A stretch of DNA of 64,000 nt from Aureobasidium sp. EXF-3400 (Eukaryota > Ascomycota > Dothideomycetes > Dothideales > Saccotheciaceae). Position numbers and translations under genes: made by a program. Positions 1 through 64,000 of the stretch are shown here, piece after piece. Location of the stretch: the NCBI GenBank assembly GCA_024195585.1, contig SWBL01000058.1:1-64000 (forward strand), written 5' to 3'. The notes beneath the pieces were generated by a model. It was not told where the DNA came from. It saw only the letters and a program-made list of their open reading frames with translations, and made no database searches. How positions within the stretch are numbered: position 1 is the first letter of the stretch; every line of letters begins with the position of its first letter.

Positions 1-302
1 TGGGAATCAGCATCTTGACGATTGATGTATTTGGATCAACGTGGGGCTTGGGCGATGTTGATGTACCGACGTGGTTTGGGAGAAAAAAGTCGTCGGTCGC
101 GGCGCGCGTGCAAATGTCCAAAATCCGTCGTGGTCGGCTTCGCTTCGTTGACTCGTGTCACTTGGCGTTGGCAGTCTTCCATGAGTCACGCGTTCTTCCC
201 TCCTTCGAACTTCTCCGCATTCCGTTTACTCTCACATCCGCATCTCCAAACGCGCCACCCTCACCACCATCTCACTCTGCCATACCAAACTAAACATTTA
301 AC

Positions 303-1190
303 ATGGACACAATCAACATCTTGATCTCGTCCTTTGCCGGGCTTTCACTGCCGCGCACACTGTCGCTTCCTGTGCCCGCCGATACCTCGATCGCAACCCT
401 CACATCACTTCTCTCCACCCACCTACCACCCCACGCCGACAACCTCGTCCTCTCAACTACAACCCGTCGCATCGACACAACATCAACATCATCACTCAAA
501 TCTCTGCTCTCCGACAATGACTATTCAACATTCCTCCCTCTACACCTCAGTGCACGTCTACTCGGTGGAAAAGGCGGTTTCGGCTCCCAACTCCGCGCAG
601 CAGGCGGTCGCATGTCCTCACGCAAAAACCGCAACCGCAACCCCGATCAAATAAATGGCAGCAATCGCAATCTAGATGGCCGCCGTCTCCGCACAATCAC
701 CGAAGCCAAAAACCTAGCCGAGTACCTCGCTCTCAAACCAGAAATGGATAAGAAGGAAAGGGAAGAGCGAAGAAAACGCTGGGAAGCTGTTGTTGAAGCT
801 GCAGAAAGGAAAGAAGAAGAATTGAAAAAGGGAAACAGGAATGCGAGGTTGGATGGAGAGTGGGTTGAGGCGAAAGAGGAGGCTGAGCAAAAGACTAGGG
901 ATGCTGTTTTGGCGGCCATGAAGGCTGGTTTGATCGAGGCCGACAAGCCTGTGCTTGAGAGAACTGGGAGCGAGAGTTCAGCTGCTGAGGGTGAAGGCAG
1001 TGATGCTCAGCCAGAGGCTTCGAGCTCTGCGTCCAGCGATAACAATGATGTGCAAGCCACTAAGCCTACACCGGCTGCTTCTCGCACCTTCCACGGCTGG
1101 GACGATGAGGATGACGAGTTTATGAGTGACGACGAAGACGATGAAGATGCTCCCGTCGAGTATGAGGGCAAAGGCAAAGGCAAGGCATGA
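303..1190 (+). CDS. SDE2: Sde2-family splicing and genome-maintenance protein
   Basis: Intronless gene of 295 residues starting at the first ATG after a CT-rich leader. Residues 1-89 look like a ubiquitin-like fold ending in the processing motif GGKGG (residues 88-92). In Sde2 proteins a ubiquitin protease cuts after the double glycine, exposing a Lys N-terminus on the C-terminal fragment that enters the spliceosome (known in fission yeast) or acts at replication forks (human). The Sde2-type segment with GGFGSQLRAAGGRMSSRK follows immediately, then a basic helical region (about residues 130-215), a Ser/Glu-rich stretch and an acidic tail ending in KGKGKA. Length and architecture match the family. 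The cleavage motif, its position and the sequence after it make the assignment strong; function in this organism is inferred. Confidence 0.9.
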   Translation: MDTINILISSFAGLSLPRTLSLPVPADTSIATLTSLLSTHLPPHADNLVLSTTTRRIDTTSTSSLKSLLSDNDYSTFLPLHLSARLLGGKGGFGSQLRAAGGRMSSRKNRNRNPDQINGSNRNLDGRRLRTITEAKNLAEYLALKPEMDKKEREERRKRWEAVVEAAERKEEELKKGNRNARLDGEWVEAKEEAEQKTRDAVLAAMKAGLIEADKPVLERTGSESSAAEGEGSDAQPEASSSASSDNNDVQATKPTPAASRTFHGWDDEDDEFMSDDEDDEDAPVEYEGKGKGKA

Positions 1191-1546
1191 TTTGATCTGT
1201 CATGACCTTTTTTCATTTGTCTCGATACGACCGGTTATAGGTGACAGGTTTCTTCCTTTTTTGTTTTCCAGCGAGCGAGTTCTGGTGTTTTCTCTTCAAA
1301 TTGCATATCAAGTCTACCATTTACTACCCATTAGAAACATCGAATAACATACAACTTACGCTTGTGTGTATTTACGAACGTTTTTAACAATCCAACCGAA
1401 TATTGCAAGACCCTCAGTCTACAACCCTCGCTTCCCTTACAAGACAAACCCCAGACTTGCAGAAGCCCTACATACTTGGTTCCATTTCCTCTGAATAAAT
1501 ATTTCTATTCCACAGAACCCTATCTTGCCACCACTTCTCCACTCAC
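1191..1546. other. intergenic region between convergent SDE2 and M20 genes
   Basis: This is the shared 3' flank of two convergent genes. It is T- and CT-rich and has short open frames with no family resemblance. It presumably contains the polyadenylation sites of both genes, but no single signal is clear enough to place. Confidence 0.5.
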
Positions 1547-3410
1547 TCAAACCTTGCCATCAGCTCTCCTCTGGTCGTACCTCAATACCGCCTGCATCAA
1601 CACCTGCGCCCCCAACGCACAATCCTCAGGCTTAGTATACTCGACAGGATTATGAGAAACTCCATCTTTGCTAGGCACAAAAATCATGGTCGTAGGGACT
1701 CTTTTGCTGGTATACACGCTATCGTGTCCAGCCCCTGAAGTCATCGGTTTGGTCAATTGCTCCGTTTTATCTCCAAAGATTGACGCGGCGGCGGATTCGA
1801 CGCAGGAAATGCAATCGGGATGGAACTTTGTGGCTGGACTGTGGGTATCCAGTTGCCAATCCACTGAGCATGACTTTGAAGAGGCAACAAAGTCTTTATT
1901 GAGTCCATCGATGTCTTTTCCAGCAGCGAGGGCGGCAAAAGCGTCCCGGCAATCTTGTTCCACTTCCTCCACGATATCATTCTCTGGACTGCGAATATCT
2001 AGTGAAAAGTCCACAGTGCCAGGAACTGTATTCGTGCTTCCTGGTTTCAAGCTCAAAATTCCAGTGCTGGCAAGGGCTCCTCGTTTGGAAGCGGATCGAT
2101 GGGAGTATACTATCATTTTAGCAGCTGCTAGCATGGCATCTGCACGGTGAGAGAATGAGGTGGTGCCCGTGTGGCAATCGGCTCCTCTGACTTTGATGGT
2201 GAACCATTTGTAGGCTTGTACGCCTTGTACGATGCCGATTTTGCGGTCTTCGGCTTCGAGGATGGGGCCTTGTTCGATGTGGAGTTCGAAGTGGGCGGCT
2301 AGGGGTATAGAGGTATGGCTGCACTCTACATCGCCCAAGTATCCGATACGTTCGAGTTCTGATTTCATAGTTGCAGTGCCAGACCCTACTTCTTCAAGAT
2401 TATGGGCATGAGAAAGTGGTATACTGCCAGCCCACACTCCAGAAGATACCATAGAGATTGGAAACCGTGCTCCTTCTTCATTTGTCCAGTTTACCACTCC
2501 TACTGGAAAGGTAGTGGTGATGTTGTTTTCATGCAGTGTTCGTAGCATTTCTATACCAGAGGTAACGCCTAAGATGCCATCGTAGCGGCCTCCGGTGGGT
2601 TGGGTGTCTAGATGGCTGCCTGCTACTGTGGGAGGTCCTAGTTTGGTGCCTGGGCGGATGGCAAATTGGTTTCCCATGGAGTCGGTGGTGAGGGTGCATC
2701 CTAGGCTTTTTGTCGTTGAGGCGAACCAGTCTCGGGCTTGTTTGTCGGTGTCTGAGAGGGAGAGGCGGGACATTCCTGTTTCGGTGGGGGCGCTGTGGTG
2801 GTGAGATTAGCTTAGGCAGACTTCTCAGATGGGAAAGAAAAATTATTCAGAAGAGGAGAAGAAAGAAAGAAAGCAACATATGAGTCTAGCTTGAGATGGA
2901 AATTGCAGATGCTGGGATCTTTTCCTCTCGTGGGTATTGAACTTGAGGAACAGAGTGCCAGTGCAGTCAATCCGAGAATCGATGGCAAAGTCAAGCCAAC
3001 TTGCTCCTGCGACTTCTGACTGAAAGCAAAGCTCAAAGCAACAACTATAGATAGCAGAGAGGAATTGAAAAGCAGACTCACCTCCCCCAAATCTCTCCCT
3101 TCCCCCACTCACAAGTCTCATGCAAATCTCTCATCAATCTCTCCTCTTGAACACTCAATCCTGACAATTCTTCTTCAGACATTGTTGCCAGTTCTTTGTT
3201 TGCTTTGCTCGAGGTGGAGAAGAGCTTTTGGTCTCTGTTCATGCTACTCTGGGTATTGTTGACATTGGTGTTGCAGATAATGCCATTGTTGACATTGATT
3301 CGGGTGTTGAGACTGCTCGAAAGACAAGAAGTCAAGGGGACAGAAATACCAGGAGATAGTCGTAGAGCTCCACGATTAGAGATACGTTGAAGCAATGCTC
3401 GTGATGCCAT
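1547..3410 (-). CDS. M20-family N-carbamoyl amino acid / beta-ureidopropionase amidohydrolase
   Basis: Two exons, 3410-3082 and 2792-1547, joined across a 289-nt GTGAGT...CAG intron, encode 524 residues. The junction restores the family stretch SAPTETGMSRLSLSD. Zn-peptidase M20 motifs are visible: GSHLDTQPTGGRYDG (first metal ligands and catalytic Asp), NEEGARF, ELHIEQGP, HTGTT in the lid/dimerisation domain and SGAGHDS near the end. These fit the beta-alanine synthase / N-carbamoyl-L-amino-acid hydrolase / allantoate amidohydrolase group, which releases ammonia and CO2 from carbamoylated amino compounds in pyrimidine or hydantoin breakdown. Substrate cannot be decided from sequence alone. 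The start MASRALLQRISNRG is the first true ATG of the frame (upstream codons lack ATG). It opens a basic, Ser-rich, acid-poor N-terminus of about 60 residues that resembles a mitochondrial presequence. Confidence 0.87.
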
Positions 3411-4579
3411 GATTGCTCTGCTATCCTCTTCTCGGTACTCTTCGGGAGAATAGTGTTCGAGTCGTGAAGTCCGTATTATCAAGAAACAGAATAGCGATAA
3501 GATACAGAGATCAGATGAGCCTCAAGGATATGAGATGTTCAGGGTATATGTAGATACACCTATCGTGCTGCCCGCACCGGCTATCATATCGTCTCCACCT
3601 GCCTCATATGGGAGTTGCTCTGCCGGTGGCCGGAAGACGTCGGGCCGAGATTGAAAGTTGATGGTATCACCCTGGCCACAAGTTGAACTACCATGATACC
3701 CATCTTGTGCTGCCGGTATCTCTTTGTCGAGTATGCATGTGAGTGTATAGAGATACAGTGGATGCTGAGCCTTGCTTGAGAAAAATCATAGGTGTGTAGG
3801 CGTGGTTTAAACACAGAAAAATGCTTTGTCACATGTTTACGCTTGACCTTGCTTATCGGAAAGACGCCCCCAACTGTTTCCTCCAACCACTCTTACAAAA
3901 TCAACACAAAATATACTGTTGCTCGTTGAGCTTTCGAAGCTTATCGTCTTGCATGTATATCAGGACATGATCGCAAGCTAGAATTTGTTAGCTACCGAGA
4001 GCATGTACAGTAATAAGAAGACCTCGAAGTGGTCTTGGCGCTAGGGATCTACCTTGGACTCTCGACATTTACAACTGTGCCACAAAATCCAATGGAAGGA
4101 GCGATGGCGCACGTACATAACCGACTTTGATTGAGGTCTGTCAACTTCCCAATGACAGCAAGTTCCAGCTGAACCGTCCCCCCATTGGAGCTGCCTGAAA
4201 CGTGGCGCTGCTGGTCTCCGTTTTGCACGTAGCGACCACTTCCCTCGCGCTTCGCTTCATCCCAGATCATTGCAACGAGAGTCCTACCTGCTTCCGACTG
4301 TTTCGTCCTTGGTATTCAAAGACCAGACCAGGAACAAAGAGAACATGGAGTATGGCTGCCACGAACAGGCTACATGTTTTCCCCAGACTGCGGCTGAGTC
4401 ACTCGACCGCATCGATTGCATGAAAGGCGCCTGCAGGCAACCAATCACTGCGGCTGTGTAGGTCCACCCATGGTCGCCGAGATGTACAAATTAGACCCTT
4501 CTCTGCGTCTTGTTCGATCGAAGCTGTTCCTTCTTCGTTACCCGCAAGTTGTCTTTGGTCAAGGAATCTCCTCCCGAGA
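3411..4579. promoter_or_regulatory. intergenic region between divergent M20 and NLR genes
   Basis: About 1.2 kb separates two divergently transcribed genes and should hold both promoters. I see no conserved reading frame, RNA gene or transposon fragment. No specific binding site can be assigned with confidence. Confidence 0.4.
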
Positions 4580-7500
4580 ATGTCAACTCCAGACCGATAT
4601 ACCGTGGGCTGGATATGTGCGATTACCACAGAGTATACTGCAGCTCGACAGTTCCTCGACGAAGAGCACGACCTTCCAACACATGTTTCTGCCAATGACA
4701 CCAATGGCTATACGCTAGGCGAAATGGCAGGTCACAACGTGGTCATCGCGGTCCTTCCACGCGGTGCATACGGCTTGACCTCTGCAGCAAGTGTTGCGGC
4801 GAACATGCTCAATAGCTTCCCTAACATCAGAGTCGGGCTGATGGTGGGCGTTGGCGGCGGCGCACCGACAGCGAAGCGCGACATACGGCTCGGCGACGTT
4901 GTCGTGAGTTCTCCAGAAAATCAGACAGGTGGTGTGTACCAGTACGACTATGGAAAGACGATACAAGGTCGCGAATTCCAACAGACCGGTTTCCTCAATA
5001 AACCTCCAGCAGTGGTGCTCACGGCACTTAGCGTCCTCGAAAGCACGTACGAGAGTGAAGGCCATACTCTTCAGGACAGCATAAACGCCATCCTTGAGCA
5101 GAAACCAAGACTCAGTAAGAAGTACAGTCGGCCTGATCAGCAGACGGACTATTTGTACAAGTCGGACATTATCCATCCATACGAGAGTGCTGGTGACTGC
5201 ACAGCAGTATGCGGGACCCAATCTTGTGACATAGTTCAACGTCGCGAGCGACAGGAAGACGAGGACGATCCTTACATCCATTACGGCATCATTGCATCGG
5301 CCAACCAGTTGATGAAAGACGCGACGATAAGAGATACTCTGGCAAAAGAGAAGGGCGTATTATGCTTCGATATGGAAGCCGCTGGGCTCATGAATGGCTT
5401 CCCGTGCCTGGTGATACGTGGTATCTGCGACTACTCAGACTCACATAAGAATAATGAGTGGCAGGGCTATGCAGCAATGACAGCGGCGGCCTACGCCAAG
5501 GATCTACTCGCCAGGATGGTACCGAGTAGGGTCGAGCAGGAGGGAAGGATCAAGGAAGCATTAGAATCAAGTAAGTGATTCGCTTACTGGCTGGATCCGA
5601 GATGTAGCCTTAACAGCGACAAAGTATCACAAGAATTTGGTGCCCTCAGTACCACTACCCACGAGGTGCATGAGGACGTTAATGTCCTCAAGGCGCAAGA
5701 GAAAATGAAACGGATCGTCAAGTGGCTGTCAGCTCCTGATCCGTCGACGAATTACAACAAGGCAATCGAACAACGACATGAAGGCACTGGACTCTGGTTC
5801 ATTCAGGGTGAGAAGTTCAGTACCTGGAAGGAACAGTCTGACTCCATCCTCTGGCTATACAGCATTCCAGGCTGTGGAAAAACTGTGCTGGCCTCCCTTA
5901 TCATACACCACCTTGAACAAGACTCCCTCCCAGGATCCGTTCTGCTCTACTTTTTTTTCGACTTCGGTGATTCCAAGAAACAAAACATCGACAACATGAT
6001 TCGTTCCTTAATTTGTCAGTTATATCAGCAAGAATCTTGTGTCAGACAAGATCTTGAAGATGTATTTCTGACCCGTCAAAGAGGCTCCCAGCAGCCGAAT
6101 CTGGATACCCTCAAGCGCGTCTTGAGTTCTATGCTTAGGAAGATCAAGAACATCATCATCGTTCTGGATGCTCTCGACGAGTCTTGCACGAAACGGGATC
6201 TGCTTGCCTGGATTAGGTCAACCCTCACCTCCAAGCCCACCTCGATCCGTCTTCTCGTCACCAGTCGTAGAGAGCAAGATATCGAATCGACCTTGGAGAG
6301 ACTGACGGACTCCAATACAACGGTCGATATACAGAATGAGCTGGTTGATGAAGATATCCGGTCCTACGTTCGTGCATACATTCAACGAAGCGAAGGATTC
6401 TCAAGGTGGCAAGACGATCAGTCGATCTTGGGGATGATTGAGACGACAATCTCGCACAAAGCTCATGGCATGTGAGTATTATGGTTCCCTACATCCTTAT
6501 CTCTCAGAAAATTGATTTTGTATTCCAGGTTCCGCTGGGCGGCATGCCAACTACCCACCCTCGAAAACTGCTTGGACCTGCCCATGCTAGAGAAGCGCTT
6601 GGCCACTCTCCCAAAAACGTTGGCTGAAACCTACGCTCGAATTCTTGAGAAAATCCCAGACGACTATCGACCAAATGCCATCAAGATCTTGCAGTTCTTG
6701 ACCTACTCTGAATATCCTATATCGTTGGAAGAAGCTGTCGATGTTATCGCCACAGACCCTTCAAGAAATCCTCCATTCGAGGCGAGGAACAGAATGCGCA
6801 AAGCCAACGAAACCTTGCTTCTTTGCTCTAGTCTGGTATCGCCTGTCACTAGACTATTGGTCGAGCGATCCTCACAGACTAGGGAAAGAATTGAGTTGCA
6901 CCTAGCTCATTTCTCCGTGAAAGAGTTTCTCAGATCTGGAAAAATTGAATCCACATTCTCTCAGCAATTGAGCGAAAATGTCGCTCGGGCATCCATAGTG
7001 CAAGTCTGCCTGGCATACCTGTCTAGTCTTAAGCTAGGACTGCAGCTGCAGCGCATACGTGTGGATTATCCACTTGCACAAATATCAGCAAAGACCTGGA
7101 TGAGCAGTGCTGCTGCCGCCGAGAGTGACGAAAGAGCTCAGAATATGATTCTTAAGTTCTTCTCAAATGACCGGAGGGGCTATACGAATTGGTGCAGGCT
7201 AATTGCTTTGCAAGATCAAGCGGATGCAACCGCCACAACGATCTCACGCTTTGACGAGCGAGCGTCTCTGTACCACGTTGCTCTCCTTGGCCTAACTCAG
7301 ACCATGGCAGTGCTACTGCAATCCAATGACCATGGCCCAATTCCAGCCAGAGACTTTGAGTACGCCCTCGATGCGGCAACAAGAGCAGGGAACTGCCGTA
7401 TGGTTGAACTTCTACTGCAGCATGAGCAACGCTTCAGAAACGTTAGTCAAATAAGTCTTCTGTTGGCTTTGAGCAGAGCTCTGCTGGAAGCTTCCTTGAT

Positions 7501-8959
7501 TGGCCACGAAGAGATTGTGAAAATTTTGATACAACGGGGCGCAGACGTCAATGCAAAAGGCGGTGTCTACGATACCGCTCTTCAAGCGGCTGCTTCCAGT
7601 GGTCACGGAGGTATTGTACGGCTGTTACTGGATGCTGGTGCAAACATGAACGCCAGAGGTGGAAGATACGGTACTGCTTTGCTTGCGGCAACGATCGAGC
7701 AACGGTATGAGATTGTGCAGGTACTCCTCGCAAGGGGCGCTGACAAAGATGTTGAACACGAAAAACACGGCAAAGCGCTTCGAGCTGCTTGCGCTCACAA
7801 TCATACAAGGATCGTAGCCATGCTGCTCGAGAATGACGCAACGGACAAAAGGCCAGACAAAGGCTACGCCCAAGATATGTACGCGGCTTCAGCGGGAGGC
7901 CACGATAAGGTCGTGAAGCTGCTGCTCGACAGAGGTGCAGACGTCAATGCTCGGGGCGGGCACTACGGCAACGCTTTGCAAGCAGCTTCGGCAGAAGCTC
8001 ATCCTAGCGTTGTGCAGATGCTAGTTGATGCAGGCGCAGACATCGACTTCCAGGCTGGCGGGTTTGGCAACGCACTGCAGACAGCTTCATACAAAGGCCA
8101 TCTTGGCATCGTGCAGATGCTGATCGACGTGGGCGCAGATGTCAACGCTCAGAGCGGAGACCACGGCAACGCATTACAGGCAGCTTCAGCAGGAGGTCAC
8201 GACAATATCGTCCAGATGCTACTCGACAGAGGCGCAAATGTCAATGCCCAGAGCGAACAACACGGGACTGCATTGGAAATAGCCTTTGTACGGCGTACTA
8301 ATAGGCTAATGCAGATGCAGCGCGACACAGGCGTAGGTGTTGAAGACCAGGGCAAGTACTACGGCAGCGCATTGCAGACAGCTTCATACGGAGGCCACGA
8401 TAAGATAGTGCAGTTGCTACTAGACGCAGGCGCAGATGCCAACGCTCAAAGCGGACATCACCGCAACGCATTACAGGCAGCTTCAGCAGGAGGCCACGAC
8501 AATATCGTCCAGATGCTACTCGACAGAGGTGCACGCCTTACTGCGAAGACTCTACTCTCAGTTTTGTACGACATACCTACCACAGCGTTCCCGCTGCTCT
8601 TACCTTATGTTACGAAGGAAGCGGTTTTCGAGAGAGATGATAACGAAGGACAGACTATTCTGCTCTGGGCAGGCAGACTGGGTTTTCGAGGTCTCACGAA
8701 TCGCTGTCTCGACCTTGGCGCCGACGTCAATACCACGGACGAGTATGGCAAGACTGCGCTACACCATGCCGCGCAAAACGGGCATTTCCATGTTGTTCAC
8801 GCACTCGTCCAAGCAAACGCAGATAGGACGATCCGTGATTCTGACGGAAAAACGGCGCTTGATTATGCGCGATTCTCTGGTCTAGACGTTTCCTCAGAGT
8901 CTCGTATGGAAATGCTTGCGTATCTGCAGCAATCAGGTAGTACAATCGAGTCTGAATAA
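4580..8959 (+). CDS. fungal NLR: PNP/UDP-phosphorylase - NACHT - ankyrin repeats
   Basis: Three exons, 4580-5570, 5625-6471 and 6529-8959, encode 1422 residues. Residues 1 to about 325 are a nucleoside-phosphorylase-like (PNP_UDP_1) domain, with GLMVGVGGGAP, RLGDVVVS and a C-terminal DMEAAGLMN...IRGICDYSD block. The linker ISQEFGALSTTTHEVHED is typical of fungal NLRs. The NACHT domain has Walker A SIPGCGKT (410-417) and Walker B IIIVLDALDES (about 497-507). A winged-helix-like region follows, then about 12 ankyrin repeats from around residue 930 to 1415. Such STAND proteins act as intracellular sensors in fungal non-self recognition and programmed cell death; N-terminal PNP domains have been proposed as effectors. 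The ligand is unknown. Intron 1 uses the acceptor ACAAAG at 5624, chosen because the earlier CAG at 5616 breaks frame. Two ankyrin blocks are nearly identical at DNA level (see repeats). All three catalytic or nucleotide-binding regions look intact. Confidence 0.9.
8167..8533 (+). repeat. near-identical ankyrin block, copies at 8167-8236 and 8464-8533
   Basis: A 70-bp stretch at 8167 recurs at 8464 with only two mismatches. The offset is 297 bp, exactly 99 codons or three 33-residue ankyrin repeats. Flanking sequence (8110-8166 versus 8407-8463) is also similar but less so. This indicates recent duplication or gene conversion of a three-repeat block, as is characteristic of the repeat domains of fungal NLRs. 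Confidence 0.85.
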
Positions 8960-10921
8960 AGCAGCACGGTTATCTTCTATATCTGGCAGCTCCAGTAGAG
9001 TTTTATAAATTGGTCTTGGTTGACCTTTATTCTGGACATCTAGCCATCATGCACGATATAAAGGATATTCTCAAGGCCTTGCTGTGGGCACTGAGCCGAG
9101 TAGGCAAAATCGATTCAATCAAAGCGCGCGAACAAGTACTCGGACGTGACTACATGTGATGGTTGTGTGACGACGCCACACTAAAATTTATCAAATTGCT
9201 CAGAAAAGCCAGGGGAGGTACACCATTTTCCATCTCTTGCTCAAACGTCCAAACCCAGCTTATCAGTACGTCTACCGGCTTCCGCATTCATGAGAACAGT
9301 GAACGTCTCGAAGAAACCGACCAGCATAGGGACGAGCAGGGAAGCATAAACAATCTGATATTTTGCAATTGGACAACATCAAGATCCTGAGTGCAACCAC
9401 CAAAGTATTATTGAGGTCTCAAAACTGTATGCTTCCCTGCTCGTTCCCATTGTTATATTCATAAGTTTATCAGCATTAAGTCGCGCTATCTTGACCTCAA
9501 TCTCGACAATCCTGTCGTGTTGAGCGGCGAGGTCTTCGTCTACAGCTGTCTTTGTGACTCGACATCTGTATGCAACCTCATAACTCAATGCATCGTCTTT
9601 CGTCTCAGCTTAGGCTCCATTATAATCAAATCAACCTGTTAATCTCACTGATACCAATCTCCTCAAGACATACTAATAGCGGAAACAGTGCTCTACTTTG
9701 CATCTTGCTGTAACTCCAACATGCTTTGCGCAAGCAGCCCTCGACACTCGCCATTATGCTCAAGCAAGCAATCTCACAGTAGGAAATTAAACTTCGCTCT
9801 TCTATCGACAACGAGCGAGCGACCCATAGAACTTTGAAACCTAATCTTCGAGCTTTGCAAACAAGCTTCACGTGGAAAGGAATGACAAAAGACGAGTCAC
9901 GCCGCATTAAAACTGCTAGCTCGAACATCAGAAACCGACTAGAATACCTGAAACCCCTCTTCCTCTTGCTGAAGAAGTAACGTCAGTGGACCTAGCATCC
10001 AGAACTTCAATCAGAGTATAGCATACAGCTCCAGAGTTCTGCTAAAAGACGTACCAGACTCACAGAAAGTGATTCCCCGAAAGCCAATCATCTGTCTGGA
10101 TCCCCTTGATCATGCTTCCTTTTGTTATGTGAGTGTAGTAAAATGTAAGGTCATATCAACTTGCTAAATCGTTGCAGAACCGCATCTGCTGGCCACCAAA
10201 AAAGAGATAGCAGGATTTGATACCGATATCGAGCTCTTCTTCGCGTGCAAGATGTTACAAAGAAACGCCCACAAAGCGTACAAAGCGCTTAACTGAATCT
10301 GACACAAAGTATCCAGCACCCAGACTCCAATCAGTAACATCGTACACATTTCCTAACAACTCGACGGTATCCGTAAAGAACTGTATCTTCACAAAGTCGA
10401 CATCACTGCATAGATGCTACAGCTGTCTTACTGCCAAAACTGGAGATCTCACGCACCTCTGCGTCTGCGGGTCTCTCAGAAAAGTAGCGCTTCGTGTTCA
10501 GGAGAGAGTTCTGGCGGATGGTTGAGAGAGACCTTTTCGGTACAAGGCTATCACTCGATGAGTTAAGTCATCGAGGGTTGGAATCTTCTTGAGTCAAGAG
10601 CTCATTCTCAGCAAGGACATGGTGTAGAGGGAACGCCCTCAGTCGAAATGATTGACCTTTAATCTCCAAGAATTGACGTTCATCCAAGCATTACACACAC
10701 CAGCCATTACTCTTGAGGCGCTCACAAAGAACAACACAGGCTATATTGATGCAAGAGAGAGAAGGGAAGAGTGTTAGGTACGGACCTGTTCATTATGTGA
10801 TATCAGGAATCTAGGGATCTTTCTACACTTTAGGACTCCGATCCTGCCATCAATGCCCTATTCAGAACAATAAACCCACTCATACAAACGCCGCTTCTGC
10901 CAATGCCGTTTCCATGCTTGT
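8960..10921. other. intergenic region downstream of the NLR, no supported gene
   Basis: Nearly 2 kb between the NLR stop and the GH63 stop lacks a convincing gene. It contains a 16-bp perfect inverted repeat (annotated separately) and several short broken frames. One exon-like open stretch, 9783-9980 (+), is preceded by a TAG acceptor-like site and encodes about 65 charged residues ending in a stop. I cannot join it to flanking exons or recognise a family, so it may be a relict. The rest looks like 3' flanks of two convergent genes plus unannotated sequence. Confidence 0.4.
9329..9448. repeat. inverted repeat with 16-bp perfect arms
   Basis: CGAGCAGGGAAGCATA at 9333-9348 is exactly the reverse complement of 9428-9443. 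The pairing extends outward by a GGGA/TCCC segment with one bulged base. The loop is 79 nt. It does not overlap a recognised gene. It could be a transcribed hairpin, a terminal inverted repeat of a decayed small element, or chance. Confidence 0.7.
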
Positions 10922-13900
10922 TTACTCAATCTCATCCTCGTACTGCTCAGGACCATTCGGTGTCATCAGACGCTTGAGCTGATCTTGCACGTACTTGTGG
11001 ACGTGGTCATCTGCGCTTTCTCTCTCCTTGTTGCGAGCATCGGCATTACCGTCCTCCTTGTAGATGGTCCAAGCGCGTCCGTTAGACCTCGTGTCATCTC
11101 CCTCTTCAGCTTCAACTTCATGGTCGCCATCATCACTAGGAGGGGCAGACTTCCAGTAGTCGCTGCGAGCGCCGATGCTACGGCTGGTTGACGAACGACG
11201 GAGCTGACCGGGCTTCTTGGTTTGAGAGTTTCTGCGTTGACGAGTGAAGACATCATCGAAGTAGTGGGATGCTGCGGCGGTAGGAGTTCTGGGAGTCTGA
11301 GGAAGACGGCAGTTGACACCAGTGTCGTGGATCATCTTGGCCATGAGACCAGTCCAACCACATTGATGACTGGCACCAAGACCTCTGCCACTGTCTCCGT
11401 CGAAGAATTCGTAGAAGAAGAGGTAATCCTTCCAGTGAGGATCAAAGTCGAGCATGTCGTTTCCGTCGTTGATAGCACGTCTTCCATCATCACCACGAGC
11501 CATGAGATGTTGGAGACGGTGCTGAAGCTCTTCAGCTACATGTCCAAGGTGCATCATGTCGCCGGAACCCTTAGGACACTCGACCTTGAGAGTGTTGCCG
11601 TAGAACATGTAGAATCGGAGCAGCGACTCGACCAGCAAGAAGTTGACGGCAATCCAGACGGGGCCACGCCAGTTGCTGTTTCCACCGAAGAGACCACTGT
11701 CGGAATCTCCAGGAACGTAGCCAACGGAAAATGTTTGACCGTTGACATCCATGGAGTAAGGGTGCTTCTCGTGGTACTTGGACAATGAACGGATACCACC
11801 CTTGGACAGGAACTCGGTCTCGTCCAGCATGCGCTCCAGAATCTTCTTGAGTCTGTCCTCGTTGACCAATGACAGGAGAAGACGGTTGTCCTTTCCACGA
11901 CGCTTCATGCTGGCAATGTTGCGCTCGAAGACGTCGTGCTTGTTCTCAATGAACCACTCCATACGCTTCTTGAACTGAGGAAGCTTGTTGATAACTTGAG
12001 GCTCAAGAGTCAAACAGGCGTACATGGGAATCAGACCAACGAGGGAGCGGACAGGCATCTGCTGGGTCCATGGGCCACCCCATGAGATTGCGTCGTAGTA
12101 GAAGCCGTCGTCCTCGTTCCAGAGAGACTTGGACTCACTACCCTCACGGTACTGCATGGCATCACTGATGAGGACGAAATGCTCAAAGAACTTTGAGGCA
12201 ATGTCTTCGTAGGTGCGGCGGTGCTTGGCGAGCTCGAGAGCGATGTTCAACATGCACAAGCAGTAGAAAGCCATCCAACCAGTGGAATCAGCCTGCTCCA
12301 GAACACCACCAGTGGGAAGAGGGTCGGAACGGTTGAAAAGACCGATGTTGTCCAGACCCAAGAAACCACCTTCGAAGACGTTCTTGCCTTCAGCATCCTT
12401 GCGGTTGACCCACCAGGTGAAGTTGAGCAACAACTTCTGGAAGACACGCTCAAGGAAGTCGATGTCTTCGCGGCCGTACATCTTGCGCTCCATCTTGAAG
12501 GTTCTGAAAGTAGCCCAGGCGTGGACGGGAGGGTTGACATCACCGAAGTTCCATTCATAGGCGGGAAGCTGTCCGTTGGGGTGCATGTACCATTCACGAG
12601 TGAAGAGGTCAAGCTGCTTCTTGGCGAACTCGGGATCGATCATGGTAAGCGGGATACAGTGGAAGGCCGAATCCCAAGCAGCAAAGAAGGGGTACTCCCA
12701 AGAATCAGGCATAGACAAGATGTCGTCGAGATGCATGTGCTTCCATTGCGCGTTGCGAATGGCCTTTCTGCCAGGAGGAGGTGGAGGCATAGCAGGATCA
12801 CCATTGGCCCACTGATCCCAGATGAAGTGGTAGTATTGTTTGCACCACATCATACCTGACAGAGCCTGGCGCTGGATGTTGCGGAGATCGTCGTGCATGG
12901 GCATGGGGCTGATGCGGTAGTAGAACTCATCGGCTTCTTGGAGTCTCTGGTCCATGACATCGTCGAAAAGCTCTTCATCAATGTAGCCCTCGGCGAGCTT
13001 CTTGGAAATGCGGAAACGGACAACGGCGCACTCACCGGGAGGTACACCCTCGCCCTGGTCAAACGCATACCAGGCTGCGCTCTTGGTTCCTGTCTTGGCA
13101 GGGTTGATGGCGCCCTTCTCCTTGTTGACAATGTGTCTGTGGAAAGCGTCCTTGGTGAACTTGGTCTTGTTTGTCTGGTCCTCACCCCAGATGGCCTTGA
13201 AATTGGTATCGTTATCGGTGAAGATGAACTCGGGGTGGATATCCTCGGTGAGGCCGCCGACGTTGGGCGAGGGAGAGCACTGGAAGTAGCGCTTGCCGAT
13301 CTTCTTGTGGTTGGTCTCGCAAGCAAATTCACTAACTTGCTTGGTCTCGGGCTTCTCATCGTCGTAGCCCCAGGCCCAAGTGTTGCGGAACCAGACGTGA
13401 GGGAGAATGTGCAACTTGGCAGCCTCGGGACCACGGTTGTAGGCTGTCACACGGAACAGAAGCTCATCTGGGTCGTCCGACTCTTTTGCGGTCTCGATGA
13501 AGATATCCCAGTACTTGTTGTCCTTGAAGGCATCGGTGTCGATCAGGTTGTACTCGCGCTCGGTCTTGTTGCGGCGGGCGTTCTCCTCGATGATGTGCTC
13601 GTAGGGGAACTCTTCTTGGGGGTACTTGTAAAGGAATTTCATGTACGAGTGCTGTAGTGATGAGGTCAGCATGCTGCAAGTAGGAAGTGTGCTTCAGAGA
13701 AACATACAGTAGGGGTGTTGTCGAGGTGGAAATGGCACTCCTTGATACTCTCGCCGTGGACACCCTGAGGGTTGGACAGACCGAAGAGACGCTCCTTGAG
13801 GAAGGGACTGGAAGCTATGTCAGACGATGGAAGTGGTGACAGAAGTGTTTGTAAAGCCTACTCTTTTCCGTTCCAGAAAGCAAAGGCGATGTTCTGGAGA

Positions 13901-14316
13901 CCGTGAGTGTCAGAGACACCGGCGATACCATCCTCGCCCCAACGGTACGCTCTCTTGCGGGACATATCGTGAGAGAAATCTATCGTCGGTGTTAGCTCCA
14001 CGTCGGCATCAATGGCAGATCAATGGATGGGACTTACGGCTCCAGGCATCTCCATCAGCGCTGGCTGTGTGTTAGTGGTTGTTCAGAAGCTTCAGAGCGG
14101 GCAATGGTTAGCTTACGAGTAATCCTCTCTTACTGTGAGGCGTCAGTCAGCATTGTGCAATGAGGCGTGGAAGCGGACTTGATTCAACTTACCAGTGGCC
14201 CATTGTCTCTCGGAGACGTAGGAACCCCATTTCTTCCAGTACTTGGTTCTCTCGCGGTCCTCTTGCAGACGTTTCTCCTCCTCACAGAGGACCTCTGTGT
14301 TGTCGATGTAGACCAT
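10922..14316 (-). CDS. GH63-type glycoside hydrolase (glucosidase-like)
   Basis: Six exons, 14316-14193, 14132-14117, 14060-14038, 13979-13862, 13807-13708 and 13651-10922, encode 1036 residues. Exons 2 and 3 are only 16 and 23 nt; all junctions keep frame and restore [31 protein letters not shown]. The body has an N-terminal beta-rich region and an (alpha/alpha)6-barrel of glycoside hydrolase family 63. Conserved stretches include [13 protein letters not shown] (Asp454 is a candidate catalytic acid by analogy with bacterial GH63), [35 protein letters not shown] and the terminal barrel element [20 protein letters not shown]. There is no signal peptide or transmembrane segment, so a cytosolic enzyme is likely, unlike ER glucosidase I. 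The last about 130 residues are low-complexity and acidic. Exact substrate is not predictable; alpha-glucoside hydrolysis is family-based inference. Confidence 0.88.
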
Positions 14317-15351
14317 GGCGATGCGGTGAGCCCTGTGTGCAATGGATGGACAAGGAGCCGCAGAGCTGGCTAATGATGGTGGTGAAAGTTAAGCCGGGCA
14401 AAGAACGACAGGTAGTAAAGATTGACTATGATAGTAAGTCTGATGGATGCGAGGTTAATGAGAGAAACAATGCAAGGCAGCCGAACCGAGACAAGTTTCA
14501 GGAACTGGACGCGACTGGTAGCGGGAAGGAGGAAAAAAGAGCAGCAGCAGCTACATAGACTCCAGATCTACGGACCGTGTAGGAAGGTCCACTGGGGAAC
14601 GCGGGAAACGCAGCCGCTCATCCACCGTCGTCATCCCGCAACAAGTCGGCTCGCCCTCTCAACAAAAGACTGCTTATCGACTTTTTCTAAGCATCGGACT
14701 GTCGCTGCAGCACAGAGCACTGTTATACAAGCATACCGAAGACCTCGTGGCACTCTTCAATTTCGATAAACAGCCACGTTTCTCAATTCTGTCTCTCAGC
14801 GCAATCGCGAGCGTTCATATCACTCAGAGACAGCTGTCGAGTCTCCAGATCAATCTCCCCCAGGCCTCTTCAACCATCTGGAGACTCCGCTGGGCTCCAC
14901 ACGCACTGTTCAGTCCCGATTGTCAATTCACCGAAACTTTTTCTTCCCCACCACCAACATTTTCTTGTTGGCTGAACAAGCGCCATTTGTACAACGCTTA
15001 TAGTACTTTGGTATCCTTGTAATGCTGCCCTGTCTCCTATTCTCACCTAATATGACGTTGTTGTTATATGTTTCGCTTCTGAGGCTGAAGAAATGCTCAG
15101 GAACCGGTAGGGTTAGTTGGCAGCTGGATATGCAGGAGAGCCTCTATATGTTCGGCTATCTTCGCAACTGTGCTGCATGGTGGGTCATGCGCTCCCGGAC
15201 ATCGATGGGACTCGTCAAGGTATTCTGTGTCATGACATTCAAGAAAAAAAAATTGTGGTCAATATTGGTATCCTTCGCGAACAGAAAACAACCACCCAAA
15301 TAATGTACAAGGAACCGGGCTATGCAGCAAGGGACAAGAGATGTGTATCGT
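14317..15351. promoter_or_regulatory. GH63 upstream region and NFU1 3' flank
   Basis: One kilobase between the GH63 start codon and the NFU1 stop codon. Both genes are on the minus strand, so this holds the GH63 promoter and leader and the NFU1 terminator region. Open frames on the plus strand here have no family resemblance, and I see no further gene. Confidence 0.4.
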
Positions 15352-16334
15352 CTACTCGACGGTGTCGAGAGAGCCCTTGCCGACGGTGCTAGCAGGGACC
15401 TCACCCTTTTGTGCCTTGAGCTTTTCCTCGAACTTGGCGAACTCACGGAGAGCAACCTCCTCTTCCTCATCCAGCACTTGTTGCACACCCTGAACCTCAT
15501 CTGTCACTCTGTTAGCTTGATTTCCAAAAGTAATGCGGCGAGGAGATACGAACCAATGTAATGCATAAGCATGCTCTCAATGCCAGTCTTCAAAGTGACT
15601 GTGCTCGAGTCGCAAGTTCTGCAAGCACCGCGCAGCTTCAAGAGAACTTGACCATCCACGAAGCCTCTGAACTCGATATCACCACCATCTTCCTGGATAG
15701 CCGGACGGATACGGGTCTCGAGCAGTTCCTTGATCATGCTGACGACCTCGCTGTCGTTCTCATCAAACTCCAAAGAGTCCTTCTCGACTGCCTGCGCTTC
15801 GCCGCTCTTGCTGGTGACTGTGTTTACGAGAGGTTGTCCAGATGTCACAGCCTCGGTGATCAGAGCGAACACTTCGGGCTTGACGTGTGGCCATGGGGTG
15901 GCAGAGTCCTTTGTGACAGTAATGTAGTCGGGGCCGTAAAAGACAGACGAGACGCCATCTACGTTCAAGATCTGAGCAGCGAGAGGCGATGGATGAGGAG
16001 GCGCAAGCGTAGAGCGAGGTGACAGGTATTCGAGGAAGGTTGTCTGGAAGTTCTCAGGCAAGATGCGAGAGTTGGGAATGAACTTCAAGGCGTCGGCGTT
16101 GGGTGTGTCCTCGGTCTGGATGAAGATTGAGCGAGTGCCAGCAGGGAATCGGGATTGGGCGGGCTTGAGCGAAGGCGCACTCGGGCGGTATCTGGTGGCG
16201 GTCGATGTGAGAGATGAAGGTGTCGACAGGCGATGTAGGCTTCTGCGGATTGGTGCTGTGGCAATCGTCCTTGATGTGCTCGAGCGAGCGACGTTTCTGC
16301 AGGCGGATGTGAACATGGTGGGTTTGGCGAGCAT
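15352..16334 (-). CDS. NFU1: mitochondrial NFU1 iron-sulfur cluster scaffold/carrier
   Basis: Two exons, 16334-15554 and 15500-15352, encode 309 residues. The 53-nt intron has a GTTCGT donor. The first about 65 residues are Arg/Ser/Thr-rich without acids, consistent with a mitochondrial presequence. The Nfu N-terminal domain begins with IQTEDTPNADALKFIPN. The NifU-like C-terminal domain contains ELLETRIRPAIQEDGGDIEF and the cluster-binding motif GACRTC (C238 and C241), then SSTVTLKTGIESML. The protein assembles or delivers [4Fe-4S] clusters to lipoyl synthase and respiratory enzymes in mitochondria. The second exon supplies the usual helical tail (DEVQGVQQVLDEEEE). The start at 16334 is preferred; a second ATG lies 18 nt downstream. 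Upstream in-frame sequence is not presequence-like. Confidence 0.93.
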
Positions 16335-16942
16335 GCTGTGGAATATTGTGTGAATCGTAGGAATGGCGAAAGATGTTGTTCGTGTGTGCAAAAGATTAAC
16401 AGTTAGCTGACCCTCGAATGACGCAGAAGCCTTCCGCCGCTCTCGGAACCTCGGCAAAATTGGTAAGCTTGGAGTGCCTGCCTCCGATTCGTTGCTCTTC
16501 CTCCGCTTTTCAATCAACATCCGTCCCAAGTGACACAGTCTGTAATTCGGTTCACTTCCTCGTGGCTACACATCAGCGGTGAAGAGGGCTGTCAGAATGC
16601 ATAATTGTCTACAGACAGTAGTAGGTCCATGAAGAATGAGTGGTACCACACCTCCCAGTAAATCCTCCTCGTCCATTCAAAACACCGTGCAATTTGACAA
16701 TTACATATGGTGTCAGTGGAGAGAACCGGGTTGCTGTTGATCAGTCAAATCAGACCCAGACATAGATACCTTCTTGCTATGTAGAGGGAGATAAACGGGA
16801 TAGTTATAAGTAAGGTAAGTGCTGACATAGGCAGGTGTGCGGATGGTCGTGCCTGCCTGACTTGGTTTTCATGCTCGGCAGATTTCATCTTCCCAAACTG
16901 CGCATACCTAGTCTTTGCTTTGTCTCTCTGCAACAATCAATT
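16335..16942. promoter_or_regulatory. bidirectional NFU1 / SPO22-ZIP4 promoter region
   Basis: Approximately 0.6 kb lies between the divergent start codons of a mitochondrial housekeeping gene and a meiosis gene. No RNA gene or conserved ORF is visible. No meiotic regulatory site could be assigned by eye. Confidence 0.4.
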
Positions 16943-19900
16943 ATGGCGACACCTGGCAAATCAGAGGTCGACCCCAAGATCACAGCATACCTTGGTATGA
17001 CACTCTCTGCATCCCGGACACCACAGCACTAACATGAGGATGGCAGATTTTGTCGCGCAATTGATCAGGCGCCTTGATTCAGGCAATGTCAACGCTGTTA
17101 CCATGAAAGAGCTTGACACCACATTGAAAGTCAAGTGTCCGCGTTCGCCAGCTGCCAAAGCCGCCGAATTCGATCGTCTTGGAACCCAGATCTGGAATGC
17201 TGCCATTCGCCTCAAGGACCAGTCTTCGCCAATGTTGAAGACCTGGCCACAACTCGAATCACAACTCCGTGTACTCGCATACTTCCTTCTAGATACAGCC
17301 CAACGATCCTACGTCAAGCATGGCAGTAAGAAGTCTTCCCAAAACCTGGTCCGCATCCTCAAGACGGCCTTGAAAGCAGCCCGTATATGTATTGCGTCAA
17401 ACGCCTTGGACCTGTGCACGATGCTATTCGAGAAAATGGCAGAACATGTCGAACACAAGCAAGATCCACCTCCAGAGTACAAGAAAGACAAGCAGAAGAG
17501 TGAAGCCCAGGAGATGATCAAAGAATTGACGGCCGACTATTACCTCCTTCGAGCGACCACATCCTGGAAACAGAATAAACCTGACACTGTGAGCTACTGG
17601 CTTGCGAGAGTCCTTTTGCTCCCAAACAGATCAGATATGCTGCACCTTGCTGAGAAGAAGGCAGACTTGACGTACGAGGTCGGGAAATCAGCCCTGCAGC
17701 AGAAGCAATTCGCCAGCGCTGTGAGGTGGCTAGAACAAAGCTATCAAATCTTCGAAGACATTGATCCTGAGATATTGTCATCGGATCTTTGCGACCTTCG
17801 TCTGGTGGTGATGCTCGATTATGGTAAGTCTTGTGCAGACGATGTGTGCTTCAGCCTTCTTACTGTGCGAAGCTCGTGCTTTGGTAGGCGTTAGTGATGC
17901 TGCATCATTAGACAAAGCATCCAACCTTCTTGTGACGCTCGATCAGGTTCGGAGAGTCCAGCTGCAGAAAAGGGTCCAGCTGACACAGGGTAGGAGCATG
18001 GTTTCAAAACCGAGGTTCACCTCTTGAGGCTTGATATCATCTATGCCCAAAGACCGTTTGAAGCTGATCAATTCTGCGGAGGTAGGCAGATTCCTGTTCC
18101 AGTGCTTGCCTTCTGTGACTGACCATATACAAGCTTTGAATCAAGTTGTTCGCGGCGCTATACTCTCCGACGGCACGTTCAGATCGTATGGGCCCGTCAA
18201 AGTTCTTCCTGGATCCATGAGCTGATAACATCCAGAATCATGTATCAAATCCAGAAGCTCAACACTCACAATCCAGAAAGAGATGGTGCAACAAACCAGA
18301 CCGCCATAACTACTTCGATTCCCGGACCCCACTCGCACTTGGCCTGTCAGACCTTAGACCTTCTACTGTCGAGACTGCTTGCACAACCTCCCATCACACA
18401 GATATGGATCGAGAAGATTGTGGTAACCAGAGTATGGATCAGCTCTCTTTCTTTACACGTGCAAGATCACCTTTCCAGACTCGAAAACTTGTTCGAAGAC
18501 ATCTCCCATACGAATGGAACAAGGTTAGGTCTGGAAGCGACACATGCTTGTCAATCTGCAAGTACCAGAAAGGATTCTCTTCAATTCACAAACTTTTCTA
18601 ACACCCCGACAGCTGATATGGAAAGCTGTTACTACTCTGCAGCAATCGCAAAACGAGGACGAAGCTGCTAAATGGTGTAGTTTGGCAACTCACGATATAT
18701 TTGCTAGCTCCGGAGAAATCAACAAAGCCAAATTGTCACGGTGAATCTTGATGACTCCCTCAAACATACACGCGCACTAATTCTTCTCAGCAAGTCAATG
18801 ACAGTCTCTCTTTCCAAAGGTGACGTGACTGCTGCACGGGCGGCTTACCACCAGATGTCAGACAGTGGCAAGTCGGCTGCAACGACACAATATCTCATGT
18901 ACAAGATTGCTTTACAAGAGAACGATATCGAGCTTGGTAAGCATTCAAGCCCAACAAAATAAGCTCATGGCTGAAATCAATAGCTACGCAGTCTCTCGAA
19001 GGCGTTTTGAAGTCGTCTTTTGTAGGAATTGAGAAGTATCTCTACGCATGTGCACTTGAGGCGCAACAAATTGGCCACCGACGGCAGTTCATCGCAACAC
19101 TGCACAAGGTTCTGGAATTGCACGAGAAACATCCGCTGAATGATGTTCGACTGCCAGTCCTTCTTCGGTTTGTGATCAGACCTCAACTCTAGCATGTAAC
19201 TAACAGTACATAGTTGCATTGCTGGTTCGATCGAGACAGAAATGAAGAACAACGATATGCCGCCGGATGCTGGTCTGACTGAGTTATGCAAAGTTTTCGA
19301 GGCTGGTATATCTTTCCTGCATGAGCCACAGTAGGATGACAGAGACTGACACGAACAGCGATGAGGCACGGAAGTAGTTTCAAAGATGCAGATAACGATG
19401 ATACTTGTGTTGCCGAACTCCGATGGTTTGCCTGTCACTGCTACAACACAGCTTTGAAGTATTGCTCGGATATGCAACCTGAGCTATTGACGAGATATAT
19501 GATGGCAAGCGTTGCTGTAAGTACGTGTTCCGGATACTTTAAACGATTGCTTACAGGAAACAGCTGATCGATCTACTCCGGAAAGAAGGTGAAAATGATG
19601 ACGGTCTCCTCACCCGGCTTCTTTTGTGTCGCTTCCTGGCTGCATCTGCTTTGATTGTCATGGCAAGATCAGAAGACAATATCGAGCGAGCTGTCAGTAT
19701 CTGTGGCGTGCAGTTCTGAGTAAATATATGCTTACTCTGTAGCAGCTACAACTCTATCTCGATGCAAGACGACAGATTGCGGCCTTTTACCAGAGATATC
19801 AAGAAGCCGAACAAAACGGATGGCTACAACCTGATGCAAGTTCAGACATCGAGGTCAAAGAATTCGAGATGATCCAATTCGATCTGGAAGCTCTCATGCG

Positions 19901-20545
19901 GCTCGAAAACTGGCAAGACCTTGACAAAGTGTTATCGGTACATGATCTTGGTTATTCGAGCTCAACACCTACTGATACTTGTCACAGATGTGCCTCGAAT
20001 CACGTCACTCGAATCGACTCGAGAACGCAGCGGACCTGATTCTCCACATACATACCAACATAGTGTCCTCGGCTCATCCTACCACTTCGAACCTCCTCGC
20101 TAGGATCCCTTCCGTCATGGAGAAGATCATCAACACATGCTGGCGCAACAACAAAGACATCACACGTCTAGCCCGCTGGATACGCTGCCTCTTTCAAATG
20201 ACGATGACCACCAACTTCGTCATCTCTCTTCGCTGTCTGGATCAAGCCTCCGCCATCGCATCCAAGGCAGCTACACAACAGATCCCTGAGGCGTACCCAC
20301 AAGAGGAGCTCGAGTGGTTGGCCAGCACAGCATTCAACCATGCTGTCGATCTTTGGTTTGCGGATGCTGAGGAGGAAGCGAACGGACAGGAAGAAGGAAC
20401 TGAGCAAGCTAGAGTGTGGGCTGAGAAGTCATTGATGCTAGCCGGTAGTGTAAGTGGGGTAGGAGATGGAACGCTGGGATTGCACAAGGTTCTGCAGGAT
20501 AAGTGGATGAAGTTGAAGGGCATGGGCCAGAGTGGAGGTCAGTGA
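16943..20545 (+). CDS. ZIP4: SPO22/ZIP4-like meiosis TPR protein
   Basis: Fourteen exons were assembled: 16943-16994, 17047-17823, 17873-17946, 17994-18081, 18134-18185, 18236-18557, 18613-18740, 18791-18936, 18984-19167, 19214-19305, 19359-19516, 19564-19692, 19743-19937 and 19988-20545. They total 984 residues with every junction in frame. The protein is helical throughout with TPR-like repeats. Family blocks include HLAEKKADLTYEVGKSALQQKQFASAVRWLEQSYQ, GEINKAKLSR and, near the C-terminus, YPQEELEWLASTAFNHAVDLW. Spo22/Zip4 proteins scaffold crossover designation and synaptonemal complex assembly in meiosis (yeast ZMM group; known of family). Intron 6 is a GC-AG intron (donor GCAAGT at 18558, branch-like CTAAC just before acceptor 18612); only that splice joins ATHACQS to LIWKAV. 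The exon 3 acceptor (17872) is the least certain boundary. Confidence 0.87.
18558..18612 (+). other. GC-AG intron in SPO22/ZIP4
   Basis: This 55-nt intron begins GCAAGT and ends CGACAG, with TTCTAAC 14-20 nt before its 3' end. A GT donor four bases later would give a 51-nt intron that does not change frame and would leave the reading frame wrong for the conserved downstream sequence. The GC donor shifts frame correctly. Confidence 0.7.
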
Positions 20546-21426
20546 GTTATCACGACACACGAACAGATGGGGAAGTGCAAGATATGTGATCATCGCTAGC
20601 ATGCTTCACGACCGAAAGATAGAAGCAGTTTCTGCTTTATCGAGGGAGCGATGGCGCTCATACTACTACAAGAAAAGATAAGCATTATACTAGCATGGTC
20701 TAAGTCGCTGTACTATGTCTAGCTCTTCCTCACTACACCATTGTGGTTTTCCAATTTTCAAGAGCAGTGTCCCTTCTTTAGCAGAGTTACTATTATACAA
20801 GAACATTGTGCATTGTTATGGCCTCTATACCTTTGACGACTCTTCTTTCGGTTGAGTATGTGACTAAAAGTAATGAATGTACGCGTCTCATTCTCTATCT
20901 TTCATATCTACTATCGTTTGTCGTTTATCTTCTGCTAAACATCTTACATATCGTCTGCGTATGCAACCAGCAGCAGCCAACTCTATCTGCTAAATGCGAC
21001 AAACAATGATCAGACCTACAGAAACTCAAGCCGTTGGGAGTCGAGCGAAAGAGGTCGATGATGTCTATACACTTCCCGTGTTTCTCTTCTGCATTATCAG
21101 CCTGCTATTGAAGGCTGCTTTGCCAGGAGTATCGCTTCTTTGACCAGGGTCATAGACCCGAGACCTTTCGCTGCCGAAGGTAAGTATTCGGGTCGTTCTC
21201 TCTTCTGGCGTTTGACGTTATTCACAGCAGGCATGGTACCGGGAGTGTTGGCTTGTTCATCGAATACATCGACCAAACGACTTTCGTTCTCCTGGGATTT
21301 CTCCTTTCTCGACATTGTGCAGCTTGTTGATTAGTTAGGGCGACTGTGGATAGTAAGTGGTGATGCAAGTAATGACTGGCAACTGGGAGTGGAGTCTGAC
21401 ATAGGAGGAGAAATTTCTAATTTTTC

Positions 21427-21457
21427 GATTTGCTTGTTTGCTTGTTTGCTTGTTTGT
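21427..21457. repeat. short tandem repeat, (TTTGCTTG)n-like
   Basis: About four consecutive copies of an 8-nt unit (GCTTGTTT) lie in the gene-poor region downstream of the SPO22/ZIP4 gene. No function is suggested. Confidence 0.75.
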
Positions 21458-21849
21458 GCCAATACCAAAGTATCTTCTACTGATATAGTAGCAGGGACGC
21501 TCCGCAAGAAGAAATTGTCTATGTATCTCTAGCTATTAAGTAAGGCAGTAAAGACAGGTTGTTTACTAGTAAGTCAGTCAGCGTCGAGAGATATACCGAT
21601 ACGATTAAGGGACAGGTGAACATCGGCCTTCACGTAGAATTCGGGATATGCGATTGTTTGCAGACAAGGCATACATCTGACAGATCTCTCGCTACTATAA
21701 GAGGAGGCATACGCTTATGGTTCTGTCAGAACCTCGTTGGACAGGTGTTCAAAACACCACATCTCCACGCATCAAAGCTCCACTACCTGCGCCTAGTGTG
21801 TGGAAAGATGAATTTGAGATGCTCGTGTGAAAGAACGCAAGACATTCGC

Positions 21850-24800
21850 ATAGTAGATCCGGTCTGTGAACCGCAAATCAGATACTCTCTCCCCCGACAT
21901 CTGATATCTGCATTTCTTAGTATGATAATCCAGCTCCAGTCATCAAGCGAAGAGTAAGGAGTCTCGTAGGGATCACTGACCTGATGATTCGTTTCCATAC
22001 GTGTATATAATAAATTCAGACCGATGAGCTGATCGACGATTGACAAAAAATGGCTTTCATCCCAGCCTAAAGTTGCTGCAAAGCTGCTAACAGAGAACAA
22101 CGGTTAGTGTATGCTTGGCTTTTGTGCCAGTCACAACTGACTCATTCTTGATGTGTACGAGTGGCGACTTCGACCACTCGCTCTGGCTCCGATCTCAGTG
22201 TACTGAATGTCAAGGGATTTTGAGAGCAACGCTCATGCGGTGACAACTGATTAATTTGTTCTTATGTGCCAACTTGAGGACCATGTTTCATATCGACGTG
22301 GTTGCTCGTCGCGTAGCAGCAACTGGCCGAGGTTCCTGGAGGAATAGACTATCAGTCAGTTCTCTGCTACTATGCAAAGTACCGATTCTGGTAGTAGAAC
22401 CAAAGTATCCATGGCACACAAAATTGTCATTCTGTTTCGGGCAGAACTCTTCTCCAAAGCATGGAGATGGTGGTCGAGCCAATCCCAGAGACAAGAGATA
22501 GGAGCCAAGAGATGGAAAATGGATAGGTCTATGAATCATAAATCTGACACTCTCTCCCGGAAAGTTGATAATGCCATGGCTTGTGTAGAAGGCAAGCCCT
22601 ATCCATCGAGTAGAGAGAAAGGGAGCTTTCCAGAGGTAACTTGCCCGATGATCTGCTTCCCATGCGTGTGGTCCTTGGCCAGCGATACCTGGGAAAACTC
22701 TGGCAAGCTCGAGTGTAAGTATACCATCCTTGTTATTTTCTCGGACAAAGTTCGCTACTGTTCGGCCTCCGAGAATTATGCTTCTTACCTTGGACGCAGT
22801 AACTGATGGAACACATTGATGGTCCCTTGACCAAAGGCTTTCATATACGGCTGTTGCGAGTCTCGCGAGCAGAGACCAGAGACTAAAGCAAGAACACAAA
22901 CCCCTTTTATCGAGCCGACTTCTCGTGAGAGAAATCGCGTAGAACGCAAAAATCTTTCCGAGCCTAGAGAGTACGGGAGATATATTGTATAGAAGATATT
23001 CCGACTCTACGAACTCTGATTGCATAAATGTGACTCATGATGCCTCTACTGATGCTGTGCGGTAGTCTCGTTTGCTAGAAACCAAAACAACAACTCAAGC
23101 AACACCACAAGCCGCAGAAAACAAGTCTCACTCTGTCTAAATCAGATTCGAAGGCGAGCCATACACATGAATCTCTCTTGAGTTGTGAAGACGACCCAGC
23201 AGATAACCATTTGACGAGGCCCATGTCGAACAATGAAAAGACTTCTTGACTGACGGGTTTCCCTGCTCGCTCAGCTCGAGTACGAACGGAAAGAGTTCTC
23301 ATCCAGACAACAGGATATTTCCACAGCAGATCAGGTCTATGAACCATAAATCTGACACTGCTTCCCTCGTTTTCATTGCTCTTACTGGACACTAGCTCCC
23401 AGCTATCAAGTAGAGATGAAGGGAGCGTCGAAGGGATTACTGACCTGACGACTTGCTTCTCATACAGGTATCCCTGCTCCTTATCGATCATTATGTTGTA
23501 ACAACTCATGCTAGTCATCCACAAACCGTCAACAGCGACATCAGGCTGGCGAGGATTCGGGTTGAGAGTGTTATCCAGAGAAAACTTCGTCGTCAGAGAC
23601 TATATTCCTCAAGATCTGTACTGGTGACTGACGGGTATCTCAGTATCTCAATTTGAGATACACAAGATGGGACACGCTTAGAGACTCCTCGTAGAATTTC
23701 TAAGTGTGTGTGTATAGAATCACCGAATATCATCTTGTCATACTTGAGAGAGAATGTATGTGTATTATCAGTGCTTGTTTTACCATCCCATCTCAAATTC
23801 CAAGTTCACCCCGAGACGAATTTCTAGACACCACCAAGGGTCTGCAAGACACACTCATGTGCTGTACAAAGGATATTATCATTCCATGAACATCGCTCTA
23901 TGGACCTATGCGTTTTGTCTTTGGATACCACTGACGCCAGGAGACCAAGAAAGAGAAACGGCAAGCAAAAAGGAGATAAAACTGACGACAAGAACACAAT
24001 CTGGGGTTTCGCTCTCCAGATATAGTACCGGACACGACTGCTTATCTCACGATTACAAATCATCTCACAGGTTATAAAGAGTCGATAAGTATAATATAGT
24101 GTCATTACCAGTGGTGAACTTTCCCAGCACGAAGGCGACAGCACGTGTCATCGAAGTGTAGCTTTCGGTTTCTACTTTTGTGATGCTTGCGAAGTTTCCA
24201 CAACGAACAACAATGACGAGCTTCGGGTTCCAAAACCTCATGAACGCGACCTGCAACTTCATCAGTGATGAAGGAGGTCTGTGATCCTGCAAAATCAACT
24301 CCAGATCCCCGAAGTACCGTCAGTGGAATGTGGAGTATGATCCTAGAATAATCTTCTGGAGGGGGAAGATCTTAGGGAAGCAAAAGACCATAGACCTGTT
24401 TACTTTCTCTTCCTGGCGCGAGCTTTGATTGTAGTGAGTAAAGCCTGGGTCATCGACACAGTCTAGACATACATGGTCTCGACTACGCGGCAGAGGTGGC
24501 TCCGGGGTGGAAAGGAAAATTTAGAGCAGATAGTATGGAACAAGAGACAGAGATGATATCTGGAGCAGCAGAATATAGGGAGTCGTGCTCATTCAGGCTA
24601 TGGAAGAGATTCTTGAGTTGTTGTTGTCAAGAAACGCATGTGGGTTGCCACACTAGGATCTGTAGCGAGATTGATGATGGCTGTGATCAAGATGATTCCT
24701 GTAGGACCTTCGAGAAGTAAGGTTGAGCCGGTGATGCAGGGCATCTGCTAGGATATCTATGATGGAGATATTCTTGGGATAACACTGTCACTGTGAGATG

Positions 24801-26446
24801 CCAATACGGACAAAAGTATCTACAGAGAGAATACTTGAGTTGTTTGTATGTAGCTGACCTATACCTTCGATGTATTCAAGATCTGTTGGCCAGCTTATAT
24901 AATGATCAAGATAGGACTCAAGCCGGGTGACACGGAACAATCAGCGCGAGAGACGAAACCTTGTAAGCAAGCAAGCCGATAGACGAACTAGAGTTTCTGA
25001 GGAATGACTTTGGTAAATTCATCATTAGCAGATGAGTTTAACCTATCGGGTCATTTATTCTAGCCAACCCCTTAACGAACCACAGTATCCGCCCTACTCA
25101 CCTGAACTCTGAGATCCCAATATCTGCTTCCGACCCAATCGCATGGTGTTACAAGAAGGAATCTGAACTCGAAGCATCGACTCGCATGAACCAGCACCTG
25201 GAAGCTGAATCAGACGTCCCGATCACAATCCGTCGCAAATATCGCAACATCAGAATCAGTCACCATATCGTTGCCTCGAGGTGTAATGTACAGCCACCGT
25301 GGCCCGGCAATGCAGATTCCTCAGACACCACAGAGTGCATCGACTAAAAGTCTGTCAAAAGATTTGCAAAGAGGATCATCCGCCGCGGCAATTTAGGAGG
25401 TCCATGATCCTGCAAGAAGCTCGCGGTATCTCTCAGACCTCAGATATGACAACGATACAATCAGGGAGGGTGAGAAGAGGAAAAGAGTCACAGACCTGAT
25501 GACTCTAGCTCTCAAGAAGCTCTCAAGTCTATCTGAGTATCTTCAAGAGCAGTCCGCCGGGTGTAATCTGTGGTGGGCATTGTTGTCTATGGTTTGCGTT
25601 TGATTTCCATGATCTGTGTGTGGATTCAAGAAAGAGTCAGGAGGGTGGGTATCATATAGAAAAATTCTTGACAGCCAGGGGCAGCGCGAGAGCGGGAGTG
25701 ACCAGAGTCTACCAACTCATGAGATAGTACTAGCCAGACCATGTAGTCCGAAACGATTTAGAACAGAAGTGAGAGTAAAAAAATATTCGAAATGGAGAGA
25801 AGCGACAGCGAACCCAATGTTGGAGACAGCACCGAAGTCGTTCTCAAGGTGAGAAAGTATCGATAGTGGCAGAAGTCGGGCAAAATCTGCAGCAGGTCGG
25901 TTCTCATCTTCACACGATCAGCTGAAACAAGGCTAATCAGTAAGGATTCCAAGAAGAGCATTTAAGATCCCAGATACTCCAGTACCATCGTATCTGGAGT
26001 CAGAGAGTGTAAGTATCGAGGCTACAACAGTACTATTCAAGTAGCCCGTCCTGGAATCCAGATTTTCCCACAGATGTTACCTTCGAAGAAGTCAGAGCAT
26101 TAGTCATCAGAGCCGCAAGATACGAGCCGACCTTTGAGAGACAGCCCGTCAAATGGTGTCATTCAATGCTGCGCCTCAAGACCTTCGCCAACCGTTCGAC
26201 TCAGGCTTACAGCACTCCGTACAAGCAGCATACATCCTACCGGCAATGCTAAAACCACGGGACGTGTCTAGTCTGCACCACCCTGCATGGAGAGTCGATC
26301 AGGTCCATGAGCCCCTGAGCATGCCACGTCTCTCCAGTACCCTACCTCTATACTTTGTACCTCGGCACATCAGTGGAGGGATTCGATTTGTGAGGAAGAA
26401 GCAGAAGATCCAAGAGGTTTGTTGACCTGATGACTCGCCTCTCTTG
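21850..26446 (+). repeat. array of six diverged direct-repeat units (box A / box B family)
   Basis: Each unit has box A, resembling AGGTCTATGAACCATAAATC, and, about 95-120 nt later, box B, resembling TTACTGACCTGATGACTTGC followed by TTCTC. Box A starts near 21861, 22525, 23333, 24275, 25398 and 26301. Box B lies near 21975, 22636, 23437, 24388, 25489 and 26417. Between the boxes a GA-rich segment (for example AGTAGAGATGAAGGGAG) is also shared. Copies lie in the same orientation at 0.65-1.1 kb spacing, suggesting an ancient tandem array with strong divergence. One minus-strand frame through box A reads SVRFMxHRP in two copies but carries a stop in another, so present coding is unlikely. Confidence 0.65.
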
Positions 26447-26757
26447 CTGTAAATGGAGACGGTAGGTTGCATTAAGCCAATCGTCTAGTTCCTTCCTGGT
26501 AGGTTATCATGCTGGTGACATTCACCGTAATGATTGTATATTTGTCGATGGTGGTGGCAGTAGTGGTGGCGTTGATGGAAATTTATAGCAATCCAGCACG
26601 TAGAGAGACATGAATGGAACGAATATCCGAGACATTGGAAAAATGAACTAATTGACAAGCGTAATTTCATTAGCAGCTCCTCGAAGACTGCTAATCTCTC
26701 ATCCATCCTCGTCTACCTCATGCAAACCCCACAAAAACAAACTCACAACCCCATCCC

Positions 26758-28932
26758 TCACGCAGCCTCCAACTCCCCAATCCTCTTCTCCACCCCCTCA
26801 ACCCCCCTCAACTTCTCCTCCAACTCCTCCCTCTCATCCTCCAACCTCAACCTCTTCTCCGCATCCAACTTCCCAAAGAAAGCTCCCCCTTTACCATCAA
26901 ACTGCAATATCCGCGTATGATACTGCCACAAACTCTTTCTATGGCTAACAGTAAGCAAAGTGATGTTTCGCTGTTTGGCTTGTGTGTAGATTAGAGTTTC
27001 AACACTGGGTGTGAGTGAGGAAGTGCATTCGTCGAGGATGGCGTAGCAGGGAGAGTGGTAGAAGAGGCGGGCGGCGGCGAGGCGTTGTTGGGTTCCTGTG
27101 CTGAGTATCTCGGGCCAGGGTGCTGTGGTGTCTAAGCCTGATTGTGTTGATGTTTCGTTACCTGAAATGTCTTTGGAGGGCAGGGAGAGCAAGTTATCTA
27201 GGTCGAGAGAGGTGATGATCGCGAGGAGATCTGCATCGGTGATGTTTCTCTCGTGCATTTCTGCGACTGTATCTGGGTAGATAATTTGTGCTCGAAGGCT
27301 TCCGTGTGCCATGAGATATGGTCGTTGGGGAATGTAGAAGATGTCTTCTGCAGACGGTTTTCTGACTTCACCGCCGTAGACAGGCCAAAGTCCGCCCAAG
27401 ATGCGGAATAGAGAAGACTTGCCACAGCCATTGGGACCAATGATGAGCAAATGATCTTGAGGACGTATGTGGAAGGACAATGCAGAGACCAGGATATCGC
27501 CATTGGGTGATACGATAGGCACATCCTTGAACATGATATCAGGACCTTCAGTAATAGCTCCTCTACCAGCAAGAACTGCCGCATTAGCATCCACTGATGC
27601 AGAGCTGACCAACTGCTTTTCGAAATGCCCAGCTTCGATATCTGCGATGACAGAAAGTAAAGTCGAAACTCGAGAAGTGTAACCAGCGAGTTGAGAAATC
27701 TCCTTGTATGAGAACATGAGTCTTCCAAAGGCATCGGAGGAACTGAGTAACAGGCGTCTGTTCGTGACAAAAGCTTCTGTCGAATTCTTGGCTACAGTTC
27801 CTGCATTCTTTGCAACAGGGAGCTTGAAAAAGACAGGAATTGAGCAGAGCATAAGTCCCAAAGCGCCCCAGAAGTACTTGATGACGAAATCCTCCATGAT
27901 GCCATGGTAGAATCTCCTTCTCAAGATACGATTTACGTGCTTAATGAGGGTAAAGTAATTCTTGTCGAGAGCATCTTTCTCGGCCTCTTGCCCATGGTAC
28001 AGAGCAATCTCTTCGCTGTAATCAATGACACGCGAATGTTGGAAGCGAAATTCGCCTTCCAGTCGTGCCTCGTCAGCGACGTATTTGCCAAAGGGTGGTG
28101 TCAGAGCGCGCATGACAGAAGCAGAGAGTTGGACGAGCAGACCCATGGCAAAGAGACCCTCACCACCGACACTCCGGGACAGTGAGTAGTTGTAAATGAC
28201 CATGTCCAAGACCGGCTTGGCCAGATTGCCATACAGCTCGGCGAGCGAGTTTGAGAACTTGCTCACATCTACAGTGACGAGTTGATCGGCGTTCTTGATC
28301 CGATCATCCAGAGCGGAGAGAGTGTAGAAGGTCATCTTGGACAGATACTTGTTGTGGATGTGTTGGGTGAGGCGGGTGCGGTATTGAAGGGCGAGTTTGC
28401 ATTGGTGATAGCTGAGCATTGAGTTCGTGAATGTGGCAGGAATTGCGACAACCATCCACCATACAAGACCGCCAATGAAGTCCTTGCCTTTGCCTCGGAC
28501 GAGAGCAGAGACCAGTCTTCCGTCCAGTTCGGCGACATAAAGCGAGATGAGTGTTCGCAGGACTAGGAAGACGCTATGGCTTATGAGAAGGCGCAGCTCT
28601 TTGCTTTTCCAGCCTGGTATACAGATTCGCAAGAGGCGGATCAAGTTGCGGAAGAACTCTCTGTTCAGCTCGACCTTTTTTCTACCGCCAGTTGTGCTTC
28701 CTTCTCTTTCTCCATTGCGACCAGCCGCTCGTCGTTGTTGCTCGGCAGCTTTTTGCTCGTTGATTGCGTGGCGTATACGGTTCAGCAAGGTGACGAAGAG
28801 GCCAATGTAGATAGCGCGGGAGATGCGTGTGCGGTGCTTGAGGTATAGAGTGGTGAGGTCGGAGACGGCCTTCTTCAGCGTTCCTTCTGACACGAGGCCG
28901 CCCGGCAGTGACAGCTTCGATTGTACTGCCAT
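26758..28932 (-). CDS. PXA1: peroxisomal ABCD-family fatty acyl transporter (Pxa1-like half transporter)
   Basis: Single exon of 724 residues starting MAVQSKLSLPGG, the first ATG of the frame; the open frame continues upstream to about 29079 without another ATG. The N-terminal membrane domain contains the ABCD segment NADQLVTVDVSKFSNSLAELYGNLAKPVLD-like block (EAA-type region). The nucleotide-binding domain has Walker A GPNGCGKSS, a signature-region LSTGTQQRLAAARLFYH, Walker B YAILDECTSSL and the switch TVSHRKSLWQYHTRILQFDG. The His-switch and tail match Pxa1 rather than Pxa2. Yeast Pxa1/Pxa2 heterodimers import long-chain acyl-CoA into peroxisomes for beta-oxidation; the same role is inferred here. 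Oddity: the signature lacks the usual first Gly of SGG (reads STG). The C-terminal helix is Glu-rich. Confidence 0.88.
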   Translation of the reverse strand: MAVQSKLSLPGGLVSEGTLKKAVSDLTTLYLKHRTRISRAIYIGLFVTLLNRIRHAINEQKAAEQQRRAAGRNGEREGSTTGGRKKVELNREFFRNLIRLLRICIPGWKSKELRLLISHSVFLVLRTLISLYVAELDGRLVSALVRGKGKDFIGGLVWWMVVAIPATFTNSMLSYHQCKLALQYRTRLTQHIHNKYLSKMTFYTLSALDDRIKNADQLVTVDVSKFSNSLAELYGNLAKPVLDMVIYNYSLSRSVGGEGLFAMGLLVQLSASVMRALTPPFGKYVADEARLEGEFRFQHSRVIDYSEEIALYHGQEAEKDALDKNYFTLIKHVNRILRRRFYHGIMEDFVIKYFWGALGLMLCSIPVFFKLPVAKNAGTVAKNSTEAFVTNRRLLLSSSDAFGRLMFSYKEISQLAGYTSRVSTLLSVIADIEAGHFEKQLVSSASVDANAAVLAGRGAITEGPDIMFKDVPIVSPNGDILVSALSFHIRPQDHLLIIGPNGCGKSSLFRILGGLWPVYGGEVRKPSAEDIFYIPQRPYLMAHGSLRAQIIYPDTVAEMHERNITDADLLAIITSLDLDNLLSLPSKDISGNETSTQSGLDTTAPWPEILSTGTQQRLAAARLFYHSPCYAILDECTSSLTPSVETLIYTQAKQRNITLLTVSHRKSLWQYHTRILQFDGKGGAFFGKLDAEKRLRLEDEREELEEKLRGVEGVEKRIGELEAA

Positions 28933-29646
28933 GTCTCGGTCACGTCCATCTGTCTGTATCGCTGATGAGACTATGTCTTTGTGCAAGAGGTCATCACCCT
29001 CGTCTTCTACCCACTGTCTTGCATGTGATGATGTTGACACATGCCGAGGTATGCGGAGTCCGGGGTTCCTTCTCCACAAGCTCGACTGATTTAATTACAT
29101 GCAAAGGAAAAGAAATATTCAGAATATGTAGTTTCGCCGTGCAGATCTCCTGGAACCATCGGTCGCTTTTAGTCAACGATATTATCAGCGATGAACAGGA
29201 AAGAAACATAGAGACGATATCTTCTTAGTCCTACGATCAGGCGAAGCTGTTCTTCTGGACAACAGAATTGTTCCGATAATCCCAGGCCAATGCCAAAATG
29301 AAAATCATTTCCTCTGGGAACATCTCTGCGGTCTAAATCTCCTGGAACAAGTCAAAAAGGTTGCAGAGCTGACATTCGCATAACAACGATATTTCGCTCC
29401 TCAGCTTCTGTACAATCTAGAACAACTCTACGGTCGAGGAAGATCAGAGACTCCATCAATGAGAAGTCCAAAACGAGCCAGGGTCGCCCTACATACCACT
29501 CGACTTGCGCGGATAATCTCATGGACATGTTCGGGCATCATAAATTTGATACACTTCCATGACGGTACATTATATCCATAACTACATCAGGGGCAAAAAT
29601 CTCATAACAATGCCACCTATTGAATTCCCCACCTCCATCCACTAAT
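28933..29646. other. ABCD promoter and carboxypeptidase 3' flank
   Basis: This interval of about 0.7 kb lies between two minus-strand genes. Two similar segments containing ATCTCCTGGAAC followed by CAACGATAT occur near 29144 and 29335, and a box A-like piece (ATCATAAATTTGATACACTTCC) lies near 29537, hinting that old repeat sequence extends here. No gene is supported. Confidence 0.4.
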
Positions 29647-31715
29647 CTAAGACTTCCAGATCTGAGGCACAAAACCACCAGCACCACCAGTAGCCGAAGC
29701 ACTGGCAGTAGAAGTAGGAGGCAAAGCCACAAACGACTCAGTATGCGTAGCATTAGGACCTCCAACACTCGTCAAATTCGCCGTCACCATCTCAGTACCA
29801 TCAGCAATATTCCAATGGTTGAGTGTGCGGTTGAACATAGCAAGTGCAGCTTGAGGTTGATAGTAAGGAACTTCATGACCAGCTTCGTAGATGCGCAGGA
29901 AGGATAGGTTTCCGTATTGACGCACTTCGCCGTATTCGGTGCCGTCGACGGTGAAGGGCTCATAGCCGGCAGCGGCGAATTCGGCGCTGTGGGTGTAGTT
30001 TAGAGCGAGGGAGATGGCTTGGCCGCCGAACCAGTTGCAGATGTAGTCGGCGTCGCTGGGTTGTGTTAGAAGATGCATGATGGTGGGAGAGGAGAAGGGA
30101 CTTACCCGTAGTACAAACTGATGCGAAGGCCTTGGGCAAGAAGATTTTCAAGATCGCCCAGGAAACTGTTGTAAACGAAATCTCCAGTGGCTTGGAAAGC
30201 ATAGTAAATGTCATCGTTAGACTCCGTGTAGTTGACACTAACACCCAGAGCATTCTGAACCCAACCCATGTTAAGGAAGTCAGGGAAGTACTCAGGAGGA
30301 GTAGGGTCATCGCTAGGGTGTCTGATATCATAGGTTCCCCTGCCCGAGTACTGGTAGTAAGGACCCTCAACATTGTCTCTGCACATATCCTGTGCTTCGG
30401 AGCAAAGGGTCTGGGTGGCAAGGTTGTCTTGGCCAGTCTCTCTGGCTTCGCGGCAGTACTCGATATACTCGAGGCATCCGCCGCGCATGTTCAGTGCGAA
30501 CTTCATGTAGTTGTAGACAGTGTCGTTGACAGCTTTGATACCGTATGTGTTGTTGACGGCAAACTCGGGGTAGTGGGGAGCCTGGACGGCCTCGTCGATG
30601 ATACCGTTTCCGATACCGAGAGTGTTGAAGTCGAGCTTAACACCAGGAATGGTTCCATTGGAGATAAGCTTATTTTGGTCGTTAAAGTAGTTGAAGAAAG
30701 AAGGTCCTAAAGTCATGACATGTCAGCAGATGGTTTCAAAGGTAGGAGAGCTCAACACAAACCGTAGTGTCCGCCGTAAGATTCAGTCCAGAGGTTGAAT
30801 TCCTTGTTGCTACCAATCTCACAATCGAGTTGAGGCAGAGCGCTAAGGAAACCTTGCAGGACGTGCCATGCAGCAACGGCAGCAAGATCGGTGGTGTCGA
30901 TCTCAGTGGCGTTGATGACGGGATAAGTGCCAGTAGCATTGGCTTGGGTTGCGTTCATGAAAGAACCAGTGACGGGGTTAAAGGAACCCTCTTCTTCCTC
31001 CTGGTAACTGAAACCAACTCCAAATGGCTGGGAAAGGAACAGCATGTTGGAGACCTCGCTCCAACTGTAGGGGTTGACCTGAGTTGTGAGATTGGCGGTG
31101 ACGTTGCAAGGACCGAGTTCTGGTTGTGTCAGCGGGGGTTGAGGAATGGACGCGAATACCACAGCACAGAGGTCGCATCATAGGCGACCCTTGGAGGATT
31201 TGGCATCGTAACGCGCAAGTCCTCTCTACAGAGTATCATTCTGCTATAGCGCTTGCAAAACATTGTACGCGCCCCTGGTGACTGTATATGATGAAAGGAT
31301 AGAAAGTATTTACCTTGGAACAATCCAATCAAAGAGTCACTTCCTGGACCTCCATTGAGCCAGAGTGTGATGGGGTCGTTTGCAGGGTCATTCCTCGACT
31401 CAAAGAACCAGAAGAAAGTGTGCATGTCCGGAGCAAGATCGATATATCCAGAGTATGAGTTCACACCAGGAGTGGTCTCACAGATACCGGCCTTGCCAGG
31501 CTCCTTGTAACGGATGGTCACATTGGTGGGAGTCTATGACTGGGGTCAGTCATGATCAACGAGCAGTCTTGGTGCACACCCACAGTGATGGTCTTGAGAT
31601 CGGTGGCATTGGCGGGGAAATATTGTCTCTTGTCAAGAACTGGGACAAGAGCAGATACTCCTGTAGCTGACAACAAAGCAGCAGCACTGCTCAACATCAT
31701 GGTTCCTCCGATCAT
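29647..31715 (-). CDS. secreted serine carboxypeptidase, peptidase family S10
   Basis: Five exons, 31715-31584, 31533-31314, 31119-30763, 30706-30106 and 30055-29647, encode 572 residues. A signal peptide (hydrophobic core about residues 6-22, ending near ALVPVLDKR, a possible Kex2-type site) is present. The oxyanion-hole segment is [10 protein letters not shown]. The nucleophile is Ser231 in TESYGGHYG, the catalytic Asp is probably Asp440 in GDADYICNW, and the His is His497 in [11 protein letters not shown]. Many NxS/T sites predict N-glycosylation. Family S10 enzymes remove C-terminal residues at acidic pH; this one resembles extracellular fungal members. The tail is Ser/Ala/Gly-rich. Intron 2 is long for this window (194 nt); the others are 50-57 nt. 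Start 31715 is preferred because it places the hydrophobic segment at the N-terminus. Confidence 0.9.
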
Positions 31716-34700
31716 CTTGATGGTAGTAAGAGGAAGAGGAATACACACGAGCTCAGAAGAACTCAATGCCTCGCTTTATAGTTTGCTTCTCCATACCTTG
31801 TAGCCTACGACAGGGTTTCCTCCATGCCGCAAAATGACCTAGTCCGCATGATGGACACGAGATGATTGGCAGGGATGGACATGAAGTGTTCGCAGCTAAA
31901 CTCCAACAAGCAGCTCGGATGTCGTTAGAAGAAGATACCATAGCACCTAACTCAATTCCTGGGACCTGATGACGTTTTCACTGTGGTGATAAGAGATAGA
32001 AAGTTAACCAAGGCCGTCTTGTCAGTTGATCCCGAGGCTTGTTGAAGCTTGATTTTAATGGAAATCCCAAGGATCGCAGTTGCTCCAGAACGCTTTTCTT
32101 CACACGCACTATTTTTGCATCGAGCTTCTTCTTCTTAACCTTCTTATCTGTTCCAGTTGCGACATTTGTGCTTACTCGACAGTCCCGGTGCGACTGTATG
32201 AGCGGTGTACAGCAGCGCATAGTTCGTGACTCCAAAGAACAAGAAAATGTGGTTGGTCCGAGCTGCCTCTTTCGGATGAAATGTTGACGATCAATTTAAT
32301 TGGAAGGAGCACTTGGAATGGACACGCGTGGTTTTGCCGAACTCATCGCAGAGTTTAGAGCAGAAGATAAGCTCAAGTGGCAGCCTTGAATATGATATGT
32401 CTTCTGTTGATGTCGCGGGCAGACTCCTGTATGCCGGATGTACGACTGTTGAGGCCTCCAAAAGCCGGTTCGCGATACGTTGATTTGCATACGTTGTGAG
32501 GATGTGATCGGACGCCCCTCTCAAGATGCGATAGCGACATAGCGTGCATACGATATCCGTTCTGATGCACGAAGTGTTTTCTCTATCAGACATGGCCAAA
32601 GAGCTTGTGCTCGAGAATACCGCAAAAGAACATTGTCGGTGTAGAGGTGCCTTCCTGTTCAGCGATGGCGAGTAACATGGCTCCGTTGAACATGGCTGTT
32701 GCCGTTCCAGTCAGCGACTCAAACACTCGTTTTCATATCACACAGCATGAAATTCGGACGGATGTCGCAGTTACAACTCTGTAAAAAGAGTGATGACAGC
32801 ATGGTCTAAACAGCATGTGTACAGTGGCGCTCGTACAAATCTGCTGATCAGAGACGTCTCTTCCCACCGGCTAAATACATCATAAAGGTACTCCGTACAG
32901 GACTTGGCTCCTCACAAGCTACAAAAGAGGTACGTTGAGGAAGTGTCTCACTGCGTCCCGATGCACGACACCTCGTCTCACCGCGTTTGTACAACGATGC
33001 TGAATTCTGCCAAAGCTCACTCCTGTGGTCGGCCGTGGCATCTTGTCGGTATGCGGTGATGCAATGCAAGCACGGAACCTCAATCAAAAAATCCATGTAT
33101 CCAAAATACCGTGCGGCGTGCGCTGGCCTTGTAAATTGCGATATGGTATGCACGTCCAAGTCACTCTATGTCCACTCGGATCGCACCGATCCATGCGTCG
33201 GGACATGAGAAACCTTGTCGCCGACTAGTCCACCCTGTATGTTAACGACCCTACCAAAAGACAGCGAATGTACGCCGCAGATTCTCAAGCTAAAGTCTCG
33301 TATGCTTCTGTAACGCTGGTTCTTGTAAGCCCTCAAACTGTCGAGTACTGGCCCTGAAGGTGAAACTCTGCAAACGAGAGGGGCTCAGGGAGGGCGTAGC
33401 ATATTAGCGATGAAGCTTTTATTATGTACATCAAAAACAGGCGCTTCTCGGCGATCAAGAGGGCGAGTCAACAAGCGCTTCGGAATCCTCGATGAGATTC
33501 TCTTCATCAGCGATGCGCGCGTGCGATCAGCAGCGTTTGTGACTGGATGAGTTGGCACCTAGGGTAGTTGCGGTCGTCCGTTGTCTAGAGTCATGTTTCG
33601 CATAAGAAAAGAACACTTGAATCAGCGACAAAATTGTTGCAAGGTGGTGGGTACGTGATGAAAAGTAGTCGATGGTCTTGGTAATCAGGGCTTCTTTAGT
33701 GGCAAACATTCCTATTACTGACTGTACGTGAACGAGGCTTGGTCTTCCCTTCGACTCGTTGCAAATCGGTTCTCAGGATGAACTGCCCCCCAGACGATTG
33801 CATGCTTGGAAAGCGGCTTTCTCTCGGCCCACAGTCTAAAACCGTCGGTAGGCGCTTGGGCTAGAATACCGATAGCGAACGATTTAAACTCCAGACTCTC
33901 GTATTTTGTGGCTGCCACGAGCTCCACCTCACTTGTTTGGGAAATTTGATGCCCGGAGAAAAGCATCAAGACCCAAGCGGAAGTTGTCCGAACCAAAGAC
34001 AAAGGGAAACGAAGGTTTTGATAGCAGAACGGTGGGATACGCAGGTACGGATACGTCTAGAGATACAGAGGGCGTGGGTATGGCATGGCATATTGACTGG
34101 TGCGAGTAAAAAGAGGAAGGTGTTTCGAATGTCGGCTCCCCACAGATACTGTGTACTGAGTCGCATGGTTTCGTTAAAGCAAAGCAGAGAACGGCCGTAG
34201 TGCTGCAGAAACACGGGAGGTGTTTTGTTCTTTGCGAAATCGATCAGGGGGGATCCGGACGCATGTATAAGCAGGGAGCGGGTTACGTATCTGAACTCGG
34301 TGTAGTATATTGGGCGCCACGCCGGAGCAGAAACTCGCGGCGGACATACGCCTCCAATCCACGTCGCCATACATACTCAGCTCAGCCGGTGTCGTGGGTC
34401 AGGGGGAGGCTCTTGAATGGCGCGATCTGGAGACGCCGCTCTCAAGACATGCAGACTGCGTCCGTGGAAGCAAAGAGTAACGTTTCAGAATCTTTTGCAT
34501 ATACAGACGGGGCGAGAAGGGAGATGCACTGATGCAGCACGGCAAATTTTTATTGGATGCAGTTCGCAAAAAGTGGTTCTGGCCATTGATTCGTGAGATG
34601 GCGTTTAACCCTGGCCGTTGGATCGTGACGGAGGGGGTCCAAAATGACAGGCGGGGCTTACCCTCCCGAAATAGCAACACGAGGAGATCATAGCGCGTAC

Positions 34701-35266
34701 GGGAAGAACCGCGGATATGTAGCAGAAGGAGAGTGGTTGGTTGGAAGGGTTGTTTGCAAGATAGAGACCGAGAGACGATGCATGGGCAGATCGGCTTCGT
34801 TTAGAATTGCTCAAAGACGAGATTTTTTCTTTTCTTTGGCGCCCGCTCTGCCGGTCGTGGTTGGTTTACAAGGGCCATGGTTCCCGGTCCAAAGGTTGTC
34901 ACGACTTCTTGACTCCTACAGGCCCGCTGTATTTGTTCTGACACTTTTCTCTCACACGAGTCCCTACGGCGCCAGTGTACCAGAACGGCCAGTGTGTCAG
35001 GTCGTGTTCTGGCAGATCCACCAGTGGCATTGACATTCGGACTAGAAGGCGCTTTGAAGCTGTGCTCCAAGTATAGAAGAGGCACAAGCATCCTTCACGC
35101 GCGTCATCGGCCACTTGTCGTCGTCTACACCCTTTGGCCACCCCTCTCTGGACCTGCTGACTTGGTTGGATGTTTACGACAGCCTCTGTGGCGATGAGCG
35201 GCTAGATCAGCCAACACCTTTCTCCCATCATCCTGGTCACAGTATATTATCGTCGACACCCGCGTG
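31716..35266. other. 3.5-kb gap with no supported gene
   Basis: Small open frames on both strands show no domain and no consistent exon structure. Base composition is mixed, and I found no long repeat, tRNA or transposon fragment by eye. The right end (about 34.9-35.27 kb) should contain the promoter of the following gene. This may be relict or regulatory DNA. Confidence 0.4.
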
Positions 35267-36184
35267 ATGCTGGCACTCATGCCCGTGGATACAATGTCAC
35301 TTGCCATACTACCTTCGCATACTCCCGTCTCTCGGCCGACTGCTCCGACTAAACGACCCAAACTTTCTCTTAACACTGCCTCTTTACCTTCGACCTTTGG
35401 CAAGAGCACCACTGGACTTAGACTAGATGCACCTTCGATAGCCTCGCCTACAGCTAGGAACACATTCAGCAATGCTTACGGATCGCAACATGTCTCGAGC
35501 CCTCAGGCCTTGACTTCTCACCAGGATGTACGACCAAAGTCCCGACTGTGTCTGGACACTTCGGTAGCACCTACTCACCAACACTCCGCACGTTCTTCTT
35601 CTACCGACAGCTGCATGTCAGCCACTTCTGCCACCTCGGCCTCGACCGAATCTTCCACCTCTTCTACCTCCACCATCGACCCCTTCGATAAGCCCATCCC
35701 CTACCGTCTTCCATACAACCACCACTCCATCCTGACCAACGGGCCTCATGGCTGTGTCCGTCGTCGCAAATCCTTCTCGAGTACACGACCAATGTTCCCG
35801 TCACCGAAGAAGGTGTCTTTCCGCGCCCCATTGACAGAAGACATTCACAACAACATCTACACTCTGGCTCACTCCGACATCGACTCCACCTCATCCTCCT
35901 CATCCGCCTTGGAAACATTACCTTCAGGACATGGTCACTACGTCCAACAACAACAGAAACACAAACGAGCAGCAGATCTGCCAATCAGAACACCTACATC
36001 ACCTGCATGCGGAGACAAACGCGACTCTTCCTCCGAAGACGACTCAGATAGCGACATCTGCCCACAAACGCCCGTCACACGGAAGAGCAAGAAACCTCGA
36101 GAATGGGTATGGACGTTAGGTCCCATCAACCCAATCACACCACCACCCTCTTCAAGTCCTGTTGACGAGCAAAGTCTCTCATGA
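35267..36184 (+). CDS. disordered conserved protein with PP1-docking-like RVxF motif
   Basis: Intronless gene of 305 residues; ATG at 35267, with an alternative in-frame ATG at 35294. The sequence is rich in Ser, Thr and Pro and mostly predicted disordered. Three blocks stand out as probably conserved: SHTPVSRPTAPTKRPKLSLNT near the start, PIPYRLPYNHHSILTNGP (about 145-161), and MFPSPKKVSFRAPLTEDI (about 177-194), followed by a C-terminal KKPREWVWTLGPI. KVSF at 182-185 matches the RVxF consensus that docks regulators to protein phosphatase 1. That role is inference; the motif is short and common. I recognise no catalytic domain. A very T-rich sequence follows the stop codon. Confidence 0.75.
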   Translation: MLALMPVDTMSLAILPSHTPVSRPTAPTKRPKLSLNTASLPSTFGKSTTGLRLDAPSIASPTARNTFSNAYGSQHVSSPQALTSHQDVRPKSRLCLDTSVAPTHQHSARSSSTDSCMSATSATSASTESSTSSTSTIDPFDKPIPYRLPYNHHSILTNGPHGCVRRRKSFSSTRPMFPSPKKVSFRAPLTEDIHNNIYTLAHSDIDSTSSSSSALETLPSGHGHYVQQQQKHKRAADLPIRTPTSPACGDKRDSSSEDDSDSDICPQTPVTRKSKKPREWVWTLGPINPITPPPSSSPVDEQSLS

Positions 36185-36839
36185 CCCGGACCTCTTTTGT
36201 CGAAAGACTCTTGAACACAACAACCATCACGACCCAGCTACGACGACCGAAAAACATGCTTTTTGAAATTGCATCAGCGATGGGGCATGGCTTTTCTTCT
36301 TTTTTTTTTCTATTCTTTGATCCTCTTTCGTCCTCATGGCGTTATGTTTCTCAGCCTTTTACTTATTCTTCTTCATTCTTCTTCATTGGGATTTTTTCTA
36401 CTCTTCAATTCTTTTTGCTTGCCCGAGCATCGATACCCCGTTTGAACTTGCTCGACTTTTTTCATTTCTTCTTGCCCTTCCACTCGAGTATATCTTCTTG
36501 CCCTAACTCTTTATCTTTTTGGCTCCCTTTCATAGCTAGACAAGCCTTTGCGAAATTCGAAAAACCCTCAAGCCTGTCCCCAAGTCCCTTTGACCTTGTT
36601 GAACTGTGGTCGTCTTTGGGCAGATCTCGATGAGAATGCTGCCCTCGCCTCGAGTTACCCATACATTCTTGTCTCACTTGTGCTACCCACCATGGTCGAA
36701 AACAAGCAATTTACAAAAACTCATACTCGATGTTAGTGCCTCGACATCTGTTTTGCTGGCACAGACTGTCAAAAATTATCGTTCCACCTTCCATACCTTG
36801 AAACCATCAAGGATATGCTGAGTCTGATGGTATGTTAGG
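36185..36839. other. pyrimidine-rich 3' flank
   Basis: Strongly T/CT-rich stretch, including a run of ten T near 36299-36308. It is most simply the 3' untranslated region and terminator of the preceding gene. No coding signal is seen. Confidence 0.45.
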
Positions 36840-37075
36840 GTTCGATGGATAAGTCGCAGACACCAAACCCGTCTTCTCCTTCCACTCGCGAATCCAAAAT
36901 CCACATTACAGACACAGACAGGTGTGAATGTGAAATGACACAAACAGTACCACACTTCTTGTTCTCATGCCCAAGATGGAAGAACCAAAGGCAGGTCATG
37001 GACTCAGCACCTTAGAACCTCTTTCATTCAATGAGGAAGTGCGATGTCACTCTTTTAGCTGTGAAGGGTGGATAA
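36840..37075 (+). mobile_element. relic of the 3' end of a LINE-type retrotransposon
   Basis: From 36911 the frame reads DTDRCECEMTQTVPHFLFSC, then PRWKNQRQVM, a stop, and after it MRKCDVTLLAVKGG. The C-x-C...H-F-L-F-x-C-P-x-W pattern is typical of the cysteine/histidine tail after the RNase H domain in Tad/I-type non-LTR retrotransposons of fungi. The preceding SPSTRESKIHITD segment may belong to it. The stop (TAG at 37012) and absence of RT or RNase H sequence show a short, dead 3' fragment. Confidence 0.65.
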
Positions 37076-37458
37076 GCGAGTTTGCGGTTGGCGGTTTGGT
37101 GGGGACTCGCAGTTGCTCAGTATAAGTATCACTCACACCCGTGTCCTAACCTTTTCGTCAGTACGTGTCAATGGACTTCTTCAGCTAGCGTTATCTTCTT
37201 TTGCTTCTTGGTCTGGACAATTTTCGACGCCTGTTGGATCCAGAAGTCCAGGCTATTACAAAATCAGAGTGTGCTCTGGACTGTCGTTGCCTTCAAAAGT
37301 GCCAAGACTCATACCGCAAGACCGTGGACATCCCTCGCTCACTCACAAGCTGGCGACTCTTTCTTACACTCATACGATCTTCTGTTTTCAGCATACATCT
37401 TCACGGGCTTGACATGATATACAAACACGGCTCCGCGTTCTGCTCTACAGGTCCAAAT

Positions 37459-38415
37459 ATGGCCGACAATACTTTCCACCCCTTTCCGCGACTACCCACC
37501 GAGCTTCGCGAAGAAATCTGGAGCTTCTGTCTCCCGCATCGGGTTTACGAAATGGACTATCATATCCCCTGGATGGCATACGACGAACCTGTTCCTGAGG
37601 ACAAGCATCCCTGTTCACTACACTCGACCTCTAAATGTAATGCTCGTCCGCCATTACTTGCGACAGTCTGCCGTGAGTCACGCAGAGTTGTCTTCAGATC
37701 AGGCAATTTTGGTTCGGTACTTGTGGACGAGATTGATGACTGGCCGTCAGAAGCTTATTAGGAGTCTAGGATAGCCGCAAACGGCGATCCCTGGCACGAC
37801 CGTCTGCGCGACTCTGCACATCTTAATTGGATCACGTCCTATGAGGGAGATCTAAGCTCGACTGTAGGTCACCCTTTGCATACTTTGGTCTGGGAATCGA
37901 AGGTGGTCAATGGCTCGGCGTCGATCATGCTAGGTTATATGAGTGACTCTCTGGGAGAGGAATGGCCCTTCGACAAACCTACGACTCGGCTGCCTCAGAG
38001 TTTACCTGAAACCATGTCTTGGGACCGCGAGCGGCAAGATCTAGCTGCCCTTAGGCTACTGCCAGAGTGGCTAGTGGTTGTCAAAGTCATTGTCATACAC
38101 CTTGACTTTACACAAGCTGCTCGAACCTGCCTCTTCGGACTGATGGGAGATCAATTCGTGCAAGTGGTAGACGCCACTCTGCCGTTAGCTTCGCAGCTAT
38201 GGGAGTTAGCCGAGGCTTGCGAATCTAGAGCATCTACAGTCACAGCTGCTCAGGACTTCACACGGATGTCTGCAAACGATATGAATGCTATGGTAGAGTG
38301 CGTAACGCTCAAGACCTACTATGATCGTGAGTTGCCGAAGCGCATGCGTGCAGCAATCATGTTCAGGTTGTGCACGAAGATGTGCAATCACGGTAGCACG
38401 CCGGGAAAGGAGTGA
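37459..38415 (+). CDS. 2EXR-domain protein, interrupted by in-frame TAG or a 45-nt intron
   Basis: The N-terminal FHPFPRLPTELREEIWSFCLP is the 2EXR motif, named for its F-box-like FxxLPxELRxxIW signature, followed by PPLLATVCRESRRVV. The reading frame stops at TAG 37759-37761, then continues open in the same frame for another 218 codons beginning ESRIAANGDPWHDRLRDSAHLNW, which fits the same family. Either the gene carries one nonsense codon (pseudogene, or CAG to TAG change), or GTACTTG...ATTAG at 37717-37761 is a 45-nt phase-neutral intron. The excised sequence looks coding and lacks a good branch site, so I slightly favour a nonsense codon. 2EXR proteins are large, poorly characterised fungal families; function unknown. 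Start 37459 (MADNTF) gives the usual spacing; an upstream ATG is at 37414. Confidence 0.65.
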
Positions 38416-39344
38416 AATATCTCATCCAGACCAGGCGGGACAAGGTGAGCTCAAGCTGCACTGCAGGCCATCCGGACTACATATGCTACAGAGGGCCCAC
38501 GTAAGTCGTACGTGTAAACTCATCATATCAATGCAGAGCGAAATCAAGCTACAGTATACAAGCGGAGCAAGGTAAGCATTTGACGACGTACCCATGTGAC
38601 ATGATGTTTCTCTAGCACCCCGTTGAGTCTTTCCATGCCGCGACTGGCAGTATCAGCCAAGCGAGCTTCCGTAGCGATGGTGATGCAGTTCTCGCGTTCT
38701 CGGGCTGCCGAGCAAAGAAGTCATCTCCCAAATTCTGACGAGCTGCTTGTATCCAATCTGTGATCGCTTCTATGACTAGACTCAGCTGCAGTGTGCGGCC
38801 TTCGGACCGCCCGAATGGCAAACGACAAAGACACTGCCAAAGCGGCTTCTTGCAGCTCGAACAACCAGCGCGATTGCCAAACGCAAACATATCGCTAGCT
38901 TTTTTCTCTTCACCAACAACAAGATAACAGCAAATTGTGCAGATATGAGTAGGAATGAATAAGTCTAAGAGAAACATGTACATTATCGCTCTCAAAAAAA
39001 AATTGATGCTGAACTGTTTGAACCAAAAGTTTGGTGCCGACAAACATGGTTTGCGCAAGCAAAAGAAGACAAAGGATTCCTTGCGTTTGTGAGAATGGAG
39101 ATGCAAGACAGATGAAACATTTGCAATGTGATATTGCAGAAGGAAAGAAGGAAAAAAAGAGACATCGAATGATGCCCGAAACAAAAGGGTATTTGAGTCT
39201 GTAATCTCAAAACATAGAAGAGAAGGAAAAGAAAGAGGAAGAAAAATAATCGTCGACAAGAAAAAGATGCAAAGAAACGAGAAACCCTCAAAACAACCAG
39301 ATGAAAAGAATCGTGATCAGACAACTATCGCAGCACAATGTTTC
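38416..39344. other. intergenic region between convergent genes
   Basis: Shared 3' flank of the 2EXR gene and the downstream minus-strand gene. A purine-rich plus strand (about 39120-39310) mirrors the pyrimidine-rich 3' region of the minus-strand gene. Phe-rich minus-strand frames here are a composition effect. No gene is supported. Confidence 0.4.
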
Positions 39345-40490
39345 TCAATGCCTCTTGAAGATATTGAACAGACTGCTTCTCCGTCTTTCTTCTCTGATCT
39401 GCTTAACAGCATCATTAACGAGCCGATCAGTCGCATCACCATGACTCTTCTGTCTCGGTTTGGGTGTAGGTCTCATACTCGCCCTCAAACCAGCCATCTC
39501 AGCCTCTTCATGCGCGGAATCCTTTTTCCTGAACAAGTGCAATGATTGTCTTGCACTGTCACCACATTGACTGCCTTGAGCCCAATCATGGCGATCTTTT
39601 ACTTCGCGCAGGACTGGACGGTTCAAGGCTGAGATGTATTGGGAGGAAGGAATAGTCTCGTCAGGGACGAAGGAGTGGGCGGGTTTGGAGTAGACGTTGT
39701 CGACGGCATCCCATTCGCGCATGTTCTCTAGTGCTGTGCTGAGGGGTCTTGGACGGGATCCTTTAGAGGTATCGCGGAAGGCGTGGAGGGCTTGCATGCG
39801 TGTGCGTGTTGTTTCTGCGTCGGGGAACTCTGCGGCTGAGGGCAGAGGTGGTGAGGCAGATTTTGGCTGGATGTTGGGAGCGCTCCAGTCGAGGATGTGT
39901 TTGTTGGATGTGTCTTTTACTTTAACGTCTTTGGGTTTGGGCTCTGGTGCTTGGTGTGATGTTGATGCTGCGGCGTCGATCTTGCCTTTGAGGGGCGTTG
40001 TGGTGTTGGCGAACTGTTTGGCTGCTACTCTAGGGATGAAGGGTTTGGCGGGCTCGATGGGTGTGTCTTCCTGGGCTGATTGCTTGCGGCTTCGGTGCAT
40101 GATCGATCTTCTACGTTCTGGTTGTTCGGTGACCACGAGACTTTTCGCTAGAGAAACAGATTGTGCTCGCTTCACTCCAGAGGTCGACTTTTCTGTCGGT
40201 GCTGTGGTGCTGACTTCTTTCTGAACAGTTGGTTGTGCTGGGGTTGATCCTGCCATCTCTGCCTTCTTGTTCGCCAACTCGCGTCTTGCTTTTTCCAGCT
40301 TGAGTTCTGAACGGTAGTTCTCGAGTTTACGTGTGAGTTCGGCAGCATCAAATGGTTCACGCAACGATCTTGATCGTGTGAATTGCTGGGTAGGCTGAGG
40401 TTTTTCCTGATGTTGCTTGGCCGCATACCGAGGCTTCCAAAGGTTTGGCTGGGAAGTACTGGTTTGAGCCATTCTTGCTACTACAGCCAT
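39345..40490 (-). CDS. uncharacterised disordered protein with a short coiled coil
   Basis: Intronless frame of 381 residues from an ATG at 40490 (MAVVARMAQTSTSQPN; a second ATG six codons later is possible). A charged helix (about residues 48-80, AAELTRKLENYRSELKLEKA region) looks like a short coiled coil. The rest is Ser/Pro/Lys-rich and probably disordered, with blocks such as KHILDWSAPNI, PSAAEFPDAETTRTRMQALHAFRD and a C-terminal DRLVNDAVKQIREERRRSSLFNIFKRH that may be conserved helices. I do not recognise the family. Length, sustained codon structure, and a CT-rich leader on the minus strand upstream of the ATG support a real gene. Confidence 0.7.
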   Translation of the reverse strand: MAVVARMAQTSTSQPNLWKPRYAAKQHQEKPQPTQQFTRSRSLREPFDAAELTRKLENYRSELKLEKARRELANKKAEMAGSTPAQPTVQKEVSTTAPTEKSTSGVKRAQSVSLAKSLVVTEQPERRRSIMHRSRKQSAQEDTPIEPAKPFIPRVAAKQFANTTTPLKGKIDAAASTSHQAPEPKPKDVKVKDTSNKHILDWSAPNIQPKSASPPLPSAAEFPDAETTRTRMQALHAFRDTSKGSRPRPLSTALENMREWDAVDNVYSKPAHSFVPDETIPSSQYISALNRPVLREVKDRHDWAQGSQCGDSARQSLHLFRKKDSAHEEAEMAGLRASMRPTPKPRQKSHGDATDRLVNDAVKQIREERRRSSLFNIFKRH

Positions 40491-42189
40491 GGATGTTGAT
40501 ATGATTGAAGAATGAGAAAGGTCGACGATAGCCTTGAATCCAAGGTGTTCAGGAATGCGCGGTAGTATGAATATATGTCAAAGGGTCTAACCGGCCGTTT
40601 TACCTTTGCTGCAACGGCCAAACACGTAGAATAATAGCACCGAAGGACAACGTCAGAGGTTTTGTTGGTGATGCGGTTCGCATACGAGTCGTAAGCAGGG
40701 AAAAGTGTAAACAGGGCAAGAAGCAAAAAGACCCAGTGGGACTGATGAGCAGAGAGCAAGTCCGAGGAGTGAAGAAAGAAAGAACGAAAGGAAGAGATCC
40801 ACCCTCGTTCGCGCAAGCGTCCGCCGACGTCCGGGTCCTTATACTACCCTTCTTACGTCTCGCTTTTTTTTTATGATCACACGCACGCCTCGGGAGACGA
40901 GACACCACAGAAAGGGATGCCGCCAGTGTAGCGGAGTGTTACATTTTTCACCCTGGTGTGGTTTTTAGGCTTCTGTCGAAGAGAGGTACGAGGGGCAGTC
41001 CGGCATGGCATCGCGTGTTCGGGTCAAGCGCTGCTAGACCTTTCCCAGCGACTCACGAGGGCATGCCTCAAGAAGGAAGAGAAAACGCCATACCAAGAAT
41101 CGTTTCCCAGTCAGGGCAAGACCGTCGTACCCCAGATCGACAATATCACTTGCCATTCCGATCTGCCTGCGAGCGTGCTCACTCTGCGACCAACGCTTTT
41201 TGCTGTTTCCTCTTTCCACGACATGAGCATCCTCCAACTTTCAAGGAAATTATGGTGGCTTCTATTTTGCAACCTTTTTTCTTCAGAAATAGCCACTCAG
41301 CCGTGATGATACTTATATTTTCGTGTTAAGCATGAGACAACGGGCATCTAGATCACAAAGCTGCCGCCCAGGAACGAGAGACACAACAGTCACACGCCTC
41401 CGGAGTATTTTCGCGTGCGCCAGCAGCAAGCCACGGATCCCTTTCTTGTCTGGGCATGCATTTGCATATTCACTTCCCCTCACTTTTTCGCGAAATGTCT
41501 TGTTCGCGAAACGAGCAGCATCAAGAAGCAGTGATTGCGTATGCGCAATAACTCCGTAACTCTCGAGCATGCTTTGTTGGTCATTTATGACATCGCTGCC
41601 CTTGTCCGGATCTCTGCGGCGCGAATAATATCCACTGTGATGTCTGTCGTCACCTCAGCAGCGAGCAACAACCCCTCCAAGCAGCTGCAGGGAATCAGAA
41701 CACGTCACATTGCATGCATAATTCTCCGGAATCCCTCCAATCCCGAACCCAAAACACGTGCACTGTGTAGTATGTACCATACCTTCTGCCACTCATACTG
41801 CCAAAAACCCCTTGAAGTCTGTACGATATACCTGCCGCGAATAATCTTGTCAACCCGCGATCGTGGACGCGGAAAGGTAAACGGGAACAAATGTCTCGGT
41901 GCGGGATGAATGGGGAGTGCGTAAAACCGCAAAAACGCACTTGTGGCTTTCGCTACAAAGTTTGCTCTGCTCAGGCTTCATAACGCCAGTGGAAAATCTA
42001 TAGCCAAGTGCTCACGCACGCACGCGTCGACTCTTCGTATGTCGTACTAAAGCTATAACAGCGACAACAATATCGTGCAGGAGATGCTTGACACAGTACC
42101 GCTACGAGATCGAGAGATGCACAGCAATCGAACGGCATAACCATCGAGTCAGTAACCAAATCTGAGGAAATTACACAAGGGAAGAGACC

Positions 42190-42276
42190 TGCACTACAAA
42201 TACTCTTTCGTGGCGTTACTACTCGCGTGCAATGCCACCAGAGCTGAAAACACAGATCTGAGACCAAAAGGACGCT
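42190..42276 (+). repeat. direct repeat, left copy (partner 43874-43961)
   Basis: Begins TGCACTACAAATACTCTTTC and ends GACCAAAAGGACGCT. It matches 43874-43961 at roughly four positions in five, in the same orientation, 1.68 kb apart. Both contain TTTCGTGGCGTT, ACTCGCGTG, GAGCTGAA and AGATCTGAGACCA. It is too short for an ordinary LTR; a duplicated segment or decayed element edge is possible. Confidence 0.75.
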
Positions 42277-42812
42277 ACAACGCTCCGCCGATTTGACGAG
42301 CTGGCACAATTGTCATTCAGTATACCGAGGAAGACGCTCCCATTGAGTTCTATGGTCCACACGCCAACTTCTCAAGCACTTCTACGCGCCGCGAGCCATT
42401 CGCATCTTCTTATACGTTCAATTACTGATGTCTTCGATGGCTTCTCTACGAATTGAATCCTTGCTACAGATCTAGCTGCTTAATCATTGAATGCGTTACC
42501 TTAGCAATGATGCGCCGAGTTGTCTCTTCCACACGCTCAATCGACCGATTTGATATCATCATCGTTTGCTTCTCCCACTGCGCGTTCTCTTATCCTACTC
42601 CTCATTCGCAGATGAATTCTGGTTCTTACTCATCTCTTATGAATCCATGGTCATGCGTGTTCAATTGAGTTAACCTCTGGGCTGGCATTGAGATTCTTAC
42701 GACCTAGGTCAAGTTGAGTGTTTCTCGCGCAATTCGGGTAGTGAGTATGTAATTGCTCTTTAAGCTTATTACACGAAGGTAATAGCTTGTACACAGAGAA
42801 TAGTACACTAAG

Positions 42813-43276
42813 ATGGCATCAATCGCCATCCGTCTCATCTTTGTGTAAGTTATGGCTCCTTGGCTTCAATTCTCTGCTCGTATGAACTCACGGCCATCTC
42901 TTCCATGCATGGTCTTGATTGCCTAAACGTTCGTAAGTTCTCTTACATCTTTATGGCCTTAACGTAAATCAATCTTAGTATCTCAATCTCTGGCCCAAGA
43001 TACTCTTCAACCGATGAGCTTACAAGCGGCACTGTCTCTCCTGCTCTGCTGATCTCCACCTCGGCCTTGTTCCTTAACATCACAACTGTTCCCGCAGAGT
43101 CGGTAGATACAGTCTATCTACTCCGCGACTACTGTATTCACGATGGTCTTAGACAGCTGCCTACCCCTAGTCCCAAGTCGTCCTCTAATGTGACACCCAT
43201 CGCTTCCTTCTCAGTATCTTTTAGCGCCAGTGTGAGCGGCATTTCTCTATTTGTTCGGATTTATAGGCAGGTCTAA
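42813..43276 (+). CDS. possible small two-exon gene (weak)
   Basis: Joining 42813-42844 to 42979-43276 through a GTAAGT...TTAG intron gives 109 residues, beginning MASIAIRLIFVISISGPRYSS and ending in a hydrophobic Ser-rich segment, SFSASVSGISLFVRIYRQV. The donor is a perfect consensus and the frame is maintained. There is no recognisable domain, and the surroundings are repeat-bearing. This may be a chance frame or a fragment of a lost gene. Confidence 0.25.
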
Positions 43277-43545
43277 GACCGTAATTCGCGAATTGGATAT
43301 CGTAAGACCTATTAAGTCATTCGTGCAACCTCAAGAGCTGCTATAACTAGACCAGACAGACGGCTCAAGCAAAAGACCATCGAAGAATAGAGAAAGGGAC
43401 ACTGTGGTAGTAGACTGACTTCTCTAAACCACTATTACTTCTAGACTCTACAAACTCCCTCGATGCTCTTAGTAAAGACGAGGTTACGCTTTCTCAACAC
43501 AGCGGTATCATTATCGTATAGCCTGATGATAAAGCTCCCCCTCTA

Positions 43546-43640
43546 ATATATGGACATGTTAAGCATAAAGGTATCTCTAAGTCCATCAGCTTATAAAGAG
43601 ATACCTTTCTTATCCTCATTCTCGGACAAAGTCCATATAT
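43546..43640. repeat. nested inverted repeat (foldback)
   Basis: Outer arms ATATATGGAC (43546-43555) and GTCCATATAT (43631-43640) enclose inner arms AAAGGTATCTCT (43567-43578) and AGAGATACCTTT (43597-43608). Both pairs are perfect. The inner loop is 18 nt, with 11 and 22 nt between inner and outer arms. The layout suggests a MITE-like or foldback relic, or a structured transcript. Confidence 0.8.
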
Positions 43641-43873
43641 ACCTATAGACGAGAGTCATCACAGACATACCCAAAGCATAAGCACTTCTCCCTCTCGCCT
43701 CCTAGCTCGACCGACAAACAATCGTAGAATCACCACTGTACATTATAAAGTTTATAAAGTATACCAAAGACCCACAAGACAAGATACAAGCACCGAAGAG
43801 ATACAAAGAAAAGCCCAACCGAGTGACATCAAACCTTCAAGTCAGCAGAAAGGCTGGGAGATTAGAGAGGGAT

Positions 43874-43961
43874 TGCACTACAAATTCTCTTTTCGTGGCG
43901 TTCCTCTACTCGCGTGATGTCGACAGGAGCTGAAGAGGAGATCTGAGACCACAAGGACGCT
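43874..43961 (+). repeat. direct repeat, right copy (partner 42190-42276)
   Basis: Second copy of the 87-bp repeat, lying about 220 bp downstream of the stop codon of the minus-strand bromodomain gene. It may therefore fall in that gene's 3' flank. See the left copy for shared motifs. Confidence 0.75.
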
Positions 43962-44183
43962 TTGATTCAGACTCAAATCGTGGAGATGGCAAGAAAATGA
44001 AAAATGATGGGGGATGAATGATGGGGGAAAATCAAACAAGTCACACAGTCAAGGCAAAAACAACCAATCCATCATCTTCAAACAAAGAAAATCCATAGCG
44101 AAACTAAGCATAGCAAAAAAGCAACATCTCCATCATAAAACAGTAGCACCAAGAAAATTGCAATACCAATGACTGAAAACTTT

Positions 44184-46802
44184 TTACACCTTCCTCCTTT
44201 TCTTATCTCCTCCACCATCATCTTCATCCTCTCTTTCCTGTACCGCAGACCGTACATTCGCAGCCGCACCTTCAACTTGCCTCCAATCTCTAACTTTGGC
44301 TTCAATATCATCAGCCATTTCCCTCGCATCCAACACCATTCCCTCCGTACTGCCAGGATTGAACATGACCGCATTAGCAAACATGCGCATAACTTCTTTT
44401 TCCAACTGACTTGAGTTCACAATCGCTTTTGGAGGTATCAAGTCAGCGGTTTTGTCTAGCAAGACCAGAGATGTAGAGGCAGAGGCGGAGGGGGTGGTGG
44501 CAGGAGAGTCGAGGGAAGCGGTGGCGGCATTAATAGCCCGAGAACCAAAAGTTATAGCTGCTTTGATGGATTTTAGGTCTTGAGGGCGTTTAATGATGGT
44601 GGTATACCCTTCTGCGTCTTTTTCGCGTACGGGTTTTTGGAAAGGTCCTGCGTGTTTGTGTTGAGTGATGTCGTTGATGATGACATTCGAGATGCGGGCA
44701 AAGTTGCGGTGGGCTTGGACTTTGTTCTTGAGTGGAGGTCCATAGGCTCGTCCTGCAGTCTCGGGTGTAGAGGTATCTTGCACGGGTGCTTCGGAGGAGG
44801 GGAGAGGGGTTGCTGAGCGGGCTCGCTTGCGTTTGTTGGTTGAAGTGCGGCTGCGTGTTGATTTGAGCTGGGTAGGAGGGTCTGAAGTTTCGGCTTGGAG
44901 GATCTCTTCTTGGAGCAGGTCGGCTGGTGTCATTGGCTCGTCTTTGACGGTGCGTGATGTGACTGATGGCTCTGCAGTTGTGGCCTGACCCTCGACCTGT
45001 GAGAGAACAGACTGGCTCCTCGTTCTAGCATGAATAGAGCTAGCGATCGCAGAAGAGGCGTTACTAGTGGCTCGATTGCGTCTGGTAGACTTGCGACTTG
45101 ACTTGGTAGGTTTTGGAGTTGGTTCTGTCTCTTCTTTTTCTTCTGGTTCGGCCTGTGCAGGTTCTTCTTCCACAGGCTTGGCTTGGGTAGAAATGTCTTT
45201 GACAGTGCGAGCAGGCGAGGCTTCCCGCGATGGAGGAGGTGGGCTCGCACGTTCAGGGGCGGGACTCTCCACGCCATCAATGAATGGTCGAGATAGCAAA
45301 GACGGTCTTTCACGCTTCCATGTCGCCGCACGGGAAGCTGAACGAGGAGTCATGGAACGAGAAAGAGTTGCACGAGGGGTCTTTCTCAAGCTGCTCAGGA
45401 TATCCAGCGGATTGACAGATCCGGGCCGACGAGTATCCGGAGGCGCTGGGTACGCGTATGGCGTGTGGGGTGAGTAAGGAGCAGGGACGCTCTGACGGAC
45501 TGGCGTAGGCGGTTGACGACCGTTTTGGGTTGCGACCTGCTGCTGAGCCAGATGGTGCTGGTGCATCCTGTTAGGATCCTGGGCAGCGACTTGGAAAGGT
45601 GGCAGCTGGTAACCTCCCTGATGAGGCGGACGAGGTGGATATGCTGTCTGGGGTTGTTGCTGAGGAGGGTAGCCTTGCTGTTGAGGGTATGATGAGTAGG
45701 GATTATGGTACGCTGGTGGAGTTTGCCCGTGAGGTGGCCTAGTGGCGGGTTGGAGAGGCACTGGAGGCAGACGCTGGTTAGGCGAAGGATACTGGGCGGG
45801 CCCAGGACGGGTTGAGACAGCGGGAGAGTGTGAACGAGGCGGCATGCTCATACCAGGGGGAAGAGGCAGCACTGGACGAGGCGAGGCTGGAGCCGGACTG
45901 TGACGAGGACTTTGCTGAGGTCGAGCAAACTGAGGAGGGAAGCCATTTTGCTGTATGACCGGGGACAGACGGTAACCTGGAGCCGACTGCAGATTGGGTA
46001 GCTGTGGAGAAGGCTGAGGTAAAGGAGACTCTGGAGCCATGTCGGACAGGGGTGGTAGAGAGGTGGTCGACAGTCGGTGAGGCACTGCAGGCGGAGCATA
46101 TTGCGTCTGCGAAGAGGATGCGGGCAGCGGAGGAGTGGGCGAGATGGTACGACGAGCAGCAACTGCTTCGTGGTTGATGACGGCGTCGATGTTGGCGCGA
46201 TTCAGGCGTGCTGGCTCCTTTGATTGCTGCTGCGCATTCTCTCCAGACGTCGTAGTAGTAGCTCCGTTGGTCTGAGTATCCGGATTTACTGCCAGTGGCT
46301 TGGATGCGGCATCGCCTGGCGAAGGTCGTGTGGGCGCGGCAGTGGCAGCTTGATCGGTTCGAAGACGGTCATCCCATTGTCCGCTCTCAATCTCCCCAAT
46401 CTCGCGTGTCAAAGTATGGTATCTTTCTTCCTCATTCCTGATCTCAGCGACGACGCCCTCCCTGTATCGAGTGTACAAACGATGGACGAGACGTGGGATC
46501 AAATGAGAGTGTTTCGCTGCTTCTTCAACGGTAGGTATGTTCGGGCTAAGCTGCCTCCTCTTCCTGTCCTCGTGCTGGTCCAGACTATTACGGGCCTCAT
46601 CCTTGAGCAGTTGCAGGCACAAGTGCTTGAGCGCATCTTCGTTCAGACGAGCGCTGTCGTACGTGGGGTCGTTGCGTATGAGCGGTATACTCTTTAGCTG
46701 CTCTGAAATCTGGCCGAAGCGGACAGCAGTCAGGCCATCGCTGCGCAAGGCGTGCAAGAGCAGAAGCGACTCAAGCGGTGTGTGCTGAGCCAGACTAGTC
46801 AT
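44184..46802 (-). CDS. bromodomain protein, Brd8/Bdc1-like (NuA4-associated)
   Basis: Single exon of 872 residues from ATG at 46802 (MTSLAQHTPLESLLLLHALRS); the frame runs further upstream but with GTG, not ATG. The N-terminal about 140 residues form a conserved helical module (TPLESLLLLHAL...DALKHLCLQLLKDEAR). The middle (about 165-670) is Pro/Gln/Ser-rich and disordered. The C-terminus contains a bromodomain-like fold from KVQAHRNFARISNVIINDITQ through GPFQKPV, GYTTIIKRPQDLKSIKAAI and VMRMFANAVMFNPGSTEG. An insertion of about 35 residues interrupts the bromodomain before the last helices. Fission yeast Bdc1 and human Brd8 share this arrangement and belong to the NuA4/TIP60 histone acetyltransferase; assignment to that complex is inferred. 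The tail ends in a KKRRKV nuclear-localisation-like motif. Confidence 0.8.
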   Translation of the reverse strand: MTSLAQHTPLESLLLLHALRSDGLTAVRFGQISEQLKSIPLIRNDPTYDSARLNEDALKHLCLQLLKDEARNSLDQHEDRKRRQLSPNIPTVEEAAKHSHLIPRLVHRLYTRYREGVVAEIRNEEERYHTLTREIGEIESGQWDDRLRTDQAATAAPTRPSPGDAASKPLAVNPDTQTNGATTTTSGENAQQQSKEPARLNRANIDAVINHEAVAARRTISPTPPLPASSSQTQYAPPAVPHRLSTTSLPPLSDMAPESPLPQPSPQLPNLQSAPGYRLSPVIQQNGFPPQFARPQQSPRHSPAPASPRPVLPLPPGMSMPPRSHSPAVSTRPGPAQYPSPNQRLPPVPLQPATRPPHGQTPPAYHNPYSSYPQQQGYPPQQQPQTAYPPRPPHQGGYQLPPFQVAAQDPNRMHQHHLAQQQVATQNGRQPPTPVRQSVPAPYSPHTPYAYPAPPDTRRPGSVNPLDILSSLRKTPRATLSRSMTPRSASRAATWKRERPSLLSRPFIDGVESPAPERASPPPPSREASPARTVKDISTQAKPVEEEPAQAEPEEKEETEPTPKPTKSSRKSTRRNRATSNASSAIASSIHARTRSQSVLSQVEGQATTAEPSVTSRTVKDEPMTPADLLQEEILQAETSDPPTQLKSTRSRTSTNKRKRARSATPLPSSEAPVQDTSTPETAGRAYGPPLKNKVQAHRNFARISNVIINDITQHKHAGPFQKPVREKDAEGYTTIIKRPQDLKSIKAAITFGSRAINAATASLDSPATTPSASASTSLVLLDKTADLIPPKAIVNSSQLEKEVMRMFANAVMFNPGSTEGMVLDAREMADDIEAKVRDWRQVEGAAANVRSAVQEREDEDDGGGDKKRRKV

Positions 46803-47690
46803 TACAGAGTTGAGTTGTCGCAAGGTGTTCACGGCGTCGTCGGCCAGAGTAGAGTGTCGAGAAGTCTTCGGGCCAGAAAATGACGGGGGTTCCAGTTCAT
46901 GCTTGTTTGGCGAATGATTTACGCGTCGTGGCTCATGCTGACTATGGTGCGAAATTTGTGATGGCCTCAGAGATGGAACTGATCGTCTTGTTGATGGCCT
47001 TGTGCTTGATCTTTCGCGACTTCCAAGTTGCTGCCATGGGATTTGCTCGTGGATCGCAACGCGGCGCCTCTTCCGCTGCCGCCGACCGTTGCTTGGCCAG
47101 AGCAGTTGGAACCTTTCGATCGTTCCACTCTTTGGCCTTACATCTGCCTTAACGTCTATCTTGGGATATCTTCACCTCTCAGCTGATTATCCATAAAAAA
47201 CCGCCTTAATTCTTGCCCGGATGCTATCTCCAGCCTTCTCTGCCTGACATGGCGTAGTAAGCATTCTGATCAGCTACGACAAGGCAGATGACAACTTTAA
47301 TCCTCCAGCTATGTCTTACACACATGTGCTCAACTCTCAACCTCGAGATGCAATAGATAAGTTTCCATGAGGCACTTTTATGATAGGATATACTTCGCAA
47401 GGTACGTATCGGTGTACATTCCTCGGTCTGCCTTGGTCTTGCTCGGCCTTGGCGGCATATCCTGCCTGAGTCGAGTACGAGTGGACCGACAAGTGGTCAT
47501 GTCGCAGCTTGCATATGAAAGAGACGATCCTCCTTTTGTCTTTGGAATAACTTCATTTCTACTTCTATTCATCTTCCACCCCGCCTTCTATCTGCTTTCA
47601 AATTATTGTCCCTTTTCATCGCTTTTCCATCACCCTCAGCTTTCGATCAAGACGCATTCTGTCAACTGCTCGTCATCCCTCTACAACGTC
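46803..47690. promoter_or_regulatory. intergenic region between divergent genes
   Basis: Divergent promoter space of 0.9 kb between the bromodomain gene and the small coiled-coil gene. The right part is CT-rich, as expected for a leader. A coding-like but unrecognised frame at 46880-47152 (+) is not supported by motifs. Confidence 0.4.
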
Positions 47691-48291
47691 ATGGAACACA
47701 CTCCCCAGCAGCGGGCCAGACCCGAGTCGTGAGCTCTGCTCCATTGACACGTCATTTGGCCTACCACTTACATGCTCTTAGCATTGCTGCTCGCAACTTT
47801 TCGGATGATCTGGACTCTCTCTTTGGCTTGAACTCGGGCACAACCCTTGGCAACCTATCATTCACCGTTGAGGAGAAGTCAGTAACTGCTCTCGAAGCTC
47901 GTTGTCCATGACGAGACATTGGCCGTAGCTTGAGCTCGTACTGACACGATACAGGAAGCGCACGGTATCCACCCGAGAAGAAGAACTCGCAGCCATCGAA
48001 GCCCGTCTTCGCGAAACAGAGCAACGTCTAGCACAAGCTGCCCACAGCCCCGACCACGAATCCACATCAGACCAAGCTGCACCCGGTGCTCAGCCATCTT
48101 ATGCTTCAAGAGACGCTGCTCCTAGACAAATGCCTGGTTACCAATCGTACCCCGAACAACAAAATCAAGCAAGACCACCCAACAACAGAGAGGAGTCTTT
48201 CCGACCTCATATCCCTGGCGCTATGCCCCAGACACCTACGCCACAGTACGGTCATGGACAGGACTATGTGACAGTGGACCGCACGAGATGA
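47691..48291 (+). CDS. small coiled-coil protein, uncharacterised
   Basis: Three exons, 47691-47728, 47782-47877 and 47955-48291, encode 156 residues. Introns are GTGAGC...TTAG and GTCAGT...ACAG, and both preserve frame. Residues 14-45 (IAARNFSDDLDSLFGLNSGT, then TLGNLSFTVEEK) precede a short coiled coil (STREEELAAIEARLRETEQRL). The remainder is Pro/Gln-rich, ending DYVTVDRTR. The STREEELAAIEARLRETE type of helix occurs in uncharacterised Pezizomycotina proteins, as far as I recall. No catalytic or binding function can be assigned. It is easy to miss because the longest single frame is just over 100 codons. Confidence 0.65.
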
Positions 48292-49020
48292 GACCTGAGT
48301 CTTGTCTGAGATGGTAGCATTAAGCATACGCAGTCCCAAGAGGTGATCTTGCGTAGGAGTTTTGGGATTTGTTCAAGAGGTATTTTCAGGTCAAGGCAAG
48401 CAAGCATTCCTACATTTATTCTATACACTTGTGGAAACACATGATTCGTTTCTATTGTCGCCGTCCTGGATTGAAGAAGGAGCCTTTCAGGTGTAGCTCG
48501 TTGGTTGTGATGTTAAGCAATGGTTTTACGTGGACTGAGCAAATGTCCATCCCTGGCATTTTGGTGACGTGCCCAGGATCAGTCTGGATCGAAACATTGA
48601 GCTCTACGAGTCTTGGTGCAGACTGGATTTCAGGCATGCACTAGTCAGGTGTTCGGGACGGGCGTGGTGGGTAGATGATGGAGTGATGGACGGGCCGTGC
48701 TTGTCCTTGCAGATGACGGCGGAGTAAACAAAATGTCGGGATGCCAGATTTCTGTATAAATGCTGGACACGACGAGAGGCATTACAAGTTCTTGACTTGA
48801 CTGCAAATGGCGATATCCAAAGTCGATTGACGAAGGATGCATTTCCTTGATAAAACGGGGCTTGGCAGCGGGCCGCTGACACTCGACGGGGTCGCGACTG
48901 GATGCGAGCCGCTGCCGCGTGTTGCACCTCGGCCTACGCGTATACCAGAGTCCAAGCACCGAGAGAGCATCAACTTGGCGTCGCAGTGACTGCTTCACTT
49001 GAGGACAAACTTGACTGGAC
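48292..49020. promoter_or_regulatory. 3' flank and RDS2 promoter region
   Basis: The 3' flank of the small coiled-coil gene gives way to the promoter and leader of the following Zn2Cys6 regulator. The long minus-strand frame in this region crosses the regulator's 5' exon and is a shadow. No extra feature is supported. Confidence 0.4.
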
Positions 49021-50791
49021 ATGACAGATGCTGATTCGAAGCATGATCGCAACGGAACCATGAACGACCCCAAATCCACGACCAAGCCGCAGCAACAGCA
49101 GCAGCAGCAAGCGGGCCAGAATGCAACCACAACCGACACACCAAAGTCGCAAGAGAGATCAAAGAGCACAGCCACCGTAGACAGTCCGTCAAGTCCACCC
49201 CGGAAGAAACGCAGAAAGGTCAACCATGCCTGTGTATACTGTCGCCGATCGCACATGACATGCGACCTCGAACGACCATGCGCCAGATGCGTCAAACGCG
49301 ACATTGCCCACCTCTGCCATGACGAACCCCGAGAGCCCACCAAGCCCAAGAAGCCAGACACCGATACACCTCCTGCCGATTCGATCCCCGTCGACGATGA
49401 ACGCAGAAGTAGCTTGAGGATGGACGCTCCCTCGATACAACAGCCAAAGCCAATGTCGCCTGCACAAATAAAGCACCAGAACCAACCCTCGAATGATCAA
49501 CGGCCCTTTGCTGTCAACGATTGGGACTTTGGCACCCCATCGAATCAACTGCACGACATGCGTAATCTACACCCAAACTACACCTTCAACACCTCCGAAG
49601 TAACCGACGAGTACAACTTCCTCGGCGACTTTTTGAACAACTCTCTCCTCGATGACGGCGCAACCTACAATCCCGACGACTCCAATGCCATCTTCAATGA
49701 CCCTCTGCTGGCAACCGGCTCTCTCTCCACCTACGCAAACAACATGAACCTCTTCTCAGGCATCCACCAAGCCACTCCCCCCACATCGGTAGCCGCTCCC
49801 CAACAACCCCAAGACACACAAGTCACCGCCGGCAACGATATCACCCGCCCCTCCTCAGTCATGCCCGTGGACACAAAAGCCCGAGACAAGTTCTACATGA
49901 CCGCCGCCGACCCAGCCGGCAACGACACACCCGAAGCCCGCATGCTGAAGCTGCTTCAAGCAAAATACGACGCAGGCATGTTACGGCCATTCAACTATGT
50001 CCGCGGCTACTCGCGTCTAAACACCTACATGGAGTCACACATGCGGCCTCCTCTGCGTCAAAAGATTTTGCGTCAATTAGAAAAGTTCCGCCCTAAGTTC
50101 AGGGAGGCCATGCATTTGTTGACGGATATCCAACTTATTCGCGTTGAGATGTGGTGGGAGAGTACACTAATGGAGTACGATCGCGTGTTTGCCAGTATGG
50201 CCATCCCAGCCTGCTGTTGGAGACGCACAGGCGAGATCTTCAGAGGAAACAAGGAGATGGCTGAGTTAATCCGCGTGCCCATGGAGGAATTGAGAGATGT
50301 ATGTTTTGGCTCTTCCCTCCCATCTTCTCCATTCCTTCCCCCATTTCTCTTCAGTGTATCCGCTTTTTGCTAACATGAAGCAATTAACACAGGGTAAACT
50401 CGCTCTCCACGAAATTATGGCCGAAGACTCTCTAGTCTCGTACTGGGAGAAATTCGGCGCCATCGCTTTCGATCAGTCCCAAAAAGCAATCTTGACATCC
50501 TGCACTTTGAAAAATCCTCACGATGATGATGAGGTAGATAAAGACAAAGACAGAAACGGTGCTGAAGAAGAAAAGAATGGGAAAGAGGGGAGGAAGAAGG
50601 GAGGAGTGGGTGTGTTGACGAAATGTTGTTTTTCGTTTACGATTAGGAGGGATATACATAATATGTGAGTTTTTCCCTGACTGATGATGAGGAGAGGAGA
50701 TGAGGGGCGGCAGAGGTGAAAAGAGAAACATTTGCTGACGAGAAGATGTAGTCCTTCGGTTATTGTGGGTAATTTTTTACCTATACAGTAA
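49021..50791 (+). CDS. RDS2: Zn(II)2Cys6 transcription factor, RDS2/AcuM-type gluconeogenesis regulator
   Basis: Three exons, 49021-50298, 50393-50664 and 50752-50791, encode 529 residues. A basic KKRRKVNHA precedes a binuclear zinc cluster with Cys at 71, 74, 81, 87, 90 and 99 (CVYCRRSHMTCDLERPCARC, then VKRDIAHLC). The central region is disordered; from about residue 295 the family block FYMTAADPAGNDTPEARMLKLL leads into a helical segment and a PAS-like domain (VFASMAIPACCWRRTGEI, GKLALHEIMAEDSLVSYWEKFGAIAF, TSCTLKNP). It ends CCFSFTIRRDIHNIPSVIVGNFLPIQ, as in yeast Rds2. The final 13 codons form a tiny third exon found by completing this motif. Rds2/AcuM regulators activate PEPCK and fructose-bisphosphatase genes on gluconeogenic carbon; role here inferred. 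A polyGln run lies near the start, and a Lys/Glu-rich insertion interrupts the PAS region. Confidence 0.9.
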
Positions 50792-53700
50792 TGATTCGAT
50801 CACGAGTGCCAGCACCCACGCCTTGTTGATAGCTGGCTGCTATTCTTAGCTATTCTTCATTCTCGTACATGACTCTTCATTGCAAATAAGACGTTTTATA
50901 CCCCTCCATGCCAACCGTCATTTCAGTCCTTTTCCATCCTTTGTTCTGCTTTACCACCACATCGCATTGCAGAATAAACCAACCCTCTCTCCTTATGCCT
51001 GGAACAATAGGGACAGATCGAGACTGTTTATGTATCTGAGACCAGGCACCAGGTCCATGAACCAGAACATCCTCGTGTTCATCTCAACTCCACGTACAAG
51101 ATTGTCTATGCATATCTGTATCATGGAGCTTTGTCTTGTCTCCCTAAGTTTCAATGAGGGGCATACTTTATAGAGATAAGAACTGATCAAGCAGGATGAA
51201 CGAGGGCGGATTTGTGAGATGTATGTTTCACCTAGAATGGTGTTTAGTTCGAACATGAGTGTGATATGGGAGTCAGGTTTTATGCTTAAGTTCGCGCTAG
51301 GACGTTTAACTATCTATTACGACTATTTATGTATTAGATTAGCTACATATGTGCGAGTCTAACAGGTGCGTTGCTTAAAGTTATATGTTCTATGCTAAAG
51401 GAACTTATAGCCTTACTAGCTAAGAACACTATAATAAGGACTCGTAACTTATAAGGACTTTTATAATAATGATCTTATAATATAGACAGGTAAATGAAAA
51501 TCCACTGCCTTATTTATACTAGCTACCTTAATATCCTTACGTCTCGGAACATAAATCTAAACTATCCTTGCTGTATATAACCCTAAATATTACTACACTA
51601 AGTACTAAATCCTATCTATCGTATCTAAGGAATATATAATTAGGATACAGCACATCTATAACTTCCATTAGGCAGAGATTGAGGTCGAGCCACTCACTAT
51701 GCTAGATTCCTACGAGATTAAGTGTATCTAGGATTGAATATAAGGGGCAAATATAAGGTAAACAGGTCTTTATACCCTGTTGCTTAAATTGTGATCTCCT
51801 GCCGCAGTAAGGTATATAATTTTAGTACAGATGATAGATCAAGATTTAGAAGGAGGGTTAAGGTTCTTGGAGAGGTAGTGTAGAGTCATGGACCTAATCA
51901 CCTTCTATCTTCTTAGAGACTGTGTTCCGATAAGGATATTATAACAATGTAAGCAGTTATAGGGCAGAGGCTTGAATCTAATAGGAGAGGCTACGGTAGC
52001 TGTATAGTAAAATTTCTACCCACCGATGTCGGGAAATGAGGTTCCAAGATAGGCATTACCTAAATATAGAAGTAGTAGGTTATAAACATATAGGGCATCT
52101 CCCCATACCTTTAAATCTGTGTACACCTAATAAAACCAGATCTAGCGAGCTTATTTGAGTGTAAACACCCAAAAAGATAACGCAACCTACAACACCGGCG
52201 ATACACAGGCTGTCGACATTAGATGGGGCCTCCAGGTGTATAGGATACAAACTCAATTAGATAGGTTCATCGATCAAGTATCTTGCCCTAGCTATCTGGG
52301 AGACCTAAAAACTCAACATCAATCATGAAACCCACAAGCTGAAGATCAATAAACCTATGATCTGTTCAAGCAGCCAGAGAATAGTAATGTTTCTGTATGA
52401 GTCTACTCAGCCAGAAACTGGTCGCATTGCCCGGGATCCTCTATATCTGTGAAACATAAAGTCAGGATCGCGTACGGAGGGAAGGTAGGAAAGTCAAGGG
52501 GTCCTCAAATCTCTCTACTATCCTCTGCAATCTCAATTCGCAATATTTGAATGTATATACATCTGGTGGAGACATCAAGGTCTCGGGACTTCAGCTCAGG
52601 ATCTAGAGATCTATGATGGTGAGTGCAGAGTCGTGGACGTGAGAACTTTCTCTCCCCTACCCGGATTGTGGTAGTTCAACGAGTTTTTCTGGGATCTAGA
52701 CGTGACCCACAAGGTCGGGCGTCCAGAGACTGGCTTCAAGGTTGCTGAAGGGATCAGCTCGGTTTGTGATAGAGAGTTGACTGATGGATAGTGAACGCTT
52801 TATGAGGATTTGGGAAGTACGGATGCTGCACAAGTAGTAGCGATGTGAGATATTGTACTGATCTTCCGGATCTGTGCTTATATCATGCCAAGTTAGACTC
52901 AGTGGGGATGTTCAAAGGACTATCTCTAACGAGACATCGTTGCAGCCACAGACTCATTCTTCCAGAGTATTTGGCTCTTCTTGCTCCGAAGAGAGATGGC
53001 GATATATCTGGAGCTAAGAGAACAGATATACCATCAGCGATATGGTCACACCTGCATCTCTACCGCAGAGTGATCTACCTGGTCAAACAACACGAACTCC
53101 TCGATGATAATTCGATATTCATCAGCATGGTCCTGTACTTCTGTGGAGATTGATAGATGACACACGATGAACTCGACGCCGAGACATATACGGCCGTCAG
53201 CATATAGAAATTTGGATATTCGATGACTACTACCTCTTTAGTTAGACCACTCGAAGTACTATGGTCGCCGGGTCCAGGTTTTAGACTTGGTACCACTCAG
53301 TATCCATCACCATATGATAATCTGGTACAAAGAGCGGAACTCGAAAGTGCTGCCTTTGCATGCATGGTCACCATGTCAAGCGCTAGAGAAATTTGGGACC
53401 CGAGAACGCTCCAGGAGAAGGCACTGTGGTCCCTGATTCTGCAACTTTGAAACGTGGTCCCAGAAGGTTATCCATTCCGTAAATCCTCGAGAAATGCATA
53501 TTCTGGTGCCACGCACTTTGGAGAGTCAGAGGAATAAGCAAGATTCATGGGCCTAGTTGTTTCGTGAGCTGTGCTTGATCTGGGTTGGATGTTCGGAGCG
53601 GAGTAGGGTCCTGTAGTCTACTCAACTGCCTTGCGCCCTGCTTGAGCTGATGTGCACGGTGTATTTTTTCCTTTTGAGATAGTTTGCATCAGGGATAGCC

Positions 53701-53822
53701 TCAATGACATAACTGGTTTTCTTGCTGGAGAAGATATCTGCTGATTATTGTGCCATCAATCAGATGCACACGAAAAGAGTGAATAGCAGAAATCCTCCAA
53801 CCCCCTATCCCACAGCACCCAC
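50792..53822. other. 3-kb AT-rich gene-free block, RIP-like
   Basis: The first about 450 bp are the RDS2 3' flank. From about 51300 to 52200 the sequence is markedly AT-rich with abundant TA steps (for example ACTTATAAGGAC and TATAATATAG). No open frame exceeds about 100 codons before 52.8 kb. This composition is what repeat-induced point mutation leaves in Pezizomycotina. Copies of the box A / box B repeat are embedded here (listed separately). No gene is supported. Confidence 0.55.
51760..53450 (+). repeat. second set of box A / box B repeat copies (three, degenerate)
   Basis: Box B-like sequences occur near 51886 (GAGTCATGGACCTAATCACC), 52623 (GAGTCGTGGACGTGAGAAC) and 53421 (GTGGTCCCTGATTCTGCAAC), spaced about 0.74 and 0.80 kb apart. 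Box A-like sequences are near 51764 and 52445 (ATCTGTGAAACATAAAGTCA). Orientation equals that of the 21.8-26.4 kb array, and a GA-rich segment again precedes box B. Copies are weaker than in the first array. Confidence 0.5.
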
Positions 53823-55002
53823 TCAAATCAAACAAGCACTAGCAGCATCAACCAAAGCCACCTTACTCTCACCAAGACGATGGAAACCTCCCTGCTCTGC
53901 AACCTTCTCCTGCAAAACCACCATCTTCTTCTGATCACCAGTGGGATCAGCACTCTCATCCTCAAAAGCCCACTCCAAATACTTATTAGTATAGTTAGGA
54001 GTATACTCCTCAGGCAAAACACCAAGTCTCTTTCCATACTTAGTAACCTTGTCCCAATCTCTGGCTACATTCTTCATATCCTTTGAAAAGTATGCAAAAC
54101 TTCTTTCGAAGATTTTGCGATTGAGGGAGGTTCCCATGGCTGGTTTAAACTGCACGTATTCCTCGTAGGCAGAAGCAGGAGAAGTAAGGATATAGTCTGT
54201 AGCTCTCTTGCAAGCGCGCAGGAAAGCTTTGACTTTGGGTCCGTTGTTGGCGATGAAGGTTTCATTGCCGATGTAGAGGATGGAGCAGAAACAGCAGCAA
54301 CCTAATTCGGCGAGTTCGTCGATACGTAGCATTTGGACATCGCTGCGGGGTTTACCCTGAGAAGCAAGCCATTCAGCAAGTTCAACCATTTGCACGTTCT
54401 CAAGACCAATGCCAGCGTCGATGGTGCCGTCGATGATGGCTTTGGAGACATTCATACCGCAGCGAATGGCAGTGTAATCGGTGGGCTTCATGTTGTAGTA
54501 TTTGGTCAATTCGTCGATTTGGATCTTGCCGAATTCACCAACGTAGCCGATGCGTTTGCCGATCAGAGAGCGGAAGTCGGTGGTAATGCCTGAGGACTTG
54601 AGATACACGATTCCGGTGAAGGGCTCGTCGAGAAGGGAGCCAACGGAGAGAATGGGGAAGCCGCGGGCTTTACCGGCGAGGGTGTGGATCATGGCTTTGA
54701 AGCCTAGGTCTACTTTGCCGCTTCCGATGATTTCGGTGACATCCTGGAGAGAAGGTCAATATTTTGATTGGGCTGTAAGGGGAAGGCAGGAGATAACGCA
54801 CGCTGGGGTCGTTGGGCTCGAGGAGAGCAACCTTGAGGCCTTCGTCGGCGAAGTAACCCTTGGCTTGAGCAAGGTAGACAGGGGCATGGTAGGGGGTGGC
54901 ATGCCTGTAACAAGTCAGTACCGCCGTCACTTTTCCACAACGATCAAGGACGAAAGGTCCAACACACCAGTTGGACAAAAAGGTGATCTTTTCAGTAGTC
55001 AT
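53823..55002 (-). CDS. THI5: THI5/NMT1 HMP-P synthase (thiamine pyrimidine synthesis)
   Basis: Three exons, 55002-54968, 54904-54802 and 54743-53823, encode 352 residues, close to the 340 of yeast Thi5. The joined N-terminus reads [20 protein letters not shown], then [22 protein letters not shown] and [21 protein letters not shown]. The enzyme makes 4-amino-5-hydroxymethyl-2-methylpyrimidine phosphate, with PLP on a lysine and an active-site histidine consumed as substrate. Lys62 and His66 fall at exactly the yeast positions, as does the CCCFC iron-binding motif at 195-199, so the protein should be functional. C-terminal [28 protein letters not shown] is typical. A TPP riboswitch lies in the leader, so repression by thiamine diphosphate is expected. 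Confidence 0.94.
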
Positions 55003-55082
55003 CTTGAATGTTGTTCAGGGATAGAAGCAAGCTTCGTCACGTCAGTACACTCCACCCTCGATGGAGAGAGGGAAAACAGAAG

Positions 55083-55190
55083 CAGTCCTTTCGCTGGAAT
55101 TACCCAGATCAAGTTCTATGCTTGGAAGGAAGCAGTCAAATGATTGCTTCCCTCCCAACATTACGGTATTTCTCAGATCGACCTCAATGA
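55083..55190 (-). promoter_or_regulatory. TPP riboswitch in the THI5 5' leader
   Basis: On the minus strand the aptamer half GATCTGAGAAATACCG (about 55165-55180) is the CUGAGA...UACC pyrimidine-sensing region. The second half ACTTGATCTGGGTAATTCC and AGCGAAAGGA (about 55085-55113) is the diphosphate-sensing region, close to the fungal consensus. Between them GGGAGGGAAGCA and TGCTTCCTTCC pair to form the long P3 stem typical of fungal TPP aptamers. A donor-like CTCAG|GTAACG lies upstream at about 55275, so the aptamer probably sits within a 5' UTR intron, as in Neurospora NMT1, where TPP switches splicing. Confidence 0.9.
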
Positions 55191-55275
55191 TCTGGCATTG
55201 TATGAAAGCAACGACAGACCCTGAAGTCGAACACCCGTCTGCAATATACATGTTTTGTGTGATACGAGACGTTAC

Positions 55276-57190
55276 CTGAGCTTTTCCCCGCTTGATACGT
55301 AGATAGATCCATATCGAATGACTTGCTGTCTTTGCAAGACTCGTACCAGAATTGATGCGTCGTGTTGGTGAGCTGTGGTTCAGAGTGAGGAAAGAGAAAG
55401 TAGGGAAAAGAGAGGAATAAGTGAGGCATTTATAGGTTGTGCTCGGGATACCTACCTCTAGAGGTGTCGTGCAGTTACGAGCGGGACAGAAAGAGGGGGA
55501 TCATCGTATAGGACCGACTTCAATCATACCGGAGTTATCATCAAGGTGTTCAGGCCACCTGTTCTCGCAGAGGTTCATGTGTCTCTCAGAGAACAGGTAA
55601 ATGCGAATCCCATACTTATGAATGTCAACAAGTTACGCTCTGTAGCTGAATGACTGATTCTGAGATGGAAAGCATCAACTCGATTTTGTGTAGAGCGGGA
55701 TTAGTACGACTATGCAGCAGGCAGACCATGACGCCCAACAGTCTTGGTTGACCGACATCGCACCATGCATTGAGTCACAACAAGCTGGTTGCATGTCACC
55801 GACTTATTTCGAAAACCCAACGCCCAATCTTTGTAGCCGGGACAGGATGCATAATAGAACTTTCGTTTGTCCGGTCGGGCATGCTGTATGAAGTGGTCGC
55901 TCTCGTATTGGAGGCCGTGGAAATGACCTCGGTTGAAGATGCCGATTCTGTTAGACGTGATTCGACTGGATGCAGTATACTCGCGCCTGATGGATGTGAT
56001 ACTACTGATAGACACTCTGGCTGCGAACGCCAGTTCGGCGACCTCGGACAGGTGAACGGTTGATGTGTTGCGACATCCCATGCTGAACGGCACGGATGCT
56101 CGGAGATGCTCGGTGTATGTCGTTTGAAGGAAAAGTTTGTCACTTGCTTCACTTATTTCCATCGTGAATCAGAACTGGAATTAGCAGGTGAGACATAGTG
56201 ATACTGAACGTGCACCTTGTAGGTTTGTATGACTTCGTGTATAAGATGCTTCCCATGTCATCGTACTCTAATATCCTTGTGGCAGGAGGAGTAACAAACT
56301 TCAGCACCTACAGCAGATTAAGGTTCAAGCTCGAAGCTTTGACATCGTTAGCAGTTTTTGATGCGGGGAGCACCCTGGTTCATCATGAAATTGTGCATTC
56401 TAGCACAAAAGGACCAGGTGAACATGCTTTTCAGGGTTGTCACAAGGTGTCAACGAGACAATTGTTCTGAAACGCGGAAGACCGAGTAATGACAAGTGGT
56501 AGGTTGGTGCTAAGCGACGGAGACGACGTTGTCAAGGCAGTGAATGTGGTGCTTGAGCGTGCGTCTCCCAAACACTCTGTTCCGAACATCCGGTAGGGAC
56601 AGACAGGAACAGCCATCTGTTGAACCTGTATTTGTTGGAAAAACAGACAGCAGAGCCAATCAAGTTTTGAATATGATTTGTTTATTGAACTTGTATTCGG
56701 CAAACTAGACAAATAGGAAGAGGATAGTCAGGGACACAGCGATCCGTAGACGCTTTTTTGTCGCACAGACATTGGGTGGGGGCATGACGCAGGCTTAACT
56801 GTTGACCAGCCAGTTCAGGGCGAGGGCGATAGACAGATTATCTTACGAAGCAGACGACGTGGCACCTCGCACGAGGGAGGACCAGGCATCAAAGTGGCTC
56901 CCAACTTCCTGAACAACCTCAAGGCCCGAGGCAAAGTGGTCAAGTCGAAGCCCTTTCTCAGTTACCTGCTCCCTGACAGCCGACGCAAAGCACGAATCTC
57001 GTTCCGCAACCTCCGTTTCGACACACTCCCACGACTCGGCCATTCTGCAAAGTCCCGTATATACCGCTTCATTGCCAGCCGACAGCTCAAGAAGCAGCAG
57101 CGAAAGGCCAAGGGCATCCTCGCCTACCTGCGTCAGCGCAGCCCGGCATTCCTAACATCACGCGACGAGAAACATGCCCCTGGGAGGACC
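55276..57190. other. upstream region of THI5 and of APP1
   Basis: Contains the THI5 promoter on the left and the APP1 upstream region on the right. 55.7-56.8 kb has no supported gene. From 56750 to 57190 (+) the APP1 frame is open and coding-like but lacks ATG, so it may be a spliced 5' part of APP1 (see that entry). Confidence 0.4.
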
Positions 57191-59992
57191 ATGTCATATC
57201 GAGCATACCCTGACGATGCCCCTCGCGAGTCGGGCGGCCGTCGTAAGAAGTTGGCTGGTTACCTGAAGGCCGCGAACGACCTGAGACAATCTTACGCTTC
57301 GTCATGGTCTCAATCAAGAGACTTTGCTCAGGACAGCGAAGAGCAGCCTGGCATCTTCCCTGGTGCTGATGTTGTCCGCAGCGGCGATGAAGAGATGATC
57401 ATCTTTCCCAGCTACGCCACAAAGCACATACGAGCAAAGCCCCGCGCCCAACCAGGCACAATACAGCAAGCCGGCGGTACTGGAAGAGACGTCAGAGACA
57501 CAGCAGGCGCTGGAGATGCCGAGTTCTGGAAGTCGCAATGGGAAGAGTATGAACAAGACAAGGCCATCGTCGACGTTGACGTGCGTGGCTGGCTCTACAC
57601 TCCGCACAAGGGTCAACTTAGTCGCAAACATCGTCTCATGGTCGGTCTTGCGAGACAGCTCGTCGGCATCCAGGCTCCCTCGGGCAGATCGAGTTCTGCC
57701 AACAGTCGTGCCAGCAGTCGCTCATCCAGTCCTGTTGGCCACAGAGATTCAACCACCAGACAAGAGGAGGAAGCAATCCAACAACAAGCAGCCGAAATCC
57801 TAAAAAAGGGCGAGAAGGAGGCAGAGATTGCCGGAAGAGGCGGCTTCAGTGAGCGGCCCAGTCGTTATGCAGAAAGCACTCGCTCCAGGGAACCCTCTCC
57901 TGCTCCTAGCGCGAGAGAAGGCCCTACCTTCGATGACTTCCTCGCCCCCTCAAGGTCCAATACCGCAGGTTCTGACTCCATAAATCCCGTGCAGAAGCGC
58001 TCGTCGTGGCCGACCCCGGCCACCATGTCGTCCGAGCAACTCCTTACAGCAAACAACCATCTCATGGCTCGTCTGAGACCTTTCATGGCCAACCCTCTGG
58101 CCAATGCATCCGTGAGCGCCTTCTTCTACAACGACAAAATTTCTCGCCAGAGGACTGTACAGACGAACGCTGCTGGTCACTTCCATCTACGCGCCGCTCT
58201 CGACTTTGTGCCGACTCACGTGCGCATTCTCGCATCCGAGGATCTGTCCGCTACCGAAGAAGTCAAAGTCACTCCAGTCAGAGGTGTCAGCTTGATCAGT
58301 GACATTGACGACACTATCAAGCACAGTGCCATCACCAGTGGTGCGAGAGAGATTTTCCGTAATGCTTTCATTCGTGATCTTGGTGATTTGACCATCGAAG
58401 GTGTCAGACAATGGTACTGCAAACTTTCCGACATGGGTGTACAGATGCACTATGTCTCCAACTCACCCTGGCAACTTTATCCTGTCATTACTGGTTTCTT
58501 TAAAGCCGCTGGTTTGCCACTTGGATCTTTCCATCTGAAGCAGTACAGTGGTATGCTGCAGGGTATCTTTGAGCCCGTTGCTGAACGCAAGAAAGCCACT
58601 CTCGACCGTCTGTTCCGTGACTTTCCAGAACGCAAGTTCGTGCTGGTTGGTGACAGTGGCGAGGCAGACTTGGAGGTCTACACCGATGTGGTTCTGGAAT
58701 ATCCTGGCCGTGTGGTTGCCATCTTCATCCGCGATGTGACATCAAAACCCGACAAAGGCTTCTTCGACCCATCCACGGGACCTTTCGGTGGCGATAAATC
58801 AACCAAAGGCCATAACCGTAACATGTCTACCGATAGTCTGGTTGGAGCCAAGAGACTGAATCGACCCTCGGATATTCAAGATGATGACGACGAGCTTCGC
58901 AGAGCGATAGCTGAATCTCTCAAGGACACCGAACCAGACAGGAGATCACTATTTGGTGGAGATGTCGAGCCGACAAAACGACCCAACTTACCACCCAGAC
59001 GCCCTACAGACCCTCCTGCACCACAAGCAGCTGCGATGGAGGATAACCTCATCGACTTTAGTGACGACGAGAGCACTTCTCCATTGTCCAACGAACCTCA
59101 AAAGTCTCAAAAGAGAGCCTACAGCACATCACTCACCAGAAGACCTGCTATCCGCTCTGCTCAAACGGAGATTCACGCTAAGCGCGCGACCCCTCCGCCT
59201 CCCCCAAAACCTCTTGCATTACGTTCGCCATCAGGAGAAGGCAAAAACTTTGCCAGCTTGGCTCCGGAGAAGTCTGCAGCACCATCACCACCCAAGCCGC
59301 GCAAACCCAGCACCACGGTCAATACCACGATCGTGCCTTCGCCACTTTCTCAAGTCATCGAGCCCTCACCCGCAACCACCGCACCACCACCTTTGCCAAA
59401 ACGCCACTACCTCACATCTGCAAAGCAAAAGCTGTCCCCCACCACCGCATACTTTTCGTCCACCAAACGCACTCCTACCTGGGGATCAGAGAGCAGCGGC
59501 ACCTCCACACCCGGCGAATCACGAACTTTGACTTCATCAGCAGCAACACGCTCAATGGACAATTTACGCGGGCCTCCTGCTGCTACTACTACTCAAACAT
59601 CAACTGCACGACCTAAACCCCCTCCTCCACGCAGGAACATCTCGCACTACCCCGCCGCCGCTGCATCATACGCTACAAACCGTCTCAGCGGCGCCTGGAA
59701 CGACTCTTCCTTCCACGAACCCCTGGATCCAGAAGGCGGACCCATCCTCAGCAAGAAAGAAGAACTTTGGAAGAGGAGATTAGCCAAAGCCAAAAGCATC
59801 ATGGAAAGAGAAGGTGTGGTGCTCAGGACCTGGAGGGTTGGTTCTGATGTCATGGATGTTTGCGTCGAAGCCGTTAGACAGGAGTTGGCCGAGATGGAGA
59901 AAAAGGATCGACGAGATTTGGAGTTGCAGCAGTTGAAGGATAAAGAGAAGGAAGCCAAGAGTGGGAAGACCGGACAGGGAAAGTTGATCTGA
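57191..59992 (+). CDS. APP1: App1-type phosphatidate phosphatase (actin patch protein 1)
   Basis: Frame of 933 residues from ATG 57191 (MSYRAYPDDAPRESGG), the start that best resembles fungal App1. The N-terminal block (RRKKLAGYLKAANDLRQSY...FPGADVVRSGDEEMIIFPSYA) is followed by VDVRGWLYTPHKG. The catalytic DUF2183 domain carries the HAD-like motif DIDDT (371-375) and continues VSNSPWQLYPVITGFF, GSFHLKQYSG, KFVLVGDSGEADLEVY. Yeast App1 is a Mg2+-dependent phosphatidate phosphatase that binds cortical actin patch proteins. The C-terminal third is Pro-rich, with several PxxP stretches suited to SH3 binding, and ends in a charged coiled coil. The frame is open for a further about 147 codons upstream with basic, coding-like sequence but no ATG, so an unseen upstream exon could extend the protein. 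Confidence 0.88.
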   Translation: MSYRAYPDDAPRESGGRRKKLAGYLKAANDLRQSYASSWSQSRDFAQDSEEQPGIFPGADVVRSGDEEMIIFPSYATKHIRAKPRAQPGTIQQAGGTGRDVRDTAGAGDAEFWKSQWEEYEQDKAIVDVDVRGWLYTPHKGQLSRKHRLMVGLARQLVGIQAPSGRSSSANSRASSRSSSPVGHRDSTTRQEEEAIQQQAAEILKKGEKEAEIAGRGGFSERPSRYAESTRSREPSPAPSAREGPTFDDFLAPSRSNTAGSDSINPVQKRSSWPTPATMSSEQLLTANNHLMARLRPFMANPLANASVSAFFYNDKISRQRTVQTNAAGHFHLRAALDFVPTHVRILASEDLSATEEVKVTPVRGVSLISDIDDTIKHSAITSGAREIFRNAFIRDLGDLTIEGVRQWYCKLSDMGVQMHYVSNSPWQLYPVITGFFKAAGLPLGSFHLKQYSGMLQGIFEPVAERKKATLDRLFRDFPERKFVLVGDSGEADLEVYTDVVLEYPGRVVAIFIRDVTSKPDKGFFDPSTGPFGGDKSTKGHNRNMSTDSLVGAKRLNRPSDIQDDDDELRRAIAESLKDTEPDRRSLFGGDVEPTKRPNLPPRRPTDPPAPQAAAMEDNLIDFSDDESTSPLSNEPQKSQKRAYSTSLTRRPAIRSAQTEIHAKRATPPPPPKPLALRSPSGEGKNFASLAPEKSAAPSPPKPRKPSTTVNTTIVPSPLSQVIEPSPATTAPPPLPKRHYLTSAKQKLSPTTAYFSSTKRTPTWGSESSGTSTPGESRTLTSSAATRSMDNLRGPPAATTTQTSTARPKPPPPRRNISHYPAAAASYATNRLSGAWNDSSFHEPLDPEGGPILSKKEELWKRRLAKAKSIMEREGVVLRTWRVGSDVMDVCVEAVRQELAEMEKKDRRDLELQQLKDKEKEAKSGKTGQGKLI

Positions 59993-60726
59993 GGTATATG
60001 TGTTCATGACGGAGAGGGTGTTGGTGTTTGTTTCTTTTCGTCTCAGCGAAGAGATTGTGTTTTTGGAATAGCGAAGAGCATTGTTTTCCGAGTAGCGTTT
60101 TGCATGATTATTGTCTATACTCATAGAAAAGCGGTATTGTTCATATGTGTTGCTTTAGCGTATTCCCTCCTTCCTCATTGCCCTTCTCTTCACTTTATTC
60201 TTTGTGTCTCCTTCTTTTTCTGGTTACATTCAATGTGTCTTCTCATCGTTTTATCGACTTCTACACCTTTATCTATCCCACTTGTTTATAGTTCGAAAAC
60301 CAACGTGAGGACCTATATTCATGCTCAACACCCATATATCTCGTCTACAGAAAAAAGTCACCAAAACCATACACTGCTAGAACAAAAATTGGGTATACCA
60401 ATGCAATAAGTCATTAGACGTCGTAAAATCTCTAAGCTACAGGAAAGCAGAATCCTCCATCCTTTGCTGCACTATACGGCTGCACTATACAAATGAGGGG
60501 TTTGTGGCTTATACCGCATGCAGAATCCTTCAATCCTTCAATCCTGTAGCCTTGTTCTCTGTAAAAACCACCCATCCATCACAACACTTGCTTTCCCTCA
60601 CAACACCTATTCTCCTCACACCCTAGACTCACACTTGATTTTCTCACAACACTTGCTTTCCTGAATAACGCTTATTGTCCTCGCACCCAATCCTGTTTCC
60701 ATAATCTACCTACCTTCTCGGCAACC
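59993..60726. other. intergenic region with short tandem motifs
   Basis: APP1 3' flank and promoter of the following gene. Near 60575-60670 the motif CACAACACTTGCTTTCC occurs twice with related CACAACACC copies, and CTTCAATC is repeated near 60530. These look like minor promoter-proximal repeats. Confidence 0.4.
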
Positions 60727-61876
60727 ATGACATCTGCAGCAAAACAACACGAGCAAACGTTGAAAGAGAAGAAAACGCTCAAAGACAAATACCCTGGAAT
60801 CTACAACCAAACGAATATCGATCGGAGAGGGAACGAAAGAGTTGTTCCTATGGAGGTTTTATCGTTGGGGATGGGGAGGACGGGGACGATGTGTGAGTCT
60901 TTTGATTTTTCGTTTATCTTCATGGTTTGCGGTGTGGGGTGGGAGTTGGGGCATGGAGGTAAGTTAGGAAGAGAGGGAAGTATGGATGGAGCTGTTGTAG
61001 TGAGTAAATTGGAAGAAGGCTGGATGGACATTGGGAGGTTTGAGCAAAAAAACCAGCAATACAATCAAACCACTAACAAATCCAACAACAGCAATGAAAG
61101 CAGCCTATGAAATCCTAGGATACCCAACTTACCATTACATCTCCATGATGGAAAACCCACCCGACATGGATATCTGGCTCTCTTTGCTAGAGAAAAAATA
61201 CCCTACTGCCACTTCCTCTACCACCAAAAACACCGATCCTCAATCCCCCTCCAAGTCCCTGCAACCCGGCAAATCTCCCACCCTAGCAGACTTTGACGCT
61301 CTCCTCGGCCATGTGTCTGCTGTAACAGATATCCCCTGCAACGCCTTCTCGCTCGACTTAATCCACCTCTACCCCTTGGCGAAAGTGATTCTGGTAGAAA
61401 GAGAAGTGGAGTCTTGGTTCCAAAGTTTCAACAAAAACGTCATTGAGTCTTTTGCTGCGCCTTTGACTCGATTGATTTGTCTCCTTGACCCAGGTTTCGT
61501 GGGAAAACAAGAACGTATTGGTGCGATACTCATGCGAGGGCAATGGGATGCAACTACCTTTCAACAGTGGAGAAACAATGCTAGAGGAAAGTATACAGAG
61601 CATAATAGCATGGTCAAGGCAGCAGTGCCTAAAGAGAGGCTTTTGGTGTATAGATTGGGTGAGGGATGGGAACCGTTGTGTAAGTTTTTGGGGAGGGAAG
61701 TTCCGGTGGAAGTGCAGTTTCCGAGGGTCAATGAGACGGAGGAGTTGAAGGAGAGGGTGTTTTTGGCGTTGATGTTGGGGTTGAGAAGAACGATGGGGAG
61801 GTGGTTGAAGGTGGTGAGTTGGTTGGTGCCTGTGGTGGCTATCGCTGTTTGGTGGACGTGGAAGGGTGGTGTGTGA
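60727..61876 (+). CDS. sulfotransferase-like P-loop protein with C-terminal membrane anchor
   Basis: Two exons, 60727-60892 and 61092-61876, encode 316 residues; the intron is 199 nt, long for this genome. The junction produces LSLGMGRTGTMSMKAAYEILGY (residues 45-66), the PAPS 5'-phosphosulfate-binding loop and following helix of the Sulfotransfer_4 family. Other family blocks are WLSLLEKKY, DIPCNAFSLDLIHLYPLAKVILVERE...SWFQSFNKNV and a C-terminal KERLLVYRLGEGWEPLCKFLG. The last about 24 residues (WLKVVSWLVPVVAIAVWWTW) are a transmembrane helix, suggesting a tail-anchored membrane protein. Family members are often mislabelled NAD-dependent epimerases. Substrate unknown, and activity not demonstrated for most fungal members. 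Confidence 0.85.
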
Positions 61877-62342
61877 TAGTGAACGGGTCTTGTTCACTTT
61901 CTGTTATAGAGGGCGATTGAGTTGATCCAGCGGGTCGAATTCTTCGGTCACGGATCCTTATCAGAGTTGGGGATAGTCCTCTATTGGTGGTCTGCTTGTG
62001 GAAGTCACGGCTATTGTCTACCCAAATCGTGGAGAAAGCCAGGTATTTTCGACTACCATCCCATACCATCTGTCACTCGACTGCGATCGTCCAAAGCAGT
62101 CGTCTATAGCGACTGTCTGTCGTGATGGTATCATGTAAACCGAGTGGACACAGCCACGCAAGCAGAAAGGCTTCGCTCTGTGTAAAGTGGATCGGGAAGA
62201 GGGGAAGTGGATCGGCGAGGGGTCGAAGTGGGGAAACGATTGCCAAGGCTCAAGTGGCAGTCGCCTTTGAGGACAGAATCCTCCACAAAGTGTGTCCACC
62301 TTTCCTGTTCTCCGTCACTCTCGAAAATATGCATTCGACAGC
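61877..62342. promoter_or_regulatory. intergenic region and C2H2 gene promoter
   Basis: Short tandem interval between two plus-strand genes, holding the 3' flank of the first and the promoter of the second. No further feature is supported. Confidence 0.4.
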
Positions 62343-64000
62343 ATGTCTGAAGTCAGCAGGTATCAATGCTCCGCTTGCAGCAAATCATTCGGGTCGAAGC
62401 AGAACCTGAGCCGCCATGGCAAAACTCGTGAGGATACAATCTGCACGACCACAGTGACCAGTCGCTTAGTTATGATCAGACAAGATGGAACGCAAACACA
62501 CATGTTCCGTCTGTGCAAAGCGGTTCACTCGTAGTGATTTGCTAAGACGCCATATGCGATTGCATACACCAGGGTTGGGACCTGCTGCAATGCAGCAAAC
62601 AAGTAACCTCTTGGATACCCTTGGTCCGACTGCACCACAGCCTATACCGATAGCTGTGAATTCGTCGAGTATGCATGCACCGGATATCTCTCTTCTGGAA
62701 TGGCCAACCTGGGATCATGCGGACCTGCTATCCTGCGATCAGATTCCGGAGGACATCCTTCAGGACGCAGCTTCTTGGCAATCTTTCCTGCATAGTGACA
62801 GCACGTATGGCTTGACTACTTGGGGGAGTTCGGACGCTTCGCAGATTGCCGAAGATACAGCTACACAGGGTGTTGTACGGGTATCCTTCCCACACAGTGC
62901 TGCCCCTTCTCCTCCGAATGAAACGTCGCGCGAAGACCAGACGCCTTTCGCTTGGGATCCAGCCTCAAAAAGGATATCTCATGTCGGTGAGGTAGTTTTT
63001 GACCCTGATGATCCCTTACTTTCGGATGTCGAACCGCGATTCGCATTGAGCTCGGAACGATATTTGCACTTGAAGACAATCCTCAGTCAGGACATTGTCA
63101 CTAACGACACAATCGTCATTGATGGAATGCCCAGCATACCCTGTGTTGAAGTTTTGAATGCTTTCCTCTCACACTTCGTTCGCTTCTTTCTACCTCAAGC
63201 TCCAGTGTTGCATTGCCCGACGTTCGAGATCAACGGCGATTGCCCAGATCATCTTCTCATGATTATGATTGCCATAGGTTCTATGTACTGCAAACGCAGG
63301 CATGTCCGGCGATTCGCCATTGTTTTGCAGGATCTTGCTAGATGTCATCTACACATGGCGGTTAATGCGAACGACGTTTTGCTGAAAGACGCGGACACCG
63401 TATACAGCTCGGCCTTGATCTACTACGCTGGTATCTGGTGCGGCAACAAACGCGCATTTGAACTTGCGGAAGCCCTTCGCGGCAGCGTTGTCGCATGGAC
63501 CCGCAGATTGTCGACCCAAAAACCGGTGGTCGAAGATTCTCAACTCGGCGAACGAGAAGCCTGGCTCAACTGGGCACGCAACGAACAGTTGAAGAGACTA
63601 AGATGGACGGTGTACATGTTCGATTGTCAGACGTCAAGCCTCACAAACACGGCTCCCAACATGAGTCTGAGCGAAGTCTTCGGTTGGGACTGCCCCTGTG
63701 ATGATGAGTACTGGGTGGCATCAACCGCGCGTCAATGCAAGCTCTTGCTCGGTAGTGCGGTCGTACCTCCATCGAAGTCCTTTGCAGCGGCATTAGGCCC
63801 ATTTCTCCTGGAATCTCCCAATCTTCGACCGCTCAAACAATTAAATGAGTTTGGGGCTTTCTTGGTGCTCCTCTCAATCAATATGAAGATCTTTCGTTAT
63901 ACAGACGAACGAGACATGCTGATGAAACTCTCACACATGGCGCTCGACGGTAATCCGCATGTATCCGAGCCGGAAGTTCCGCCCATTCATGACTCTGGAG
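62343..64000 (+). CDS. C2H2 zinc-finger transcription factor with fungal-specific domain, partial
   Basis: Exon 1 (62343-62427) and exon 2 (62480 to beyond the right edge) give at least 535 residues with no stop codon. Two adjacent C2H2 fingers, YQCSACSKSFGSKQNLSRHG and KHTCSVCAKRFTRSDLLRRH, are split by the intron just before the last His of finger 1 (C|AC). A disordered acidic linker leads to a region resembling the fungal-specific transcription factor domain: FVRFFLPQAPVLHCPTFE, LLMIMIAIGSMYC, LKRLRWTVYMFDCQ. The arrangement (N-terminal C2H2 pair plus Fungal_trans) is common among pathway regulators of Pezizomycotina. Target genes cannot be inferred from the neighbourhood. The 3' end lies outside the window. 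Confidence 0.85.

What the first reader, a model, noticed from the sequence alone, without database searches (positions are those of the whole stretch)
55083..55280. TPP riboswitch in the THI5/NMT1 leader, probably inside a 5' UTR intron
The minus strand upstream of THI5 contains both conserved halves of the thiamine pyrophosphate aptamer with a fungal-type extended P3 stem, and a donor-like CTCAG|GTAACG just upstream. Riboswitch-controlled splicing of NMT1 is established in Neurospora, so this is a mechanistic prediction for this gene, including possible alternative donors near the aptamer and upstream ORFs.
Basis: partly seen in the sequence, partly recalled or inferred. Interest (0 to 1): 0.75.

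Follow-up and report, generated by a model that had tools for sequence, protein, structure and literature searches.

The report
Vitamin B1 riboswitch with extra hairpin
The leader of a fungal vitamin B1 synthesis gene carries an RNA switch of a well-known kind that probably chooses between two splice sites when the vitamin is plentiful, and it has an unusual extra hairpin at its hinge that standard searches do not expect.

Summary
On the minus strand before NMT1/THI5 lies a complete TPP aptamer (about 55256-55073). RF00059 finds it only below its cut-off (33.8 bits against 54.3) and threads it wrongly: a 44-base hairpin (55161-55118) sits in J2/4, between P2' and P4. The genome (53 Mb, by its proteins an Aureobasidium, apparently a hybrid diploid) has a second NMT1 copy, L008, about 80% identical in DNA. 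It keeps the core outside P3 letter for letter, and the extra stem with changed but still pairing letters. The other six TPP aptamers found in the genome lack the hairpin. The stretch before S2 can pair with P4-P5, and in ligand-free folding that pairing dominates (mean probability 0.94 and 0.99). Neurospora-type splicing control is the best reading; no experiment shows it. J2/4 hairpins also occur in bacterial TPP aptamers, mainly Bacteroidota (55 of 56 strict inserts fold as one hairpin); 0 of 18 such loci tested reach the RF00059 cut-off. A known kind, with a structural variant I found undescribed in fungi in my literature searches.

The parts
55455..55464 (-). palindrome CCTCTAGAGG in the promoter, identical in the second copy (possible protein site, untested)
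55427..55436 (-). TATA-like CCTATAAATG
55340..55350 (-). distal donor S1, TCTG|GTACGAG, GT begins at 55346 (predicted)
   Evidence: conserved as TCTG|GTATGAG in L008
55276..55312 (-). uORF, first part (ATG at 55312) in the S2-spliced mRNA; with the second part 17 aa, 13 aa in L008
55015..55031 (-). uORF, second part with stop TGA 55017-55015
   Evidence: homologous CCCTGA in L008
55290..55322 (-). anti-aptamer stretch that can pair with P4-P5 (core ATCAAG 55296-55291)
55270..55280 (-). proximal donor S2, CTCAG|GTAACG, GT begins at 55275 (predicted)
   Evidence: CAG|GTAACG also in L008 and L001/L007
55251..55256 (-). P1b 5' arm AAAACA, pairs with 55078-55073 (proposed)
   Evidence: identical in both copies, so no covariation
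55239..55242 (-). P1 5' arm GCAG, pairs with CUGC 55085-55082
   Evidence: formed in the free fold of L008, not in that of the window
55233..55238 (-). P2 5' arm ACGG(G)U
   Evidence: (L008 fold); register set by hand on the RF00059 consensus shown
55176..55232 (-). extended P3 with loop
55171..55175 (-). J3/2 UGAGA, pyrimidine-binding motif
55163..55169 (-). P2' arm AUACCGU
55118..55161 (-). extra J2/4 hairpin, 16 bp plus 2 inner pairs
   Evidence: z -5.8 alone; stem kept with changed letters in L008
55086..55117 (-). rest of J2/4 (AGAA), P4, P5, L5 UAAU, GCG, P4'
55073..55085 (-). P1' (CUGC) and P1b' (UGUUUU)
55041..55047 (-). branch-site-like TACTGAC
   Evidence: conserved in L008
55032..55346 (-). 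long intron S1 to acceptor, 315 nt (321 in L008); removes uORF and aptamer
   Evidence: predicted
55032..55275 (-). short intron S2 to acceptor, 244 nt (260 in L008); leaves the uORF in the mRNA
   Evidence: predicted
53823..55002 (-). NMT1/THI5 coding region, exons 55002-54968, 54904-54802, 54743-53823 (352 aa)

Best explanation
A TPP riboswitch in a 5' UTR intron of NMT1 sets the choice between two donors. Without TPP, the stretch before S2 pairs with P4-P5, the proximal donor is disfavoured, S1 is used, and the whole intron with uORF and aptamer is removed, so NMT1 is made. With TPP, the aptamer (P1-P5) forms, the anti-aptamer pairing is lost, S2 is used, and the mRNA keeps a 17-codon uORF that lowers NMT1 translation. 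The J2/4 hairpin turns the P1/P2/P4 three-way junction into a four-way junction. It forms in both folds and is most likely a peripheral extension at the hinge that leaves ligand binding intact and may tune folding. Shown by computation: aptamer anatomy, counterpart elements in the second copy, complementarity, fold balance. Inferred: TPP binding, splice-site use, repression, role of the hairpin.
For: RF00059 match; free folds of both copies; NMT1 gene (25, 28, 29). CATAGAACTTGATCTGGGTAATTCCAGCGAAAGGACTGCTTCTGTTTT and other core stretches are identical in two copies whose locus is about 80% identical. Hairpin: 16 of 16 compared pairs form in both copies, 11 unchanged, 4 changed on one side, 1 on both, one bulged base of L008 set aside by hand. 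The 66 nt at S2 pair with P4-P5 better than most dinucleotide shuffles in all 8 loci of the genome (15, 1, 0, 1, 1, 0, 6, 9 of 500 as good for L006 = window, L008, L001, L007, L004, L005, L002, L003; S2 of each locus was picked by eye, and the two members of a pair are not independent) and than most other 66-nt windows of the same locus (4/246, 4/244, 0/256, 3/253, 0/249, 0/249, 4/252, 7/253 as good). Ligand-free ensemble: anti-aptamer core 0.935 and 0.986; the aptamer fold lies 7.9 and 14.9 kcal/mol higher. [quoted passage not shown] In bacterial TPP aptamers with an insert in J2/4, 55 of 56 inserts fold as one hairpin of 6 or more pairs; 30 aligned ones covary; 4 of 5 downstream proteins scanned are thiamine-type or PnuC transport proteins over NCBI's cut-off. 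So the position tolerates a helix.
Against: No RNA-seq, RT-PCR or binding data. RF00059 score is below the curated cut-off. Of the six NMT1, THI4 and NUC loci the window copy has the weakest anti-aptamer signal by energy and shuffles (-19.4 kcal/mol, 15/500). Masking of S2 in the ligand-free ensemble is clear at 7 of 9 positions (-3..+6) in the window copy but only partial in L008. The base of P3 has one broken pair (A-C) in L008. P1 is not in the window's free fold. The fold energies are for a finished chain, while splicing is co-transcriptional. A model built from bacterial J2/4-hairpin aptamers did not thread the fungal copies as proposed.
Confidence: 0.85

Rival explanations
1. The aptamer still binds TPP, but control is not by S1/S2 choice: TPP causes intron retention or early mRNA end/decay instead.
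For: Unspliced mRNA also begins with uORFs (42 codons in the window; 20 and 35 codons in L008), so retention would repress as well; S2 lacks G at +5.
Against: Anti-aptamer complementarity next to S2 in all 8 loci and an S2-spliced uORF ending at a homologous stop in both NMT1 copies fit donor choice.
Confidence: 0.12
2. The J2/4 insert is a small nested intron (GTAATG...CATAG, 49 nt; 63 nt in L008) and the working aptamer exists only after its removal, or GTAATG serves as a third donor.
For: GT and AG at its ends are kept in both copies, its length lies near that of the NMT1 coding introns (63 and 58 nt), and the loop holds YTGAC, branch-like (sequence).
Against: The ends are explained by the stem and its flanks; the stem keeps pairing through changes; the donor lacks G at +5; removal would leave about 2 nt of J2/4 and cut P2'; bacteria carry comparable hairpins in J2/4.
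Confidence: 0.05
3. Degenerate riboswitch: the insertion broke the aptamer and the leader is no longer TPP-controlled.
For: The aptamer fold is 8-15 kcal/mol above the alternative without ligand, which ligand binding must pay for; of the four riboswitch pairs only NMT1 has the insert.
Against: Core letters outside P3 are identical in two copies diverged by about 20%; the L008 hairpin differs yet pairs.
Confidence: 0.06
4. Chance resemblance.
For: Score under the Rfam cut-off.
Against: Right gene, right place, second copy, contact motifs in order.
Confidence: 0.01

Closest known systems
Type I fungal TPP riboswitch of NMT1 (Neurospora crassa; class of Mukherjee et al. 2018, PMC5882874)
   Same: 5' UTR intron, two donors around a short uORF, P4-P5 complementary to the donor region, NMT1 gene
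   Different: extra hairpin in J2/4; the anti-aptamer stretch overlaps the uORF start; not tested in RNA
Hortaea werneckii TPP riboswitches (nine, PMC11683625, passages seen)
   Same: duplicated black-yeast genome with paired THI4, NMT1 and NUC riboswitches
   Different: there also a UREA pair and a single AA; here 2 THI4, 2 NMT1, 2 NUC and 2 AA found, no UREA found; no J2/4 hairpin is mentioned in the passages I saw
Bacterial TPP aptamers with a J2/4 hairpin
   Same: hairpin directly between P2' and P4, a few unpaired bases on each side
   Different: bacterial leaders, no introns; probably independent origin (inference)
P3a-bearing TPP aptamers (PMC2258182, passages seen)
   Same: an optional extra stem-loop in the aptamer
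   Different: P3a lies between UGAGA and P2', not between P2' and P4

Membership tests
TPP riboswitch aptamer (RF00059) | covariance-model score at or above the gathering score 54.3 | tested here: not met
   33.8 bits. 0 of 8 loci of this genome reach it, nor do 0 of 18 bacterial J2/4-hairpin loci tested, while the same family is over the cut-off in 10 of 14 control genomes; so I do not take the miss as disproof
TPP riboswitch aptamer (RF00059) | UGAGA in J3/2, UAAU in L5, GCG in J4/5, and the two G of the G-G pair 18 apart (motifs as given in PMC5882874) | tested here: met
   window 55175-55171 and 55113-55086 (distance counted by hand); UGAGA is followed by A where the paper writes GAGAU
TPP riboswitch aptamer (RF00059) | helices P1-P5 in order | tested here: met
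   P1 is short (4 bp) and absent from the window's free fold, P4 has 3 pairs counted
TPP riboswitch aptamer (RF00059) | binds TPP | not testable with these tools
   needs in-line probing
Type I splicing-control NMT1 riboswitch | aptamer in a 5' UTR intron with donors up- and downstream of a short uORF start and an AG before the coding exon | tested here: met
   predicted from sequence and second copy; no transcript data
Type I splicing-control NMT1 riboswitch | P4-P5 complementary to the donor region | tested here: met
   window copy weakest of the six NMT1, THI4 and NUC loci by energy and shuffles
Type I splicing-control NMT1 riboswitch | thiamine changes donor use | not testable with these tools
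   no RNA data
P3a stem | stem between UGAGA and P2' | tested here: not met
   P2' AUACCGU follows UGAGA after one base and pairs with the P2 5' arm; the hairpin comes after it

The most novel reading that the evidence does not exclude
The J2/4 insert is a removable mini-intron (49 and 63 nt, GT...AG, branch-like YTGAC in its loop) nested in the riboswitch intron, so that the aptamer is completed only by splicing and the gene senses both TPP and splicing capacity.
Probability: 0.05. Interest if true: 0.8.

Novelty: new variant of a known kind. Interest (0 to 1): 0.42.

Why it matters
It gives a complete, testable splice-control model for vitamin B1 synthesis in a black yeast and suggests that the hinge of the TPP aptamer accepts a whole helix in a eukaryote, as it does in some bacteria. 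The standard model's cut-off missed all such bacterial aptamers that I tested, so maps of TPP control are probably incomplete.

Tried and rejected
Reading the extra hairpin as P3 (the Rfam threading): rejected, it leaves out UGAGA and P2'. Reading it as P3a: rejected by position. A urea-transporter TPP riboswitch in this genome: a pattern search gave 18 places, 6 of them known loci; its own reversed-pattern control gave 11. The 12 others: 7 were looked at (its printed distances are wrong by a script slip), all 12; 0 of 12 have a P4-like CYTGA in the 12 bases before, 4 of 12 have a UGAGA-like word somewhere within 300 bases. So none looks like a TPP aptamer, but the pattern also misses the AA pair, and a diverged one could be missed. 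A model from the genome's own THI4/NUC aptamers was given up because MAFFT set P2' off by one. Model R1 from 30 bacterial J2/4-hairpin aptamers scores both NMT1 copies highest of the 8 loci (28.0 and 25.5 bits; others 16.4-22.7, L002 not found) but threads them through the hairpin in a wrong way, so it is no support for the proposed threading. Fungal-like pattern in viral contigs: 0 hits. First guess of Hortaea werneckii as the organism: dropped after the protein search. No fungal DNA collection was available, so the age of the insert beyond the two copies is unknown.

Full report
What is there. The window is G000:C58:1-64000 of a 53.4-Mb assembly in 717 contigs. The gene at 55002-53823 (-) is NMT1/THI5: with two introns removed it encodes 352 aa, Pfam NMT1 5.6e-72, best solved relative yeast THI5. 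The best protein relatives are Aureobasidium (90% to Aureobasidium sp. EXF-8845, 89% to A. melanogenum). RF00059 finds 8 places in the genome, all below the cut-off. By gene and sequence they form four pairs: NMT1 (window = L006, L008), THI4 (L004, L005), a cytosine/purine-type permease called NUC here (L001, L007), an amino-acid-type permease called AA (L002, L003) (one search scanned one partial protein each from L001, L002 and L004, the L002 one only just over the Pfam cut-off). The L008 NMT1 protein is identical to an A. melanogenum database protein; the window copy is 89% identical to it, and DNA blocks around NMT1 on the two contigs are 80-82% identical (two further blocks 76%). This fits a hybrid diploid, a state reported for A. 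melanogenum (PMC9535773, passages seen). The organism and the hybrid state are inferences.

Aptamer anatomy. The best Rfam alignment starts at 55170 and misses the true 5' half. Free folding of the window strand gives a P2 in a shifted register, a long P3, the extra hairpin, P4 shifted by one and P5, but not P1; the free fold of L008 gives P1 GCAG/CUGC, P2 ACGG/CCGU, the hairpin, P4 and P5. Set by hand on the Rfam consensus shown, P2 is ACGG(G)U with A-UA-CCGU, and J2/4 is A + hairpin + AGAA against the consensus UuGAA. So the hairpin is an insertion of 44 bases in an otherwise 5-base J2/4 (58 bases in L008; letters). The six other aptamers found in the genome have 4-5 bases there (by hand). 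The hairpin region alone has z -5.8 (window, 49 nt) and -7.9 (L008, 63 nt), 0 of 200 shuffles as good each. Of 16 pairs compared, 11 are unchanged, 4 changed on one side, 1 on both, none lost, with one L008 bulge set aside. Two sequences cannot give strong covariation. P3 differs more: 8 basal pairs with 1 lost in L008, and 8 middle pairs with 2 two-sided and 2 one-sided changes in a register set by hand.

Splicing anatomy. S1 TCTG|GTACGAG, S2 CAG|GTAACG, TACTGAC and an AG 9 bases after it have aligned or equivalent counterparts in L008. Splicing at S1 leaves NMT1 as the first ATG in both copies; splicing at S2 leaves a uORF of 17 aa (window) or 13 aa (L008) ending at a homologous TGA. In L008 the S1 donor itself holds an ATG, so the S2 form has a further uORF of 31 aa that overlaps the main ATG. 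The transcription start was assumed to lie downstream of the TATA-like site. All splice sites are predictions.

Switch. The 66 nt around S2 pair with P4-P5 better than most shuffled copies in all 8 loci and better than most other windows of the same loci (counts in the For line). S2 was picked by eye in each locus, and members of a pair are related. The window copy is the weakest of the six NMT1, THI4 and NUC loci by energy and shuffles. In the ligand-free ensemble of the leader (285 and 293 nt) the anti-aptamer core has mean probability 0.935 and 0.986; P1, P2, P4 and P5 are near 0; P3 base (0.92 and 0.77) and the J2/4 hairpin (0.90 and 0.92) stay formed. Forcing the aptamer costs 7.9 and 14.9 kcal/mol; leaving the hairpin out changes this to 8.8 and 16.6. 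So the hairpin belongs to both folds and hardly moves the balance in this model. S2 (-3..+6) is mostly paired in the window copy but only partly in L008.

The hairpin elsewhere. In 84 of 119 no second P2'-like motif lay within 14 nt before P4 (58 of the 80 listed; a loose rule). A strict rule (CTGAGANNNNACCC, GGGGTG upstream, standard P4-P5) that says nothing about pairing in the insert kept 56 of 119 (36 dropped for the 3' end, 26 for not having CTGAGANNNNACCC, 1 for a short P3); in 55 of these 56 the insert folds as one hairpin of 6 or more pairs. Three of the 56 (L030, L072, L128) hold a second ACCC near P4 and are probably P3a-type. Of the 38 strict ones among the 80 listed, I count by record title 31 Bacteroidota, 4 spirochaetes, 2 Pantoea and 1 unnamed (titles; phyla by my knowledge). 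30 of these 38, chosen by the shape of the predicted hairpin, were aligned: 6 of 6 hairpin pairs show changes on both sides, 92.8% of cells pair (the choice favours pairing, and the sequences are related). Of five downstream proteins scanned out of 38, two are thiamine ABC substrate-binding (sfuA over its cut-off), two PnuC over its cut-off, one TonB-linked below all cut-offs. 0 of 18 such loci, picked by me from the 58, reach the RF00059 gathering score; 8 of 8 rescanned give 34.5-49.8 bits, and in the two TPP alignments printed the hairpin is taken into the P3a/P2' region. For comparison the family is over its cut-off in 10 of 14 control genomes. So an extra J2/4 helix is compatible with TPP riboswitches, and the fungal case is probably convergent (inference).

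Literature. PMC5882874 (the Results section read in full) describes types I-IV of fungal control, says P3 varies, and reports amino-acid-permease riboswitches as absent in Ascomycota. PMC11683625 (passages) reports nine in Hortaea and notes weak RF00059 performance, blamed on P3. PMC8786325 (passages) treats one extra base in J2-4 as notable and says P3a was not yet found in eukaryotes; PMC4260697 (passages) reports P3a in diatoms. PMC2258182: passages. Searches for Aureobasidium with riboswitch (5 papers), TPP riboswitch with J2-4, additional helix or insertion (25 of 306 listed) and with four-way junction (12 of 15 listed) showed me no report of a J2/4 hairpin in a fungal TPP aptamer; of these I saw listings, with passages from only a few papers. 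Supplements were not open to me and subscription papers are mostly not held. The Neurospora experiments of Cheah et al. 2007 are recalled and known here only through citing papers.

Verdict.

Noticed in passing
L027-L145 (bacterial loci): Many bacterial TPP aptamers carry a hairpin in J2/4 and those tested fall below the RF00059 cut-off (0 of 18 pass; 8 of 8 rescanned at 34.5-49.8 bits), though 4 of 5 downstream proteins scanned are thiamine-type or PnuC transport proteins.
   Followed up: partly
L002, L003 (about 1500-1630): A pair of TPP aptamers in an internal intron of an amino-acid-type permease, with L5 UUCAUA instead of UAAU. PMC5882874 reported this class as absent in Ascomycota; PMC11683625 found one in Hortaea.
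   Followed up: partly
L001 and L007, donor S2 to acceptor: After S2 splicing the uORF of L007 meets TAA at once, whereas in L001 it reads in frame into the permease, so the two copies may be controlled differently (read by eye).
   Followed up: no
window 41142-53821 against G000:C78: Blocks at window 39373-41141 and 53822-55545 are 2.0 kb apart on C78 but 12.7 kb apart in the window: an insertion, loss or rearrangement between the two subgenomes.
   Followed up: no
window 55455-55464: Palindrome CCTCTAGAGG followed by a TATA-like site in a well conserved promoter block of both NMT1 copies.
   Followed up: no
window 56894-59989: Divergent neighbour gene encodes an APP1-type phosphatidate phosphatase (PF09949), also next to NMT1 on C78.
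   Followed up: partly
L008, S1 donor: GTATGAG holds an ATG, giving a further, overlapping 31-aa uORF in the S2-spliced form that the window copy lacks.
   Followed up: partly
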